From: Alphaproteobacteria bacterium
Lineage (GTDB): Bacteria; Pseudomonadota; Alphaproteobacteria; Micavibrionales; UBA2020
Direction: 5' to 3'
Length of the DNA: 64,000 nucleotides
NCBI GenBank assembly: GCA_025934695.1
Contig: JAICWS010000003.1
Span: forward strand, 186,001 to 250,000
Shown: one piece after another, positions 1 to 64,000 of the stretch
How the letters are laid out: every line of letters starts with the position of its first letter
Position numbering within the stretch: the stretch's first letter is position 1
The notes under the pieces: model-generated
Told to the model about the DNA's origin: nothing
The model's input: the letters and a program-made list of their open reading frames with translations, nothing else
Database searches by the model: none
Made by a program: the position numbers and the translations under genes

Positions 1-132
1 AATGACGATTCCCGCGACTACAGCATTACCGTGGGCGACCTGCACGACTGCCTGATCCGCATGCCCGCCGTTCCGCGCGAAAATGAAGACCGGCCGATTT
101 CGATTATGCGCCCGATCCGGTTCAGAAAATAA
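1..132 (+). CDS. C-terminal fragment of a hypothetical protein (5' end outside window)
   Basis: Frame 1 is open from the first base to a TAA at 130-132, giving 43 residues that end in MRPIRFRK. The 3' end meets the stop codon of the next, convergent gene with no gap. The tail resembles the end of the protein at 12588-13073, which has MRPIKLRQ near its C-terminus, so the two may be paralogs. That rests on a short stretch only. No function can be assigned. Confidence 0.5.
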   Translation, partial: NDDSRDYSITVGDLHDCLIRMPAVPRENEDRPISIMRPIRFRK

Positions 133-576
133 TTACAGCCGCTTCTTCCAGGATAGCGGCTTGCCAATGCGGATGTTCTGTCCCGTCGGCAGGCCCGCGT
201 CCGACCATTCCGTGACCGCCTTGCGCGAGGCTTCGCGGCCCGCCGCGAGCTTGTCGTCCATCTCGTGCGAAATGCGCGAAAAACAGTCCTGGAATTTGGG
301 CGCGATATTGGCGAGCCTGTCGACATCCGCGCGCGTGACGTCGAAACTCTTCTCGGTATTCCAGTTATCGCCATGAGGGCTCTGGCATTCGGCGGTGAGA
401 GTAATCGTGCCGCTGACCCGGTTGCCGGCGATGTCCGCCGAAAGGTTCGTGAGCGAGGGCGCAAAAAGATACTTATAAGGATGGGTGTAGCTGAGGCTGT
501 CGCCGTATCCGCTTTTCAGCTCCTTGACGATCCGGTCGACAGTCGAAACCTGTTCTTCTTCGTTTGCGTCGGACAT
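133..576 (-). CDS. Hypothetical protein, paralog of the 14649-15074 product
   Basis: This 147-residue protein is predicted to be soluble, with no signal peptide or membrane segment. It shares layout and a C-terminal motif with the 141-residue product at 14649-15074: W-x-D-[AK]-G-[LM]-P-T, then [RG]KP[IL]S[FW]K[KR]. Both also have a central run of acidic and aromatic residues ending in a conserved CF or CRDDF segment. A TTGACATAAT-type promoter lies just upstream, as for its paralog. I do not recognise the family. The paralogy and matching promoters suggest an expressed lineage-specific gene. Confidence 0.7.
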   Translation of the reverse strand: MSDANEEEQVSTVDRIVKELKSGYGDSLSYTHPYKYLFAPSLTNLSADIAGNRVSGTITLTAECQSPHGDNWNTEKSFDVTRADVDRLANIAPKFQDCFSRISHEMDDKLAAGREASRKAVTEWSDAGLPTGQNIRIGKPLSWKKRL

Positions 577-616
577 GGGTCGGGTCAGCGCCTCGTTTCA
601 ATTCAAGACACTGAAT

Positions 617-645
617 ATACTATAGATACTTAAGTATTATGTCAA
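617..645 (-). promoter_or_regulatory. TTGACATAAT-type sigma70 promoter
   Basis: On the minus strand a perfect -35 TTGACA (640-645) is followed by TAAT, with a 17-bp spacer to TAGTAT (617-622). It points at the gene starting at 576, giving a leader of about 35 nt. Confidence 0.65.
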
Positions 646-655
646 TAACTTTAAG

Positions 656-1066
656 TTATTGATCGCACTTGGCATCGACCGTGGCGCCGGAAGAATCGAC
701 CTTGAGGTCGCAGTTGCCGTGACCGGGTACGCCGACGTTGACGTTCCCCGCCATCCCAGGACCGACGGTCTTCATGAAACCCGGGATCGTATAGTCGCCG
801 CCCGGCGAATGAACGATCAGGTCGTCGCCGCTTTTTTCGGTGGTCGGCAGGCCGGCCGGAATCGGCTTCGTTACGGCTTGGGGCTGCTGGACATGCGAAT
901 TGGTGACCGGCTGCAAGGGAAAGACCGCGCTGTCGCCCTGCGCCGGATCGGAGGCGCCGGGCTGCTGCTGGCCCGCGTCCTGCGCCATGGCGGGCGCGAA
1001 AATGCAGGTATAGACGGCGACGGTGAAAGCGAAAGCGAAATTTCTGGCGTTGAAAAAATGCGTCAT
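656..1066 (-). CDS. Small secreted protein with GDDLIVH motif
   Basis: This is a 136-residue protein. A hydrophobic N-terminal stretch ending in APAMAQ looks like a signal peptide, so export to the periplasm is likely. A Pro/Gln-rich linker follows. The C-terminal 60 residues hold GDDLIVH, GHGNC and a terminal KCDQ. The same motifs (GDDLIIH, GHGRC, KCDQ) occur in the product at 4883-5209, so the two are paralogs. The two conserved cysteines may form a disulfide. A good Shine-Dalgarno (GGGGAGC) precedes the ATG. Function unknown. Confidence 0.7.
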   Translation of the reverse strand: MTHFFNARNFAFAFTVAVYTCIFAPAMAQDAGQQQPGASDPAQGDSAVFPLQPVTNSHVQQPQAVTKPIPAGLPTTEKSGDDLIVHSPGGDYTIPGFMKTVGPGMAGNVNVGVPGHGNCDLKVDSSGATVDAKCDQ

Positions 1067-1104
1067 GTGAAAAAAGCTCCCCTGATCATTTCATTATACG
1101 TCCG

Positions 1105-1488
1105 TCAGCGGCCGCAGTAAACGCTTAAGGGCAGCGTCGATCCGTCGGCCAGCGCCAGCGTGACCTTCACGGTCCAACCCTGCGCCAGGGCGGGCGCGAC
1201 ATCCGCGTCGCTGCAATAGCGGCTGTCCCACTCATGCTGCAGACGGTCTTCCCAGCCGTGGCTCTGGTCAGCGGCGCTTTGCTTCAGGGACCAGTTGAAT
1301 TCAACGGTTTTCGCGTCGCAGTCGGGGTGGATGGCGTCGAGGCGCTCATCCCCGTCCCAGCGGGGGCGGTCAGCTTTGAGCGCAATCGACTTCTGCTTCA
1401 TCGCGGCGCAGAAATCCGCGTCGGAAAATTCCTTCGCCAGCGCGGGCGCACAAAGCGCGAGCAGGATGGTGACGGAAACCGCCTTCAC
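1105..1488 (-). CDS. Small secreted Cys/Trp protein, second of a tandem pair
   Basis: I place the start at a GTG (1486-1488) that overlaps the upstream stop as GTGA. This gives 127 residues beginning VKAVSVT with a signal peptide ending near APALAKE. An in-frame extension upstream only shadows the previous gene. The mature part is a clear homolog of the product at 1485-1883: FSDxDFC, a DC pair, GWxD, WDxxYC, VAPA, GWTVKV and a final CG are all shared. The overlap implies translational coupling. Four conserved cysteines suggest an oxidised periplasmic protein. Family not recognised. Confidence 0.75.
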   Translation of the reverse strand: MKAVSVTILLALCAPALAKEFSDADFCAAMKQKSIALKADRPRWDGDERLDAIHPDCDAKTVEFNWSLKQSAADQSHGWEDRLQHEWDSRYCSDADVAPALAQGWTVKVTLALADGSTLPLSVYCGR

Positions 1489-1883
1489 TGGCCGCACTTG
1501 ACGGTCAGCGCGAGGTCCTGGTTGTCGGCGAGCGTCAGGTAGACTTTCACCGTCCAGCCGTTTTCGATCGCGGGCGCGACCGTCTGGTCCTGGCAATAGA
1601 TCTGGTCCCAGGCCTGCTGCATCTGGTCCTGCCAGCCTTCCTGCATGTCGGTCGACTTCACTTTGATGAATTTCTTGTAGGCGATCGCCCTGTTGTCGCA
1701 GTCGACGGCGATCGCGTCCTGGCGGGTCACCTGGTCGACCCATTGCGGGCCGCTTTTGTCGAGCGCCGCGGCCGCGGCGTTCTGCGCCGTGCAGAAATCA
1801 TTGTCCGAAAAGCTCTGGGCCGAAGCCGGATGGGCGCAGGCCAGCGCTCCGACGACGAGCGCGAAGGCGAAAAACTGTTTCAT
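1485..1883 (-). CDS. Small secreted Cys/Trp protein, first of a tandem pair
   Basis: A 132-residue protein starting MKQFFAFAL, with a signal peptide ending around AHPASA. The ATG at 1881-1883 is preceded by GGGAAAGGG, so I prefer it over the longer frame opening at 2018. The mature domain has FSDNDFC, WDQIYC, VAPAI and GWTVKVYL in common with the downstream gene, indicating tandem duplication. Both probably act in the periplasm. No known family recognised. Confidence 0.75.
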   Translation of the reverse strand: MKQFFAFALVVGALACAHPASAQSFSDNDFCTAQNAAAAALDKSGPQWVDQVTRQDAIAVDCDNRAIAYKKFIKVKSTDMQEGWQDQMQQAWDQIYCQDQTVAPAIENGWTVKVYLTLADNQDLALTVKCGQ

Positions 1884-2119
1884 CCGATGGTCCCTTTCCC
1901 TGTTAAGGAATATTGTTCGCCAAAGGGACCGCCCGATGCAACCAAAATGATGACAGGCGGCTGCCGGAGGAGGGCATAACCGGTAAACCGCCTGTCGCCA
2001 TTCGTGTCGGAGGCGCATCCGCTCCTTGAGACCCCATTGGAGGAAAGCCCGGTGCGAATGCTGATTCCACTTTTAAGTGCAGCAGCTTACGTACGCCTTA
2101 CGGCAGCCCTTTTTGCAAC

Positions 2120-2148
2120 TTGACATATTTAGTCCGATTTTCTTTAAT
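2120..2148 (+). promoter_or_regulatory. TTGACATAT-type sigma70 promoter
   Basis: TTGACA (2120-2125), a 17-bp spacer and TTTAAT (2143-2148). The predicted transcription start near 2155 lies downstream of the earliest in-frame ATG (2077) of the LRR gene, which supports the start at 2191. Confidence 0.65.
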
Positions 2149-2190
2149 GGCCCGCGCTCCGACATTGATGAAGAAAGATCCCTGCTGGCC

Positions 2191-2850
2191 ATGCTGAAAA
2201 GCCTGAAGAAACTTTTTAAGGCCGAGATCGGGCCGCCCGTCGACCGTCCGCTGCCGGAGGCGGAACATTACCTGCGCGAATGGGGCGTCTCCTACAAGAA
2301 AACCGCCGAGGGCCGGCTGGAGGTCGAGACGCTCGACCTTTCGCACAAGGGGCTGACCGAGCTGCCCGACCTTGGCAATGTCGTGGTGCGCAACCTTTTC
2401 AGCTGCGCGGACAACGCGCTGACGTCGCTGAAAGGATCACCGCACCGGGCGGATTATTTCATCTGCAGCCGCAACAAGCTGACCAGCCTCGAAGGCGCGA
2501 CGCCGCGGGTGGGCGCGAGCTTTATCTGCGACGGCAATGCGCTCGAAACGCTGGAAGGTGCGCCCTGGCGCGTGCGGCACTTCAGCTGCGACAATAACAA
2601 ACTTCTTTCGCTGGAAGGCGCGCCCAGGGTCGTGAGCGAAAGCCTCTCCTGCACGGGCAATCCGATGGAAACGCTCGCCGGCGCGCCGAAGCACTGTCAC
2701 AAGCTGCGCTGCGACTACGGCGAATACGACGAGCTCGTCCACAAGATTCCCGCGAAACTGCTGCGCCCGATTGAGGAAACGGCGGCCTGGCGCGACGCGC
2801 AGGAAAAAAAAGCGCGTGTTCATCTCCGCCGCGGCGGCTTCTCGTTGTAA
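2191..2850 (+). CDS. Leucine-rich-repeat-like protein
   Basis: Starting at MLKSLKKLF this is 219 residues. After a basic N-terminus and a short linker, about five degenerate repeats of roughly 20 residues follow the pattern LxSLEGAP-x-x-V-x-x-F-x-C-x-x-N-x-L. This resembles the repeats with alternating SLEGAP and CxxN segments found in phage and bacterial LRR proteins. The cysteines fall at equivalent repeat positions. There is no signal peptide, so it is probably cytoplasmic and used for protein-protein contact. The start was chosen because the promoter at 2120-2148 excludes the 2077 ATG. Confidence 0.7.
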   Translation: MLKSLKKLFKAEIGPPVDRPLPEAEHYLREWGVSYKKTAEGRLEVETLDLSHKGLTELPDLGNVVVRNLFSCADNALTSLKGSPHRADYFICSRNKLTSLEGATPRVGASFICDGNALETLEGAPWRVRHFSCDNNKLLSLEGAPRVVSESLSCTGNPMETLAGAPKHCHKLRCDYGEYDELVHKIPAKLLRPIEETAAWRDAQEKKARVHLRRGGFSL

Positions 2851-3009
2851 TCCCAAGCGCCTGAAAAAACTGGCAATGAAAATTTGTCTAAAATGTGCCG
2901 CAAATTGTTGCGGGATCCCAGCTGTTTGCTTTAAATAACTGGTAAAACCTCTGCCGTATAATAGAAGTAACAACAACGGCGGAAAAGCGCCGGACGGAGG
3001 GAGAACCCC

Positions 3010-3450
3010 ATGGGTCGTTTTGAGCGCAGCGCGTCGGAATTGTTCGGCGGCACGCAACCGGTCTTCATCGACTGCAAGGACCAGGACTTCGAGCAGTTGA
3101 TCTTCATGCCGGTCGCCACCGAGACGCAGGGCCCTTATCCGTCCCCCGCCGCGATGTACAAAAAGGGCCCGATCCTGGAAGCCATTGAGAAGCGCCAGCC
3201 CATCGTGCTCAAGAACCTCGATCTCGCCAAGCCGGGCACCACGGACACGCTGCCGCTGCTGCTGCAGCTGGCGACCGGAGAACTGCAGCATGTCGAAATC
3301 GTCAGCCCCGCGGGCGACATGGTCAGCTACGACCGCCGCGACCTTTCCGGCTTCGATCTCGGCGCGACCGTCACCGACCTCAATGGCATTCCGATGTCGG
3401 TGCAGTTCCGGCTCGAGCAGCATCTCTGCATCGAGCGCCCGAAGGGCTGA
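3010..3450 (+). CDS. Hypothetical soluble protein
   Basis: A 146-residue protein with a strong Shine-Dalgarno (GGAGGGAGAA) before the ATG and a TATAAT at 2957-2962 upstream without a good -35. No signal peptide or membrane helix is visible, and the composition is typical of a folded cytoplasmic protein. I recognise no motif. It converges on the small membrane-protein gene at 3457. Confidence 0.65.
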   Translation: MGRFERSASELFGGTQPVFIDCKDQDFEQLIFMPVATETQGPYPSPAAMYKKGPILEAIEKRQPIVLKNLDLAKPGTTDTLPLLLQLATGELQHVEIVSPAGDMVSYDRRDLSGFDLGATVTDLNGIPMSVQFRLEQHLCIERPKG

Positions 3451-3456
3451 TTTCCG

Positions 3457-3756
3457 TCAGACGTGGCGGAGATGAAGATAATAGCCGGTGAACACATCCA
3501 CGCCGAACGGCGCCAGCATCAATAGCGCGCCGACCATTCGCCGCCGGAACATCAGGCGGAACGTCCAGAGAAGGGCGAAAACATCCGCTGCCAGCGCCAG
3601 CGGCACCCCGAGGACAATGAGCGCGAGGCCGCTCGCGTAATCTGTGGGCCCGAGGACGAGCAGCAGCAGCGGCAGCTGCGCTGCGGCGGTGAGCGCGGGA
3701 AGGATCAGGTCGCCGAGGCTGAAAAGCAGGGCGGGCTCAGGTTTTTCAGATGTCAT
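3457..3756 (-). CDS. Small integral membrane protein
   Basis: A 99-residue protein with about three hydrophobic segments (residues 10-36, 41-68 and 75-90) and a basic FRRR cluster between the last two. Probably an inner-membrane protein of unknown role. AGGA lies about 8 nt before the ATG. It is followed on the same strand by no close gene and converges with 3010-3450. Confidence 0.55.
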   Translation of the reverse strand: MTSEKPEPALLFSLGDLILPALTAAAQLPLLLLVLGPTDYASGLALIVLGVPLALAADVFALLWTFRLMFRRRMVGALLMLAPFGVDVFTGYYLHLRHV

Positions 3757-3802
3757 GCCCTTCTATCCTACGCCCAAATATACCCCCTTGCGAAGACCGC
3801 AT

Positions 3803-4093
3803 TTAGGCGTGATGTTCACGCTGCTTCAGCAATTCCTTGGCATGATTGAGGACCGACTTGCGGCGGGGGCTTAAGTGTTTGCCCGCACGGTTAATATAGA
3901 AACTGAGCATGCGCATGCCGGATCCCACGCCCTTGGGCGAAACTTTTTTCGAGGCTAGTGTTTTCGCGATCGTCGCCGCATCCTTCTTAAACAAGCCTTC
4001 GGGCGGATGCGTTGAATCGCTGGTGACCTTCGCGGACCATTTCCGTTTCGGCGCCGTCTTCCGCGTGGCGCGCTTCGTTCGTTTCGGCGTCAT
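3803..4093 (-). CDS. DUF3175-family protein
   Basis: A 96-residue, very basic protein starting MTPKRTKR. The ATG at 4091-4093 has AAAGGAA upstream, so I reject the longer frame opening at 4189. After a Lys/Arg-rich tail come KWSAKVT, an acidic/Gly segment, and M-x-MLSFYINRAGK followed by a basic helix. This is the signature I associate with DUF3175 proteins, whose function is unknown. The charge suggests nucleic-acid contact, but that is inference only. Confidence 0.75.
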   Translation of the reverse strand: MTPKRTKRATRKTAPKRKWSAKVTSDSTHPPEGLFKKDAATIAKTLASKKVSPKGVGSGMRMLSFYINRAGKHLSPRRKSVLNHAKELLKQREHHA

Positions 4094-4203
4094 GACTGTT
4101 CCTTTTTCAGCGCCAACGCGTGAAGCGCCGGAACAGGTTTCAGCGGCGCGCGCTAAAAAGTTACTTCGCCGTCTGGAGCGCCGCCTCAAAACCGGAGTCG
4201 GAA

Positions 4204-4869
4204 ATGCCGAGACCTTTCGCTTTGTTCCATTACCCAGACGGTCACGCAGGACATCAAGAACATATCGATCCTGCGCAAGTGGAGTCTTACCGTCTGCAGG
4301 CGGATGGCGCCAACGTCATTCCCGCCGCGGCGCTGCCGCCCGGCCTCGACCCGAAAGCGCTGACCGGGCAGGCGGACAAGTTGACGGCCGCTTTTCACGC
4401 TGCGGTGGAAAAAACGGCGATTGACCTGTTGCAGGCGCGCGATGTGAAGACCGACGCACTCATGAAGATGGTGGGGCAGACGCAGGATGCGGCAGGCTTC
4501 CAGCTCGATTACCTGGTCGATCCCGACAATATCGACGGCAACGAGCTGCGCCAGTGCCGCGCCGCCGTGATGGTGGCGCCGAATAGCGTGCCGACGATAG
4601 ACGAGGCGCGGAAAATCACCGCCTGCGTGCAGGAAAAGAGCAACGCCGAACTGATCCTCGCCGGCGAAGCGGCGGCGGGCGTTGGCGGTTTTTTCCTGGC
4701 GGCCCTGTTGCTGCGGCGCCAGCTGCGTCAATCAATCGAGCGCGGTGAAACGCCCGCGGCCGCGGCGCCTCCCTCCTCGCCTCCGGAAGCTGATCTCCCT
4801 ATTGCGGTCGACACGACGCAAGACATTATCGTCAACAAGCCGCTGCACCTCAAAGCACAGCATATCTGA
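4204..4869 (+). CDS. Hypothetical single-pass membrane protein
   Basis: A 221-residue protein beginning MPRPFALFH. I chose this start because CGGAG lies just upstream, while the earlier in-frame ATG at 4120 falls close behind the divergent gene start at 4093. A soluble N-terminal domain of about 150 residues contains two cysteines (in LRQCRA and ITACVQ). One transmembrane helix near residues 152-174 and a Pro/Ala-rich tail follow. Topology suggests an inner-membrane anchor. No family recognised. Confidence 0.6.
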   Translation: MPRPFALFHYPDGHAGHQEHIDPAQVESYRLQADGANVIPAAALPPGLDPKALTGQADKLTAAFHAAVEKTAIDLLQARDVKTDALMKMVGQTQDAAGFQLDYLVDPDNIDGNELRQCRAAVMVAPNSVPTIDEARKITACVQEKSNAELILAGEAAAGVGGFFLAALLLRRQLRQSIERGETPAAAAPPSSPPEADLPIAVDTTQDIIVNKPLHLKAQHI

Positions 4870-4882
4870 TCACGAGAATCCG

Positions 4883-5209
4883 CTACTGATCGCACTTGGC
4901 GCGGATGATGCTGCCCGCGGAGTCGAGCGCGATGAAGCAGCGGCCGTGGCCGTCGATCTGCATCGAGACGATTTTCGTCTGGCCTTCCGACACGTCTTTC
5001 ATATAGCCCGCCAGCGTGACGCCCTCGTCGCCGGGTCGATAATGGATGATCAGATCGTCGCCGTGGCGTTCCATCACCGGCAGCCCCGCGAGCTGCGGCT
5101 TTCCTTGCGCGGGCGCGCTGGCGGACAGCGCATCCTGTTCTTCCGGCGCGGCACGGGCGGAAAGCGGCAGCAGGGCGAGCATCAACAGGCAGAAAACAAA
5201 AAGGCGCAT
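4883..5209 (-). CDS. Small secreted protein with GDDLIIH motif
   Basis: A 108-residue paralog of the product at 656-1066. It has a signal peptide (MRLFVFCLL to SARAAPEE), then GDDLIIH, GYMKDV, GHGRC and a terminal KCDQ. The Pro/Gln linker is shorter than in the paralog. AAGGACG precedes the ATG. Probably periplasmic; function unknown. Confidence 0.7.
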   Translation of the reverse strand: MRLFVFCLLMLALLPLSARAAPEEQDALSASAPAQGKPQLAGLPVMERHGDDLIIHYRPGDEGVTLAGYMKDVSEGQTKIVSMQIDGHGRCFIALDSAGSIIRAKCDQ

Positions 5210-5713
5210 CGGGGTCGTCCTTGCTTTTGACGCAGAACATCCGGCCTGCCCCTGTATTCATGCCGGCCCTGGTCCTGGAATCCTAGCGCCGCTCTCCCCG
5301 CGTTGCAACTTTCCCCAAAGGATGTCCGAAAAAAGAGAGATACTGATTCCGCTGACGTTTTCTGTCGGTTTTGATAAAATGGCGCATACGCAAGGCGAAG
5401 AAGCAGCCGGACGCCAAAGGGCGCGGCAGTTGAAAATCGGTTTTGCATACATTAGAAGCAAAACGCATCCTTACGAAAGTCGCCGCGGATTTCGGCCGTT
5501 GTCTTGGATTTAACCAAGCCTGCGCCTTATCCGGCCGTAAATGTCGCAGCGTACGGCGTAGCCCGATGGGGCAGAAACAGTATTATGTAAAATAAAAGAA
5601 CATTTTTGTCCTGCCTCCTCCTCTGGCAACACATTGAAAATACGACGAGTTATAAGGCCGCCTTCTCGTCACATGGAACATACCCTCCCGCCCCCTTCCT
5701 CCATCGGCTGAAA
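5210..5713. other. Intergenic stretch without a supported gene
   Basis: About 500 bp between the divergent genes starting at 5209 (minus) and 5765 (plus). Several overlapping short frames exist on both strands, but none has a convincing start, ribosome site or protein-like composition. A TGATAAAAT extended -10-like box occurs near 5375. I see no repeat or RNA gene. Confidence 0.4.
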
Positions 5714-5722
5714 TGCTATAAT
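5714..5722 (+). promoter_or_regulatory. Extended -10 promoter (TGCTATAAT)
   Basis: TG-C-TATAAT is an extended -10 box with no clear -35. The expected start point, near 5729, gives a leader of about 36 nt to the ATG at 5765. Confidence 0.6.
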
Positions 5723-5764
5723 GTCTATATGCAAAGTATGAAACGGAAGAAGGAACCGCCGGAC

Positions 5765-6427
5765 ATGGCAAAAAACTGGAAGAAGATGATCGCTCCCCTC
5801 ACCCTCGCCTTCGCGGCGGCCATCGGCCTCGCGGGCTGCGACAGCCAGGCCGATATCGACGCGAAGCCGCAGATCATGCAGCAGATGGTGCAGAATTCCG
5901 CCTCGGTCTGCACGCCGGCGCAGGGACAGGCGGCGGCCTTTTCCGCGCGCCTCAGCGACGCGCTCAACCGTGCGGGCGCGGGCGACTTGCGCACGTTAAG
6001 CGACAACCATGTCACTATCTGCCTCGACCAGCGCCTCAACAACCAGAACACCGGCTTCTGGGACACGAAGGCGCAGGGCGTGCTGGCGCGCGATGCCGAC
6101 GGCAAGGGCGGGACGATCACGATCTGGGACAATGGCCGCCAGCCCGAGGACGGCGGATTCTTCCATTCCACGCCCAGCAGCTACAGCTATTATATTCTGC
6201 ACACCTTCGCAGCCCATCTGAGGAACGGCGACGTGAAGCCGGGCGAGCGCTGGATCGCCTATGACTCGTCGTACAACGACGGCAACGACACGTATATCCA
6301 GGATTCCAGCGCGCGGCCCGAGGCGAAATTCGACAAGGATACGCGCGCGAAGAACCCTTGGCTGACGCAAGCGCCCGTCGTGAAGCCCGCCCCGCAGGCG
6401 CCGCAGTTCAAAGGCCCCGGAGCTTAG
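5765..6427 (+). CDS. Hypothetical lipoprotein
   Basis: A 220-residue protein beginning MAKNWKKM, with a signal sequence ending in a lipobox (GLAGC, Cys25). It is likely lipid-anchored in the periplasm. The start has AGAAGGAA upstream; an in-frame ATG at 5729 coincides with the predicted transcription start and is less likely. The mature part has two further cysteines (SVCTP, TICLDQ) and a C-terminal region rich in Tyr/Ser/Asp (SSYNDGNDTYIQDSS), ending in a Pro-rich tail. Family not recognised. Confidence 0.7.
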   Translation: MAKNWKKMIAPLTLAFAAAIGLAGCDSQADIDAKPQIMQQMVQNSASVCTPAQGQAAAFSARLSDALNRAGAGDLRTLSDNHVTICLDQRLNNQNTGFWDTKAQGVLARDADGKGGTITIWDNGRQPEDGGFFHSTPSSYSYYILHTFAAHLRNGDVKPGERWIAYDSSYNDGNDTYIQDSSARPEAKFDKDTRAKNPWLTQAPVVKPAPQAPQFKGPGA

Positions 6428-6490
6428 GAAAATAGCCCACGATCTGAGCCGGTTATCCGTCGGGCTGACGGTTTCTTAAGGCTTTTTGCG

Positions 6491-6496
6491 TATAAT
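6491..6496 (+). promoter_or_regulatory. -10 box TATAAT
   Basis: A perfect TATAAT about 80 bp before the gene at 6579. No good -35 is present at the usual spacing. Confidence 0.4.
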
Positions 6497-6578
6497 AATG
6501 CCTATTGCTGGATGTGATTGTTATTGATCCCGGCCCGTGAATATTCCGTGACGTCAGCCGTTTCCAAAGGGGCGAAAA

Positions 6579-7076
6579 ATGGGCAACACGACGATCGAGA
6601 AAGTCTTTTCGACCTTGGGCGGCAATGACGCCCTCAGGGAGCCCAATGCTCAACTTTATGCCGACCTGACGCGCGTGGCGCAGGGCCAGTTCACGGGAAC
6701 CGAGAACACGGCCATGTTCTTTTTCGGCATCGACAAGGGCAGCGTCCAGAGAATGGCCGTCACCTGCAAACATCTTACCGATACCGAATTCAAGGGCGAC
6801 GCCCATGCCGCAATGTCCTTCCTGCAGAGAGTGCAGCAGAACCCGAGCATGAAGAAGCTCGATTTCAACGAGCTGGTGAACGACGGCGCCGCGCACCGGA
6901 TGATCCAGATGTCGCGCACCGATCCGAAAGGGTTCGGCCAGGTGCTGCAGGGAAGTTATCTGACGCCCGCGTCGCTGCTCGCACGCCTCACCCCGCCGCC
7001 GGGGCCTGCCGCGACACAACCGGCCCCCGCGACGACACGCCCCGCCGCCGGCCCCGCCCCCCGGCCGATGTCTTAG
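6579..7076 (+). CDS. Hypothetical protein with Pro/Ala-rich tail
   Basis: A 165-residue protein preceded by AAAGGGG. The first 130 residues look helical and soluble; the last 35 are a low-complexity Pro/Ala/Thr tail. No signal peptide or known motif. It converges on the ankyrin gene. Confidence 0.6.
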   Translation: MGNTTIEKVFSTLGGNDALREPNAQLYADLTRVAQGQFTGTENTAMFFFGIDKGSVQRMAVTCKHLTDTEFKGDAHAAMSFLQRVQQNPSMKKLDFNELVNDGAAHRMIQMSRTDPKGFGQVLQGSYLTPASLLARLTPPPGPAATQPAPATTRPAAGPAPRPMS

Positions 7077-7124
7077 TCTCCGGAGCAACGGAACCTTCTC
7101 CCCCTTGCGGCGCAGCCGCGATCA

Positions 7125-7258
7125 TTCGCACGAAGTAACGAAGGTAGTCTTGTCCCTAACCTTTTCTTCGTAACTTCGCGCGGTTGCGCGATGCCGAAAT
7201 AAAAGCGCTACGCGCGAATTAATGACGGCTCCATTACTCCGTAACTCCGTGCGAATTT
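7125..7258. repeat. Palindromic repeat cluster between convergent genes
   Basis: CGCACGAAGTAACGAAG (7127-7143) pairs with CTTCGTAACTTCGCGCG (7166-7182) at 15 of 17 positions. A related sequence in the same orientation as the right arm (CCGTAACTCCGTGCG) occurs around 7239-7253. This looks like a decayed REP-type element at the shared 3' ends of 6579-7076 and 7312-8031. It may act as a bidirectional terminator. Confidence 0.5.
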
Positions 7259-7311
7259 CCAAAGCCGCGCATGACAAGACTTAATGACTTCCGCCGTCGC
7301 TCCGACCAAGG

Positions 7312-8031
7312 TCAGGGAGCGCTGTTGCGCGACGGCCAGGGCGAGGATGTATCCGGGAACGCGAGCTTTTTCTTGTCGAGCGGTTGCGGGTTCTTGATGT
7401 CTTCCAGTTCCCGCTGCACGGCGGTGAGGCTGCCGGCCAGCTGGCGGATCTGCTGTTCCAGCTCGGCGATGCGCCGGTCGCGCGGATCGACGGCTGTTGT
7501 GGCCGCAGCCTGGGCCGCGTCGCGGGCGCGGTCTTTCTCTACCGCCTCGCGCATCATGGCGATCATTTCGGGATCGCCGTATTTTTCGGTGGCGTTCAGC
7601 GCGACATTGATGGACGTGCCGTGTTTCGTGCGCCTGAGATTGATCGCTCCGTTGTCGAGCAGCAGGCGTAACATATCGCGGCCGCCGCGCAGGACATCAT
7701 CCAGCTCATCGCCGTCGATGCGGGCACCGGCCGCGGCGAGCAGCTTGATGAGCTCTGTGTCCTTGTTTTTGACCGCACAGTGAAGGGCGGTGCCCAGATA
7801 GCGGTCGGCCCCGAATTCGAGCATCAGGCGCACGCCCTCGGCATCGCGCTTGCGCGCAAGGCGCAGCACGGAGGGCTCGCAATCCCAGGAGCTGAGCCGG
7901 TTCACATCGGCACCCTGTTCGAGCAGCAGGCGCATGATGCGCAGGTCGGGCTCCTTGCGGCCCGCTTCCTTCAGGAGCTCCTTGCCAAGGCGGTTGCGCT
8001 CCTTCTCCCGTTTTTCTGATTCCGTTGCCAT
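7312..8031 (-). CDS. Ankyrin-repeat protein
   Basis: A 239-residue protein with about four ankyrin-like repeats between residues 25 and 140. Recognisable pieces are IMRLLLEQGADVN, GVRLMLEFGAD, GTALHCAVKNKDTELIKLL-A-AGA and MLRLLLDNGA. They are followed by a region rich in Arg and Ala and a coiled-coil-like segment (RRIAELEQQIRQL). There is no signal peptide, so cytoplasmic protein-binding is likely. The -10 of the promoter at 8040-8068 lies so close to the ATG that the mRNA is probably leaderless. Confidence 0.8.
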   Translation of the reverse strand: MATESEKREKERNRLGKELLKEAGRKEPDLRIMRLLLEQGADVNRLSSWDCEPSVLRLARKRDAEGVRLMLEFGADRYLGTALHCAVKNKDTELIKLLAAAGARIDGDELDDVLRGGRDMLRLLLDNGAINLRRTKHGTSINVALNATEKYGDPEMIAMMREAVEKDRARDAAQAAATTAVDPRDRRIAELEQQIRQLAGSLTAVQRELEDIKNPQPLDKKKLAFPDTSSPWPSRNSAP

Positions 8032-8039
8032 CGGAGCGA

Positions 8040-8068
8040 AAGATAGCAGCTGGAAATCATTATGTCAA
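8040..8068 (-). promoter_or_regulatory. TTGACATAAT-type sigma70 promoter
   Basis: TTGACA (8063-8068), a 17-bp spacer starting TAAT, and TATCTT (8040-8045). The -10 ends 8 nt before the ATG at 8031, so the transcript is predicted to start within about 3 nt of the start codon. Confidence 0.7.
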
Positions 8069-8133
8069 ACCATGAGGATTATGATGCTTTTCAGCATTTT
8101 ACGCCCGAGCGTCTGACGTTTTTCAGGATATTC

Positions 8134-8520
8134 TCACGGAAAAAAGAAGGGGCACTCCGCCGCCTTCTTGTCGGTTTTTTTTGTTTTGCCGTCGTCGCCG
8201 CCGCAGGGCGAGAATGTGCTCCCGCTTTCCAGCTTGCGGGCCACGGGCTCCAGCTTGTCGCGCAGCAGTTCCTCGGTCGGGCAGCGCCGCCAGGTGAGCA
8301 GACACCAGCGCCGCATGTGGTCCTGCAGGTCCACCGCGCCGATGCCCGCGCCGCGCTTATCATGCGCGAGGCGGATGACTTCGAGATAGAACGTTTCCCA
8401 GTCATAGCGGTCTTCGCTATCCGCCTGCCCCACGGGCTTCCAGACGATCAGATCGCCTTCGTCGCTGGAGTTATATCTGAGATCGCTGGCCGACATGTCA
8501 CGTGCTCCCGATAATTGCAT
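8134..8520 (-). CDS. Hypothetical small protein
   Basis: A 128-residue protein with a GGAG 9 nt before the ATG. A second start at residue 9 (MSASDLRY, ATG at 8494-8496) has GGGAGC upstream and is equally plausible. The N-terminal two thirds are acidic and Trp-rich with a CLLTWRRCP segment; the C-terminal end is Lys-rich and ends in PFFFP. No family recognised. Confidence 0.55.
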   Translation of the reverse strand: MQLSGARDMSASDLRYNSSDEGDLIVWKPVGQADSEDRYDWETFYLEVIRLAHDKRGAGIGAVDLQDHMRRWCLLTWRRCPTEELLRDKLEPVARKLESGSTFSPCGGDDGKTKKTDKKAAECPFFFP

Positions 8521-8899
8521 CCCCCTATATCTCCATCTTTCGCCAAAGTTATTAAAAATTTATATCCAATTCGATTGATCTGAGAGACGCTCTGCCTGAC
8601 AGTGCGCCGTGGCGCGTCGATGTTTTTGATACGCCATGGAATAGCTTGTACGTGCGTACTCATCTCATTTCGTTGGATGAGGTTGATACAGCAAGGCGAA
8701 CGACACGTGCGGACACATGCCACGGCACAGCCTGTACGAAACCAGGCGATTTGTATGTTATTTCAAAGCAGCGGCGGACGTACTGCCGCCGCCCACGCTG
8801 TGCGCCGGTACAAGGAATCTCGCCTGTAATCAGTGGATTGGCTCTTGAAGGCGGGAATCTCTTGATTCGCTTATCTCGCCGTCAAAGTAAGCCACCGGA
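8521..8899. other. Intergenic stretch without a supported gene
   Basis: About 380 bp between two minus-strand genes. The part near 8520 is AT-rich and holds a TATAAA-like box (minus strand, around 8560) that could serve the gene at 8134-8520. Nothing else is recognised. Confidence 0.4.
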
Positions 8900-9322
8900 T
8901 TATTTCTTCATTGCCTGCGCGATTTCTTCAGGGCTGACGTCACGCACGTGGGTCGCGAGCATCCACTTGATGCCGAATGCATCCTTCACCGTGCCCATAC
9001 GGTCGCCCCAGAACATGTCCTCGGCCTTCTGCAGTTCTGTCATGCCGGCATTCACGGCCAGTTTCATGGCGGCATCCACGTCGGGCACGCGCAGATAAAA
9101 ACCGAGATTTTGCCCTGCAACGGTGCCGCGCGCGGCATTTTCCTCCGCCACGAAAATTTCATTGCCGCCGATAGTGAGGCTGGAATGCATGATCTCCCCG
9201 CCGGGGCCCTTCATCGGCGGATAGGTTTCCGTGGCGCCGAAGGCTTTCCTGTAAAGCTCAAGCGCCTTGTCCGCGCCTTTGACGACCAGAATGGGAATGA
9301 GATTCATTTTATCGCCTGTCAT
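8900..9322 (-). CDS. VOC-superfamily (PhnB/glyoxalase-like) protein
   Basis: A 140-residue protein of the vicinal-oxygen-chelate fold. It has the PhnB-like signature IPILVVKGADKALELYRKAFGA at the N-terminus, a central SLTIGGNEIFVAEE strand, and MFWGDRMGTVKDAFGIKW-x-x-ATH near the C-terminus. These proteins dimerise and often bind a metal, but substrates for this subgroup are mostly unknown. A GAGGAG lies 6 nt before the ATG. It probably forms an operon with the next gene upstream (9339-9605), which ends 16 bp before its start. Confidence 0.85.
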   Translation of the reverse strand: MTGDKMNLIPILVVKGADKALELYRKAFGATETYPPMKGPGGEIMHSSLTIGGNEIFVAEENAARGTVAGQNLGFYLRVPDVDAAMKLAVNAGMTELQKAEDMFWGDRMGTVKDAFGIKWMLATHVRDVSPEEIAQAMKK

Positions 9323-9338
9323 GGACGTCTCCTCATTA

Positions 9339-9605
9339 TCAGGCGTCTGCTTCTTCCAGCCGCTTCTGGATGGCGATCATGTCATCAAAGACCTTGCCCA
9401 TTTCTTCGGCGCCGGCACTGAAAGATTTCAGCGCCGCAAGGAAAGATGCGTCGGCCTCGTCGCCCACCAGGCCTTTTTCGCGCGCGGCTTTCATGAGGAT
9501 GCTGGTCACGGTCGCCGCTTTGAGGTTACCGTCGACGATCTTGCCGATGGCCGCGCAGGTCTTGATCAGCACTTCGAGAATTTCCTTATCGCGCGGATTG
9601 TTCAT
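9339..9605 (-). CDS. Small helical protein upstream of the VOC gene
   Basis: An 88-residue protein starting MNNPRDKEI; GAAGGG precedes this ATG, so the ATG six codons earlier is less likely. The sequence is almost all amphipathic helix with no signal peptide or membrane segment. It is transcribed with the VOC gene. No family recognised. Confidence 0.6.
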   Translation of the reverse strand: MNNPRDKEILEVLIKTCAAIGKIVDGNLKAATVTSILMKAAREKGLVGDEADASFLAALKSFSAGAEEMGKVFDDMIAIQKRLEEADA

Positions 9606-9735
9606 CGGGTTTCCCTTCTTCATTTTTCCGGCTCATTTACAGCCATGGCAGCATATAGACCCATGACCCCAGAGGCAATTCGCGCTTTTCGGCCTCAAAA
9701 AATAAGCTGCCATTTCAAAGAGCTGCTTATTTCAT

Positions 9736-9764
9736 TTGACATAATATCACGGAATCGGTAAGGT
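9736..9764 (+). promoter_or_regulatory. TTGACATAAT-type sigma70 promoter
   Basis: TTGACA (9736-9741), a 17-bp spacer starting TAAT, and a weaker TAAGGT -10. It drives a leader of about 205 nt to the gene at 9976. Confidence 0.55.
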
Positions 9765-9783
9765 GACTGTCACAGCGTTGCGC

Positions 9784-9834
9784 GCATCCGATGGCTTTTC
9801 GGATGCATGTGCCGGACGGTTTTCCGCTTGTTTC
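9784..9834 (+). promoter_or_regulatory. 5' leader with stem-loop and shared TTTCCGCTTGTTTC element
   Basis: A perfect stem GCATCCGA/TCGGATGC (9784-9791 with 9799-9806) is followed by TTTCCGCTTGTTTC (9821-9834). The latter element recurs in the leaders at 10964 and 13233. The downstream GAAACAGC partner seen there is absent here. Confidence 0.5.
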
Positions 9835-9975
9835 ACGTTCCGGGTTCATCACGGCAATGGCTCCAAAACAATCGGAGATCAACAAATAACGCGATTGTTT
9901 TGGCTTGCGCTGCCTGCGGGACACATCACCGTGGCGCGTCTTGAGCGAAAGAGAAACCTGAAAAGGAGACTGCGC

Positions 9976-10233
9976 ATGAACCCCGGCGATCTGCAGAAAA
10001 TCAAGAACGCCTTCAACGACTGGGCGAATACTCACGACGCGCCGAACGTGCCCGCGTCCATTCGAGGAACGCGGGCGCTGACTCCGCGCCAGGTCGCGGA
10101 TGAGGTCATCAATGAAACACCGGAGGGCAAGAGCTCCATCGACTTCATCGAGAGCACGATGCAGCGCACTCACCAGTCCATTGACGAGATCTGCGAGTGG
10201 ATCAATCCCAAGGGCAGAAAATACGGGCGCTGA
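9976..10233 (+). CDS. Hypothetical small protein with leader element
   Basis: An 85-residue protein starting MNPGDLQKI directly after AAGGAG; the longer frame from 9763 runs through the leader and is rejected. Soluble and rich in helices, with a CEW segment near the end. The next gene starts 40 bp downstream on the same strand, so the two probably form one transcript from the promoter at 9736. Confidence 0.65.
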   Translation: MNPGDLQKIKNAFNDWANTHDAPNVPASIRGTRALTPRQVADEVINETPEGKSSIDFIESTMQRTHQSIDEICEWINPKGRKYGR

Positions 10234-10273
10234 ACAACGTCCATTCGAACCATCTATTTTCGGAGGTTGAACG

Positions 10274-10573
10274 ATGACAGGCAAATGGACAAAAGGCATT
10301 CTGGCGGGCGTATTTCTGGCGGCGATCGGCCTTGGGGTGACGCAAGATCGCGCGATTGGCAACACGGCCAAAAACGCGGTGGAAAACGCCGGCTACAGCG
10401 ACGTGACGGTCTCGAGACGGCTTTTGAAAGCGGGTTCGGGCTGTCACATCATGTCGGAACGCTTTGCCTATAACTTCGATGCCCAGGCGAAAGACGGCAA
10501 ACCGGCATCGGGCACGGTCTGCATGAGCGGCCTGTTGTCACGGACCCCGCGCATCGTGCCGGCTGCGCAGTAA
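10274..10573 (+). CDS. Small secreted or membrane-anchored protein
   Basis: A 99-residue protein. The N-terminal stretch KGILAGVFLAAIGLGV is a signal peptide or anchor. The mature part has two cysteines (GSGCHIM and GTVCMSG) that could pair. GGAGGTTGAACG precedes the ATG. It follows 9976-10233 in the same orientation. No family recognised. Confidence 0.6.
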   Translation: MTGKWTKGILAGVFLAAIGLGVTQDRAIGNTAKNAVENAGYSDVTVSRRLLKAGSGCHIMSERFAYNFDAQAKDGKPASGTVCMSGLLSRTPRIVPAAQ

Positions 10574-10605
10574 GCAGCGAAAGCCGCTCGGATAAATGTT
10601 CCCGA

Positions 10606-10791
10606 TCAATCCGCGGGCCGGTCGCCCAGGCGTTTCGTGTCGCTGCCCAACATCATCTTGGCGGATTCGACTTCTTCCATCTTGCGGAACCGGTCGCGCG
10701 CTTCGAGCGCCTTCTTCTTGTGCCTGAATTCGTGAAGCTCGATCTTGCCGGCCTTGTAAGTGACGCGGACGACGTAGTTTTCGGAAGACAT
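10606..10791 (-). CDS. Small basic protein
   Basis: A 61-residue protein starting MSSENYVVRV, with beta-strand-like VRVTYKAGKIELHEF followed by a basic helix. No signal peptide. It converges with 10274-10573. The ribosome site is weak (GCGAGG). Function unknown. Confidence 0.5.
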   Translation of the reverse strand: MSSENYVVRVTYKAGKIELHEFRHKKKALEARDRFRKMEEVESAKMMLGSDTKRLGDRPAD

Positions 10792-10899
10792 AATGGGCCT
10801 CGCTGCCTGATGCTGTATTCAGCCTGTTCCGCGCCGGTTTCGTCAACTGGCTACCGAAGGCAGGCTGATTTCCTGCAGCCATGCTGCGGATAATTGTAT

Positions 10900-10928
10900 T
10901 TGACATAATATTTGCCCCATGCTATAGT
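10900..10928 (+). promoter_or_regulatory. TTGACATAAT-type sigma70 promoter
   Basis: TTGACA (10900-10905), a 17-bp spacer starting TAAT, and TATAGT (10923-10928). Serves the gene at 11047 through a leader of about 112 nt. Confidence 0.75.
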
Positions 10929-10963
10929 CTTGCTTACGTCAGGCGCATCTGGCGGCAGGTGCG

Positions 10964-11011
10964 ATTTCCGCTTGTTTCTCCCCTGCCCGATATGGCGCTG
11001 ACTGAAACAGC
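10964..11011 (+). promoter_or_regulatory. Conserved 5' leader element (possible RNA structure)
   Basis: ATTTCCGCTTGTTTC and CCCCTG (10964-10985), then CTGAAACAGC (11002-11011). GCTTGTTTC can pair with GAAACAGC with one bulge. The same two blocks occur at the same distance from a TTGACATAAT promoter at 13233-13278, before an unrelated gene. A regulatory RNA element is inferred from this conservation. Confidence 0.55.
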
Positions 11012-11046
11012 TTCGACTTTTGGCAACAAGAACCGGAGCTCTTCAC

Positions 11047-11391
11047 ATGACAGACAATTCCTCTTCTTCCATTGAATCCGCCAACCTGGCCGCCCTGCAG
11101 AGCGCCGTTGCCGATGGTTTCAAATATGCGGTTTTCGGCCAGCCGTCGGGCCGCGCGCAAATATGGCTGGCCGAGGAGAAGGACAAAGACGTCTATCGTT
11201 CCAGCACTGTCGACGGCCGCGTCGGACGCACCGACGATGACATACATTTCTATGCCTTCCGGTCCCCCACGTTGGCCGAGCAATTCCGCGAAAAAGCGAC
11301 CCGGGTGCAAGAGGACGCCGTGACGCCGGTGCTGGAAGTCAGCATCGACCCCTCGCCCTTCGGCGGCAAGGTCAGCCTGCTGGTGCGATAG
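11047..11391 (+). CDS. Hypothetical small soluble protein
   Basis: A 114-residue protein starting MTDNSSSSIE after CGGAG; the in-frame ATG at 11020 lies in the leader. The protein is soluble, with FKYAVFGQPSGRAQIWLAEE and a later HFYAFRSPTLAEQF. No known motif. The gene is defined mainly by its strong promoter and conserved leader. Confidence 0.6.
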   Translation: MTDNSSSSIESANLAALQSAVADGFKYAVFGQPSGRAQIWLAEEKDKDVYRSSTVDGRVGRTDDDIHFYAFRSPTLAEQFREKATRVQEDAVTPVLEVSIDPSPFGGKVSLLVR

Positions 11392-11463
11392 GCGCTGGCG
11401 ATGAGGCGGCCCTGACCAATGGGGGCGGCGTAAATAATTTTTAATAAGCGGATGTCCCCCACG

Positions 11464-11878
11464 CCGGGAATTCTCTTCAATCGGATACTTTTTTGACGAA
11501 TTCCGATTTCAGCCCCATCGGCCCGATGCCGGGAACCTTGCAGTCGATGTTGTGGTCGCTCTCGACGAGGCGAATGCCTTTGATCTTGGTGCCGACCTTG
11601 ACGACGGCGGAGGAGCCTTTGGCCTTCAGGTCCTTGATGACCGTCACGGTATCCCGTCCTGGAGGATCGTTCCGTTGGCGTCCCTCACCACGAATCCTGC
11701 GGCTGGCTCTTCGGCCGCGCCCTGCGCCGCCGACCACTCATGGCCGCACTCCGGACAGATCAAAAGCCCGCGGTCTTCGTAAGTGAGCGTGGACTGGCAT
11801 TTGGGGCAATTCGGTAGCGCGGTCATCGTCGGCCTTTCGGACTGTTTTCAGGCACGGGTATTAAAAGCGAAGAATTGG
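11464..11878. repeat. Direct repeat, copy A (partner 15215-15629)
   Basis: This segment matches 15215-15629 almost base for base, starting at CGGGAATTCTC and ending near GCGAAGAATTGG. Copies are about 3.75 kb apart in the same orientation, so recombination between them could delete the intervening genes. Confidence 0.8.
11477..11826 (-). pseudogene. Frameshifted copy of yjdM/phnA
   Basis: The first 60 codons encode a near copy of the YjdM zinc-ribbon region (CPKC, CPEC) and break off at a run of three C bases near 11652-11655. The intact copy at 15227-15577 has four. After the one-base loss the other frame continues the family sequence ([18 protein letters not shown]) to the normal stop. The DNA is about 95% identical to the intact copy over roughly 415 bp, so the duplication and break are recent. 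A short Zn-ribbon peptide could still be made. Confidence 0.85.
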
Positions 11879-11908
11879 GTGTGTGTACCGGAATTCGCTT
11901 AAATTCAA

Positions 11909-12469
11909 TCAACCCGGGAAACGTGGAGATCGCCAAATCACGAGTTCTACGTCGCGGAAATGGGTCAACTGATAGACGAGCGCAATGACAATCAGGCCGA
12001 GGACAATATAAACTCCCTCTGCTCGTGTGCGCGGCCAGCTGGGGCGAAAACAGTCAAGCAACACAAACGTCAGCAGGCCCGTCGTCCCGATCCAACCTGG
12101 AAACCCATCAAAAAAAGAAAATTGGAGAGTCGCGTACATTGGCTCGCCGATTAAGTGGCCTTGCAACGGATGACTGATAGCATAAGCGATTCCTACGGCG
12201 CCGAAGGCAATGCCGGAAAGGAATACGAGACGCAGAACCGTGCGCTTCCATGTTTCCGCACGTTCGCGGAGCACCAAAATTCCAGCGACAATAGCAAGCA
12301 GGGCCTGCACCAAAGAGATTACCCCGATGAGTCCCGGGATATCACGGCCTAACTTCATCGAAGCCGCACAGGCCACGATCAGCGCTTTGATCGCCGTAAC
12401 CGCGAGCACGATATAGATAAAACGCGTAGCTGGTTTTGAGGACTCAGATGGTGTGATGACTTCAGTCAT
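11909..12469 (-). CDS. Hypothetical integral membrane protein
   Basis: A 186-residue protein with about five hydrophobic segments (near residues 17-36, 46-66, 79-99, 125-142 and 152-168). An inner-membrane location is likely. Its base composition is lower in GC than the neighbours. No family recognised. The next 120 bp to the gene at 12588 hold nothing clear, apart from a TTGACATAG that lacks a -10. Confidence 0.6.
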   Translation of the reverse strand: MTEVITPSESSKPATRFIYIVLAVTAIKALIVACAASMKLGRDIPGLIGVISLVQALLAIVAGILVLRERAETWKRTVLRLVFLSGIAFGAVGIAYAISHPLQGHLIGEPMYATLQFSFFDGFPGWIGTTGLLTFVLLDCFRPSWPRTRAEGVYIVLGLIVIALVYQLTHFRDVELVIWRSPRFPG

Positions 12470-12587
12470 GACTTAGTTTCAAATTACTCCGACCCCATTG
12501 ATCTTCCGGCCGGAAAAACCAGGGACTGCCGGGCCCGCCCCACGGCAGTTGACATAGTTGATTTAACGTGTCGCCGGAATTCGCGTT

Positions 12588-13073
12588 TCACACCCGCAAG
12601 AAACCGCGAGACTGGCGCAATTTGATCGGCCGCATGACGGAAACGCCTCCATCCGCGCCGGAAGTCATCGCCTGTACCGTCGCGGGGACGGAAACGGTGG
12701 TGACGGTCTGCTTCAGGTCCTTGCCCGGTACGATCAGGATGGCGTAGCTGCTGGGGCCGCTGCCCGTTTCGGTGAAGAGCCAGTCGACATGCGCGACATT
12801 GTCTTTAAGCGCGGCTTTCAACGGCCGCATCAGCGTCGGCTCCCCGCCGTTGCCGCCCGCGATAAGCATCGCGAGCGCGCCGTCGGGCAAAGGACCCGGC
12901 GGCTCGGTCCCGGCGTGGCGGCGCCAGAAGAATTCCCAGTCCCTTGGCTGCAATCCGCCGCTGATCTCGATAAAGCCCTCGCCCTTGAATTCGCCGGTGA
13001 AGAAGTTGCAGCCCCCGACCAGGGGAACGTCTTTCGCGCCTTCGATCTCGACCTTTTCCGCCTTCGGCATCAT
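12588..13073 (-). CDS. Hypothetical protein
   Basis: A 161-residue soluble protein. AGGAG lies before a double ATG (13073 or 13070). The TTGACATAAT-type promoter at 13107-13135 points at it. The C-terminus (VMRPIKLRQ) resembles that of the fragment at 1-132. It contains DWLFTETGSGPSSYAIL and other strand-like segments but no motif I recognise. Confidence 0.6.
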   Translation of the reverse strand: MMPKAEKVEIEGAKDVPLVGGCNFFTGEFKGEGFIEISGGLQPRDWEFFWRRHAGTEPPGPLPDGALAMLIAGGNGGEPTLMRPLKAALKDNVAHVDWLFTETGSGPSSYAILIVPGKDLKQTVTTVSVPATVQAMTSGADGGVSVMRPIKLRQSRGFLRV

Positions 13074-13106
13074 CGCCCGCGCTCCTGTTCATATCCGCCG
13101 CAGGCC

Positions 13107-13135
13107 ACCTTATCGATTTTGATAGATTATGTCAA
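13107..13135 (-). promoter_or_regulatory. TTGACATAAT-type sigma70 promoter
   Basis: Minus strand TTGACA (13130-13135), a 17-bp spacer starting TAAT, and TAAGGT (13107-13112). Divergent from the promoter at 13173. Confidence 0.6.
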
Positions 13136-13172
13136 ATTGTTTCCAGGCCGGGGTGTCGACCGTCGGCTTCAG

Positions 13173-13202
13173 TTGACATAATCGTTTTAGACCGGTTATA
13201 GT
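13173..13202 (+). promoter_or_regulatory. TTGACATAAT-type sigma70 promoter
   Basis: TTGACA (13173-13178), TAAT, and TATAGT at 13197-13202 (18-bp spacer; TTATAG gives 17). Confidence 0.7.
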
Positions 13203-13232
13203 CGCACCACGCCGGGCAACCGCGGCAGAGGG

Positions 13233-13278
13233 ATTTCCGCCTGTTTCTTCCCTGACGATGCAGCCCGGCTGAAACAGC
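13233..13278 (+). promoter_or_regulatory. Conserved 5' leader element (possible RNA structure)
   Basis: ATTTCCGCCTGTTTC and CCCTG (13233-13254), then CTGAAACAGC (13269-13278). Matches the leader at 10964-11011 in sequence and in distance from the promoter, although the coding regions behind the two are unrelated. Confidence 0.55.
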
Positions 13279-13319
13279 CACGTGATGCGTGATTTAACAT
13301 TCAACGTTGGAGGTTTTCC

Positions 13320-13643
13320 ATGGCCAGCACCGCACCCGCTTTCATCTCGCTCACCGAAGTTTTTGCCGTCGCGACCAAGACCAGCGAAGCCCCTCACACC
13401 TGGCGCCGCAGGCTCCGCGCGGCTTTCGACCCGGAGTACAATTACGACGCGCAGTTTGAGATCAAGCCTGGCGCACGGCAGGTGCTGGAACGAGCGGAAA
13501 ATATCCGCCGCGTCGACGAATACTGCGGGGACTTTTACGGCGCGAAAGCGAAGGTCTGGCTGTGGCGGGGTAGCCCGCTGCTGGTGAAAGAGGATGTCGC
13601 CGCCATCCAGGAAAAAATATCGCGGGCCTGGGCGCCGCGGTGA
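13320..13643 (+). CDS. Hypothetical small protein with leader element
   Basis: A 107-residue soluble protein preceded by GGAGG. It is basic and Trp-containing (HTWRRRLRAAF, VWLWRG), without a signal peptide. It is controlled by the promoter at 13173 and the conserved leader. No family recognised. Confidence 0.65.
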   Translation: MASTAPAFISLTEVFAVATKTSEAPHTWRRRLRAAFDPEYNYDAQFEIKPGARQVLERAENIRRVDEYCGDFYGAKAKVWLWRGSPLLVKEDVAAIQEKISRAWAPR

Positions 13644-13740
13644 GTTTGCGTACCTGGAATTCCTGGGCGCATTGATCGGTATTCGCTCCCCGAATTCAGA
13701 TAAAAGAATGTTTATAATCAAATGGTTATTTGTCAAATAA

Positions 13741-13767
13741 TTCATAATGCCGAAGGCATGGTATAAT
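13741..13767 (+). promoter_or_regulatory. Extended -10 promoter with overlapping palindrome
   Basis: TG-G-TATAAT (13759-13767) is an extended -10. ATGCCGAAGGCAT just upstream (13747-13759) is a perfect palindrome around GAA that would cover the spacer, so a repressor could act here. Confidence 0.5.
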
Positions 13768-13810
13768 ACCAATATCCAGTCCTTTCATCGCAAGTGAGAG
13801 ATCCGCCCTT

Positions 13811-14557
13811 ATGGCACTGGCTGACGAGTTCAATCAGAAAGCGCTACGGCCCGGCAATCGGGTGGACCCGGCATGGAACGAGCAGCATTCGCTGGCGACG
13901 GCGGGCGTCGGGACCTCGATGCTCGAGAAGGCGGAATATATCCCCGGCAAGTTGGCTTACGGCATCTCCAGAATTGCGCCGGTGGCGGGCATGGGGCTGA
14001 CGGTGCATTCCGCCCTGAAAGAGGTCGAAGAGGACTGGCATAGCGGCAAGCATGGCAAGGCCGTCCTGGCCGCCCTCACCGGCGCGATTGAAACCGGGGG
14101 CAGTGTCGCCGGCTTTGGCGTGGGCGATATCCTGCGCGAGGCGACGCGCGGCGCGATCGGCGCCGTCTTCGGAAAAGAATACATGCCCGACAAGTCGGGG
14201 TTAAGGGAGCTTGGGTCCCTTGGCTGCGATGCCTTCGTCGCGTCGCTGGAGAAAAAGCAGCAGGAGACCCGCCGGGAGATTCATGCGCAGCAGCGCGAGC
14301 TGCTCGACAAGGACCCGGCGCTGCCCAAGACCGTGCAACTGCCGGACGGACGGAACATTGCCATGGCGCAGGCGCTGAAAGATCCGAAATTCATGAAATA
14401 CATGCGCGACACGCTCGCCTGCAGCGCCGTGGATTGCTCGAAGCAGATCGCGACGCTCGACCATTTCGCCGAACTGGAGGCCGCGAACGCGCCCCTGATG
14501 GGACGCGCCGCCGCGCGCCGCAAGCCGGGCCCCGCGCCGGGCGGGCAGACGGCCTAA
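13811..14557 (+). CDS. Hypothetical protein with Gly/Ala-rich central region
   Basis: A 248-residue protein. The N-terminus (ALADEFNQKA) resembles the FNDKAA and FNDQAA starts of the paralogs at 20347 and 21283. The middle (residues 58-125) is Gly/Ala-rich and mildly hydrophobic. After it come a charged helix and a short segment with two cysteines (LACSAVDCSKQ), then a Pro/Arg-rich tail. The composition resembles effector or toxin-like proteins, but I see no catalytic motif and do not assert that role. Confidence 0.6.
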   Translation: MALADEFNQKALRPGNRVDPAWNEQHSLATAGVGTSMLEKAEYIPGKLAYGISRIAPVAGMGLTVHSALKEVEEDWHSGKHGKAVLAALTGAIETGGSVAGFGVGDILREATRGAIGAVFGKEYMPDKSGLRELGSLGCDAFVASLEKKQQETRREIHAQQRELLDKDPALPKTVQLPDGRNIAMAQALKDPKFMKYMRDTLACSAVDCSKQIATLDHFAELEAANAPLMGRAAARRKPGPAPGGQTA

Positions 14558-14648
14558 AAATTTCTCTTTGATGCACGCGTGATTATTGGCAGCGGCGCTC
14601 GACGTTCGTGAAGGGACTTCTTGTGTGGCGAATTTGAAAACGCGTTTC

Positions 14649-15074
14649 TTATGCGCGCTTGAAAGAGATCGGCTTGCGCACCGGCGTGGGTTCCTGGGTC
14701 GGCATGCCCTTGTCGCGCCAGTCGCAGAATTTCATGTATTCAGCGCATTCGGCCTCGAGCCGGGTTGCGACCGCCTGGCAGATGCGGTTGAAGTCGTCGC
14801 GGCAGCGCGGCGCCTCGCGCGCCAGTTCCTCGAGGTAGCGCAAACTTAAATCGAAGGCGACTTCCATCTTCGCCGAACGGCCGTCGTGCGCGCCGGTGGA
14901 ATGGACGAGGACAGAGGCCGTGGCCTCGCCCGCCGCCGGATCGGTTGCGATCATGCCCTTGAGCGTCACATGTTCGACTTCCTTGTAATCGCCGACCGGG
15001 CCGCCCCAGCTGCTGCAAAGCTCGTCGACGATCGGTTGGAGGGCGGGAATTTTGTTATCGGTTCTGCACTGCAT
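14649..15074 (-). CDS. Hypothetical protein, paralog of the 133-576 product
   Basis: A 141-residue soluble protein with five cysteines, ending in WRDKGMPTQEPTPVRKPISFKRA. The end matches the product at 133-576. It is driven by the TTGACATAT-type promoter at 15131-15159, giving a 50-nt leader. Family unknown. Confidence 0.7.
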   Translation of the reverse strand: MQCRTDNKIPALQPIVDELCSSWGGPVGDYKEVEHVTLKGMIATDPAAGEATASVLVHSTGAHDGRSAKMEVAFDLSLRYLEELAREAPRCRDDFNRICQAVATRLEAECAEYMKFCDWRDKGMPTQEPTPVRKPISFKRA

Positions 15075-15130
15075 GGCGAATTCCGGGTCAACGCGAAAGC
15101 CTTGGCCGGTCGCCCCGGAGGCTGCCCGGC

Positions 15131-15159
15131 AGTCTAATGGGCATCCAGTAATATGTCAA
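15131..15159 (-). promoter_or_regulatory. TTGACATAT-type sigma70 promoter
   Basis: Minus strand TTGACA (15154-15159), 17-bp spacer, TAGACT (15131-15136). Confidence 0.6.
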
Positions 15160-15214
15160 ATGAATAATGCCCGGCAGCGGGGCGGCCCTGCTGGTGAATG
15201 AGGGTGTTGCGCCC

Positions 15215-15629
15215 CGGGAATTCTCTTCAATCGGATACTTTTTTGACGAATTCCGATTTCAGCCCCATCGGCCCGATGCCGGGAACCTTGCAGTCGATGT
15301 TGTGGTCGCTGTCCACGAGGCGAATGCCTTTGATCTTGGTGCCCACCTTGACGACGGCGGAAGAGCCTTTGGCTTTCAGGTCCTTGATGACCGTCACGGT
15401 ATCCCCGTCCTGGAGGATCGTTCCGTTGGCGTCCCTCACCACGAAACCTTCGGCTGGCTCTTCGGCGGCGCTTTGCGTTGCCGACCATTCGTGGCCGCAC
15501 TCCGGACAGATGAGGAGCCCGCGGTCTTCGTACGTGAGCGCGGACTGGCATTTGGGGCAAGGTGGAAGGGCGGTCATTGTCGGCCTTTCGGACTGTTTTT
15601 CATGCATGGGTATTATAAGCGAAGAATTG
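15215..15629. repeat. Direct repeat, copy B (partner 11464-11878)
   Basis: Carries the intact yjdM and its upstream region, including a TATAAT on the minus strand that reads TTTAAT in copy A. About 95% identical to copy A. Confidence 0.8.
15227..15577 (-). CDS. yjdM: YjdM/PhnA-family zinc-ribbon protein (intact copy)
   Basis: A 116-residue protein starting [10 protein letters not shown]. The N-terminal zinc ribbon has CPKC (7-10) and CPECGHEW (24-31). The C-terminal half carries the family core: [20 protein letters not shown]-x-[19 protein letters not shown] and a final LKSEFVKK. The length matches the family (about 110-115). Despite the historic name (phosphonate uptake, phnA), the true function is unclear; it is not the phosphonoacetate hydrolase. 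A longer frame upstream to 15727 lacks family similarity. A second, frameshifted copy lies at 11477-11826. Confidence 0.9.
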
Positions 15630-15829
15630 GAATTGTGTTCTCGCAATTTGATGAAAATCAACGGACCGGAATAGATTGATTTTCGATTTACTCCGACCTT
15701 ATTGATTGAGGAAATATCCCTGTCCATTAGACAAGAAAAAAGTAATTGAAGATATTATGCGGGAGTTAAATCTCCTGTAAGGTCGGAAATTTTCGTTACG
15801 GCCAACTTCAAATTACTGCGAGCGATAGA

Positions 15830-16489
15830 TCAGAGAACCCCAGTAAACTTGGCGGAAGCAAGAACTCCAGTCTGAACAGCCTTCCAAAGTTCTCGACAAC
15901 TGTTTGCGTCCCATCCCCACGAGAACATATTACCCAATGGTTTCGAGCTGATGTGCTTCAAATGCCGACGTAGATGATTGTCGGGAATGTCGTTGAAAGG
16001 TACTAAGTACAGCCCACAGAGGCGAAGGTAAGCAGGCTCATGCGGAAGCACGTCTACGGAGACGGGGAAGCCCGCTGCGCTACGCTGGCACGACACTTCC
16101 TTCAAATATTGCCAATAGTCAGGATGTTCAACGCCTAAAATTTGGACGCCGACCGCAAATAAAAGGTCGAATTTCTTTGGTTTTTTCGACGGGGTACGGA
16201 GCAGATTATTGAAGGCCCAATTTTCCTGCCTATAGCCAAGGGGCTTATTTGCGATGTTAATCCTGGCACATTTAATTTCGACATCCCGCCAACAATCGCC
16301 GATCTTTACACGCGCATCCCCAGCTCGCAATTCCCATTTTCCAAGTGGAACATGAATGTCATGCTCCGACAAGTTAAAGATATTCAGAGCGAAGTTGCGA
16401 AATAATATTTTTCCAAATATATCGCCCTCAATATAGCGAACATACTCTGATTGTACCGAAGGAGCATCGTTATCAAGAAAGCCCGTCAT
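15830..16489 (-). CDS. Low-GC hypothetical protein, possible PD-(D/E)XK-like nuclease fold
   Basis: A 219-residue protein preceded by GAAAGGCG. It is clearly richer in A+T than its neighbours, which points to recent transfer. The segment GDARVKIGDCWRDVEIKCARI has a D followed by E-x-K on a predicted strand, as in PD-(D/E)XK nucleases, and a later SCQRS follows. This match is weak and could be chance. Such genes often belong to restriction or defence functions, but there is no methylase or partner next to it. It lies between the yjdM duplication and hydA. Confidence 0.5.
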   Translation of the reverse strand: MTGFLDNDAPSVQSEYVRYIEGDIFGKILFRNFALNIFNLSEHDIHVPLGKWELRAGDARVKIGDCWRDVEIKCARINIANKPLGYRQENWAFNNLLRTPSKKPKKFDLLFAVGVQILGVEHPDYWQYLKEVSCQRSAAGFPVSVDVLPHEPAYLRLCGLYLVPFNDIPDNHLRRHLKHISSKPLGNMFSWGWDANSCRELWKAVQTGVLASAKFTGVL

Positions 16490-16498
16490 TTGCGCCTT

Positions 16499-18016
<1,518 letters not shown>

Positions 18017-18082
18017 TTAAACCATGTCTTATTCCTTTTCATAGAACAGAGTCAAGGGGCGCGGCAGATCGCGCTATACTGC

Positions 18083-18176
18083 CCACCCCGGCGAAAGCCG
18101 GGGTCCAGTCGCGGCCGCGAGGCCGCATTATAGATTGCGCTTCGCGCGACTGGATCCCGGCTTTCGCCGGGATGGG
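18083..18176. repeat. REP/BIME-like inverted repeat
   Basis: Two arms of about 32 bp, CCCACCCCGGCGAAAGCC and on (from 18083) and its near complement (to 18176), match at about 30 positions around a 30-nt centre. Each arm is itself palindromic (CCGGCGAAAGCCGG). It sits between the divergent starts of hydA and the nitrilase-family gene, an unusual place for such an element. Confidence 0.75.
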
Positions 18177-18213
18177 ATTGAGGTAGAAGTTTATAAATTT
18201 AAAGGAGCAAGAC

Positions 18214-19089
18214 ATGACCCGTATCGTAAAAGCCGGCCTGATTCAGATGAGCCTGAAGGGCGATGCCGAGCACGACAGCCCGGAGCAGATCCGCGACAAG
18301 ATGATCGAAGCGCATATTCCGCTGATCGAGAAGGCGGGCAAGGCGGGTGTGCAGGTGCTGTCGTTCCAGGAAGTTTTCACGCAGCCTTATTTCTGCCCCA
18401 GCCAGGACAAGAAATGGTACCGCGCGGCGGAGCGCATCCCCGACGGGCATACGACCAAGCTGATGCAGGAGTACGCGAAGAAATACAACATGGTCATCGT
18501 CGTTCCCATTTACGAGGAAGACATGACCGGCGTTTATTACAACACCGCCGCCGTCATCGATGCGGACGGCAAGTTTATGGGCAAATACCGCAAGACGCAT
18601 ATTCCGCACGTCGGCCCGGGCTTTTATGAGAAGTTCTTCTTCAAGCCGGGTTTCAGCGACTGGCCGGTGTTCAACACCGCCTATGTGAAGCTCGGCGTCT
18701 ATATCTGCTATGACCGCCACTTCCCGGAAGGGTGGCGCGCGCTCGCCCTCAAAGGCGCGGAATATGTGGTGAACCCGTCGGCGACCGTGGCTGGCCTGTC
18801 GCAATATCTGTGGAAGCTGGAACAGCCGGCGTCCGCTGTCGCCAACGGTTACTTCGTAGGCGCGATCAACCGCCCGGGCACCGAGAAGCCTTGGAACATC
18901 GGCAAATTCTATGGCTCGTCCTATATCTGCAACCCGCGCGGCGAAATGCTGGTGGAAGCCTCCGAAGACAAGGACGAGCTCGTCGTCGCCGACATGAACA
19001 TGGATATGGTTCAGCAGGTGCGCGACACCTGGCAGTTCTTCCGCGACCGTCGGCCCGAGACCTATCCGCTGCTGACGGCGATCGGATAA
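18214..19089 (+). CDS. Nitrilase-superfamily amidohydrolase, probable beta-ureidopropionase
   Basis: A 291-residue carbon-nitrogen hydrolase. The catalytic triad is Glu53 (SFQEVF), Lys127 (KYRKTHIPH) and Cys165 (ICYDRHFPEGWR). The sequence RKTHIPHVGPGFYEKFFFKPG and the C-terminal RDTWQFFRDRRPETY fit the N-carbamoyl-beta-alanine amidohydrolase branch. It releases beta-alanine, CO2 and ammonia. The divergent hydA supports that substrate, though N-carbamoylputrescine amidase is a close alternative. AAAGGAG lies before the ATG. Dihydropyrimidine dehydrogenase, needed for the first step, is not in the window. Confidence 0.88.
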   Translation: MTRIVKAGLIQMSLKGDAEHDSPEQIRDKMIEAHIPLIEKAGKAGVQVLSFQEVFTQPYFCPSQDKKWYRAAERIPDGHTTKLMQEYAKKYNMVIVVPIYEEDMTGVYYNTAAVIDADGKFMGKYRKTHIPHVGPGFYEKFFFKPGFSDWPVFNTAYVKLGVYICYDRHFPEGWRALALKGAEYVVNPSATVAGLSQYLWKLEQPASAVANGYFVGAINRPGTEKPWNIGKFYGSSYICNPRGEMLVEASEDKDELVVADMNMDMVQQVRDTWQFFRDRRPETYPLLTAIG

Positions 19090-19094
19090 TAAAA

Positions 19095-19301
19095 ATGGAC
19101 GATACAAAGCTGGACCGCGAGACGCTGGGCAAACTTGCCAAGGCGCTTGCGTTTATTTGCGGCGCCGAGCATGCCGCGACCCTCGCCCTCAAGCAGGCGG
19201 CCGACAGCGGCACCAAGCAGGACGCGAAGAAGGCGCACTCGGCCTTCCTCAAGCTCAAGCCCGGCCAGCGCGCGGCCGCGCTTGCGATGATTTCGGGCTG
19301 A
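19095..19301 (+). CDS. Small protein downstream of the amidohydrolase
   Basis: A 68-residue protein, MDDTKLDRETLG onward, beginning 5 bp after the stop of 18214-19089 without its own clear ribosome site, so it is probably translationally coupled. It is helical and Ala/Lys-rich, ending in LKPGQRAAALAMISG. The role is unknown. Confidence 0.55.
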   Translation: MDDTKLDRETLGKLAKALAFICGAEHAATLALKQAADSGTKQDAKKAHSAFLKLKPGQRAAALAMISG

Positions 19302-19320
19302 CGGCGTTGGATTAACGCTT

Positions 19321-19441
19321 GAGTGCAACCCCGGCGGAGGCCGGGGTCCACGGACATGAACCTATCGACGTAACTGAAAAATATCAGTTATGAACGGACG
19401 TGCAAAGTCCGTGGACCCCGGCCTTCGCCGGGGTTGCACTC
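19321..19441. repeat. Near-perfect 35-bp inverted repeat (REP/MITE-like)
   Basis: The left arm (19321-19355, starting GAGTGCAACCCCGGCGG) and the right arm (19407-19441) match at 34 of 35 positions. The 51-nt centre holds a second hairpin, TAACTGA/TCAGTTA (19371-19390). It has the same CCCCGGC core as the element at 18083 and the hairpin at 24229. Confidence 0.85.
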
Positions 19442-19499
19442 TTTTTCGACTTCGCATCTAAAAAAATCTCCTCCCCCTCTGGGAGAAGAGAGAATAGAA

Positions 19500-19527
19500 A
19501 AACCCCGCAGCGTTAGCTGCGGGGTTT
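19500..19527. terminator. Bidirectional rho-independent terminator
   Basis: Stem AAACCCCGCAGC/GCTGCGGGGTTT with loop GTTA, followed by a T-rich run on plus and an A/T run on minus. It can end both the 18214-19301 unit and the 19553-20110 gene. Confidence 0.85.
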
Positions 19528-19552
19528 CCTTTAATTTCTTGTTCAGGCCCGA

Positions 19553-20110
19553 TCAGTGACGATCGAACCAGTAATCGCCGCGATAGGCGCCTTCGCTTTG
19601 GTAGCCGTGGTTTTCGGGGCGGTCGGCCTCGTCGTGATGATGATGGTGCTCGTCATGATGGACCTCCTGCACGACCGTGCGCTGGACGACTACATCGGGA
19701 TGCGTGACCACGACGGCCGGCGTGCCGGTGACGTAGCGCTGGACATAGAAGTCGCGGTTACGATAATACTGCGCCCAGTAGGGCCGTTCCTCGAATTCGA
19801 CCATCGGCAGTCCGAGGCGCGGGCCATAAAGGCCGACCTGCACGTTGCGGCCGGCCAGGACCATGCCGAGGCGTTTTCCCACGGTCCAGCCGTGCACGCC
19901 GCCGGCCACGACTTCGCACCAGCCCCAGCCCGTCACGCAGCCGAGCACATCGACCGGCGCGCCGCCTTCGAGGCGCGCGAGCAGCGGATAATTCTTGCCG
20001 GGGCCGGCGCGCAGGCCGGTGTGGTGGATGACCACGCCGGGCGCCGCCTGGGCCGCGATGGGCGCCAGCAGCATCCCCAGCAATCCCGCCAATATCATTG
20101 TCTTGCGCAT
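19553..20110 (-). CDS. Secreted SH3b-domain protein with His-rich tail
   Basis: A 185-residue protein with a signal peptide ending in AAQAAPG. Residues 25-85 form a bacterial SH3 (SH3b) domain: GLRAGPGKNYPLLARLEGG, then GWGWCEVV and HGWTVGKRL. Such domains often bind cell-wall peptides. The C-terminal third is Tyr/Arg-rich, then has a histidine run (HHDEHHHHHDE) that could bind metal. GGGAGAA precedes the ATG. Probably periplasmic. Confidence 0.8.
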   Translation of the reverse strand: MRKTMILAGLLGMLLAPIAAQAAPGVVIHHTGLRAGPGKNYPLLARLEGGAPVDVLGCVTGWGWCEVVAGGVHGWTVGKRLGMVLAGRNVQVGLYGPRLGLPMVEFEERPYWAQYYRNRDFYVQRYVTGTPAVVVTHPDVVVQRTVVQEVHHDEHHHHHDEADRPENHGYQSEGAYRGDYWFDRH

Positions 20111-20346
20111 TTATCGTTCTCCCTTTGTAAAAGCCCTTCCGGATCAAGCCATTCGCTGTCCCGGGCCTGACTATATCACGTTTTCAAAGCGCTTGTCCCT
20201 GCGTGCCGGGCCCTTAAGTTGCCGCGATTTAAGCTTGCGGCGAAGATACTGTTTGACTCGTCTTTATTTATTATGGTAAACCTTTTTCAACAATAATTAA
20301 AAACGCTTTTTATCCCCTTAAACGCGAAAAATAGAGGACCGTACAG

Positions 20347-21147
20347 ATGACAACCCCCGCTGCCAATTTCAATGACAAAGCCGCTGCGCCGGCGCTGATC
20401 GAACCCGCCGCCTACCAGGCGCTGCTGGAAAAGCTGCTTGCCGAAGGCAAAGGCTACGGCAAGACCAAGAACGTCGGCGCCTACTTCCTGCGCGACATCA
20501 AGTTCGTGACCGAGATGTCGGATGGCCAGAGCGAGACCGAAGTCAACATCAAGGTCGAGAAGCGCTACATCATCATGGACCTCGACCAATTCCGGAGCGA
20601 AGCCGTGCGCCGCCTGGTCGTCGAGGATACGGCGAAGCGCTGGGCCCACAAGCTGGTCGGGCTGCGCGACCAGAATTCGCCCGACTTCAAGGGCGCCGGC
20701 CTCTGGACGAACAAGCAGGATTCCTTCGAATTCGACTATCTCAAGCAGGATGCGAAGGACGGCCTGAGCAGCGTCTGGGTCCCGAACCCGGAAGCCTATC
20801 GCGTGACGCTGGCGGTGCAGGACCCGGTCTGCATCCCCTGCACCTGGGGCGATTTCACCGTGAAGAAGGGCGGCACACTGGCCGTGCGCGAACGCGACGT
20901 GAAAGAGCTCGCGGCGGCGCTCCTGTCGATCAAGATGGGCGAACAGACGCCGGAACAAGCCCTCTACGCCAAGAACGAGGAAGGCAAGACCGTGGCGAAA
21001 TTCGACGTCTATGGCATGGAACCGAAGTTCCGCGAAAATAACTATGACCCCATCAGCCTGAAACCCGAGACCCTGGCGATTACCAAAGCCTTTGAACCCA
21101 GCACGCATATCTCGGTCACCAAAGCCGCCCCGAAAACAAGCATCTGA
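20347..21147 (+). CDS. Hypothetical protein, first of a tandem paralog pair
   Basis: A 266-residue soluble protein with AGAGGACC before the ATG. It shares about half its residues with the next gene. Matching blocks are GKGYGKT, AYFL, PDFKGAGLWT, FEFDYL, NPEAYRVTL, GGTLAVRERDV-x-x-LAAAL and KFDVYGM-x-P-x-F-x-x-NY. No signal peptide. The LAVRERDV segment is reminiscent of proteins carrying a PGDYI-type domain, but I could not confirm this. The upstream TTGACT around 20250 lacks a good -10. Confidence 0.7.
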   Translation: MTTPAANFNDKAAAPALIEPAAYQALLEKLLAEGKGYGKTKNVGAYFLRDIKFVTEMSDGQSETEVNIKVEKRYIIMDLDQFRSEAVRRLVVEDTAKRWAHKLVGLRDQNSPDFKGAGLWTNKQDSFEFDYLKQDAKDGLSSVWVPNPEAYRVTLAVQDPVCIPCTWGDFTVKKGGTLAVRERDVKELAAALLSIKMGEQTPEQALYAKNEEGKTVAKFDVYGMEPKFRENNYDPISLKPETLAITKAFEPSTHISVTKAAPKTSI

Positions 21148-21212
21148 TATAATTGGATAATAATGGATGCGGGGAATTCATTTTCTCCGCATCTGTCTTA
21201 TCTGATCAGTGT

Positions 21213-21241
21213 TTGACATAATACATAAATCCGATTATACT
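21213..21241 (+). promoter_or_regulatory. TTGACATAAT-type sigma70 promoter
   Basis: TTGACA (21213-21218), a 17-bp spacer starting TAAT, and TATACT (21236-21241). It gives the second paralog its own promoter, with a leader of about 35 nt. Confidence 0.75.
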
Positions 21242-21282
21242 GCAACATCAATAGCTTCGGCACTTGGACGGTTAGGAAACCC

Positions 21283-22098
21283 ATGGCGGAGACCAGCCCA
21301 GCAGAGGAGTTCAACGACCAGGCAGCGGCCAAGCCGCCGATGCTGTCGGCGGACGCCTATGTCTCGCTGCTGGAAAAGCTGGTCGGCGAGGGCAAAGGCT
21401 TCGGCAAGACGGAATCCGTCGTCGCCTATTTCCTCTCCCCCATGCGCTTTGACGAAGAGCGTCAGGATGCGCCTGACAAAAAACATTTCGTACCGGTCAA
21501 GCCGATCTACGTCGTGATGGATTTGAAGGAATGGCCCAACGACTACGGCCGCTCGCTGGTGATGAAGGAAATCGGCGCGCAATACATGGCGCGCATGGTC
21601 GGCGAACGCGACATGAATGCGCCCGACTTCAAGGCGCCGGGTTTATGGACATCGAAGCCGGGCGCCTTCGAATTCGATTATCTCCCCCGCAAGGACGCGT
21701 CGGGCAATGACGTTCCCCACTATTACGACCCGAACCCCGATGCCTTTCGCGTCTGCCTGACAATGAAGGCGCCCGCGACCATCCCCACCGCCTGGGGCGA
21801 GCCTTGGACCATCGGCACCGGCGGCGCGCTGGCCGTGCGCGAACAGGATGTTCCGGCGCTGGCCGCGGCGCTTCAGGATATCCGCAGCGGCAGGCAGGAC
21901 GCGGCCTCCGCGCTGTTCGTGACGGAAGACGGCCTCACGAAAACGAAGTTCGATGTCTATGGCATGATGCCGGGATTTCTCGAGGATAATTACAAGCCGG
22001 TCGCGCTGAAGCCCGTAACGCTCGACGCTGTCAGGCCCTTCGCGCCCGCGCAGAAAAAGACGATGGCGGTCCTTAAATTGAAAACGCCGGCCACTTAG
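21283..22098 (+). CDS. Hypothetical protein, second of a tandem paralog pair
   Basis: A 271-residue paralog of 20347-21147 with the same block order: GKGFGKT, AYFL, PDFKAPGLWT, FEFDYL, NPDAFRVCL, GGALAVREQDV, KFDVYGMMPGF. The N-termini (FNDKAA and FNDQAA) also match the protein at 13811. It has its own TTGACATAAT promoter, so the two copies may be regulated differently. Function unknown. Confidence 0.7.
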   Translation: MAETSPAEEFNDQAAAKPPMLSADAYVSLLEKLVGEGKGFGKTESVVAYFLSPMRFDEERQDAPDKKHFVPVKPIYVVMDLKEWPNDYGRSLVMKEIGAQYMARMVGERDMNAPDFKAPGLWTSKPGAFEFDYLPRKDASGNDVPHYYDPNPDAFRVCLTMKAPATIPTAWGEPWTIGTGGALAVREQDVPALAAALQDIRSGRQDAASALFVTEDGLTKTKFDVYGMMPGFLEDNYKPVALKPVTLDAVRPFAPAQKKTMAVLKLKTPAT

Positions 22099-22229
22099 AA
22101 AACACCGGTCTGACCGGCGCGAAACGCTGCCTCTTGCAATCCCCCCGCGACTCGCGTAGCTTCTTTCCAGTTTTCAAACCGAGGGTGTTTTTTACTGACG
22201 AAGGAATTTCTTCCTGTCCGTTAAGGATG

Positions 22230-22254
22230 GCCCGCCTCTATATCTCAGGCGGGC
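22230..22254 (+). terminator. Hairpin GCCCGCCT/AGGCGGGC, possible terminator
   Basis: A perfect 8-bp GC stem with a 9-nt loop, 130 bp after the stop of 21283-22098. There is no T-run, so a factor-assisted terminator is only a guess. Confidence 0.4.
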
Positions 22255-22323
22255 TAAACAGAACAACTCCATCAGCAGTATCCGCAAAACCCCTCGGCCG
22301 ATCCGGCTTACGAAGCGAAGTCT

Positions 22324-22377
22324 CGATCGCGTGACCTTGGGGGCGGAATAACATCCCTTCCTTAGGTCACGCGGATC
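22324..22377. repeat. Long inverted repeat upstream of aceA
   Basis: CGATCGCGTGACCT (22324-22337) pairs with AGGTCACGCGGATCG (22364-22378) with a single bulge, around a 26-nt centre. It is 300 bp upstream of aceA. It could be a structured RNA, an operator pair or a remnant element. Confidence 0.5.
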
Positions 22378-22416
22378 GCAGACGAAAATTCGAAAAAATA
22401 TCTGCCGCCTTTGGCG

Positions 22417-22447
22417 AAAATTTTTCACATCACAAAAATTTTTTCAC
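22417..22447 (+). promoter_or_regulatory. Direct repeat AAAATTTTTCAC upstream of aceA
   Basis: AAAATTTTTCAC (22417-22428) and AAAAATTTTTTCAC (22434-22447) are spaced about 18 nt apart on one face of the helix, preceded by TTTGGCGAAAA. This is a candidate binding site for a regulator of the glyoxylate shunt. The regulator is unknown. Confidence 0.4.
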
Positions 22448-22664
22448 GTGTCAAAAACGAATCGTTTCAGAATCATGGAATTGAAACTTCACGCGGAAAA
22501 ATCCGCCCGGGCAACAAGGCGCTAAAATTTCGTGTAAGATGTGCCAACCGCCCCTCATCCCAAGGGGGAGGCCGGAACAAAAGGCTGGAGGCAGCGTTTG
22601 GCTGAGATAGCGTTTGTTCCTGTATAAGGACTTCTCACCTTGAAAACGAAAGAGTTTTTCAGCC

Positions 22665-23951
22665 ATGACCCAGCCGACTTATGAAACCCTCGTCCCCGGC
22701 GCGCCCGCGGGACGCTTCAATGGTATTGAACGCAATTATTCCCCCGCCGATGTGCTGCGCCTGCGCGGATCCGTGACCATCGCGCATACGCTGGCCGAGC
22801 GCGGTGCGAACCGCCTGTGGAAGCAGCTGCACCAGCAGCCCTTCATCCGCGCTTTGGGTGCGCTTTCGGGCAACCAGGCGATGCAGATGGTGCGCGCAGG
22901 CCTGGATGCCATATATCTGTCCGGCTGGCAGGTCGCGGCGGATGCCAACACGGCGGGCGCTATGTACCCGGACCAGAGCCTCTATCCCGCGAACTCAGGT
23001 CCTGAGCTTTGCCGTAAGATCAACAAGACGCTCCAGCGCGCCGACCAGGTCGAGCATGCGGAGACCGGCGCCTCGCGCGACTGGTTCGCCCCCATCGTCG
23101 CGGATGCGGAAGCCGGCTTCGGCGGTCCGCTCAATACCTTCGAGATCATGAAAGCCTATATCGAGGCGGGCGCCGCCGGCGTCCACTTCGAAGACCAGCT
23201 GGCCTCCGAAAAGAAATGCGGCCATATGGGCGGCAAGGTGCTCATCCCCACCTCGGCGCATGAGCGCAACCTGAACGCCGCACGCCTGGCGGCCGATATC
23301 TGCGGCGTGCCGACGGTCATCGTCGCGCGCACGGACGCGGAAAGCGCCAAGCTGATCACCTCGGACGTCGATCCGCGCGACAAGGCCTTCATCGCCTCGA
23401 CCGAGCGCACGGCGGAAGGCTTTTACCGCCTCAAAGACGGCACCGGTCTCGACCATTGCATCGCGCGCGGGCTTGCCTATGCGCGTTACGCGGATCTGCT
23501 GTGGTGGGAAACCTCGCGCCCCAACCTGCAGGAAGCGCGGACCTTCGCCGAAGCTATTCACCGCAAGTATCCCGGCAAGCTGCTCGCCTACAACTGCTCG
23601 CCCTCGTTCAACTGGGAGCAGAACCTGGACCGCGCGACGATTGCGAACTTCCAGCGCGAGCTGGGCGCGATGGGGTACAAGTTCCAGTTCGTGACCTTGG
23701 CCGGCTTCCACTCGCTCAACCATTCCATGTTCGATCTTGCGCGCCATTACAAGGAGCGCGGCATGGCGGCTTACGTCGACCTGCAGCGCGCCGAATTCTC
23801 GGCCGAGGAACAGGGCTACACGGCGACCAAGCACCAGCGCGAAGTCGGCACCGGTTATTTCGATTCCGTCAGCCTTGCGATCTCGAAAGGCGCCTCGTCC
23901 ACCACCGCCATGCGGGATTCGACGGAGGAAGACCAGTTCGCTGCCGCTTAA
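22665..23951 (+). CDS. aceA: Isocitrate lyase
   Basis: A 428-residue enzyme that splits isocitrate into glyoxylate and succinate, the first step of the glyoxylate shunt, allowing growth on acetate or fatty acids. The active-site loop KKCGHMGGK with catalytic Cys185 is intact. GWQVAADAN (residues 87-95), DAEAGFGG (148-154) and NCSPSFNW are the other conserved blocks. The length fits the short bacterial class. Malate synthase is not in the window. Fatty-acid genes at 61-64 kb would supply acetyl-CoA. Confidence 0.96.
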
Positions 23952-23969
23952 CCTATCAGGAGGTCGACC

Positions 23970-24212
23970 ATGGAAGTTGTTAACAAGTCTGAATTCCGGC
24001 CCGCGCCGGCCGAAGGCGATTCCGCGCAGGAAAAAGCCGTGCGCCGCATCGCCGACGCCGTGCACCGCACCAACGAAGCCATCCGCCAGGCGGTCGATGC
24101 CGGGCTGTCGGTCGAGCTGGTGCGCGTCTCGCGCTATCACGAGGGCCACGGCAACTGGGGCGACCAGATGCTTCCCGTGATTAGAGAAAAGGGTTCGTCC
24201 TTAAGCTCGTAA
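23970..24212 (+). CDS. Small protein in the aceA operon
   Basis: An 80-residue protein starting 18 bp after aceA with a strong CAGGAGG. It is acidic and helical, with HRTNEAIRQAVDAGLSVELVRVSRYH and HGNWGDQM near the end. Its position suggests a role or regulation linked to aceA. I do not recognise a family. Confidence 0.65.
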   Translation: MEVVNKSEFRPAPAEGDSAQEKAVRRIADAVHRTNEAIRQAVDAGLSVELVRVSRYHEGHGNWGDQMLPVIREKGSSLSS

Positions 24213-24228
24213 ACAAAAAAGATTCGTG

Positions 24229-24262
24229 TCGCCCCGGCTAAGGCCGGGGTGGCGCTTTATTT
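24229..24262 (+). terminator. REP-like terminator after the aceA unit
   Basis: TCGCCCCGGC/GCCGGGGTGGCG hairpin followed by TTTATTTT. It has the same CCCCGGC core as the repeats at 18083 and 19321. Confidence 0.7.
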
Positions 24263-24316
24263 TAAGTGGCAAATCTCCCCCATTCCCGCTATGAATATTC
24301 CGGTAAAGGGGATGTC

Positions 24317-24958
24317 ATGGCGGATCTAGAGAAACTCTTCGACAACAACCGCAAATGGGCCAGCCGCAAGCTGGCCGAGGATCCCACATTTTTCCAGGAG
24401 CTCGCGGCGCAGCAGGCGCCGCAATACTTATGGATCGGCTGCTCGGACAGTCGCGTGCCCGCGAACCAGATTTTGGGCCTGGCGCCGGGCGAGGTCTTCG
24501 TCCACCGCAATGTCGCGAACCTCGCGCATAACAGCGATATGAACTTCCTCTCGGTGCTGCAATATGCGGTCGAGGTTTTGAAGGTCGAGCATGTCATCGT
24601 CTGCGGCCATTACGGCTGCGGCGGCGTGCGCGCGGCCTCCGACAATCGCTCGCTCGGCCTCATCGACAACTGGCTGCGCAACATCAAGGACACCTATACC
24701 CGCCACCGCGAAGAGCTGGAACAGCTGGACGGTGAAGCGCGGGCCGACAGATTATGCGAGCTGAATGTGCTGGCGCAGGTGCACCGGGTCTGCCACACGA
24801 CGATTGTGCAAAACGCCTGGGCGGCCGGGCGCGCGCTCTCTGTCCACGGCCTCATCTACAGCCTGAAAGATGGCCTCTTGCACGACCTCGCTCTGCAGGT
24901 GAACCGGCAGGACCAGCTCGAGGAAATCTACCGCATGGACATGGCGATCGGAAGTTGA
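24317..24958 (+). CDS. Beta-class carbonic anhydrase
   Basis: A 213-residue protein that interconverts CO2 and bicarbonate. Zinc ligands Cys42 (CSDSR), His98 and Cys101 (CGHYGCGG), with the Asp44-Arg46 dyad, are all present. The fold signatures EVFVHRNVANL and LQYAV-x-VLKVEHVIVCGH are complete. The ATG at 24317 has AAAGGGG upstream. Cytoplasmic; it may supply bicarbonate for carboxylation in this heterotroph. Confidence 0.94.
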   Translation: MADLEKLFDNNRKWASRKLAEDPTFFQELAAQQAPQYLWIGCSDSRVPANQILGLAPGEVFVHRNVANLAHNSDMNFLSVLQYAVEVLKVEHVIVCGHYGCGGVRAASDNRSLGLIDNWLRNIKDTYTRHREELEQLDGEARADRLCELNVLAQVHRVCHTTIVQNAWAAGRALSVHGLIYSLKDGLLHDLALQVNRQDQLEEIYRMDMAIGS

Positions 24959-25026
24959 GAAACGGCAAGGGAGCTGAAAGGCGGTTACCACGCCCTCCAG
25001 CCCCCTTCTTTGCCCGAAGCTTTAGT

Positions 25027-27630
25027 TTATTGCGAGACGATCAGGTGCCCGGTTGCGACGAGATTAGCCTCGTCGAGCCCGGTGACGCCGCTGATGACGG
25101 CCACCTGCTGCCAGGCGCCCGGCGTCGCTGTGCCGCCGAGATCGACCGATAGGATCGTATTGCCGCCGCTCGCCGTCATCTGCACGAAGTCGGCCAGCGC
25201 ATTCGCCGCCGGGTCATAGTGACCATGCAGAATGTCCGAGATGTCGATCTTGTCGCCTTGCGACACCGAGAAGTCGGTGATCCTGTCGACGCCGGTGCCG
25301 AGATCGGCCGCATGGAAGGCGAAGACATCCGCGCCCGCGCCGCCCGTGAGCGTATCCGCGCCCGCGCCGCCAATGAGCGTGTCGTCGCCATTGTCGCCGT
25401 AGAGCGTGTCCGCGCCCGTCCCGCCGTCGATCCAGTCGTTGCCCCAGTAGCCGTGGATGACATCGTTGCCATCCTGGCCGAGGAGCGCGTCATTGCCGTC
25501 GTGGCCGCTGATGTTGTCATTTCCCGCCCCGCCGTAAACGGCGGTGCCGGTGTCGTGGTTGGCATTCAGCGTATCGTTGCTGCTGGTGCCATTGACAGTC
25601 AGCGTCGTTGCGGGCTGGTCGAGATAGTGGTCGTCCCAGGTTCCGGTCGTGCCGGTCGTGCCGGTGGAACCGGTCGAGCTCGTGGCGCCTGTAGGATCCG
25701 TTGGAACAGTGGTTCCGGTGGATACCGTCGAGCCGGTTGAACCCGTAGACCCCGCGGAATGTGCGGTGAAGTAGCCCTCGAGCACGCCGCCCACGTCAGC
25801 CAGCAGGTTGCTGTTGGTCAGCGCCGAGGTCTGGACGTTGTGGAAGGTGACGGTGTCGCCGTCCGCGAACTTCAGCACGGCATCCGAGCCCACTTCCGTC
25901 AGCGTCGCCGAGGCAAGATCCGCCGCGGAATAGCCCACCAGCACCGCCTGATCGCCGTTGTTCACGTCATTGGGCGTGAAGTCGGTGATGTACATGCCCT
26001 GGTCGCCATGGTTTTCGACGAAGACATCGTGGCCAGTGCCGCCGGTGACGGTGTCGTTGCCGGTGCCGCCGATCAGCGTGTCGTTGCCGTTGTCGCCGTA
26101 GAGCTTGTCGTCGCCGGTGCCGCCGTTGATCCAGTCATTGCCCCAGTAGCCGTGGACGAGGTCGCTGCCGTCACCGCCGGTAATGACGTCGTTGCCATCG
26201 TGGCCGCTGATCGTGTCGTTGCCGCCGAGACCGTCGATCGAGGTGCCGGTCTTCGAATCGGCGTTCAGCGTATCATTGCCGGTGGTGCCGGTGACCGTGA
26301 GGCTCGCATGCGGCGCCGTATCGTAAGGATCGCTCGACGTCGGCGTGGGTGACGGCGATGGCGATGGTGCAGGCGTCGGCGCCGGAGTGGGCGTCGGTGA
26401 CGGCGCGGGCGACGGAGACGGCGAGGTGCCACCGAAGAAGCCGGTTTCAACCCCGTTGTTGTCGACCAGCAGGTTGCCATTGTTGAGCGCCGTCGTCTGC
26501 ACGTTGTGCAGGGTGACGGTGTCGCCATTGGCGAACTTCAGCACCGCGTCCGACCCGACTTCCGTCAGCGTCGCGCCCGCGATGTCGGTGGCGCTATAGC
26601 CTTCGAGCACCAGCTTGTCGCTGCTGGAGGCGTCGGAGGGCGAGAAGTCGGCGACATATAATCCCTGGTCGCCTTTGTTCTCGATGAAGGTGTCATGGCC
26701 GCCGTAGCCGGAAACGGTATCGTTGCCGGTGCCGCCGATCAGCGTGTCGTTGGCATTGTGGCCGGTCAGCACGTCGTCACCGGCGCCGCCGTTGATATAG
26801 GAGCCCGTCGTGGGGTGGGCGTTCAGGTGGTCGTTGCCCGAGGAGCCTGTCTGCGTCGCAGCGTCGAGGCCGTTCAGCCCCTGGCCCGGCGTATGGCTCA
26901 TGTCGAGGCCGTAGAAGGTCACCTGGCCTGCACCGGTCGCCTGCGAAAGATTGGTGCTCGCGAAGCCGGCATCGCCGTTATATACGCCCGCCTTGAAGTA
27001 GAGCGTCTGGGTGTCGAAGCTGGGATCGATCGGCGTAGTCGACGAGTAGGTGTCGCCGTTGATAATGACTTTGACGTTCAGATCGCCGTTCGCGACGTTG
27101 ATCTCATAGGACCATACCTGCCCCAGCGCGGCCGTCGGGTGGTTGCCGGCGGCATCCGTCAGCTGGTAGGTGTCCTGGTGACCCGTCGGCAGATGGTCCT
27201 TGAAGTAAATGTGCCCGGCATCGTAATAGAGGCGGATCATCTCGCCCGAGGCCGCGTGGATCTGCCCGACCATCAGCTTGCCTTGCGCCCCGGTGAGCAG
27301 TGTGGGCACTTCGTTGACGGCAAGCGTCGCCGTCATGGTGCCGCCCTGCGCCACCGTCCAGGCCGCGAGAGAGCCATTCGGGTTCAATTCGCGCAGTTCG
27401 GAGCGCGCCCCGTCGGAGTTGGCGGTCGTGGCGCCGGTGACGGGCGCATAGAAGTACATGCCGCCGTCAGGCGCATCATAGAAATATTGAGACTCATAAC
27501 CGCTCAGCGGCGAAATGCTGATCGCCGTGCCGGTCGTGCCGCCCGTGCTGTCGATCGGAACCGAAATGTTCCAGTCGCTCAGGTCGAAATGGTCGGAATT
27601 GTAGATAGAATCGTTGTTGTAAAGCGCCAT
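25027..27630 (-). CDS. Secreted PL7 alginate lyase with three RTX blocks
   Basis: An 867-residue protein starting MALYNNDSI after GGGAAAG. Residues 12-245 form a polysaccharide lyase family 7 (alginate lyase 2) domain with its three signatures: RSELRE (76-81), QIH (123-125) and YFKAGVYN (211-218). After it come three blocks of calcium-binding RTX nonapeptides (GGxGNDxL type), separated by Pro/Ser/Thr-rich linkers and short beta modules. The C-terminal segment (VFAFHAADLGTGVDRITDF, then IVSQ) is a type I secretion signal. QIH rather than QVH usually goes with a preference for G-containing blocks, which the RTX epimerase at 48205 would create. It lacks a Sec signal. No transporter is in the window. 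Confidence 0.9.
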   Translation of the reverse strand: MALYNNDSIYNSDHFDLSDWNISVPIDSTGGTTGTAISISPLSGYESQYFYDAPDGGMYFYAPVTGATTANSDGARSELRELNPNGSLAAWTVAQGGTMTATLAVNEVPTLLTGAQGKLMVGQIHAASGEMIRLYYDAGHIYFKDHLPTGHQDTYQLTDAAGNHPTAALGQVWSYEINVANGDLNVKVIINGDTYSSTTPIDPSFDTQTLYFKAGVYNGDAGFASTNLSQATGAGQVTFYGLDMSHTPGQGLNGLDAATQTGSSGNDHLNAHPTTGSYINGGAGDDVLTGHNANDTLIGGTGNDTVSGYGGHDTFIENKGDQGLYVADFSPSDASSSDKLVLEGYSATDIAGATLTEVGSDAVLKFANGDTVTLHNVQTTALNNGNLLVDNNGVETGFFGGTSPSPSPAPSPTPTPAPTPAPSPSPSPTPTSSDPYDTAPHASLTVTGTTGNDTLNADSKTGTSIDGLGGNDTISGHDGNDVITGGDGSDLVHGYWGNDWINGGTGDDKLYGDNGNDTLIGGTGNDTVTGGTGHDVFVENHGDQGMYITDFTPNDVNNGDQAVLVGYSAADLASATLTEVGSDAVLKFADGDTVTFHNVQTSALTNSNLLADVGGVLEGYFTAHSAGSTGSTGSTVSTGTTVPTDPTGATSSTGSTGTTGTTGTWDDHYLDQPATTLTVNGTSSNDTLNANHDTGTAVYGGAGNDNISGHDGNDALLGQDGNDVIHGYWGNDWIDGGTGADTLYGDNGDDTLIGGAGADTLTGGAGADVFAFHAADLGTGVDRITDFSVSQGDKIDISDILHGHYDPAANALADFVQMTASGGNTILSVDLGGTATPGAWQQVAVISGVTGLDEANLVATGHLIVSQ

Positions 27631-28019
27631 GGCACTTTCCCTTTCCCCTTCGTTGAGATGTAGGAACCGCTTACCCGGCACCGCCCGGCCGAATCCTGAC
27701 CGGGGCTTGCAAGAAAGGCCGCTGTTTCCTTAAGCGGCCGCGCACCTTGAGACGGTGCTTTGTCCATGTGTGGCAGGAGGGCGAGAGACGAGGAGATTAT
27801 CTGTTGTTCTTGCTTTTCGTCTTCGCGTGCCCTGACACACCGGAACCGGAAAAGGATTTCAGACGTTGTTACTTTTCCCGGCCCCGTACATCAGGGTGAA
27901 ATATGGTCTCGGTTTTGAAAGTCAAGGCGAGGCGGGGAACAAAATGCGCGCCGCACCGTTTTTCTTCGACGCCGAAAACTTGTCTAAAATCCGCGCTTTA
28001 ACCCCTCATTTACCCATCG
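27631..28019. other. Divergent intergenic region, PL7 lyase / algI
   Basis: About 390 bp holding the promoters of both genes. TAAAAT near 27985 is a possible -10 for algI. The sequence CTTGTCTAAAAT also occurs as TTTGTCTAAAAT near 2886. No gene recognised; a frame at 27866 overlaps algI and is rejected. Confidence 0.4.
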
Positions 28020-29459
28020 ATGATTTTCGCTTCCCCGATCTTCCTGTTCCTGTTCCTGCCGCTGTTCCTGGCGGCTTATTACGCGACGCCGCGCGCCTGG
28101 AAATCTGCGACGATCTTGCTGGGCAGCTCGATCTTCTACGCCTGGTGGCGCGCGGATTTTCTCGTATTGCTTTATGGAATAATCTTCTGGAACTGGCTAG
28201 TCGCGGTCGGTATCGAGAAATGGCGGCAACGGCCTGCGGCGCTTTGGCTTTTGCGCGCCGGCATCGCGGGCGACCTGCTGACGCTGGGTTATTTCAAGTA
28301 CTGGAATTTCGGCGTTAACAGTTTCTTTGCGATCTTCATGAAGGCGGGCTCTCACCCGACCGGGGTATTCGACAAGGTCATTCTGCCCATCGGCATTTCC
28401 TTCTTCGTCTTCCACGGTATCAGCTATATCGTCGACGTCTGGCGCAAGGACACGCCGGCCACCAGGAACCTGTTCAACTTCGCGGCATTTATCACGCTTT
28501 TTCCGCATCTGATCGCGGGGCCGGTCCTGCGCTACAAGGACCTGGCCGGACAATTCAATAATCGCAAGCACAGCCCGGAAATTTTTTCCGAGGGCGCTTA
28601 CCGATTTATGCAGGGTTTTATTAAAAAAGTCCTGATCGCGGACACTGTCGCTCCTTTGAGCGATGCCGCCTTCGCCCTGGCCTCCCCCACCCTGGCGGAC
28701 GCCTGGCTGGGGTGCGCGGCCTATACGGTGCAGCTTTATTTCGACTTCGCGGGCTATAGCGAGATGGCGGTCGGCCTGGCGCTGATGATGGGCTTTCGCT
28801 TCATCGAGAATTTCAACATGCCGTATATATCGCAAAGCATCACGGAATTCTGGCGGCGCTGGCATATCAGCCTCTCCACCTGGCTGCGGGATTATCTCTA
28901 TATTCCGCTGGGTGGCAACCGCAAGGGACCGGTGCGCACCTATGTGAACCTGACGCTGACGATGCTGCTGGGCGGCCTGTGGCACGGCGCCAACTGGACT
29001 TTCATCCTTTGGGGGGGCTGGCATGGGGCGCTGCTGGCGGTGGAGCGGCTTTTGCGTCTGCCCGCAGAGGCGGCGAGCATCTTCGGGCGAATTTGCCGTA
29101 CGGCTTTAACCCTGTTGGCCGCCATGCTGGGCTGGGTCCTGTTCCGTGCGCCGAACATCGCGGAGGCGGGCGCCTTTTATAAAGCCATGGCCGGCGCGAA
29201 CGGGCTCGACATGAGCGCGGATCTCGCCTGGCAGGTGAAGGATATCTCGCTGCTAGCGTTGGCGGCGGGCGCGATCGTCATTGTGATACAGCCCTGGTTT
29301 GCGCGCTATCGCACGCCCGTGAGGCTATCGGGCGAAAGCGTCGCCATGAAAACGGCGGTGCCGCTGTGGCTGCAGCTTTCGACAGCGGCGCTCTTCCTCG
29401 TCGCCGTCACGCGGCTCCTCGCCATGAGCTATTCGCCGTTCCTGTATTTCCAGTTTTAA
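28020..29459 (+). CDS. algI: Alginate O-acetyltransferase AlgI (MBOAT)
   Basis: A 479-residue inner-membrane protein of the MBOAT family that passes acetyl groups across the membrane to AlgJ/AlgX for O-acetylation of mannuronate. It has about ten transmembrane segments. The catalytic His322 (GGLWHGANW) matches the position known in Pseudomonas. WRRWHIS with His282 and the LPIGISFF and FPHLIAGP loops are typical. No clear Shine-Dalgarno is seen before the ATG. It stands apart from algJ, algF and algX, which are in the 32.7-37.6 kb unit. Confidence 0.95.
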   Translation: MIFASPIFLFLFLPLFLAAYYATPRAWKSATILLGSSIFYAWWRADFLVLLYGIIFWNWLVAVGIEKWRQRPAALWLLRAGIAGDLLTLGYFKYWNFGVNSFFAIFMKAGSHPTGVFDKVILPIGISFFVFHGISYIVDVWRKDTPATRNLFNFAAFITLFPHLIAGPVLRYKDLAGQFNNRKHSPEIFSEGAYRFMQGFIKKVLIADTVAPLSDAAFALASPTLADAWLGCAAYTVQLYFDFAGYSEMAVGLALMMGFRFIENFNMPYISQSITEFWRRWHISLSTWLRDYLYIPLGGNRKGPVRTYVNLTLTMLLGGLWHGANWTFILWGGWHGALLAVERLLRLPAEAASIFGRICRTALTLLAAMLGWVLFRAPNIAEAGAFYKAMAGANGLDMSADLAWQVKDISLLALAAGAIVIVIQPWFARYRTPVRLSGESVAMKTAVPLWLQLSTAALFLVAVTRLLAMSYSPFLYFQF

Positions 29460-29668
29460 ACCAGCGATAGACGCGAAACACCGACATCATCCCAGCGCCT
29501 GCCTGCGCCGCGCCGGACGCTGTACATTCAACCGTCAAAACTTCGGCGCTGTTTGCGGCGCAATAAGCCGTCGAAGCGCCAGTCCCATTCTCATGCTTAG
29601 CGTCTTGGCGCCGCAGCGGTGATTACCGGGACGCCGATCAGAATGCTATCGGTGTAATGCGTGGTCTT

Positions 29669-31201
29669 TCAATTCCCGATGGTCAGGACGCCCGCCAGCA
29701 TGCCGACGATGCAGATGAAGGCCAGCATGGCGACGGCGTGGACGAGGACGGAGGACCAGATCATCACCCGCTCCTGCATCCAATTGAGACTGCGGTTGAG
29801 CTTGGTCTTCTGGCGCGTCCAGGACTGGCGGTCGAGGCGGAAGAACACATAGGTCTTCACGACCGAGCCCCAGATCTGGTTGTAGTACATCAGGAAGGGG
29901 TAATACCAGCTGAGCACCGGGCGCGAACTGTAAAGCATCAGCGTCATGATCCAGCGGGTGAAGCCGATCCAGACGAAATAGACCAGCACGAAGCTCCAGG
30001 AATGTTTGACGCCCAGGAACAGGGCGAAGGTGGGCCCGGTGAGCGAGGTCCACATGGTGACGCGCTGGTCGATGATGCACCACCAGGTGAAGAGTCCGGT
30101 GCGCGCGGGGCCAAGCGCCATGGCCTGGCCATTGATGCGCAGCATGTTGCCGAACCAGCGCAGCATGAGCTTGGAGGTCGCAAGCACGAAGTGTTTGGAC
30201 GGCGGATGTTCGACCGTGTTCACGCGCACGTCGGGCACATAAATCATGTTCATGCCCTTCTTCAGCACCCAGAACCAGGTCGACTTGTCGTCGCCGGTCA
30301 GGAACTTGAAGTAGCCGAGACGCCAATGCGTGATGGAATCGGATTCCACGTGGCGGATGAAGGCGGGGTCGGAAGCGATATCGGCGCGGAACATCGACAT
30401 GCGGCCGGTCAGCGTCAAAACCTTGCCCGAGAGCGACATCGATGACATCAGCACGTGGCGCTGCGCAAAGCGCATGCGGTGCCACTGGGTCATGACTTCG
30501 CTGCCCTCGACCTCGCAGTCCTCGTCGGTCGTGAGTGCGCCGAGATTGGGCACCGAGCGGAAGAACGGCACGCATTTGCGGATGCAGTCGCGCTCGAGCT
30601 CGCAGTCGCCGTCGACGACGGCGACGATGGAATCGGGTTCCGGCATGTCACGGGAGATGGCGCGGAAGCCCTGCGCCAGGGCGTCGCGCTTGCCCGTGCC
30701 GGGAATGCGCACGAATTTCAGCTGGACATGCGGCGGCGGATTGGCTTGGGTAAAAATCTCCTTGATGAGGAATTCATCGCACATCTCGACGATCGAGGCG
30801 ACGATGGTGCAGGGAATGCCGCAGCGAATGGCCTCGAGGACGCAGGCGCGGTAAACCTTGACCGAGGTTTCGGCCTGGATACGAAAGGACGTGACGAGCA
30901 GGTAGATATGCGGCGGCATAAGGCTTTGCCCGCCGGCATCGGCCTGCGCGCGCAGCACGGGGAAGGATATCTTGCGGTAGATCAGCGAACGGCAGAAATG
31001 GACCAAGCCCCAGGAATAGCGCCAGACGGCGAGCACGCCGATGACGGCGGCGAAGAGGACCGGGATCGGCTGGAGCGTAATGCATTGCAGCAGGGCCGCC
31101 ATCGCCGCGAGCCCCGCCGTATAAGCGGCGAACCCCGCGGCACCGGGCGGAAGAAGTCTCCGCCCGTCGCTGCGGGTTGCCTGTGTGATGGCCTGCGTCA
31201 C
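29669..31201 (-). CDS. alg8: Alginate polymerase glycosyltransferase Alg8
   Basis: A 510-residue family-2 glycosyltransferase of the inner membrane that polymerises GDP-mannuronate. It has N-terminal membrane helices, a cytoplasmic GT-A domain with VVDGDCE (D-x-D, Asp197/Asp199), GTGKRDAL and HVESDS motifs, and C-terminal helices. It starts with GTG, overlapping the algD stop as GTGA, so the two are translationally coupled. Its partner Alg44 is encoded 13 kb away in another unit. Confidence 0.95.
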   Translation of the reverse strand: MTQAITQATRSDGRRLLPPGAAGFAAYTAGLAAMAALLQCITLQPIPVLFAAVIGVLAVWRYSWGLVHFCRSLIYRKISFPVLRAQADAGGQSLMPPHIYLLVTSFRIQAETSVKVYRACVLEAIRCGIPCTIVASIVEMCDEFLIKEIFTQANPPPHVQLKFVRIPGTGKRDALAQGFRAISRDMPEPDSIVAVVDGDCELERDCIRKCVPFFRSVPNLGALTTDEDCEVEGSEVMTQWHRMRFAQRHVLMSSMSLSGKVLTLTGRMSMFRADIASDPAFIRHVESDSITHWRLGYFKFLTGDDKSTWFWVLKKGMNMIYVPDVRVNTVEHPPSKHFVLATSKLMLRWFGNMLRINGQAMALGPARTGLFTWWCIIDQRVTMWTSLTGPTFALFLGVKHSWSFVLVYFVWIGFTRWIMTLMLYSSRPVLSWYYPFLMYYNQIWGSVVKTYVFFRLDRQSWTRQKTKLNRSLNWMQERVMIWSSVLVHAVAMLAFICIVGMLAGVLTIGN

Positions 31202-32517
31202 CAGCAGATGCCCGAATAGGCACGGCGCTGTTCGCCGGTGCCGTCCTTCAGGCGCACCAGGTCGATGACGGGCAGGTTGTCGTTGGCCTGCGCCACGATC
31301 GCGCTGAAGTCCGCGCCATGATTGCCGATGATGAAGAGTTCGGCCTTTCGCAGCACGTCTTCGGGCGACGTCACGAGGCAGCGCGAGATATGCGGAATGC
31401 TCTCGGTGATATACTTCTTGTTGGCGCCCTCCATGTTCGCCGCCTGGCTCACATGCGGATCATAGATCGACAGTTCATACCCGTTGCCGATCAGCATGTC
31501 GGCCAGCGTGACAAGTGGGCTTTCGCGCAGGTCGTCGCTGCCCGCCTTGAAGGCGAGACCCAGGAGCGCGATCTTTTTTTTGCCCGATTTCTTCACCATG
31601 GCCAGGGCGCGGCGGACCTGTTCGTCGTTCGCTTCGAGGAGCGCATCGAAGATCGGTGTCTTCAGGCCTTTCGCATGGGCGCTCGCACGCAGAGCCCGCA
31701 CATCCTTGGGCAGGCAGGAGCCGCCGAAGGCGAAGCCCGGTTTCAGGTAAGCCTTGGAGATGTTGAGCTTGTTGTCGAGGCAGAAGATGTCCATGACCTT
31801 GTGGCTGTCGACGCCATGCTCTTTCATGATATTGCCGACTTCGTTGGCGAAGCCCACTTTCGCGGCATGCCAGGCATTATCCGCGTATTTCACGCCTTCG
31901 GCGACCTCGATCTCGGTCACGACTTCGGGCGCCTCGATGCCTTTGTAGAGCGTCGAGATCGCTTTGGCCGTGCGGTCGTCGAGCGCGCCGATCACGATCT
32001 TGGGCGGGTTAAAATAATCGTAGATCGCGGTGCTTTCGCGCAGGAATTCGGGGTTGTTGCCGAAGCCAAAGTCGACGCCCGCTTCCTTGCCCGAGGCTTC
32101 GGACAGGATGGGCAGCGCCACGGTGCGCGCCGTGCCCGGCACGACGGTCGAGCGCAGCACGACCGCATGCCAGCCGTCTTTCTTCGACAGCGCCACGCCG
32201 ATCTGGCGGCAGACGTCGCGGACATAATCGAGCTTCAAGGAGCCGTCTTCGTTGCTCGGCGTGCCGACGCAGATGAGCGACATATCGCTCTGCATGACGG
32301 CTTCCGCGCAGTCCTGCGTCGCCTTCAGGCGGCCGGCGGCCACGTTCTTGGAAATCATTTCATCGAGGCCGGGCTCGACGATGGGCGAGCGGCCGTCGCG
32401 GATGCATTTGACCTTCACCGGATCGGTATCGACGGCGATGACCTCGTGTCCCGAGTCGGCGATGCAGGCGCCGGCGACGGCGCCGACATAACCCAGTCCA
32501 AAGATGCTGATGCGCAT
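31198..32517 (-). CDS. algD: GDP-mannose 6-dehydrogenase AlgD
   Basis: A 439-residue enzyme that oxidises GDP-mannose to GDP-mannuronate, the committed step. The N-terminal Rossmann motif GLGYVGAVAG (7-16) binds NAD. The catalytic Cys268 (GGSCLPKD) is at the same position as in the Pseudomonas enzyme. I chose MRISIFG as start; the 15-residue extension lacks similarity. First gene of the algD-alg8 unit, divergent from algF. The 10-bp inverted repeat at 32545-32578 falls in its 5' region. Confidence 0.97.
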   Translation of the reverse strand: MRISIFGLGYVGAVAGACIADSGHEVIAVDTDPVKVKCIRDGRSPIVEPGLDEMISKNVAAGRLKATQDCAEAVMQSDMSLICVGTPSNEDGSLKLDYVRDVCRQIGVALSKKDGWHAVVLRSTVVPGTARTVALPILSEASGKEAGVDFGFGNNPEFLRESTAIYDYFNPPKIVIGALDDRTAKAISTLYKGIEAPEVVTEIEVAEGVKYADNAWHAAKVGFANEVGNIMKEHGVDSHKVMDIFCLDNKLNISKAYLKPGFAFGGSCLPKDVRALRASAHAKGLKTPIFDALLEANDEQVRRALAMVKKSGKKKIALLGLAFKAGSDDLRESPLVTLADMLIGNGYELSIYDPHVSQAANMEGANKKYITESIPHISRCLVTSPEDVLRKAELFIIGNHGADFSAIVAQANDNLPVIDLVRLKDGTGEQRRAYSGICW

Positions 32518-32544
32518 TTCGTATTGTTCTCCTGAATGTTGATG

Positions 32545-32578
32545 ATAGTGCCGGGCGTCCAAACGGCACCGGCACTAT
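32545..32578. promoter_or_regulatory. Perfect 10-bp inverted repeat between algD and algF
   Basis: ATAGTGCCGG (32545-32554) and CCGGCACTAT (32569-32578) with a 14-nt spacer. Either an operator for the divergent alginate units or a hairpin in the algD leader. Confidence 0.55.
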
Positions 32579-32621
32579 GTAAGTTCCGCACTGCAGCATC
32601 CTTTGGGGCCAAAAAATTTGG

Positions 32622-32646
32622 GGGACGTTTTCCCATCTCGCGTGTT
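32622..32646 (+). promoter_or_regulatory. ECF-sigma-like promoter candidate upstream of algF
   Basis: After AAAAAATTTGG comes GGGAC (32622-32626), 16 bp and TGTT (32643-32646). The arrangement matches the candidate at 45540 (GGAAC-N16-AGTT) and resembles GGAAC-N16/17-CGTT promoters of alphaproteobacterial stress sigma factors. Confidence 0.4.
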
Positions 32647-32695
32647 CATGGTGTCTGATGTGTATGTACTGATGATTTCAGAAAGGAAAATTGCC

Positions 32696-33316
32696 ATGAT
32701 CCGCGCCAGCGCTTTTGCCCTCGCCCTCTGCTCCGTTTTGACGATGTCCGGCATCGCCCGGGCGGGTGATGCGGGTCTTTATCCGTCCGCGCCGCCGCCG
32801 GGATCGGCCTTTATCCGCTTCCTCAATGCGGGCGGCAACGCCAAGGCGAACATCGAAGTCGGCGGAAAAAGTTATGGTTCCGGCGAGCTCGGCGCCGCGA
32901 CCTCTTATGTCGCCGTGCCGCACGGCCAGAATAAAATCAGCTTCGGCACCTCGACGGCCACGCCCGATCTGAAGGAAGGCGGCCATTATTCCGCGGTGAT
33001 GGTGAAAGGCGTCATCACCGTCCTGGAAGAGCCGGCCAGCGACAATCCGCTGAAAGCCGAAATCATCCTGATCAACGCCAGCAATGCGAAGAGCGTCAGC
33101 CTGAAAACGCCGGACGGCAAGGTTGCAATCGTCGATGGCGTGGCGCCGGGGCAGCTCGCGGGCCGCGCCGTGAATGCGGTCGAGGCGCCCTTGTCGGTCT
33201 ATGCCGGCGAAAAGAAGGTCGAGGATCTCGCGGCCCATCCGCTGGAACGGGGCGCGCGCTACGCGGTCGTTTATTACACCGGCCCAGACGGCAAGCCGGC
33301 GGTCAGCTTTAACTAA
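32696..33316 (+). CDS. algF: Alginate O-acetylation protein AlgF
   Basis: A 206-residue periplasmic protein with a signal peptide ending in IARAGD. GDAGLYPSAPPPGSAFIRFLNA at the start of the mature part and the C-terminal beta-rich ALVVYY-like strand (YAVVYYTGPDG) fit the AlgF family. It is needed for acetylation, probably as a carrier or scaffold between AlgI and AlgJ/AlgX. First gene of the algF-algX-algG-algJ unit; the ATG at 32696 was chosen because the signal peptide starts there. Confidence 0.88.
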   Translation: MIRASAFALALCSVLTMSGIARAGDAGLYPSAPPPGSAFIRFLNAGGNAKANIEVGGKSYGSGELGAATSYVAVPHGQNKISFGTSTATPDLKEGGHYSAVMVKGVITVLEEPASDNPLKAEIILINASNAKSVSLKTPDGKVAIVDGVAPGQLAGRAVNAVEAPLSVYAGEKKVEDLAAHPLERGARYAVVYYTGPDGKPAVSFN

Positions 33317-33328
33317 AAAGGGGCAGCA

Positions 33329-34780
33329 ATGACGCGGATCCTCCTGGCGTCCTTCGGTATCCTGGCGCTTGTCGCGGCGGTTTTCACCACTGCACAGGCG
33401 CAGCAGCTGCCCAAGGACGTGCTTTATGGCTATTCGACCTACTTCAAGTACCATGGGCCGCGGAATAAGGAAATCCGGCATAACCTCTATCCTTACGCGG
33501 GCGCGCCGATCCCCTTCGGCCATGACATCCCCGTCTGCGCCGCGGCGAAGACGGACGAGGCCTATGAGCACCGGCGCGATATCCGCTACCTGATGCACGG
33601 GCGGGACGGCTGGATCTACCGCACCATCGACTTCCGCACCGACTTCACGGCCACGCCCGAGGCGATGAAATATTTCACGCGTCTCAATGCGCTGCTGGCA
33701 GCCAAGGGCCAGACGCTGGTCGTCGTGTTCCAGCCGCCGCGCGGCCTCGCGGAATATATGCATACCGATGCCGCCGATATTCCAAAAGACTGGACGCCCG
33801 ACAAAGCCAAGGCCGGATACGAGGCCTTCCTGAAACAGCTGCGAGACCAAGGCATCCGGACGGCCGACCTGACCGGCGGGCCCGACGGGTACTTCTTCAA
33901 GGGCGACTTCCACTGGGCCCCGATCGGCGCCGCCTATTCCGCCGACAAGGTGGCCAAGGTGATGGAAGACCTGCCCGCTTTCGACGGCATCGAGCATCAT
34001 CATTTCGAAACGCAGGTCGCCGGCATGGGCGCCGCCGAGCGTGGCGTATTCGAGGATTTCCTGCAGGACACCTGCAAGGAGAACATCGAGCTGCAGACCA
34101 AGCCGGTCTGGCGCACGGTGCAGACGGATAGCGGCAGCGCCGCCAGTCTCGTCGATGACGCGCCTGTGCCCAACATCACCATGCTGGGCACCAGTAACTC
34201 CGCCGAGGACGACCGGTTCAACTTCGTGGGCTCGCTAAAACATGACCTGAGCGCGGACATCTATAACGCGGCCATCACCGCGGGCGGCTTCGGCGCCTCG
34301 CCGTCGCGGTATTTCGCCTCGGACCTCTATCACAGCAATCCGCCGAAGATCATCGCCTGGGAATTCCTGCCCCAGCATAACTACAACAACGTGGATTCCG
34401 CCAACTTTTTCCGCCAGATGATCCCCGCCATCTACGGCGCTTGCAGCGAGAAGGATGCGCTGGCGACCTTCAGCCAGCCCATCAAGGCGGAAAACACCAC
34501 GATCCTGCCCAACACCGACAAGCTGGCCCTGAAGGACAGTTTCCTCTACCTCGAAGTCAAGAACCCGGCCGAGCGGACCCTGAAACTGGAAGTGCTTTAC
34601 GCCGACGGCAACGCCGACCAGGTCGACCTGACGCGTTCGACGCGGGCGGAGAACAATGGCAAATATTACTATGAGCTGCCCGACAACAAGGCGCTGTTCT
34701 TCCACCTGCTGACGAATTCCGTCGACGGCGGCATCACGGCCCGCATCTGCCATTACCCCACCACCGTCGCGGAGAAATAA
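33329..34780 (+). CDS. algX: Alginate O-acetyltransferase AlgX
   Basis: A 483-residue periplasmic protein with a signal peptide ending in AQAQQL. The SGNH-like domain has catalytic Asp193 and His195 (KGDFHWAPIG) and a GTSNS nucleophile motif (Ser289 or Ser291). The C-terminal 100 residues form the alginate-binding CBM-like domain seen in AlgX (FLYLEVKN, ELPDNKALFF). It acetylates mannuronate in the periplasm. It lies 12 bp after algF and 1 bp before algG, in one operon. Confidence 0.93.
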   Translation: MTRILLASFGILALVAAVFTTAQAQQLPKDVLYGYSTYFKYHGPRNKEIRHNLYPYAGAPIPFGHDIPVCAAAKTDEAYEHRRDIRYLMHGRDGWIYRTIDFRTDFTATPEAMKYFTRLNALLAAKGQTLVVVFQPPRGLAEYMHTDAADIPKDWTPDKAKAGYEAFLKQLRDQGIRTADLTGGPDGYFFKGDFHWAPIGAAYSADKVAKVMEDLPAFDGIEHHHFETQVAGMGAAERGVFEDFLQDTCKENIELQTKPVWRTVQTDSGSAASLVDDAPVPNITMLGTSNSAEDDRFNFVGSLKHDLSADIYNAAITAGGFGASPSRYFASDLYHSNPPKIIAWEFLPQHNYNNVDSANFFRQMIPAIYGACSEKDALATFSQPIKAENTTILPNTDKLALKDSFLYLEVKNPAERTLKLEVLYADGNADQVDLTRSTRAENNGKYYYELPDNKALFFHLLTNSVDGGITARICHYPTTVAEK

Positions 34781-34781
34781 C

Positions 34782-36398
34782 ATGCCGTCTGCCGCCCGCA
34801 CCCTCTTCGCGATCCTGCTGACCGCCTGCATCGGCACCTTCGTGTTCTTCAAGTTCCACGGGATCTTTTTCGCCACGGCGTCCGCCGTCGAGCGCCAGGT
34901 CACCGCGGTGAACGAGGACGCCGCCTTGGGCGACCTCAACAGCTACGCCGTCGGCGTCAAGCGCCGCGAAGACAAGGCGGGCCTGCCGCCCCTGCCCGAC
35001 GTTTCGGCCTATACCGTCGCCAACGTCACGGCGATGGCACCCGCATACCAGCCGGGCGGCAAGGTCGAGATCGCCCCCATGGCGGGCGTGCCTGCCGCGC
35101 GCGAATTCATCAAGAAAGACGGCCGCGTGCAGCGCCTGCGCCTGGCCCAGATGGACGTGAACCCGAAGGCGATTTTCGTGCAGGAGGGTCATTGGGACCT
35201 GGCGCATCTCTACGACGAGGTGAGCAAACAGTCCAAAGAGCGGCTGCTCGTCAAACAGGGCACGAAATACGTGCTGCGCATGCCGCTGATCGTGGCGGAA
35301 AAGGCCTCGCTGACGATTTCCGACAAGGACACCGATGAGCTGCTGCTGTCGCAGGAGCAAAGCACCCTTATCGCCAACGCGGGCCAGCTGTACATCCTGA
35401 ACACGAAAGTGACCGGCTGGAGCGAGAAGGCGAACAAGCCTGCCCTGTTCAAGGACAAGACGATCTACCGGCCCTATATGGTCGACTGGAGCGGCGGACG
35501 CCTGTATATCGCGGGCGCGACGGTCGCGAGCCTCGGCTACCGCAAGGGTAAATCCTACGGCATCTCCTATTCCAGCTGCGCGCCCTGCACCGATAAGGAA
35601 CCGAAGCTGCCACGCCCGACCGGCGTCATCGTCGGCAGCACCTTCACCGACATGTATTTCGGCTTTTATTCCTACGAGGCCGAAGGCGTCGCGATCGTCG
35701 GCAACACTTACGCCAACAATGCCATTTACGGCGTCGACCCGCACGACCGGTCGCGCCACCTGATCATCGCCTATAATGAGGCCTATGGCAGCGGCAAGAA
35801 GCACGGCATCATCGTGTCACGCAATGTCAACGACAGCTGGATCTTCGGCAACAACTGCCACGACAACCATGGGTCGGGCATCATGATCGACCGTATGAGC
35901 GAGCATAACGTAGTGGCCGACAACCGCGCGTCGCACAACGCGGGCGACGGCATCACCTTCTTCGAGAGCCGTAACAACACCGTCTATGGCAACCAGGTCT
36001 ACAAGAACGGCCATAGCGGTGTGCGCATTCGCAACAGCTATAACATCCGGCTGGCCGACAACCAGATTTCGGACAATGGCAGCGTGCCGGTCGTCGTTTA
36101 TACCGTGCGCCTCGAAGACACGCAGCCGCAGCGCAATTTCAAGGAAGACCCCTATGAGCACAAGGCCGACGTCGACATCGCCGACGATATGATGAAGGCG
36201 GGCGACACCAAACCCTCATATAAAATCGACGGCGTCGGCCATGTCGCGCTCTCCGGCGTGCATGTCGCCTCGGGCGGGCCGATCTTCGCGCGGCACATGT
36301 TTTCGGATGAAAGCGGCATTACGGACAATATGAGCGCCCCGGAAAAAGTGGCTGTCGTGAATAACACGGTGCCGCCGCAGAAACTTTCCGCCCATTGA
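34782..36398 (+). CDS. algG: Periplasmic mannuronan C5-epimerase AlgG
   Basis: A 538-residue protein that converts mannuronate to guluronate in the polymer inside the periplasm. The N-terminal hydrophobic stretch (TLFAILLTACIGTFVFF) is a signal or anchor. A right-handed beta-helix follows, with the catalytic DPHD motif (319-322, His321) and repeated N-N-x-x-Y turns. It overlaps no gene but starts 1 bp after the algX stop, so it is coupled. AlgG also guards the polymer from degradation by AlgL. Confidence 0.96.
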   Translation: MPSAARTLFAILLTACIGTFVFFKFHGIFFATASAVERQVTAVNEDAALGDLNSYAVGVKRREDKAGLPPLPDVSAYTVANVTAMAPAYQPGGKVEIAPMAGVPAAREFIKKDGRVQRLRLAQMDVNPKAIFVQEGHWDLAHLYDEVSKQSKERLLVKQGTKYVLRMPLIVAEKASLTISDKDTDELLLSQEQSTLIANAGQLYILNTKVTGWSEKANKPALFKDKTIYRPYMVDWSGGRLYIAGATVASLGYRKGKSYGISYSSCAPCTDKEPKLPRPTGVIVGSTFTDMYFGFYSYEAEGVAIVGNTYANNAIYGVDPHDRSRHLIIAYNEAYGSGKKHGIIVSRNVNDSWIFGNNCHDNHGSGIMIDRMSEHNVVADNRASHNAGDGITFFESRNNTVYGNQVYKNGHSGVRIRNSYNIRLADNQISDNGSVPVVVYTVRLEDTQPQRNFKEDPYEHKADVDIADDMMKAGDTKPSYKIDGVGHVALSGVHVASGGPIFARHMFSDESGITDNMSAPEKVAVVNNTVPPQKLSAH

Positions 36399-36474
36399 TC
36401 CCGTTGGCCAACCGCATTCTTTAAGGCGTTTTGAATGATGAAAAATTGCGGACAAAACGGCCGGAGGAGCGGAT

Positions 36475-37560
36475 ATGGGTGACTATTCAAAAAGCGAGCT
36501 TTTACCCGGGATTTTCTTTGCGGCCTTCCTTGCCGGCGCCTGCGGCATGGGCGGCTATTACCTGCCAGGCGCGATGCACGGTGCGGGCAGCCCCCTTTCG
36601 GGGGATATCCTGCGCGGCAAATGGGCGCCGAAATTCGAAAAAGCCTTCGGCGACGCCCTGCCCGTCGGCACGCAAAGCCGCGACGGCTGGGGCTTGGCCG
36701 AATACGAGGCTTTCGGCCAGGGGCGTAAGGGCGTGGTCGTGGGCCGCGAAGGCTGGCTGTATACGGCCGAAGAATTTTCCTGCCCCGTTGATGCCGAAGA
36801 TAACCTCAAGCAGAACCTGTCCTACATAGCGGACAAGGTGAAGGGCTTTACGGCAAAGAATATTCGCACCATCGTGGCGTTGATCCCCGCCAAGGCCCGC
36901 GCGCTGCCGGAGCATCTGAACGGCGCGGCGCTACCGGGGTGCCGGCGCGATCTTTACCAAAATGCGCGCAATACGCTGCTGCAACAGGGCGTTCCCGTCG
37001 CCGACGTCCTTGGTGCCATGCAGTCGCAAATCGCGCGCGATGATCTCTACCTGAAAACGGACACCCACTGGACTCAGGAGGGCGCGCGTGTAGCCGCCAA
37101 GCAAGTCGCGGCGGCCGCACACACCTTCAACAACCTGGACCTGCCGCCCGGCACCTTTGAATCCGAGCCAACCGCCGCCGGAAAGCGCGACGGTGATCTC
37201 GCCCGCTATCTGCCTGGCGCGGGCGTCGCGCCCGAGCCGTTCAAGGCCTGGAAAACCTCGGCTACCGTCTCGGTCGCCGGTACTGGCTCGATGCAGGACC
37301 TGCTGGGCGACGCGCCCGCCCCGGCCGTGACGCTGGTCGGCACCAGCTATAGCGCCAACCCAAGCTGGAACTTCGACGGCTTCCTGAAGGAGGCGCTGAA
37401 GTCCGACGTGCTGAACATGGCCGAGGAAGGTCAGGGCCCGCTGGTGGTCATGGACAAATACCTCGCCGGAAACGGAATCAAAGACAGTCCGCCCAAGCTG
37501 CTGGTCTGGGAGATCCCCGAGCGCTATCTCGTGATGCCGCACGGCGTCGCGCCGCAATAA
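36475..37560 (+). CDS. algJ: Alginate O-acetyltransferase AlgJ
   Basis: A 361-residue protein anchored by one N-terminal helix (residues 9-30). The SGNH-like periplasmic domain has Asp196 and His198 (KTDTHWTQEGA) and a GTSYS nucleophile motif near residue 290. It lacks the AlgX C-terminal domain. GGAGGAG precedes the ATG. Last gene of the algF-X-G-J unit, ended by the terminator at 37593-37628. Confidence 0.93.
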   Translation: MGDYSKSELLPGIFFAAFLAGACGMGGYYLPGAMHGAGSPLSGDILRGKWAPKFEKAFGDALPVGTQSRDGWGLAEYEAFGQGRKGVVVGREGWLYTAEEFSCPVDAEDNLKQNLSYIADKVKGFTAKNIRTIVALIPAKARALPEHLNGAALPGCRRDLYQNARNTLLQQGVPVADVLGAMQSQIARDDLYLKTDTHWTQEGARVAAKQVAAAAHTFNNLDLPPGTFESEPTAAGKRDGDLARYLPGAGVAPEPFKAWKTSATVSVAGTGSMQDLLGDAPAPAVTLVGTSYSANPSWNFDGFLKEALKSDVLNMAEEGQGPLVVMDKYLAGNGIKDSPPKLLVWEIPERYLVMPHGVAPQ

Positions 37561-37592
37561 AATTGGAATTTCGTTAAAATTTTGAGCGAAGA

Positions 37593-37628
37593 AAAAGCCG
37601 CTCCGGCTGTTGTACCGGGGCGGCTTTT
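37593..37628. terminator. Bidirectional terminator between algJ and algL
   Basis: AAAAGCCGCTCCGG/CCGGGGCGGCTTTT stem with an 8-nt loop and T/A runs on both sides, at the meeting point of the two convergent alginate units. Confidence 0.85.
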
Positions 37629-37652
37629 CTCTCTATGGCTAGAGATCGTCTT

Positions 37653-38837
37653 TTAGCCGGCGCCATCGTCCTTGCTGGTGGACTTGTCGTCGGTTGAATC
37701 GTCTTCCGCCTTGTCATGCGGCTTTTCGGGACCCTTCACGTAGATCTGGCTGTAGAGCAGCGTGATATTGCCGCCGAAGCGGCTTTGCTTCATCGGGCGG
37801 AATTCGCGCAAAGCGCTGTCCGCCTTCGGATCGTCGTAATGCTGGCGGTAGATTTCCACCCAGCCCAGATCCGAGGGCGTGCCGACATGGGTCAGGTCCT
37901 GCTCTTCGCCCGTCAGCTTCTGGAAGTAGGCTGGGTTGCCGAGGTTCTTGAGCGACACTTCGCCCAGGCGCTTGAGCGCGCTGTTGTTTTCATGGAACAG
38001 GTCGATGCCGTTGCGTTCGGCCGCGCCCGCCAGCATGAAGAGCGGCATAGCGGCAAACAGGTGATAGAGATAGGCGCGGCGCCCGCGGGCCAGTTCGGTC
38101 GGCAGGGTGCCGTCCGCCTGGATCGCATCAATGCCGAAGCGCTCCTTCTCGATCGCCCATTTGAACATGCTCTCGTCGTTCAGCGCCATACCGGCCGCGC
38201 CCACGCTCCAGGCGGCCCAGAATAGATGGTTGTTCTGGCGCGATTTCAGCTGGGCGTCGCGCGAAAAATCATCGCGCACGATATCAGACACCTGGCGCAT
38301 CCAGGCAGTGACATGTTTCTTCTTCTCGGGATCGAGCGAAGGTTCGCCCCTGATCTGCATATAGGCACTGGCGAGAGAGCCTAACAGCCATTTGCGCGTA
38401 TATTCGCCGTTCTTGTTGACGCTGCCCAGCAGCGCGCCGCCTTGAGCCCAGGTGTCGAGCCATTTGAGCACGCAGGCCGCAAGCTCGGGCCGCGGCGGAT
38501 TCGAGCGCACATAGCGGTTCGCAGTCGTTTGAAGCCCGACCTCGAAGGTGGAGGCCGGCTTGGAAGCCGCCTTATACGCCGCGTATTTTTCGGGATCGAC
38601 GACGGAGGCGCTTCCGTCTGAGTTGCTGTAGAAGCTTTCGACCTGGATATCGCGCATCGGCGCGGGCGGCGCCTCGCACGAGAAATCCTTATTGTCGAAC
38701 CTGCCGGTCTTGGCGCGTACAGCCTGCACATCGAAGGGTGGTTGCAGCCCGTACTCGTGCGCCGCATCGGCTACGCCGATGCAGGCGAGGACGGCAAGGC
38801 CGCAAACCGCGGCCAGCAGCGTTTTCTTATTCAACAT
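37653..38837 (-). CDS. algL: Periplasmic alginate lyase AlgL (PL5)
   Basis: A 394-residue protein with a signal peptide ending in GVADAA. The PL5 active site is intact: NNH (202-204, His204) and GTLPTELARGRRAYLYH (Arg251 region, Tyr256 or Tyr258). It clears alginate that stalls in the periplasm and belongs to the export complex. An acidic Lys/Asp/Ser tail (about 25 residues, KAEDDSTDDKS) is an addition over the usual length. Last gene of the alg44-A-K-E-C-L unit. Confidence 0.95.
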   Translation of the reverse strand: MLNKKTLLAAVCGLAVLACIGVADAAHEYGLQPPFDVQAVRAKTGRFDNKDFSCEAPPAPMRDIQVESFYSNSDGSASVVDPEKYAAYKAASKPASTFEVGLQTTANRYVRSNPPRPELAACVLKWLDTWAQGGALLGSVNKNGEYTRKWLLGSLASAYMQIRGEPSLDPEKKKHVTAWMRQVSDIVRDDFSRDAQLKSRQNNHLFWAAWSVGAAGMALNDESMFKWAIEKERFGIDAIQADGTLPTELARGRRAYLYHLFAAMPLFMLAGAAERNGIDLFHENNSALKRLGEVSLKNLGNPAYFQKLTGEEQDLTHVGTPSDLGWVEIYRQHYDDPKADSALREFRPMKQSRFGGNITLLYSQIYVKGPEKPHDKAEDDSTDDKSTSKDDGAG

Positions 38838-38851
38838 GAAAATCCTTAGGG

Positions 38852-40351
38852 TTAAGCGGCTTTAAGCTTCTGGTCGTAATCGCCGACCTCGGGAAAGCCG
38901 GACAGGACCTTGTCCAGCTCCGCGAACATCGCGTGCATGGCCTGTTTCGACACCGGGCTTTCGACCACGACGACGAGGGAGGGCTTGTTGGACGAGGCCC
39001 GCACGAGACCCCAAGTCCCATCGGCCAGCGTGACGCGCACGCCGTTGACGGTGACGACAGAGTCGATTTTCTGGCCGAGAATAGACGCACCGGCAGCCGC
39101 TTTCGCCTGGTAATGTTTCGTAACCTCCTCAACCACCTGGTACTTGCGGTCGTCGGGGCAGAAGGGCGACATGGTGGGCGAGCTGTGCGTGAGCGGCAGT
39201 TCGTCGCGCAACTGCGAGAGCGATTTGCCCGGATGCCGGTCCATCGTGCGGCAGACCATGACGGCGGACAGGATCCCGTCGTCGTAGCCGCGGCCCAAAG
39301 GGGCATTGAAGAAGAAATGTCCGCTCTTCTCGAAGCCCGCGAGCGCCTTGAGTTCGTTCACGCGGCGTTTGATGAAGGAATGGCCGGTCTTCCAGTAATC
39401 GGTCGAGACGCCGCGCTCTTTGAGCACCTTGTCACTGTGATAGAGGCCGGTCGATTTGACGTCGACCACGAAGGACGGGTTCTTGTGGACGGTCGCAAGA
39501 TCGCGCGCCAGCAGCACGCCGATCTTGTCGGAGAAAATTTCCTCGCCCTTGTCGTCCACGACGCCGCAGCGGTCGCCGTCGCCGTCGAAGGCGAAACCGA
39601 TATCCGCGCCCGTCTCGCGCACTTTCGCGCCGAGGGCATGGAGCATCTCGAGGTCTTCGGGATTCGGGTTGTGATGAGGGAAGGTGTAATCGAGATCACA
39701 GTGCATCGGCACCACGTCGACGCCGATGGCCGAGAGGACCTGCGGCGCATAGGCGCCGGCGGTACCATTGCCGCACGCGACCACCGCTTTCAGGTGGCGC
39801 TTGATGCGGCCGTCCTTGGCGAGGTCGGCGATATAGCGTTCCTTGATCCCGTCGACGAACTGGTAAGAGCCGCCGGTGCGCGGCACGAAGCGCTGTTCGA
39901 GCACGATGTCTTTCAGGCGCGTCATGAGCTCGGGGTTGAAGGTCAGCGTCTTTTCCGCGCCGATCTTGACGCCGGTCCAGCCGTTTTCATTGTGGCTGGC
40001 CGTCACGATGGCGACCGCCGGGCAATTGAGGTCGTATTGCGCGAAGTAAGCGACCGGCGAGAGCGCGAGGCCGATGTCCTTGACCTGGCAGCCGGCCGCG
40101 ACGAGGCCTAAGGCCATCGCATGCTTGATGGGCGCGCTGTAGGAACGGTAATCGTGCCCGACCGCGATCGTGGCAGGCGCGACTTTCAGTTCATGCAACA
40201 GCGTGCCGATGCCAAGGCCGAGGGTCTGGGCGCCGCGCAAATTGAGCTGTTCGGGAAAGAGCCAGCGGGCGTCGCATTCGCGGAAGCCCGAGGGCGCGAT
40301 CAATACGTCACGTTCGAAGGCCTCGGTATTGGCCTTGATGGCGAATGTCAT
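38852..40351 (-). CDS. algC: Phosphomannomutase/phosphoglucomutase AlgC
   Basis: A 499-residue alpha-D-phosphohexomutase converting mannose-6-P to mannose-1-P. The phosphoserine loop TASHN (Ser119) and the metal loop DGDGDR (256-261) are intact, followed by the sugar-binding and phosphate-binding domains. In Pseudomonas algC lies outside the alginate operon; here it is inside, 14 bp from algE and algL. Confidence 0.93.
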   Translation of the reverse strand: MTFAIKANTEAFERDVLIAPSGFRECDARWLFPEQLNLRGAQTLGLGIGTLLHELKVAPATIAVGHDYRSYSAPIKHAMALGLVAAGCQVKDIGLALSPVAYFAQYDLNCPAVAIVTASHNENGWTGVKIGAEKTLTFNPELMTRLKDIVLEQRFVPRTGGSYQFVDGIKERYIADLAKDGRIKRHLKAVVACGNGTAGAYAPQVLSAIGVDVVPMHCDLDYTFPHHNPNPEDLEMLHALGAKVRETGADIGFAFDGDGDRCGVVDDKGEEIFSDKIGVLLARDLATVHKNPSFVVDVKSTGLYHSDKVLKERGVSTDYWKTGHSFIKRRVNELKALAGFEKSGHFFFNAPLGRGYDDGILSAVMVCRTMDRHPGKSLSQLRDELPLTHSSPTMSPFCPDDRKYQVVEEVTKHYQAKAAAGASILGQKIDSVVTVNGVRVTLADGTWGLVRASSNKPSLVVVVESPVSKQAMHAMFAELDKVLSGFPEVGDYDQKLKAA

Positions 40352-40365
40352 GGAGGAACCTCATG

Positions 40366-41841
40366 TTAGAAGCCTATTTTCACTTCCACGAGACCACGCG
40401 TCGCCATATCTCCGTCACCGGTGCCATAAGCTTTCCCGGCCCAGAAGAAGCCGAGACTGCTTCTCAAGGTCACGTCCGTGACGCCACGAGTGGACGCCAG
40501 ATGCGCTTCCTTAAGGATATCCGTGTTGAACAGGAGGTCGATCCCCTGCCCCAGATCCTTGTGTATCCCGTCGAGGTTATTGACGAGGCCGCTCGAAGGG
40601 AGCGAGTTTGCCGCATCCGCGAGGCGGTAATAGCGGTAAATCGCGCCGACATCCGCCGCCTCAAAGACGGGCATCGTAACGCCCGCCGACAGGATATGAA
40701 TATTCGATAGCTCCGGCCGCAGAACGGTGCCGTAGTTGTCCGTGTTCTCCGTCAACGCGCCAAAGCGGCTAAAGTTCCCCGCGAGCCCATCTTGGCGGAA
40801 GGCATGGTCGGAGCCGTCCGCCGTGTTGCCGTCGCCCGAGCCATAGGCGTAGCCCAGATGGATGATAGGCTTCATGTTCGGCAGCGGCACGTCGGTCGCG
40901 GCGTCGAACGCCCAGCCGCGAACATCCTGTCCGTTAACCGCGGTGACGATGCGGTTGCTGTCGCCCGAGGGCATGGTCGTCGCCAGATCTTCATGGCCGG
41001 TGACGCCGAGGAGGTCGACGCGATAGGCGGTTTTGGCGTCACCGGTGGCGAGGAAATGCGTTTCGCCCGCGGCGCGAATGCCGCCGTAAACGAGGCTGCT
41101 GGTGCCGAGGTCGAGGTTCTGCGCGTTCTGGATGTCGCCGACCGAGACGCCGGAATGATCGTCCTGGTACATCAGTCGCGCTTCAAAGAAATTCTGGTAC
41201 CAGTATTGCCATGAAGCTTCGCCGAGCACGCGCGCGACGTCTTTGTTATTGGGATTGTTGTTGGCGCTGTCGGTGTTGTAGTCGAACAGGTTCTGCCCCG
41301 CCGCGATATTGCCGCTGAACAGCGAGGTCTGGTACAGCAGGCGCGCGGAATCGAAGTTGTTGTTCCACCACAGGCCGTAGGGCTCGCGCAGCTTCTGCCG
41401 GCCGGCGCGGAAGGTGAAAGGCTGGTTATCGAGATTGTTGAATTCGAAATAGGACTGGCGCCATTCGAGGAAGCTTTTGCCGTTCGAAATGCCGCCCGTG
41501 TCCTCGGTCTGGAAGCCGCCATTGCCGGCGGCCGCGACGCCGCGGCCTTCCCAGAAGAAGAGCGCATGCGGATTGATGTTCCAGGTGGCCTGGATTTCCG
41601 CTTCGAGAGCGGCGGTGCCGACGTTGCTGTGGTTGTTTGTGCCGAGATCGCCGTCGTTGAGATCGACGCCCTGCGCGCGAACCTCGCCGGTGACGACGAA
41701 TTTTTGTAGCGGCGCTGCCGCTGGCGTATCCCCCAGAACAGGATCAGCGGCGAACGAGACTCCGGAAAGAGAAGTGCAGGCGATCAGAAGAAAAGCGAGC
41801 GTGGCTGTGCGGCCGGAAATCGGCCAGGTCGCGGAAGTCAT
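40366..41841 (-). CDS. algE: Alginate outer-membrane porin AlgE
   Basis: A 491-residue protein with a signal peptide ending in VSFAAD. It is predicted to be an 18-strand beta-barrel that secretes alginate, with the typical FRAGRQKLREPYGLWWNNNFDSARLLY block and a C-terminal strand ending in aromatic residue F. The length equals the Pseudomonas protein. GGGGGATAGGA precedes the ATG. Confidence 0.93.
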   Translation of the reverse strand: MTSATWPISGRTATLAFLLIACTSLSGVSFAADPVLGDTPAAAPLQKFVVTGEVRAQGVDLNDGDLGTNNHSNVGTAALEAEIQATWNINPHALFFWEGRGVAAAGNGGFQTEDTGGISNGKSFLEWRQSYFEFNNLDNQPFTFRAGRQKLREPYGLWWNNNFDSARLLYQTSLFSGNIAAGQNLFDYNTDSANNNPNNKDVARVLGEASWQYWYQNFFEARLMYQDDHSGVSVGDIQNAQNLDLGTSSLVYGGIRAAGETHFLATGDAKTAYRVDLLGVTGHEDLATTMPSGDSNRIVTAVNGQDVRGWAFDAATDVPLPNMKPIIHLGYAYGSGDGNTADGSDHAFRQDGLAGNFSRFGALTENTDNYGTVLRPELSNIHILSAGVTMPVFEAADVGAIYRYYRLADAANSLPSSGLVNNLDGIHKDLGQGIDLLFNTDILKEAHLASTRGVTDVTLRSSLGFFWAGKAYGTGDGDMATRGLVEVKIGF

Positions 41842-41859
41842 TAATCCTATCCCCCTTCA

Positions 41860-43188
41860 TCAATCACTCCCGTTCGCCAGATCGTAAGCCTTGGAAATTC
41901 CTTCGGGCAGAAGTTTCTTTTCAAGGTGAGAAATCTTGACGTCGAGACCCTTGACCCCCCGTTTACGCGCAATGTACAGGCAGGTGAGGGCTTGCACGTT
42001 GTCAATGGGTCTGCCTTCTCCCTTTCTATACATTTCTGCGATTCTCTCCAAGCCTTTATAATTGCCCGTTTTTACGGCATGGCCATAATTTCCATAAGCT
42101 GAAGAGAATTCATTCTGTTTGCGCTGCACGTCACCCAGCGGCAGATAGGCCTTTTGGTTGCCGGTATCGACAGCTTTGGTGAATTCTGCTTCGGCCAGCG
42201 GCTCTTTGCCGAGGCGCGAATGGACGATGCCCAGGCTGTAATGGGCGCGGGTTTCCCCCACGCCGACGGCTTTGGCGAAGTCGTTTTCTGACAAATCGAG
42301 TTTGCCCATGTCCTGATGGAGCTTACCCATTTTGTAGTAGACCTTGGTATCGCCGGCCGCGGCGCCATGGTTGTAGTCGGCCTCGGCGACCGCGGGCTCC
42401 TGCATCTGGCGGTGGATATCGCCCATACGGTGCCAAGCCTGGACGTTGCCGCCGGTCGCGACCGTTTTGGCGAGATCGTCAACGGCGGCCGCTCCCTCGC
42501 CCTGCTGCTGGCGCAGGACGCCGCGCTGGTAATAGGCCTGGGTCTGGCCGGTGGTGATGGCAGAGCTGAAATCGCGCTCGGCCCCGGCGAGATCGTTTTC
42601 ATGCACATGCAGCTTGCCGCGCCGGTAAAAGGCCTGGGTGTCGCCGGCCGCCAGTGCCTTGGTCAGATATTCGTCGGCCAGCGGCAGGTTGCCGCGGCGC
42701 TCGGTGACCACGCCCAGCTGATACAGCGCGTTGGTGTCGCCGACTTTCAATGCCTTCTTGAAATCCGCATCCGCGTCGGCGAGCTTGTTGTCCTGCGCGT
42801 CGACCATGCCAAGCTGGTAGAGGGCATGCATGTCACCGCGCGCCAGCGCATGATTGACGAGGCCGCGCGCCTTGCCCGTGTCGACGGGTACGCCATGGCC
42901 TTCGCGATAAGCCTCGGAGAGCGCGATCATCGCGTCGGGATAGGCTTCGCCGAGCGCCTGGTTGTACATCTTCACCGCACCCGGCTGGTCGACCGGACCG
43001 CCGATGCCGGCCATCTTCATCTTGCCGAGCTTCGTCTGCGCCTCGGGGAAACCGCGGTCGGCCAACGGCTGCCAGTTCTCCTGCGCGGTTTTATAGTCGC
43101 CATGCAGATAGGCCATCTTGCCCGTTTCCATGTCGGCGCAGGCGCTGAGCAGGCACAGCGGCGCCGCGAAAAGCCACGCGTTCTTCAT
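41860..43188 (-). CDS. algK: Alginate export lipoprotein AlgK
   Basis: A 442-residue lipoprotein with a lipobox ending in Cys17 (LLSAC). The mature part is a series of TPR/Sel1-like repeats (A-x-x-x-Y-x-x-G pattern) that scaffold AlgE and AlgX. The ATG overlaps the algA stop (ATGA), so translation is coupled. I place the start there rather than in the longer frame from 43578, which shadows algA. Confidence 0.92.
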   Translation of the reverse strand: MKNAWLFAAPLCLLSACADMETGKMAYLHGDYKTAQENWQPLADRGFPEAQTKLGKMKMAGIGGPVDQPGAVKMYNQALGEAYPDAMIALSEAYREGHGVPVDTGKARGLVNHALARGDMHALYQLGMVDAQDNKLADADADFKKALKVGDTNALYQLGVVTERRGNLPLADEYLTKALAAGDTQAFYRRGKLHVHENDLAGAERDFSSAITTGQTQAYYQRGVLRQQQGEGAAAVDDLAKTVATGGNVQAWHRMGDIHRQMQEPAVAEADYNHGAAAGDTKVYYKMGKLHQDMGKLDLSENDFAKAVGVGETRAHYSLGIVHSRLGKEPLAEAEFTKAVDTGNQKAYLPLGDVQRKQNEFSSAYGNYGHAVKTGNYKGLERIAEMYRKGEGRPIDNVQALTCLYIARKRGVKGLDVKISHLEKKLLPEGISKAYDLANGSD

Positions 43189-44366
43189 GATGCGCGGCCC
43201 ATCGCCCCTGCTTCCACCGGCAGGAGCGCCGGCGGCGGCAAGGGGAATTCTTCGTTGGCGGGAATGCCGCAGACGGCTTCTTCGTTCGCGGGCAGGACGC
43301 GGGCCATTTCCTCGTAGCCGTTTTTCTTCAGCATCTTGACGAGCGAGCGCATCGATTCCGCGTCGCTGCGGTTGGCCACGAGCAGCGCGTCGCCGGTCTC
43401 GATGACGACGAGGTTTTCCACGCCCGCGCAGGCGACGAGGCGCTTGTGCGACTGGATCAGGCAATCCCTTGTCGAATGGCAGACGGCATTGCCTTCGATG
43501 ACGTTGCCCTGCTCGTCTTTCTTGCGGATCTCCCACAGCGATTCCCAGGAACCGATGTCGGACCAGGAGGGATCGCAAGGGATAACCGCGACGCGCGAGG
43601 ATTTTTCCATGATGGCCTTGTCGAAAGGCGCTTCGGGAATGGCGTTATAATGATCGTTCGCGGCGCCGTGGGCGAGCGCGGCGCGCACTTTTTCGAGGAT
43701 GCCCGGCGCATGGCGCTCATATTCCTCGAACAGCGTGCGCGCGGAGAACAAGAACATGCCGCTGTTCCAGAGGTAATTGCCGGCGGCGAGATAGCCGCGC
43801 GCGGTCGGCAGGTCGGGCTTTTCGACAAAACTGTCGGCGCGATAGACAGTGCCGCCCGGCATTTCTTCGCCGAGGCGGATATAGCCATAGCCGATCTCGG
43901 CCCGCGTGGGCTTGATGCCGAAGGTCACGAGCGCGCCTTTTTCCGCCGCGCGGCACGCCTGGCGGAAGGCCTCGCGCATTTCGGCCTCGTTGCCGATGTA
44001 ATGGTCAGCGGGCAGGATCCACAACAGGCTGTCCTCGCCAAACGCCAGCGACGCATGCACCGCGGCATAAGCGACGGCGGCGGCCGTGTTGCGGGCCGAG
44101 GGCTCACTTAAGATATTCATCGTGGCCGCGGGATCGAGGGCGGACAACTGCTCTTCGACCTTGGCCGAGAGCGCGCCCAACGTCACCGTGACGAGCTGGC
44201 CCGCATGCGCGCCCGAAATGCGCAGGGCGCGCAGCATGGTGTTCTGCAGCAGCGAGTACTTGTCGACAAGCGGCAGGAACTGCTTGGGGTGCTGCTCGCG
44301 GCTAGCGGGCCAAAGGCGCGTGCCGGAGCCGCCGCACAGGATAACAGGGATGACTTTCTGGGTCAT
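43185..44366 (-). CDS. algA: Mannose-1-phosphate guanylyltransferase (AlgA GMP domain only)
   Basis: A 393-residue enzyme making GDP-mannose. It has the nucleotidyltransferase signature LCGGSGTRLWP (10-20), SEPSARNTA and FVEKP (180-184). Usual AlgA proteins are near 480 residues and end in a cupin phosphomannose-isomerase domain. That domain is missing here; a separate cupin gene with its features lies at 45602-46099. The C-terminus is instead a Pro/Glu-rich tail. GAGGACC precedes the ATG. Confidence 0.93.
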   Translation of the reverse strand: MTQKVIPVILCGGSGTRLWPASREQHPKQFLPLVDKYSLLQNTMLRALRISGAHAGQLVTVTLGALSAKVEEQLSALDPAATMNILSEPSARNTAAAVAYAAVHASLAFGEDSLLWILPADHYIGNEAEMREAFRQACRAAEKGALVTFGIKPTRAEIGYGYIRLGEEMPGGTVYRADSFVEKPDLPTARGYLAAGNYLWNSGMFLFSARTLFEEYERHAPGILEKVRAALAHGAANDHYNAIPEAPFDKAIMEKSSRVAVIPCDPSWSDIGSWESLWEIRKKDEQGNVIEGNAVCHSTRDCLIQSHKRLVACAGVENLVVIETGDALLVANRSDAESMRSLVKMLKKNGYEEMARVLPANEEAVCGIPANEEFPLPPPALLPVEAGAMGRAS

Positions 44367-44402
44367 GGCGGTCCTCTTCTAAGGATGGATCGGGTCTTAA
44401 GC

Positions 44403-45446
44403 TTAGTGAATCGCGAAAGTAACGGTAGCGAGCCGGTTCACGTAGTCCACAGGCAGCCTCTGGTCGAGCGCGATCTTCATCGTTGCGAGGCCGTTGCCGG
44501 CGTTTGCGCCGTCGGCAAGCGGCGATTCCATGGCGATCACGCGGCCCGTATAGGGCGTGCGCGCGCCGAACACCGACACGGTCGCGACCGTGGAAGGGCC
44601 GATGCGCTTGCCCTGTGCGGGATCAAGCTGCGCCACCACCCAGGGCTTCGCGTCGACCGGCATCAGCGAGAGGAGCTTCGCGCCGGACGAAACGCTTTCG
44701 CCGCTCGCGACCTCTGTTTTCGAGATATAGCAGTTGCAGGGGCTTAAGACACTGGAAGCCGCGCCCGTGGGACCGGTGATCGTGCCGATCACCTGGTTCT
44801 GCTTCACGAAAGCAAGATCAGGGTCGAGTGCCGAGTGGAAGAAGCCCGGCGCCTGCGCGCGCACCGCAACGGCGGGACCGGCGATGGCCGCGTTGTCGGC
44901 GCGCACGAGGAACATGCTGCTATAGAGGTTCTGGCCGATGAAGGCCGTGATGAGAAAGCCCAGAAGCGCCACGATCGCAAGACCCGGCAATTGGCGGCGG
45001 AACGTGGCGGGCGCCGCGTTCTTGTTGGCCGAGGCCGGCACCTTGGTGAAATTGTTGCGCGACGCGACGTTCAGGATGCTGCCCGCCGTGACGACATCGC
45101 CCGCGATGAACGACTTGACGAACTGGTTAAGGAACGACGTCTGGCGCGCCGTCAGATTGACGAAGCGGCAGCCGACGATCCCCTTGTTGGCGACATAGTG
45201 GCGCACTTCCGCGTCGAGCGGAAGGGTGAACGAGAAAGCGTCGAACGGCATCTTCAGCTCAATGCGCAGGATCTTGCCCTTCGGGATTTCCTTGTTGACG
45301 CCGCTCAGCGAGATGCCGCCGGTGGAGAGATCCCTGACGTCGAATTCTTTGCCGTCCAGCAGGGCGCGCGAGGGAACGGTGAAGCGGACGAACTGCCGCT
45401 GGGTTTCCGACTCGTGGGTTACCTGAAGACTGGGGTTCACGTTCAT
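44403..45446 (-). CDS. alg44: Alginate polymerase c-di-GMP receptor Alg44
   Basis: A 347-residue protein with an N-terminal PilZ domain that binds c-di-GMP: RQFVR (Arg17, Arg21) and DLSTGG (39-44) are present. A transmembrane helix lies at about 153-178 and a periplasmic HlyD-like domain follows. It activates Alg8 when c-di-GMP is bound. The ATG at 45446 has AGGAG upstream. First gene of the alg44-algA-K-E-C-L unit, divergent from the cupin gene. Confidence 0.94.
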   Translation of the reverse strand: MNVNPSLQVTHESETQRQFVRFTVPSRALLDGKEFDVRDLSTGGISLSGVNKEIPKGKILRIELKMPFDAFSFTLPLDAEVRHYVANKGIVGCRFVNLTARQTSFLNQFVKSFIAGDVVTAGSILNVASRNNFTKVPASANKNAAPATFRRQLPGLAIVALLGFLITAFIGQNLYSSMFLVRADNAAIAGPAVAVRAQAPGFFHSALDPDLAFVKQNQVIGTITGPTGAASSVLSPCNCYISKTEVASGESVSSGAKLLSLMPVDAKPWVVAQLDPAQGKRIGPSTVATVSVFGARTPYTGRVIAMESPLADGANAGNGLATMKIALDQRLPVDYVNRLATVTFAIH

Positions 45447-45539
45447 TGTAATCTCCTGTTTTTTCCCGATGTGGAAAAAATAACGGGCGACTCGCGACTT
45501 CAGCAACTTTTTAATTTGCTGCAACCGCAAAAAAATTTG

Positions 45540-45564
45540 GGAACCCCTTTCATGTGCCCGAGTT
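45540..45564 (+). promoter_or_regulatory. ECF-sigma-like promoter candidate upstream of the cupin gene
   Basis: AAAAAAATTTG, then GGAAC (45540-45544), 16 bp, AGTT (45561-45564). The sequence context matches the candidate at 32622-32646. Predicted start about 30 bp before the ATG at 45602. Confidence 0.45.
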
Positions 45565-45601
45565 GGGCGGGACCAAGAAGAAACGCATCAGGAGGAGCAG
45601 T

Positions 45602-46099
45602 ATGAATACACCCACAGCAGCAATGCCCCTAAAGGCTGAGCCGCATCACGGCTATCGCGTCGACGATCAGGACGCGCGCCCGTGGGGCCACTATATAGTG
45701 ACCGCCGTCGGCAAGACGCCGCGCGGCGAGGAATACTGCGAAAAGCAGATCGTCATCAAGCCGTGGAATATCCTGTCGCTGCAGTCGCATGAGCTGCGGC
45801 GCGAGACCTGGACGGTGCGCAAGGGCACGCTGACCGCGCTCGTCGACGGCTGCCGTATCGATGCCGTTGCTGGGGAAACCATCGATGTGCCGGCGCGCGC
45901 CGTGCACTGCATGGCGAACCTTTCGGACGAGGCCTGCATCGTCCACGAGAGGCAGGAAGGCATCTGCCGCGAGGAGGACATCCGCCGCTATGTCGACGCC
46001 TATAACCGCACCACCGAAAACTCGCCCCTCGCCGCCTCTTCCGTGGCGCTTTACGGCCAGATGCTGGTCGAGATCGGGAAGGAGCGCGATGCGCATTAA
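45602..46099 (+). CDS. Stand-alone cupin, phosphomannose isomerase type II-like domain
   Basis: A 165-residue cupin matching the C-terminal PMI domain of fused AlgA/ManC proteins. ARPWGHYIV, LSLQSHELRRETWTV and VPARAVHCMAN give the metal ligands Gln61, His63, Glu68 and His102. It would supply mannose-6-P from fructose-6-P. It lies divergent from alg44, upstream of pgi, so the split AlgA and its precursor supply sit together. AGGAGGAGC precedes the ATG. Confidence 0.8.
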   Translation: MNTPTAAMPLKAEPHHGYRVDDQDARPWGHYIVTAVGKTPRGEEYCEKQIVIKPWNILSLQSHELRRETWTVRKGTLTALVDGCRIDAVAGETIDVPARAVHCMANLSDEACIVHERQEGICREEDIRRYVDAYNRTTENSPLAASSVALYGQMLVEIGKERDAH

Positions 46100-46586
46100 A
46101 ACGGCACTTTTCGCACTCATCGCCCTGCTGGCGCTGGCGCCGCACAGCGCCTTCGCCCAGGCCAAAAACACCTTCGACCTGACCCGGGCGCCGCAGTACC
46201 AAGTGTATTCGGCGCCCGAGACAGATCTGCCGATCCATATCAAGCCCGGCAAATACCAGACCGTACCTATTCCGGAGGAGCTGGGCACGGCGGTGGTGGA
46301 TGATGGCGCCTCGAAGATCACCGCCGTTCCTTACGCGAACAAGCAGGTCGCCCTCTATCCGCATGGCGAGGGCGCGGCGCACGTCACGCTTTACGGCAAG
46401 AACGGCAAGGTGCTGATGGCGCGCTATGTCGTCGTCGCGACGCCGGAAGTGAAGTACATCCGCCTGCACCGCATCTGCAAGAAGGGCCAGACCGGACAAT
46501 GCGAGAAGACGGACGTCTATTACTGCCCCAATCTTTGCTATGAGTCCCGCGTCATCAACCCGCAGGACATGATGGTTTCCAAGTAA
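46089..46586 (+). CDS. Secreted protein with secretin/pilus N-terminal-like domain
   Basis: A 165-residue protein overlapping the cupin gene by 11 bp. Signal peptide ends in SAFAQAK. IHIKPGKYQTVPIPEEL, then AVVDD and HVTLYGKNGKVLMARYVVV resemble the N-terminal region found in CpaC-type secretins (pilus formation N-terminal domain). Four cysteines in the C-terminal 30 residues (KKGQTGQCEKT to CPNLCYE) may form disulfides. It is periplasmic, but its role in an alginate locus is unclear. No secretin channel is present. Confidence 0.65.
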   Translation: MRIKTALFALIALLALAPHSAFAQAKNTFDLTRAPQYQVYSAPETDLPIHIKPGKYQTVPIPEELGTAVVDDGASKITAVPYANKQVALYPHGEGAAHVTLYGKNGKVLMARYVVVATPEVKYIRLHRICKKGQTGQCEKTDVYYCPNLCYESRVINPQDMMVSK

Positions 46587-46598
46587 GAGGATAAATCC

Positions 46599-48200
46599 AT
46601 GGACGACGTAACGCAGCTGGCCGCCTGGCAAGCGCTCGACGCCGCGCGCCGCGCGACCCCCGCCCTGAAAGACATGTTCCGCGACGACCCGGAGCGTTTT
46701 GCGAAATTTTCGGTACGCCTGCCCGGCCTGCTGGCCGATTTCTCGAAAAACCCCGTGACCGACGAGGTACGGCATTTGCTGGTCCGGCTTGCCGAGGAAG
46801 CGGGACTGGATGAAAAGCGCCGCGCCTTCTTCGCCGGCGAGAATGTCAATTCCACGGAGGACCGCCCCGCCCTGCACATGGCCCTGCGCGCGCCCGCGCA
46901 GTCCGTCCTGAAGGCGGGCGGCCAAAACGTCGTGCCCGAGGTGCACCAGACGCTGAACCGCATGCGCAGTTTTGCAGAAGCCGTGCGCTCGGGCGCATGG
47001 CACGGCCATGGCGGCCAGGAAATCACCGACATCGTCAATATTGGAATCGGCGGGTCGCACCTGGGTCCGCAACTGGCGACGGAAGCCTTGTCGTTTTATC
47101 ACCATCCGCGCCTTTCCTGCCATTATGTATCGAACGCGGATGCGTCGGACCTGGCACGGGTGCTCGCGCGCCTCTCGCCCGAAAGCACGCTGTTCATCGT
47201 CGCCTCGAAAACCTTTACCACCGCCGAGACCATGCTGAACGCCCATATCGCGCGCGATTGGGTCTTGTCGCATTACAAAGGCGATATGGAGGCCGTGAGC
47301 CGGCATTTCGCCGCCGCATCGACAAACGGGGCAGCAGTGCGCGATTTCGGCATCGCGGCGCACAATATGTTTCCTTTCGCGGACTGGGTCGGCGGACGCT
47401 ACAGCGTCTGGTCGGCCATCGGGCTGTCGACCATGATCATGGCGGGACCGGAGCGGTTCAGCGACATGCTGGCCGGCGCGAACGAAATGGACGCGCATTT
47501 CCGCACCGCGCCCTTTGAAGCCAACCTGCCCGTCATGCTGGCGCTGATCGGCATCTGGCACAGGAATTTCATGGGCTATGCCGCGCAGGCGGTCATTCCC
47601 TATCACGCGGTGCTGCGGCGCCTGCCCGCTTACCTGCAGCAGCTCGACATGGAGAGCAACGGCAAGTCGGTGACCAAAGGCGGCCATCCCGTCGCCACCG
47701 CGACCGGACCTTTGGTCTTCGGCGAGCCGGGGACGGATGCGCAGCATGTCTTCTTCCAGTGGCTGCACCAGGGCACGGATATCGCGCCGGTCGATTTCGT
47801 GGCCGCCGTCGATACGGAATTCGAAACCCCGCCCCAGCAGAAGATGCTGCTGGCCAACCTTTTGGCGCAGGCCGAAGCGCTGATGGAAGGCAACGGCGAG
47901 ACGGCCGCCCACAAGCATCACCCCGGCAACCGCCCCTCGACCATACTGCTCTTCGACCGGCTGGACGCGCAGTCGCTGGGCATGCTGATGGCGCTTTACG
48001 AGCACAAGGTCTTCGTGCAGGGCGCGATCTGGAACGTGAACAGCTTCGATCAGTGGGGCGTCAACCTCGGCAAGGCCATGGCGAAAACGCTCGAGCTGGA
48101 AATGGAAGCTGGCGTCGCGGGCCCGCATGATTCCTCGACGCGCGGGCTGCTCACCCACATCATCGCAAAAACCGGCGAACGGCTGCAGGAAGCCGCCTGA
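46599..48200 (+). CDS. pgi: Glucose-6-phosphate isomerase
   Basis: A 533-residue enzyme interconverting glucose-6-P and fructose-6-P. VNIGIGGSHLGP, SKTFTTAETM and GVNLGK-like QWGVNLGKAMA are the expected blocks. Here it would feed fructose-6-P to the PMI-like cupin and so to alginate. It lies 12 bp after the secretin-like gene and converges on the epimerase gene 4 bp away. Confidence 0.95.
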   Translation: MDDVTQLAAWQALDAARRATPALKDMFRDDPERFAKFSVRLPGLLADFSKNPVTDEVRHLLVRLAEEAGLDEKRRAFFAGENVNSTEDRPALHMALRAPAQSVLKAGGQNVVPEVHQTLNRMRSFAEAVRSGAWHGHGGQEITDIVNIGIGGSHLGPQLATEALSFYHHPRLSCHYVSNADASDLARVLARLSPESTLFIVASKTFTTAETMLNAHIARDWVLSHYKGDMEAVSRHFAAASTNGAAVRDFGIAAHNMFPFADWVGGRYSVWSAIGLSTMIMAGPERFSDMLAGANEMDAHFRTAPFEANLPVMLALIGIWHRNFMGYAAQAVIPYHAVLRRLPAYLQQLDMESNGKSVTKGGHPVATATGPLVFGEPGTDAQHVFFQWLHQGTDIAPVDFVAAVDTEFETPPQQKMLLANLLAQAEALMEGNGETAAHKHHPGNRPSTILLFDRLDAQSLGMLMALYEHKVFVQGAIWNVNSFDQWGVNLGKAMAKTLELEMEAGVAGPHDSSTRGLLTHIIAKTGERLQEAA

Positions 48201-48204
48201 AGCG

Positions 48205-51200
48205 TTAAGCGACCAGATAGCCCCCCGACAGCATCGTGGCGGGGTCGAAGCTGGACGTTCCCTGTAACAGCACGAGATTGACGAAGTGCGCGCCATTGGC
48301 GGCGCCGTCCGCATCGACGGACAGGATGGTGCCCGTAGCCGTTTTTGTCGCGTGCAGGAAATCCGTGATATTGTCCCCCGGCTGGTAGCTGATGATATTT
48401 GAAATGTCGATCTTGTCGCCGTTCCCGGTGTGGAAGTCGGTGATGGTGTTGAGGTTTCCGCTCACGGTTGTGAACTGGAACACGTCGGCCCCGCCGCCGC
48501 CCGTCATGGTGGCGGTGCCAGCGCCCGCGACCAGCAGGTCGCTGCCGTTGTCGCCAAAGAGCGTGTCATTCCCGGTCCCGGCATACAGCGTGTCGTTGTC
48601 GTCATTGCCGTGCAGCAGGTTGTTGCCCGTCCCCGCATAAAGAACGTCATCGCCCGTGTTGCCCGACAGCGTGTCGTTCCCGTCATCGCCGTAGACCGTA
48701 TCATTGCCGCTGCCGGCGCTGATCGTATCGTTGCCGCCGAGACCGTGGATCGTATCGTTCCCGCTGCCGCTGGTGATGATGTCGTCGCCATCGGTGCCCG
48801 CGGTGCCCGTGATCGGCACCTTGACCGAGATGGAGACGGTTCCGGTCGCAGAGGCGCCGCTGCTGTCCTGCAGCGTATAGGTGAAGCTGTCGCTGCCCGT
48901 GAAGCCCGTGACGGGCGTATAGGTGAAGTCCCCCGCCGCCGTCAGCGCCACGCTGCCGCCGGCCGCCGTCACGAGGTTGGCCGCCACGGTGGAAAGGGCA
49001 AGCCCTTCGGGTGACATGTCGGCGCCGCTGCCATTGTCGGTCAGCACGTTGCCGTGAAGCACCTGGTTTTCGGTATCGGCGAAGGAGTCGGGTTCGGCGA
49101 CGGGCGGGCCGCTGGTCGGCGGCGGCGTCACGGTCACCGCGTAGCCCGCGGGGAAGAGCGTGACGAGATTGTGCGTCACATCGAAGGATGCCGCGCTGAC
49201 GCCCGTGAGATCTTCAAGAGCAACAGGCGCCGCCGGTCCCGCCGCGCCGTCGGGATCGAAGGAGACGATGGTATCGGCGCCGACTTGAGCGATCGTTATA
49301 TAACCCGCCCCTACCGCATCTGTTCCCGTATAACCGTCGGCCCGCAACAGGGCGCTGACGTCGAGGATGTCGCCGCCCGCGCCGGTCTGGAAGTCAGTGA
49401 TTGTGTCGACGATATGCGACGCGGTGCCTGCCTCGACCGCCTTGACGTCGTTGAGTTCGCCGGGATGGACGTAGAAGGTGTCGCTGCCTGCGCCGCCCGT
49501 CAGCGTATCGCTGCCGCCCCCGCCGACGATGACATCGTTGCCAGCCCCGCCAGAGAGCGTATCGTTGGCCGTGGTCCCGGTGATGATATTGTTCTGGCCG
49601 TCGCCCGTCACGGTCACGCCGGGGCCGCCGAAAATCGTGAGATCAGCCAGATCGCGCACCGGATAATTTCCCGGGTTTTCGAGGATGTGCGTCTGGCCCA
49701 TGTCGAGATCGATGAAGTTGGACAGGCGATCGCCTGCGACCTCCTGCGAATCCGGCGCCAGATGCCAGGGATCGGTCGTCCAGGATGATGACCAGCCGGG
49801 CGTTGACGAAGGTTCGTCGGCGCGCATCGGTAGGTCGGCATAATTGACCGCCAGATGGATGTTGGAATAGGCGAGCGCCATCTTCTCCTGCGCATCGTCA
49901 ACGTGGGCGAGGCCCAAGTCCTCCTTGGCGATGGTCGCCTGCGTATAGCCCGCGGCGGTCGCGCCCGTCGTGTTGAAATTGCCTGTTTCCATCAAGTAGA
50001 ACTGGATATTCGGATCCACGTTCTTCTCGAGGTAATTGAAGACGGCCAGCGTTTCATTGATGTAACGCTGTTCGGCGGCGGCGCGGCTTGCCTCGGATGA
50101 TCCGCCACCCAACTGGTTGGCCTCGGCCTCGCCCTGCGACCAGATGACGATCGGCGTCACGGGACCTTGCGTGGCCAGTTCGGCAAGCTGGTGCTGCATC
50201 TGGTCCGCGGCCGCCAGCAGCGCGGGACCGGCCTTGTTTTCGACCGGATACCACCAGACCTTGGACGGATCCTGGCTCGTGCCGCCACGGTCGCCATCGA
50301 CGGTCGAATCCCCCACCGCCATATTCGCAAGGGTAACGACCTGCGCGTAATTCGTCTGCTGCCGCAGGCCGGTTTCAATGTGGGAAATGCCGGTGCCGTT
50401 GTCGACGGGGTTCGTGGTGATCATCAGCTCCGCATTCGACTGGCCGAGCAGCGGCGCATAGAGCGTCTTCGGCGCGTTCGGGTCGGTGGAGGGCGTCAGG
50501 CTGGAAAGCGCGGGTTCGGTGAAGGTCGAATGGGAGCCGGAAAGAATCGGCATATCCTGGTTCGTGCCGTAGATGGTATTGTCGGAGACCGTCGTATTAT
50601 CCGTGCTGCCGTCCGCCGCCTCTTCCACACTGGCGCCGGCGCGCACCGGACCGAAGTCGTCGATAGTGTTGTTGGTAATCTGGGTGCCCGTCGTTGTGTA
50701 TATCTGGCCGGAGACACCCGTCGTGTCGTTATAGGATTCGACGCGGATTTCGGCGTATTCGCCGTTCTTCTTCTGCGAGTCGTCGAAAATATGGCTGTTC
50801 TCGATGATGCTGCCCGTGCTGCCCATGATATGGACGCCCTGTTGCCCATTGTCATGGATCGAGACGCCGTTCAGCGTGACGGTATTGGCCTTGTTGATCT
50901 GTACGCCGTCGAGCGCGTTGGCATAAACGCTGCCGCCGTTGATCGTGATGTTCTGCGGCACCGGGATATTGTCGCTGCCGCGCTGCACCATAATGCCCTC
51001 GCCGCCGTTGCCATAGGCGGTGCAATTCGTCAGCGTATCATCATGCGAGGAGGTGACGATGTTGAAACCGTGGCGGCCGTTGCCGTAGGCTGTGTCGTTG
51101 GAAAGATGGGCGCCGATCTGGAAATCCAGCGTGAATCCGTCAAGCCCGTTGCCGTGGCTGACGCAGTTGGTGATGGAAAGATTGGTCGTTTCCTCATGTG

Positions 51201-51666
51201 GGTCGAAACCATAGCCCGAGCAGTTCTTTATTTCGACATGGTCAAGCGTGATATTCGTGTCGGTCCCCGGGCCGCCGGGCGTGACGCCATTGAACCAGCC
51301 GTCGATCTTGCCGCTGGACTGATTGGCGCGGTTGCCGTCGACGGTCAGGTCATGCATGCCGATGTCGTGATTCTGCACGCCCGCCTGGTCGCGGAAGATA
51401 CCGGAGAGACTATGGTTGTAATTATCAGCCAGCTTGACCGTCGTCGCGCCCATGCCGTCGCCGTAGACGGTGATATTGTCGTAAAGCATGATCGCCCCGT
51501 GCGAGGCCGTGCCGTCGCCGGTGACAATATAAGTCCCCGCCGGGATATAGACCTGCCCGCCGCCCGCCGCATGGGCCGCATTGACCGCCGCCTGGATGGC
51601 AGAAGTGTCGTTCGCGACGCCATCGCCTTTGGCGCCATAATCCTTGACGTTGAATATGCCGCTCAT
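48205..51666 (-). CDS. Secreted mannuronan C5-epimerase fused to an SGNH/SASA esterase, with RTX repeats
   Basis: A 1153-residue protein. Residues 1-385 form an AlgE-type epimerase A-module: FNVKDYGAKGDG start, catalytic YGFDPHEE (Tyr152, Asp155, His157) and GRHGFNIV (Arg198). Residues 400-650 are a SASA/SGNH carbohydrate-esterase domain: GQSN (408-411, Ser410), WSQGE (509-513) and DPWHL (Asp632, His635). An RTX block (about 685-720), a cadherin-like VCBS-type module (about 865-975) and a second RTX block (about 985-1080) follow, then a type I secretion tail. From memory, Pseudomonas syringae PsmE has this combination. It converges on pgi. Confidence 0.9.
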   Translation of the reverse strand: MSGIFNVKDYGAKGDGVANDTSAIQAAVNAAHAAGGGQVYIPAGTYIVTGDGTASHGAIMLYDNITVYGDGMGATTVKLADNYNHSLSGIFRDQAGVQNHDIGMHDLTVDGNRANQSSGKIDGWFNGVTPGGPGTDTNITLDHVEIKNCSGYGFDPHEETTNLSITNCVSHGNGLDGFTLDFQIGAHLSNDTAYGNGRHGFNIVTSSHDDTLTNCTAYGNGGEGIMVQRGSDNIPVPQNITINGGSVYANALDGVQINKANTVTLNGVSIHDNGQQGVHIMGSTGSIIENSHIFDDSQKKNGEYAEIRVESYNDTTGVSGQIYTTTGTQITNNTIDDFGPVRAGASVEEAADGSTDNTTVSDNTIYGTNQDMPILSGSHSTFTEPALSSLTPSTDPNAPKTLYAPLLGQSNAELMITTNPVDNGTGISHIETGLRQQTNYAQVVTLANMAVGDSTVDGDRGGTSQDPSKVWWYPVENKAGPALLAAADQMQHQLAELATQGPVTPIVIWSQGEAEANQLGGGSSEASRAAAEQRYINETLAVFNYLEKNVDPNIQFYLMETGNFNTTGATAAGYTQATIAKEDLGLAHVDDAQEKMALAYSNIHLAVNYADLPMRADEPSSTPGWSSSWTTDPWHLAPDSQEVAGDRLSNFIDLDMGQTHILENPGNYPVRDLADLTIFGGPGVTVTGDGQNNIITGTTANDTLSGGAGNDVIVGGGGSDTLTGGAGSDTFYVHPGELNDVKAVEAGTASHIVDTITDFQTGAGGDILDVSALLRADGYTGTDAVGAGYITIAQVGADTIVSFDPDGAAGPAAPVALEDLTGVSAASFDVTHNLVTLFPAGYAVTVTPPPTSGPPVAEPDSFADTENQVLHGNVLTDNGSGADMSPEGLALSTVAANLVTAAGGSVALTAAGDFTYTPVTGFTGSDSFTYTLQDSSGASATGTVSISVKVPITGTAGTDGDDIITSGSGNDTIHGLGGNDTISAGSGNDTVYGDDGNDTLSGNTGDDVLYAGTGNNLLHGNDDNDTLYAGTGNDTLFGDNGSDLLVAGAGTATMTGGGGADVFQFTTVSGNLNTITDFHTGNGDKIDISNIISYQPGDNITDFLHATKTATGTILSVDADGAANGAHFVNLVLLQGTSSFDPATMLSGGYLVA

Positions 51667-51859
51667 GAGGGACCGCTCCGTTCAACCGTTAATTCAGGCA
51701 CAGCCACCCGTTAACTAGCCGTAGCTGTTTACGTTCCGGATGGTGCACCCCCCGTACGCCTTTTGCGCCGCCCCTGTCCCTTTTGAACGCCGGAACAACT
51801 ATCGCCGAAGGCCAGTTGTATCTCGAGTTCAAATCAAACCACGTCACAGGGAGCTACAA

Positions 51860-54800
51860 ATGGCTATTTTCACAGGTACCGCGGGCGTCGACACACTGAC
51901 AGGCACGGCAGGCAATGATACTTTGGATGGAGGCGCGGGCGCGGATACGATGATCGGCGGCGGCGGCAGCGACACATTTTTCGTCGACAATCCCAATGAC
52001 GTCATTATCGAAAGCACGGGCGAAACCAACGATTCAGTCTTTTCTTCGGTGAGCTTCTCCGCCGCGACACTGGCCGGAGTCTCGAACGTCACGCTGACGG
52101 GCACCGACAGCATCAACGCCTTCGGCAATTCTGCAAATAACGTCCTGACCGGCAATGCCGGCGACAACCTGCTCAATGGCCATGGCGGCGCGGATACGCT
52201 CATTGGCGGCGGCGGCAACGACACCTTTGTCGGCGGCAGCGGCAACGACCTGATGCAGGGCGGCGCGGGCAACGACGTCTTCCTGTTCAGCGACGGCGGC
52301 GGCAGGGACACGATCAGCACCGGCGGCGGCACGGATTCGATCAGCTTCGATGCCTCGGTCCCGGTTTCCGGCGTCACCTATACGCAATCCGGCAACGACC
52401 TGATCGTCCATTACGGCACGACCGGCGCGACGGTCACCGTCAGCGGCTTCTTCAACGGAGCCGATAGCCAGATATCGAGCGTCAATTTCAGCGACGGCAC
52501 GGTCCAGGATGCCGCGTTTATCGAGGCCCACCTGTCGCAGCCGGCGACCGACGTCACGCTCATCGGCAGCGCGGGCAACAACACGCTGATCGGCGGCGCC
52601 GGAAACGACATGCTGGAAGGCAACGCCGGCTCTGAGACCCTCACCGGCGGCGGAGGGACGGACACCTTCCTCTTCAGCACCAACTTCGGCCAGGATACGA
52701 TCACCGACTTCGGCGGCACCGACATTATCAAGTTCCACTCGACCGTCGCGCCGACCGACGTCGCCTTCACGCAGTCGGGCAACGACCTCATCATCACCGA
52801 TGCGACGGCTGATGCGCTGGGCGCGATCACGGTCCAGAACTTCTTCACGAACAACAATGCGAACGACAGCCTGATCTTCACCAGCGGGGGCACCACCACG
52901 GTCGAGAATTCGGCGTTCATCACGTCGCACCTGACGACCTCCGTGGCCGGCCAGACGCTGGTCGGCACGGCGGGCAACGACACGCTCGTCGGCGGCGCCG
53001 GTAATGACACCTTCGAAAGCCTTGCGGGCAACGACACGCTCACGGGCGGCGGTGGAGCGGACACGTTCCAGTTCAGCCAGGGCTTCGGCAACGACACGAT
53101 CACCGACTTCAACGGGAGCGACACCATCAAGTTCGACAATACCGTCACCCCGTCGAACGTCACTTTCACCCAGTCGGGCAATGATCTCGTCATCAACGAT
53201 ATCACGAATGCGGCGGGCAGCATCACGGTCTCGAACTTCTTCGCCAACCAGAACGAAACGGTCTCCTTCGCCAATGGAACGGTGGACGACACGGCCTTCA
53301 TCATGTCGCACCTGACAAACGGCACGGCGGGCCAGACGCTGGTCGGCACGGAAGGCGGCGACACGCTTGTCGGCGGCGCGGGCAACGACACCTTCCTGGG
53401 CCTCGGCGGCAATGACGTCCTGACCGGCAACGGCGGCGACGACACCTTCGTCTTCGGCGCGGGCATGGGCAATAACACCATCACCGACTTTGGCGGCAAC
53501 GATGTCATCAAGTTCGACGCCACCGTCAACGCGGCGAATGTCACGTTCACGCAAAGCGGGAACAACCTGATCATCAACGACCAGGTCGACAGCCCGAACG
53601 GCAGCATTACCGTCCAGAACTTCTTCGCGGCGAACAATGCAAACGACAGCATCGTCTTCAACGACGGCACGGTCGAGAATGCGGCCTTCATCAACGCGCA
53701 CCTGACGAACAGCACGGGCACGGCGGGCAACGACCTTCTCATCGGCCAGCCGAACAGCGTCTTGTCGGGCGGCGCGGGCAACGACCTGCTGATCGACTTC
53801 TCCGGCAACAACACATTCAACGGCGGCACCGGCAATGACACGTTCATCGGCGGCGCGGGCAACGATACGTATATGTTCGCGAACGGCGACGGCCATGACG
53901 TCATTGTCGATGCGGGCGGCACGGACTCGATCGTGTTCGATGCGAGCGTGGCGGCGGCAAGCGTCAGCTACATCCAGTCGGGCAGCAACCTGGTCATCGA
54001 TTACGGCACGAATGGAGATTCGGTCACGGTCGCGGGCTTCTTCAATGGGGCTTCGGGCCAGGTTGAAAGCGTCAACTTCAGCGACGGCACGGTGCAAGAT
54101 GTCGCCTTCATCGAAAGCCACCTGACGCAGGCGCCTCTCGACATGACGTTGACGGGCACGGTGGGCGGCGATCTGCTGACCGGCGGCGCGGGCAACGACA
54201 CGTTCCAGGGCCTGGGCGGAAACGACACCTTCGTCACGGGCGCGGGCGACGACACCTTGCTGTTCTCGAACAGCGCGGGCCAGTCGACCGTCATCAACAC
54301 GGCCGGCACGGATACGATCCACTTCGACAATAGCGTCGCGGTGAACAGCGTGTCCTTCGACCAGTCTGGCAACGACCTGATCGTCCACTTCGGGACCCAC
54401 GGCGCGACCATCGACGTGCAAGGCTTCTTCACGAACGGCGCGAACCAGACCGAACAGGTCGTATTCGCGAACGGTTCGGTGGAGGATGCCGCGTTCATCG
54501 AAAGCCACCTGTCGCCCGTCGGCGGCCAGGGCGTGGGCGAAACGCTGCGCGGCACGAACTTCGCTGATGACCTGACCGGCACCGGCGGCAACGACAGGCT
54601 GTTCGGCAATAACGGCGACGACACGCTGGCGGGCCTGGGCGGCAACGACCTGCTGCAAGGCGGCAACGGCAATGACGTGCTGCAAGGCGGCGACGGCAAT
54701 GACGTGCTGCAGGGCGGCAACGGCACCGATACGCTGGATGGCGGTGCGGGCCTCGACACCTTGGTTGGCGGCAACGGGCCGGACACGTTCCTGTTCGACT

Positions 54801-55078
54801 CGACAGTCGCGGCGGGCAACGAGGCTACCATTGTCGACTTCAAGGCGCAGGTCGACACGATCGACATCCACAGCGTGCTGACCGGCTTCACGCCCGGCAC
54901 CAGCAACCTGTCGGATTTCGTTGAACTGACGCAAGTCAACCACAACACGATGCTGTTGTCGGTCGACACCGACGGCGCAGCGAACGGAGTCAACTTCGTG
55001 CCCCTCGCCGTGCTCCAGCACACGAGCGGTCTGGATGCGGCGACGCTGGCCGCGACGGGACACCTCATCGTCGCCTGA
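51860..55078 (+). CDS. Modular secreted RTX protein without recognised catalytic domain
   Basis: A 1072-residue protein starting MAIFTGTAGV after CACAGGGAG. It alternates RTX nonapeptides (GGAGNDTL) with six homologous modules of about 130 residues, each holding FTQSGNDLxI, a Thr/Val-rich strand and a [FN]-x-DGTV-x-x-AFI-x-x-HL motif. The modules resemble haemolysin-related calcium-binding (HCBP-like) domains. The end (VDTIDIHSVLTGF, HLIVA) is a type I secretion signal close to that of the lyase at 25027. No enzyme motif was found. It may be an alginate-binding or matrix protein. Confidence 0.85.
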   Translation: MAIFTGTAGVDTLTGTAGNDTLDGGAGADTMIGGGGSDTFFVDNPNDVIIESTGETNDSVFSSVSFSAATLAGVSNVTLTGTDSINAFGNSANNVLTGNAGDNLLNGHGGADTLIGGGGNDTFVGGSGNDLMQGGAGNDVFLFSDGGGRDTISTGGGTDSISFDASVPVSGVTYTQSGNDLIVHYGTTGATVTVSGFFNGADSQISSVNFSDGTVQDAAFIEAHLSQPATDVTLIGSAGNNTLIGGAGNDMLEGNAGSETLTGGGGTDTFLFSTNFGQDTITDFGGTDIIKFHSTVAPTDVAFTQSGNDLIITDATADALGAITVQNFFTNNNANDSLIFTSGGTTTVENSAFITSHLTTSVAGQTLVGTAGNDTLVGGAGNDTFESLAGNDTLTGGGGADTFQFSQGFGNDTITDFNGSDTIKFDNTVTPSNVTFTQSGNDLVINDITNAAGSITVSNFFANQNETVSFANGTVDDTAFIMSHLTNGTAGQTLVGTEGGDTLVGGAGNDTFLGLGGNDVLTGNGGDDTFVFGAGMGNNTITDFGGNDVIKFDATVNAANVTFTQSGNNLIINDQVDSPNGSITVQNFFAANNANDSIVFNDGTVENAAFINAHLTNSTGTAGNDLLIGQPNSVLSGGAGNDLLIDFSGNNTFNGGTGNDTFIGGAGNDTYMFANGDGHDVIVDAGGTDSIVFDASVAAASVSYIQSGSNLVIDYGTNGDSVTVAGFFNGASGQVESVNFSDGTVQDVAFIESHLTQAPLDMTLTGTVGGDLLTGGAGNDTFQGLGGNDTFVTGAGDDTLLFSNSAGQSTVINTAGTDTIHFDNSVAVNSVSFDQSGNDLIVHFGTHGATIDVQGFFTNGANQTEQVVFANGSVEDAAFIESHLSPVGGQGVGETLRGTNFADDLTGTGGNDRLFGNNGDDTLAGLGGNDLLQGGNGNDVLQGGDGNDVLQGGNGTDTLDGGAGLDTLVGGNGPDTFLFDSTVAAGNEATIVDFKAQVDTIDIHSVLTGFTPGTSNLSDFVELTQVNHNTMLLSVDTDGAANGVNFVPLAVLQHTSGLDAATLAATGHLIVA
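52385..54362 (+). repeat. Six tandem protein modules, about 390 bp each
   Basis: QSG[NS][DN]L codons start at 52385, 52772, 53171, 53552, 53975 and 54362. Spacings are 387, 399, 381, 423 and 387 bp, so the gene arose by internal duplication. Confidence 0.8.
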
Positions 55079-55100
55079 CGCTGAAGGATCTGGACGAAAA

Positions 55101-55132
55101 AATGGCCTCGCCGGTCCGCTGGCGAGGCCATT
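55101..55132. terminator. Terminator after the RTX gene
   Basis: AATGGCCTCGCC/GGCGAGGCCATT stem with an 8-nt loop, followed by TTTTCG. It lies 23 bp after the stop at 55078. Confidence 0.8.
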
Positions 55133-55229
55133 TTCGTTCACGTAACCATTTGAATTTGCGTAATTTAGTAACATTTCGTTGACAGCGTGGCCCATGCCGT
55201 TTAGATTATGACAAATTTTTGAGGCCCCG

Positions 55230-56111
55230 ATGTTCTTCTCTTCCAAAAAGCTGTCGAAGGAATTCCGCCGCGCGGCGGCTGTGACCCTGCTGGCCGTGGC
55301 GCCGCTCGCCATAACGGGCTGCGACAATAAAGATGCGAAGGACGCGAAGCATACGCCCGCGGCGGCGGCGAGCGTTCATACGCCCCCGGTCGTGGAAGAC
55401 CTGTGTCTTTTCGGCTGCCCGACCGGGGCGCCCGCGAACGATACACTGATCCGCCGCTCGATCTACACGCTCGACAATAATCCCGACACGAAGTTCGCCG
55501 ATTGGGTCGGCTATGAAGTGACGGCCCAGCTGATCGGCGGGACGCAGACCCGCGTCTGGCACAAGGACCCGGACCTGGATCGCAATGAAACCCTTTCCCC
55601 GAAGGACTATAAGGATGTGCGCGAAGTCCTGCACATGGACCGCGGCCACCAGGCGCCGCTGGCGAGCCTGACCGGCAGCCCCGACTGGCAGCTGGCGGAC
55701 GACCTGTCGAACATCACCCCCCAATCGACCGACCTGAACGAAGGCCCCTGGGAGCATCTCGAGGAAAAAGAGCGCGTGCTGGCCCGCGGCGGCGTGATAG
55801 TTTATTCCGTCACCGGTCCCTTATACGAGCGCGACATGCCCCGCCTGCCGCATTCGCACCTGATCGAAAAAACCCCGAGCGGCTACTGGAAGATCGTGGC
55901 CGTCGTGAAGGGCAATGACGTGGAAACCGCCGCCTTCATCATGGACCAGAACAGCGGGCGCGAAGACGCGGTCTGCGACAAGGTCGTGACGATGCGCGTC
56001 GTCGAACAGCGCGCGCACCTGCATTTCTTTCCCAAAATGAACGCGGGCGAACGCGAAGAGATCGAGACGAAACCCGGCAAGCTGCTGCCCCAGATGGGCT
56101 GCGGACGCTAA
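55230..56111 (+). CDS. Lipoprotein DNA/RNA non-specific endonuclease (NUC1-like)
   Basis: A 293-residue protein with a lipobox ending in Cys31 (AITGC), so it is anchored in the periplasm or outer membrane. HMDRGHQAPL (catalytic His140) and NITPQSTDLNEGPWEHLE (Asn170, Glu178 region) are the beta-beta-alpha-metal endonuclease motifs. It would degrade extracellular or periplasmic nucleic acid. Two extra cysteine pairs (CLFGC and VCDK with CGR) may be disulfides. It lies after the RTX gene but behind a terminator. Confidence 0.9.
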   Translation: MFFSSKKLSKEFRRAAAVTLLAVAPLAITGCDNKDAKDAKHTPAAAASVHTPPVVEDLCLFGCPTGAPANDTLIRRSIYTLDNNPDTKFADWVGYEVTAQLIGGTQTRVWHKDPDLDRNETLSPKDYKDVREVLHMDRGHQAPLASLTGSPDWQLADDLSNITPQSTDLNEGPWEHLEEKERVLARGGVIVYSVTGPLYERDMPRLPHSHLIEKTPSGYWKIVAVVKGNDVETAAFIMDQNSGREDAVCDKVVTMRVVEQRAHLHFFPKMNAGEREEIETKPGKLLPQMGCGR

Positions 56112-56143
56112 AAGCGGCCCGCTTTTGCTTTCCCCCGCATCTC

Positions 56144-56152
56144 TGCTAAAAT
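56144..56152 (+). promoter_or_regulatory. Extended -10 promoter, predicted leaderless
   Basis: TG-C-TAAAAT with the ATG of dld 7 nt downstream, so transcription should start at the ATG itself. Confidence 0.5.
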
Positions 56153-56158
56153 CGCCGC

Positions 56159-57850
56159 ATGGCAACGGACGCATTTATCGACGGGTTGCGCGCGATCGTG
56201 GGCGGTCCGCACGTATTGACCGGCGACGCGGAGACGCGCCGCTTCCGCACCGGCTACCGCGTCGGCGGCGGCGCGGTGCTGGCGGTCGTGCAGCCGGGCA
56301 GCCTGATCGAGCAATGGCGCGTCCTGCAGGCCTGCGTGGAAGCCGGCAAGATCATCATCATGCAGGCGCAGAATACCGGCCTGACCGGCGGATCGACGCC
56401 AGGTGGCGGCGGCTACGACCGCGACATCGTCGTCATCAACACCCTGCGCATGAACAAGATGCGCCTGATCCGGGGCGGCAAGCAGGTGATCTGCCTGCCG
56501 GGCGCCACCCTCGACCAATTGGAAAAACTGCTAAAACCCTTGGGGCGCGAGCCGCATTCGGTCATCGGTTCCTCCTGCATCGGCGCGTCGGTCACGGGCG
56601 GCATCGCCAACAACTCGGGCGGCGCGCTGGTGCGCCGCGGGCCCGCCTATACGCAACTCGCGCTGTTCGCGAAACTGGGTGAAGACAGGAAGCTGGAGCT
56701 GGTCAATCACCTGGGCATTACCCTGCCCGGCGGCGCGGAAGAGGTGCTGCGCCGCGTCGAGGCCGGCGACTATGCCGAAAGCGACATCGCGGATGGCAAC
56801 CGCGCAGCTTCCGATGGCGAATATGCCCACTATGTGCGCGATATCGATTCTGACCTGCCCGCGCGATTCAACGCGGACCCGCGCCGGCTGTACGAAGCTT
56901 CGGGCTGCGCCGGGAAGCTGGCGGTCTTCGCGCTCCGGCTCGACACTTTTGCGGCGGAAAAGACCAGGGTCTTCTACATTGGCGCGCATGATCCGCGCGT
57001 GCTGGAGGATATCCGCCGCCACATCCTGGCAAAATTCGAAATGCTGCCCGTTTCCGGCGAATATCTGCATCGCGATGCTTTCGACATCGCCGAAAAATAC
57101 GGCAAGGACACTTTCCTGATCATCTGGCATCTCGGCACGCGCTTCCTGCCGCCGCTGTTTTCGCTGAAAAGCCGCTTTGATGCTTTCATGGAACGCTGGA
57201 AGGCCCTTCCATCGCACCCCGCCGACCGCGTGCTGCAGTTTTTGAGCCGCCTGTTCCCGAACCACCTGCCCAAACGCATGAAGGATTTTCGCGCGCGCTT
57301 TCCGCATCACCTGATCCTCGAGGTGACGGATGCGGGATTGGAAGAAACGCGCGCTTTCCTAAAGGATTTCTTCGCCACGCCGGAAACCGGCGCGTATTTC
57401 GAATGTGAAGAGGACGAAGGAAAAAAGGCCAAGCTGCACCGTTTCGCGGTCGCCAGCAGCGGCATCCGCTACAAGCGCGTGCATGCGGATAAAATTGAAG
57501 ACGTGCTGGCGTTCGACGTGGCCTTGCGCCGCAACGACCGCGACTGGTTCGAGACGCTGCCGCCGGAGATTACGAAGGATATCGTGCTTTCCGCCTATTG
57601 CGGGCATTTCCTGTGCCATGTGCTGCACCAGGATTACCTGATCCGCAAAGGCGCGGACGTCGAGGCGATCAAGAAGAAGATGCTGGCGCTGCTGAAGGCG
57701 CGCGGCGCGAAATATCCGGCCGAGCATAATGTCGGCCATTTCTATGTGGCGGAACCCGCGCTGAAGGATTTCTACCGCACTCTCGACCCATGCAACAGCT
57801 TCAATCCCGGCGTCGGCATGACGTCGAAGAAAACGCGCTGGCAGGAATAG
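56159..57850 (+). CDS. dld: D-lactate dehydrogenase (quinone, membrane-associated)
   Basis: A 563-residue FAD enzyme oxidising D-lactate to pyruvate and feeding the quinone pool. The N-terminal PCMH-type FAD domain shows QNTGLTGGSTPGGGGYDRDIVVIN and the GGIANNSGGALVRRGPAYT block. The C-terminal half matches the membrane-binding Dld family (FPHHLILEVTD, HNVGHFYVAE, CNSFNPGVGMTS). It is at the inner face of the inner membrane. Predicted leaderless from the promoter at 56144. Confidence 0.93.
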   Translation: MATDAFIDGLRAIVGGPHVLTGDAETRRFRTGYRVGGGAVLAVVQPGSLIEQWRVLQACVEAGKIIIMQAQNTGLTGGSTPGGGGYDRDIVVINTLRMNKMRLIRGGKQVICLPGATLDQLEKLLKPLGREPHSVIGSSCIGASVTGGIANNSGGALVRRGPAYTQLALFAKLGEDRKLELVNHLGITLPGGAEEVLRRVEAGDYAESDIADGNRAASDGEYAHYVRDIDSDLPARFNADPRRLYEASGCAGKLAVFALRLDTFAAEKTRVFYIGAHDPRVLEDIRRHILAKFEMLPVSGEYLHRDAFDIAEKYGKDTFLIIWHLGTRFLPPLFSLKSRFDAFMERWKALPSHPADRVLQFLSRLFPNHLPKRMKDFRARFPHHLILEVTDAGLEETRAFLKDFFATPETGAYFECEEDEGKKAKLHRFAVASSGIRYKRVHADKIEDVLAFDVALRRNDRDWFETLPPEITKDIVLSAYCGHFLCHVLHQDYLIRKGADVEAIKKKMLALLKARGAKYPAEHNVGHFYVAEPALKDFYRTLDPCNSFNPGVGMTSKKTRWQE

Positions 57851-57852
57851 CG

Positions 57853-58935
57853 CTAAACCGCCTCGCGAAAGCTCACCATCTTCATCTTCATCTCGTCCCA
57901 GAGGGCGAGATGGATCGACTTCAGGCTGTCCTGCAGCGTGAGCCGCGGCGCTTTCGCGAGATCCGCATTGGTCCGGAAGCACTCCTCGAGCCGGTAATTG
58001 GGGATGCCGGGGCATAGGTGGTGGATGTGATGGAAGCCGATGTTGCCGGTGAACCATTGCAGGACTTTCGGCAGGACATAGTAGGAACTGCCGTAGATCG
58101 CGGCTTCGTTATAGTTCCAGCCGTCCTTGTGGCGCCAGTAGGCGTCTTCATACTGGTGCTGGATATAGAACAGCCACTGGCCGATCCAGAAGGCGGTCGC
58201 GACCACGGGCAGGTAGACGAGCAGGCCCGTCTTCCATCCCAGCCAGTAAATCAGCCCGCCGTAAATCGCGGCCAGGGCGACATTGAGGCCCATGACGCTG
58301 CCCCAGCCCTGCGTGCCGGCCGGAAGCGGATTGTAATTTTTCAGGAACGGCACCGACTGCCAGGGCGGAAAGCGCAACAGCACGAGGATGTAGATCGGCG
58401 GCGCGATGACGAGGAGCACCAGCGGATGGCGGTAGAGCCGGTACCAGAACTGCTGCTTTGGCGACAGCGCCTTGTATTCGGCGATGGTCAGCGTATCGAT
58501 ATCGCCCGCGCCGCGGCGGTCGAGATTGCCCGAGCCCGCGTGATGGAGATTATGCCCGCGGCGCCACAGGCCGTAGGGAATGAAAGTGAAAAGGCTCAAG
58601 AACCGGCCGGTCCAGTCGTTCGCCGCCTTGCTTTTGAAGAACGAGCCGTGCCCGCAATCGTGCTGGATGATGAAAAGCCGCACGACCAACCCGCCCGCAG
58701 GGACCATCAGCAGCGCATAGAGCCAGTAGACCCCGTGATGGAAGGCGACGAACATCGTGGAGATGGCAGCCAGGAACAGGGCAACGGTCGTCCCTAGCTG
58801 GACGATGCTGCGCCGCGCGATGCCGCCGCGGTATTTCTGGCAGTGGGTGACAAGGCTTTTGAGCAGCGCGGCGTCGGGCGCAACTTGAGCGGGCGCAGCG
58901 CCGGCTGCGTCCGCCTGTGATGACAAATCAGGCAT
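57853..58935 (-). CDS. Membrane fatty-acid desaturase
   Basis: A 360-residue inner-membrane enzyme with three histidine boxes: HDCGH (92-96), HNLHH (128-132) and HHIHH near residue 300. They bind the di-iron centre. The layout fits the delta-12/omega-6-type acyl-lipid desaturase family rather than the delta-9 acyl-CoA type. About four transmembrane helices. GGGGAGGA precedes the ATG. It converges with dld, ending 3 bp away. Confidence 0.9.
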   Translation of the reverse strand: MPDLSSQADAAGAAPAQVAPDAALLKSLVTHCQKYRGGIARRSIVQLGTTVALFLAAISTMFVAFHHGVYWLYALLMVPAGGLVVRLFIIQHDCGHGSFFKSKAANDWTGRFLSLFTFIPYGLWRRGHNLHHAGSGNLDRRGAGDIDTLTIAEYKALSPKQQFWYRLYRHPLVLLVIAPPIYILVLLRFPPWQSVPFLKNYNPLPAGTQGWGSVMGLNVALAAIYGGLIYWLGWKTGLLVYLPVVATAFWIGQWLFYIQHQYEDAYWRHKDGWNYNEAAIYGSSYYVLPKVLQWFTGNIGFHHIHHLCPGIPNYRLEECFRTNADLAKAPRLTLQDSLKSIHLALWDEMKMKMVSFREAV

Positions 58936-59065
58936 TCTTACTGGTCCTCCCCAGACCTTAACCCCATTATAACGTGACGGTACTTAAATAGGTCTGAACA
59001 CCTGTTCGGCAATACCGCCAAGCGGCGCGGAAGGTGCCGTGATTTCAGAGATTTAATACTGGATA

Positions 59066-60976
59066 TCAGCCCACGCCGACGAACTTGAGCTCGGGATCCC
59101 TTTTGACGACGGCGAGGAGTTCTTCCGTCATCTTGAGGTGCATCTCGGTTTCCTGCTCGCGCTGTACAGCGTAGCGGATCGTCATGACAAGGCCCGAGCC
59201 GGTAATACGCATGTACATCTGCGGCTCGGCCATCTGCGCCTTGAAACGCGTGAAGTGATTAAGCGCGGTTTCCTGCAGCTGGATGAAGTCGCGCTGCGAG
59301 GCGTAGACGCGCGATACGACGTCCTGGATCTTCTTGTGGGCCGTGATGTGATCGACCGACGGCGCGAGCGTGAGATTGATCTCGGTCCAGACGAAGTTGG
59401 TGCCGGGCACCTGGTGGAAGAAGGGCGTCGGCTGGAACAGGATCGAGTTCGGGAAGCCCACGACGCGGCCCGTCGGGATGAAGCCGACTTCGGAGCGCTC
59501 GACCTCCATGAGATAGAAACGCACCATCCCGATCTGCATCACGCGGCCCGTGACGCCCGAAATCGTGATGCGGTCGCCCACTCGGATGCCGAAGCTGCCG
59601 AAGAAATGGAAGAAAGCGACGACGGACAAAATAACCGTCTGCAACGCGACCGCGAGGCCGGCGGTGATGAGACCCGCGAAGGTCGCGAGCGAGGTGAAGT
59701 CGGTGAAGAAGCCCAGGAAGACAACGGTCGCGATCGAGCAGATCAGCACCAGCTTGCGGAAGGTGCGCAGCTGTACCTGGCGGCGCTCATCCAGCACATA
59801 GCGGCGCGTCGCGCGGCTGAACAGGCCCGACAACAGGAACAGGCCCAGGATGGTCGAGCCCATGACGCCCAAGCGCCAGGCGAGGCGCCGGGAGATGTCG
59901 CGGATCTGCTGCGACAAGGCATCGCCCCACTGGTTGAGGTCGCGGGCCGAGGCGTCAAGCGCAAGGTTCAGCTGGCTTAAAGGGACGGCGATAGTCGAAA
60001 TCTGCTTCATGTCGGACAGCAGGTCGTCGTAGGTGGGCGGCGGCGCAGCGGATGCGGCAGCGGACGCAGGCGTAGCGGCGAGCGCGGGAGGCGCGGTTTT
60101 TTTGTCACTGGCCCCCTTCTTCGTCCCGGCGGTTTTCGCGGTTTCCTTAGCCGCCGCCGCGCTCTGGGCGATCTGGGCGCCTTGCTTCATAAGACTCTGC
60201 ACGGTATCCCGCAACGAGCGGGACCGGCTGCGGCTCTCCTCGAGCATGGCGAGCGTCTCATTGCGCAGGGCCTTGATCTGCTGCTTTTGCTTGATATAGC
60301 CGTAGAGGTCGCCGACGACCCCCGCCATGCCGCCTTCGCCTGTCTGGGCCGCCGCAGGCTGGGTGGGCGGCGCCGCAGTCTGCTTGCCGCTGCCGCCGTC
60401 GCTCTCGGGCACGGTGTCGGACAGTTTCTGGATCTGCTCGTCCAGCGTGTCGTTATCGTCAGTCTGGTTGCCGATGGCGGTCGCAATGGTCCTGATGAGC
60501 GTCAGGTGCTCCTGCGCAAGCTTGAGCTGCCCGTCCAGGCCTTTGCGGCGCGCGGGATCGCCCTCCTTGTCGAGCGCCGCCTGAAGGTCGCGCACCTCGG
60601 CCGCCGCCTTGTGGATGGCTTTCTCGATGCCGCCGGTCTTGGGCTGGGTGGCATCATCAGGCGCGGGCACCGCGTCCGGTGCCTGGGCGGGAAGGACGGC
60701 TGCGATGGCATGCGCAGCATTGAAGCTGGCGGTCAGCGCCTTGGCCGTATGGTCGTGCAGCGTGTTGCGGATGAGCAGCACCCGCGGCAGTTCCTGCGGC
60801 ACTTCGAGGATGGACAGGCGGCGCTGCCAGTCGATGATCTGGTTCAGATACGGGAGGACGTCCTTGCCCTCCATAACAGTCGGCACCTGCGCCAGCGCGG
60901 CACCCGACAGCGCGAGCGCGAGGCCGAAAGCGGCGACAATATATCTGATACGGCGGATGGCGGAGAAAGCTGACAT
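59066..60976 (-). CDS. MscS-family mechanosensitive channel
   Basis: A 636-residue protein starting MSAFSAIRR (AGGGAC upstream; the frame to 61057 is longer but lacks a site). Signal peptide ends in GAALAQ. Residues 30-330 are a periplasmic, coiled-coil and Ala/Pro-rich domain. Three helices follow, then the MscS pore and beta domain: LTAGLAVALQ, VAFFHFFGSFGIRVGDRITISGVTG, VGFIPTGRVVGFPNS. It probably senses membrane tension, though large periplasmic domains suggest extra input. Confidence 0.88.
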   Translation of the reverse strand: MSAFSAIRRIRYIVAAFGLALALSGAALAQVPTVMEGKDVLPYLNQIIDWQRRLSILEVPQELPRVLLIRNTLHDHTAKALTASFNAAHAIAAVLPAQAPDAVPAPDDATQPKTGGIEKAIHKAAAEVRDLQAALDKEGDPARRKGLDGQLKLAQEHLTLIRTIATAIGNQTDDNDTLDEQIQKLSDTVPESDGGSGKQTAAPPTQPAAAQTGEGGMAGVVGDLYGYIKQKQQIKALRNETLAMLEESRSRSRSLRDTVQSLMKQGAQIAQSAAAAKETAKTAGTKKGASDKKTAPPALAATPASAAASAAPPPTYDDLLSDMKQISTIAVPLSQLNLALDASARDLNQWGDALSQQIRDISRRLAWRLGVMGSTILGLFLLSGLFSRATRRYVLDERRQVQLRTFRKLVLICSIATVVFLGFFTDFTSLATFAGLITAGLAVALQTVILSVVAFFHFFGSFGIRVGDRITISGVTGRVMQIGMVRFYLMEVERSEVGFIPTGRVVGFPNSILFQPTPFFHQVPGTNFVWTEINLTLAPSVDHITAHKKIQDVVSRVYASQRDFIQLQETALNHFTRFKAQMAEPQMYMRITGSGLVMTIRYAVQREQETEMHLKMTEELLAVVKRDPELKFVGVG

Positions 60977-61100
60977 GGTTTTTAGTCCCTGACCTGGAAT
61001 CTTCGGTCTGTAAAATATAGCGCCATTCCGCGCCGGGAGTAGCACAATTCCTTGCAATGAAGCCGCAAGAATGCGGGCAAGTTTATGAAATCCAAGACAG

Positions 61101-61132
61101 AAAAGGCGCGGAAGCTATTTTCCGCGCCTTTT
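61101..61132. terminator. Terminator between the flavoprotein and channel genes
   Basis: AAAAGGCGCGGAA/TTCCGCGCCTTTT, a 13-bp perfect stem with a 6-nt loop. It ends transcription from 61154-63052 before the channel gene. Confidence 0.8.
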
Positions 61133-61153
61133 CTAACGTTAAGTTTTTTCTGT

Positions 61154-63052
61154 TTAGAACACCGGGCCTTTGTCCGGCTGCGGCCTGGCGGCCTGCTCGG
61201 GCTTGGGGCCGTGCAGCAGCTGTTCGGGGATGCCAAAGCCGTCGACCAAGGTTTTGGCCTGCGGGGCCAGCTTGGCGTTGAGGTCGTGCTCGAGCCGGAC
61301 GAGGGAGTGCGTCAGGTCCGGCGTCAGGTTGCCGTTCTCGATGTACCAGAGCGCGTTCTTGCGCAGGCAATGCACGGCATAGAGGTCGCAGAGGTCTTTC
61401 AGCACCGCCTTCACTTCAGGATCCGCCTGTTCCTTGACGGTCTTGACGAATTTTTCGTGGATCAGGCGCTCGGCATAGGCGTCGGAATAGGCGGCCATGT
61501 CATCCTGCAGCAGGTTGCCAACCTCGTCCTTGTCGTAGGACTTCCCCAGTTTCTTCCCTTTGAGAAGCAGGTTGTGCGCCATCGTGCGCTCGCGCGCCTC
61601 GAACAGGCCCAGCTGGTCCTCGGCTTTCAGGAATTCATTGCGGTTCGCCCAGCGCTGCCAGCGGTCCTGACGATTCATGTCGTAGGCCTTGATAAGCTTG
61701 CCGGCAACATTGGCGCCGTCGAACTTCTTTTTCAGGCGCGTGACCTGGTTCTTGGCGGCCAGCATGCGCAGGATAAGGTTGTCGCCCTCGAAGGTTCGGA
61801 AAACGTCGATGTCGTTGCGCCAGACGCCGAAACGCTCTTCGGACATATAGCCCTTGCCGCCTTCCAGCCGGCGGCATTCGTCGACGGTTTCGCTCGCGCG
61901 GTCGGAGGAAACGGCCTTGATCGCGGCCGCCATCGTTTCGGTGCGCGGGTCGCCTTTCTCGAAGGAGGTCAGCAGGTCGCGGGTCGCGAAATGCAGCGCA
62001 TAGGCCTCGGCGATCTTCGGCATCAGGCGCGTCTGCGTCGCCTGGCGGGTCAGCAGGCCTTTGCCGAAGACATTGCGTTTCTCGACGAAGTCGACGGCCG
62101 CGGCCAGCGCGCTCTTGCTGCCGCTTAAGGCCGCCATGGACACGAACACGCGGCCCGTGACGAGCGTGCCGACCATCTTGAAGAAGCGGGCGGACTTTTT
62201 CTCGGTGTCGCTCGTGTACTGGCCCTTCGCGTTGATGCTGCCGAATTTATCGAGCATCGCGTCATAGGGCACTTTCACATGGTCGAAGGACAGTTTGCCG
62301 TTGTCGACGCCGTTGAGGCCGACTTTGTGCCCATTGTCGAGAATGGTGACGCCCGGCATCGTGTCGCCCTGCGCGTCGCGGACAGGTACGAGGAAGGCAT
62401 GCACACCCTTGGATTCCTCGCCCGGCGCCATCTGAAGCTGGGCGAAGACGACCATCATCTGGCCATGCTTGGCGGCGTTGCCAATATAGGTTTTGCGCGC
62501 GCCTTCATGTGGCGTGTTGATTTCAAATTCGCGTGTCTCTTTGTTGAAAACGGCGACGGTCTGCGTGCCCTGCACGTCGGAGCCGCAGGCCTCCTCGGTC
62601 ATGCCGAAGCCGCCCAGCAGCTTGCCAGCGATGATGTCGGGAATGAGGTGCTGGTGCTTTTCGGTGCCCAGACGCTCGATCGAGGTGCCGAAGAGGCCGA
62701 ACTGCACGCCCTGCTTGACCGCGAGGCTCATGTCGGCATGGGCGATCATCTCGCCGATGTTGATGTAGGCGGAGCCTTTGCCTTCGCCGCCGTGCTCGGG
62801 CGCGTAGGGCATTTTGGTGAAGCCTTCGCCGACCATCAGCTTGATGCGGTCCAGCGTCACTTCGCGGTAGTCGGCCTTCGGCAGTTCCTGCGACACCGGC
62901 GCCATTTCGGGACGCGCGATAAAGGCGCGCGCCATATTGCGCACCTCGGCGAAGGGACCGTCGAGCACGTCCTGCAGCTTCGCCGCGAGCATTTTTTCTT
63001 CAGGTTTGCTTTCCGTCTGGAACGCTCCTGCGAGACCTTTGTTGTCAGCCAT
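61154..63052 (-). CDS. Acyl-CoA oxidase/dehydrogenase-family flavoprotein
   Basis: A 632-residue FAD protein of acyl-CoA beta-oxidation, oxidising the alpha-beta bond of fatty acyl-CoA. FGMTEEACGSDVQ and RNVFGKGLLTRQATQ are FAD/substrate blocks. The catalytic Glu422 lies in RTFEGDNLILRM, as in acyl-CoA oxidases; bacterial dehydrogenases more often show a Glu in a TQ-type motif. The long C-terminal region (about 430-632) is also oxidase-like. I infer but cannot prove whether oxygen or ETF is the acceptor. GGGAGATA precedes the ATG. The acyl-CoA synthetase lies just upstream. Confidence 0.85.
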   Translation of the reverse strand: MADNKGLAGAFQTESKPEEKMLAAKLQDVLDGPFAEVRNMARAFIARPEMAPVSQELPKADYREVTLDRIKLMVGEGFTKMPYAPEHGGEGKGSAYINIGEMIAHADMSLAVKQGVQFGLFGTSIERLGTEKHQHLIPDIIAGKLLGGFGMTEEACGSDVQGTQTVAVFNKETREFEINTPHEGARKTYIGNAAKHGQMMVVFAQLQMAPGEESKGVHAFLVPVRDAQGDTMPGVTILDNGHKVGLNGVDNGKLSFDHVKVPYDAMLDKFGSINAKGQYTSDTEKKSARFFKMVGTLVTGRVFVSMAALSGSKSALAAAVDFVEKRNVFGKGLLTRQATQTRLMPKIAEAYALHFATRDLLTSFEKGDPRTETMAAAIKAVSSDRASETVDECRRLEGGKGYMSEERFGVWRNDIDVFRTFEGDNLILRMLAAKNQVTRLKKKFDGANVAGKLIKAYDMNRQDRWQRWANRNEFLKAEDQLGLFEARERTMAHNLLLKGKKLGKSYDKDEVGNLLQDDMAAYSDAYAERLIHEKFVKTVKEQADPEVKAVLKDLCDLYAVHCLRKNALWYIENGNLTPDLTHSLVRLEHDLNAKLAPQAKTLVDGFGIPEQLLHGPKPEQAARPQPDKGPVF

Positions 63053-63084
63053 TGGCTATCTCCCTCTTCTGGTGCTTAATTTTT

Positions 63085-64000
63085 TTACGGCGTTTTTTTC
63101 AGGCGCAGGACGCTCATCAGCGACCGCTTGGGCTTCGCCTCCGCGGGCGCGGCGGCGGGCGCGGGCGCCGACTTAGCGCCAGCGAGTTCCTCGGCGTCCT
63201 CTTTCTTGAGCGCCTTCTTGTCTGGCTTGCCGATGTTGGTCTTCGGCAGACTGTCGCGGAACTTCCACAGGTGCGGCACCTCGTAGGGCGCCAGACGTTC
63301 CAGCAGGAACTTTTTCAGCTCTGCCGGCGTCGCCGTCGCGCCTTCCTTGAGAACGATATGCGCCTTGACTTCCTCGTCCACTTTCGGATCCGGCACGCCC
63401 ACGACGCAGACTTCCGCGATCGCCGGATGCTCGAGCATCTTCGATTCGACTTTCAGCGGGAATACTTTCATGCCCTGGCGGTTGATCATGTCCTTCATGC
63501 GGCCGGTGATATAGATGCAGCCGGTTTTCGGATCGATATAGCCCGTGTCGCCGGTGTGGAAGTAGCCGTCCTTGTCCATGACCTTGGCGGTTTCGTCGTC
63601 GTGCTTCCAGTAGCCCTTCATGACCTGAGGGCCCTTGATGCAGATTTCGCCGTTCTCGCCGAGCGGCAGCACTTCGTCGGAGATGTCGGGCGCCTTGGCG
63701 ATGCTGGTGATGCGGATCGTCGTGCCCGGCACAGGCAGGCCGATGGAGCCCTTGACGTCCTGTCCCAGCGGGATCGCGACCGCGAGCGGCGAAGTTTCGG
63801 AGAGGCCATAGCCTTTCGTGAATGCTTTGCCGGTGCGCTTTTTCCAGGCATTCTCGAGCGTTTCCGGCGTTGCCGCGCCGCCGCTGAGCCACAGCTTTAC
63901 CGACGAAAGATCGTATTCTTTCGGAGCGGGCGTCAGCGGATGGCAGACCTTGTTGAAAGCCCGGCACAGCGGATTGACTTTGGGGATCTTCGTTTTCAGG
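63085..64000 (-). CDS. Long-chain acyl-CoA synthetase, 3' part (N-terminus outside window)
   Basis: The frame is open to the window edge and encodes 304 residues of an AMP-forming ligase. KLWLSGGAATP, KGYGLSETSPLAV, GYFHTGDTGYID and ITGRMKDMINRQGMKVFP are the A3-A8 motifs. The C-terminus has the catalytic Lys in NIGKPDKKAL, then an Ala/Pro-rich extension. It would activate fatty acids for the flavoprotein encoded 33 bp downstream. It is probably in the same operon. Confidence 0.9.
   Translation of the reverse strand, partial: LKTKIPKVNPLCRAFNKVCHPLTPAPKEYDLSSVKLWLSGGAATPETLENAWKKRTGKAFTKGYGLSETSPLAVAIPLGQDVKGSIGLPVPGTTIRITSIAKAPDISDEVLPLGENGEICIKGPQVMKGYWKHDDETAKVMDKDGYFHTGDTGYIDPKTGCIYITGRMKDMINRQGMKVFPLKVESKMLEHPAIAEVCVVGVPDPKVDEEVKAHIVLKEGATATPAELKKFLLERLAPYEVPHLWKFRDSLPKTNIGKPDKKALKKEDAEELAGAKSAPAPAAAPAEAKPKRSLMSVLRLKKTP

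What the first reader, a model, noticed from the sequence alone, without database searches (positions are those of the whole stretch)
43185..46099. Split AlgA: GMP-only gene plus stand-alone PMI-like cupin
Fused AlgA/ManC proteins join a guanylyltransferase to a cupin phosphomannose isomerase. Here the algA product stops at 393 residues with a tail, and a 165-residue cupin with the matching metal ligands is a separate gene 1.2 kb away on the other strand. The cupin is followed by pgi, so the first two steps of supply are together. This could be gene fission, or the ancestral state.
Basis: partly seen in the sequence, partly recalled or inferred. Interest (0 to 1): 0.6.

Follow-up and report, generated by a model that had tools for sequence, protein, structure and literature searches.

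The report
Alginate enzyme AlgA, isomerase moved out
In this bacterium's alginate gene cluster the usually two-in-one enzyme AlgA has lost its isomerase half, and a separate, older relative of that half stands next to it and very probably does the job; related bacteria show the lost half in several stages of decay.

Summary
The window carries an alginate cluster of a Micavibrionales-type alphaproteobacterium. Its AlgA-type gene (43185-44366, -) encodes only the guanylyltransferase (GMP), and a 165-aa phosphomannose-isomerase (PMI) type cupin (45602-46099, +) stands 1.2 kb away across alg44. Two corrections: one 165-aa gene lies between cupin and pgi, and the genome holds a second stand-alone PMI cupin beside a fructokinase-type ROK gene. 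Both reader explanations fail. Fission: the cupin falls in a stand-alone clade; grouping it with AlgA cupin domains is rejected (p-AU 0.015). Ancestral state: the GMP gene nests in a clade that also holds intact fused AlgAs and AlgAs whose C-terminal cupin is eroded (1-6 of 11 key residues left; intact 10-11). Best reading: a pre-existing stand-alone cupin supplies PMI in trans, and AlgA's own PMI domain decayed and was lost several times. No type I, AGE-type or bifunctional PGI/PMI was found in the genome. PMI activity is inferred, not shown; five relatives with a lost or eroded domain have no recognisable PMI. Stand-alone cupin PMIs and GMP-only ManC are known, so this is a new variant of a known kind.

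The parts
43185..44366 (-). AlgA/ManC-type mannose-1-phosphate guanylyltransferase without the C-terminal PMI cupin domain (393 aa)
   Evidence: PF00483, PF22640, TIGR01479 positions 1-353 only; only such gene in the genome
45602..46099 (+). stand-alone PMI-type (type II) cupin, 165 aa; K48, Q61, H63, R66, E68, W70, H102, N106, E116 kept
   Evidence: PF01050 47.5 bits; AlphaFold2 pLDDT 92; best structural match 7zvm/7zvy, Thermococcus PMIs, Z 14.4/14.3
46089..46586 (+). 165-aa protein with a signal-like N-terminus, overlapping the cupin's end by 11 bases; weak pilus-formation N-terminal-like match; a 27%-identical relative lies in another alginate cluster (L140)
46599..48200 (+). glucose-6-phosphate isomerase (pgi), a second copy beside another on contig C7
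   Evidence: PF00342 630.5 bits
44403..45452 (-). Alg44-like (PilZ + HlyD-like) between GMP gene and cupin
41860..43191 (-). AlgK-like TPR/Sel1 lipoprotein; start overlaps the GMP stop (ATGA)
40366..41841 (-). alginate export porin (PF13372)
38852..40351 (-). phosphomannomutase/phosphoglucomutase (AlgC role)
37653..38837 (-). alginate lyase (PF05426)
31198..32562 (-). nucleotide-sugar dehydrogenase (AlgD role)
29669..31201 (-). family 2 glycosyltransferase (Alg8 role)
   Evidence: PF13641

Best explanation
The 165-aa cupin is a monofunctional type II phosphomannose isomerase that turns fructose-6-phosphate into mannose-6-phosphate for alginate. PGI, cupin PMI, PMM, GMP and AlgD then make GDP-mannuronate from genes of one cluster. 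It is not a piece of AlgA: it belongs to an older stand-alone family that in this order also sits beside fructokinase-type ROK kinases, PMM and GMP genes. Where such a cupin supplies PMI, the PMI domain of the fused AlgA becomes dispensable, erodes and is lost, leaving GMP-only AlgA. Shown: gene anatomy, clade membership, erosion series, absence of other known PMI families. Inferred: the enzymatic activity, and that redundancy caused the loss.
For: Genome has no type I PMI, no PF07221, no PF10432; type I PMI is absent from all 143 relatives searched. All 49 order-level stand-alones keep 10-11 of 11 key residues; 11 eroded AlgA domains keep 1-6. 39 of 49 stand-alones lie within 5 kb of GMP, PMM, PGI or ROK genes. 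In the window and five relatives (G082, G035, G080, G135, G049) the cupin lies divergent from alg44 in the alginate cluster. Predicted fold best matches two Thermococcus stand-alone PMIs. Cupin tree: 48-row stand-alone clade at 97%; grouping with AlgA domains rejected, p-AU 0.0146 and 0.0029. GMP tree: window gene inside a 99% clade of fused, eroded and GMP-only AlgAs. Domain lost/eroded goes with presence of a stand-alone: 21 v 6 against 1 v 6, Fisher p 0.004.
Against: No assay. Five genomes (G061, G081, G115, G025, G125) have a truncated or eroded AlgA and no recognisable PMI, so loss does not always need a stand-alone cupin. The Fisher test ignores kinship; there are only 2 independent pairs on well-supported branches, which cannot reach significance. 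The C1 cupin could supply all PMI activity. The cupin tree has only 112 columns. Thermococcus PMIs lead other cupins only slightly in Z.
Confidence: 0.75

Rival explanations
1. Gene fission: AlgA broke and its cupin half became a separate gene nearby.
For: Both halves lie 1.2 kb apart in one cluster.
Against: The cupin does not group with AlgA domains (p-AU 0.0146; 0.0029 for all GMP-linked stand-alones); the stand-alone family has its own residues (C103, M104, C122); some genomes carry the stand-alone beside an AlgA/ManC that still has an intact, broken or eroded cupin.
Confidence: 0.05
2. Ancestral state: separate GMP and cupin genes from before the fusion.
For: Stand-alone PMI cupins occur in other alphaproteobacteria and archaea.
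Against: The GMP gene nests among fused AlgAs and AlgAs with eroded cupin remnants; a remnant shows that fusion came first in this clade.
Confidence: 0.07
3. The C1 stand-alone cupin (next to the ROK kinase) is the PMI of the cell, and the window cupin has another or only a regulatory role.
For: C1 scores much higher against PF01050 (87 v 48 bits) and keeps QSHEHRREHW; the window copy has QSHELRRETW.
Against: The differing positions also vary in other stand-alones, and the first also in outside fused proteins; all 11 key residues are kept; the cupin is a steady part of alginate clusters in several genera.
Confidence: 0.13

Closest known systems
Fused AlgA/ManC (type II PMI-GMP, TIGR01479)
   Same: GMP domain with beta-helix, and a PMI-type cupin with the Q-x-H-x4-E ... 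H motif; same pathway
   Different: Here the two activities are on separate genes on opposite strands, and the cupin is of a different clade from AlgA's own domain
Stand-alone cupin PMI of Thermococcus (7zvm, 7zvy)
   Same: Single-domain cupin, nearest solved fold (Z 14.4)
   Different: Window protein has a C-terminal helix (142-164), only 16-18% identity, and sits in an alginate cluster
Monofunctional GMP (e.g. SCO4238 of Streptomyces coelicolor, PMC5982138)
   Same: GMP activity without PMI
   Different: Here derived by loss from a fused alginate AlgA

Membership tests
Fused GMP_PMI (AlgA/ManC, TIGR01479 equivalog) | both domains on one chain, 467 positions | tested here: not met
   Positions 1-353 only in the GMP gene; 345-466 in the separate cupin. 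The GMP gene nevertheless passes the bit cut-off (376 v 373)
Mannose-1-phosphate guanylyltransferase | NTP_transferase domain, GGSGTRLWP...PKQ signature, FVEKP, beta-helix | tested here: met
Type II PMI cupin (PF01050) | score above curated cut-off | tested here: met
   47.5 v 23.6 bits
Type II PMI cupin (PF01050) | metal ligands equivalent to type I Gln/His/Glu/His | tested here: met
   Q61, H63, E68, H102, invariant in 28 relatives; ligand types from PMC3765361; equivalence by motif alignment, not by a bound-metal structure
Type II PMI cupin (PF01050) | mannose-6-phosphate/fructose-6-phosphate isomerase activity | not testable with these tools
   needs an enzyme assay
Alginate biosynthesis cluster | alg8, alg44, algK, algE, algG, algX, algL and algC/A/D homologues together | tested here: met
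   several components score below NCBIfam equivalog cut-offs

The most novel reading that the evidence does not exclude
In Micavibrionales a fused biosynthetic enzyme is being undone again and again: a stand-alone cupin that does not descend from the fused domain takes over the isomerase step, and the fused domain decays through visible intermediates; in some species alginate is made with no known PMI at all.
Probability: 0.5. Interest if true: 0.55.

Novelty: new variant of a known kind. Interest (0 to 1): 0.4.

Why it matters
Fused enzymes are usually thought to stay fused. A clade that holds intact, broken, eroded and absent copies of one domain, alongside a trans-acting substitute, allows direct tests of why fusions are kept or lost. 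The genomes with no recognisable PMI point to a missing enzyme or a different sugar source.

Tried and rejected
First thought the cupin was degenerate because 'HxH' reads HEL and 'EHW' reads ETW; rejected, since the cupin motif spacing puts the ligands at Q-x-H-x4-E and those positions are invariant, while the others vary. Sequence search of solved structures with the window cupin found nothing, and profile or archaeal queries did not reach 7zvm by sequence, so the residue-by-residue match to that PMI was not checked. A broad alignment could not be used for the genome-contig scan; a narrower one could. The independent-pairs test had too few pairs. No sigma-70-like promoters or terminators were found between 44300 and 46700. 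Paper searches found no account of split AlgA or of Micavibrio alginate synthesis in the titles and abstracts listed from the held library.

Full report
What is there. The window is contig C5:186001-250000 of a 4.1 Mb genome. Record titles of the closest loci read Micavibrio sp. or Alphaproteobacteria bacterium. Around the finding lies an alginate cluster: AlgD- and Alg8-role genes, MBOAT acetyltransferase, AlgX- and AlgG-like genes, alginate lyase, phosphomannomutase, export porin, AlgK-like protein, GMP, Alg44-like protein, and, divergently, cupin, a small protein and pgi.

The two genes. The AlgA-type gene has the nucleotidyltransferase and beta-helix domains and matches only positions 1-353 of the 467-position fused family. 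Its stop overlaps the algK start, so the truncation is clean. The cupin is 165 aa with a strong ribosome site; it matches the other end of the fused family. It overlaps the next gene by 11 bases, and pgi follows 12 bases later, which suggests one operon (no promoter or terminator pattern found).

Other isomerases in the genome. There is one GMP gene and two PMI-type cupins; the second, on C1, is 52% identical to the window cupin over 147 residues and sits directly before a ROK kinase nearest the fructokinase model. No type I PMI, AGE-type or bifunctional PGI/PMI was found. There is a second PGI on C7. So the alginate cluster seems to own its own copy of both isomerases (inference).

Relatives. 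Of 143 genomes, 71 match the cupin, 119 match the fused family and none has a type I PMI. Reading 49 stand-alone cupin loci, 39 lie within 5 kb of GMP, PMM, PGI or ROK genes. In G082, G035, G080, G135 and G049 the cupin lies divergent from alg44, as in the window. The AlgA of these clusters is either cut short, or keeps a C-terminal cupin that has lost the QxH....E motif. Counting 11 residues invariant or nearly so in the stand-alone alignment, eroded domains keep 1-6, all others 10-11. Intermediates exist: G088 has a fused domain with the last ligand His changed to Tyr and a stand-alone cupin beside it.

History. In the cupin tree the stand-alones of the order form a 97% group, apart from AlgA domains; eroded domains fall among alginate AlgAs. 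Forcing the window cupin, or all GMP-linked stand-alones, together with AlgA domains is rejected (p-AU 0.0146 and 0.0029). The GMP-linked set was named by gene neighbourhood, but the tests were run after the tree had been seen. In the GMP tree the window gene lies in a 99% clade with intact fused, eroded and GMP-only members mixed, with its closest kin G013 also GMP-only. Loss of a fused domain is the simplest account, several times over; the trees are unrooted and only partly resolved.

Does the stand-alone explain the loss? Among 34 alginate-type AlgAs, 21 of 27 with a lost, broken or eroded domain come from genomes with a stand-alone cupin, against 1 of 7 with an intact domain (Fisher p 0.004). 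This ignores kinship, and the pair test has no power. G047 has no stand-alone but an intact fused ManC elsewhere. Five genomes have no PMI that I can recognise; one is only 81% complete. They weaken the causal step.

Mechanism. The predicted structure (pLDDT 92) is a cupin barrel plus a C-terminal helix; the best solved matches are the stand-alone PMIs of two Thermococcus species. Zinc in type I PMI is held by Gln, His, Glu, His (PMC3765361); the same four types stand at the cupin motif positions here. PMI activity therefore is likely but not shown.

Verdict.

Noticed in passing
G000 contig C1 215414-215887 (L006 9915-10388, -): Second stand-alone PMI cupin directly upstream of a ROK kinase close to the fructokinase (NF007108) model; the pair recurs in many relatives.
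   Followed up: partly
G061 (L142), G081 (L143), G115 (L141), G025 (L132), G125 (L133): Truncated or eroded AlgA and no type I, cupin or AGE-type PMI found; the source of mannose-6-phosphate is unknown.
   Followed up: partly
window 46089-46586: Small protein with a signal-like N-terminus between cupin and pgi, weakly like the pilus formation N-terminal region; a distant relative lies in the alginate cluster of G013 (L140).
   Followed up: partly
L167 3305-4932: A record labelled Cytophagales carries a GMP-only gene and a divergent stand-alone cupin like those of the Micavibrionales, next to plasmid-like ParA and replication-type genes; mis-binning or transfer.
   Followed up: no
window 48205-51666 and 51740-55078: Two large RTX-repeat proteins flank the cluster; the first has a pectate-lyase/epimerase-like N-terminal part, as in secreted AlgE-type mannuronan epimerases.
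   Followed up: no
stand-alone cupins of the order: Shared cysteines C46, C103 and C122 (window cupin numbering), largely absent in fused domains; their role is unknown.
   Followed up: no
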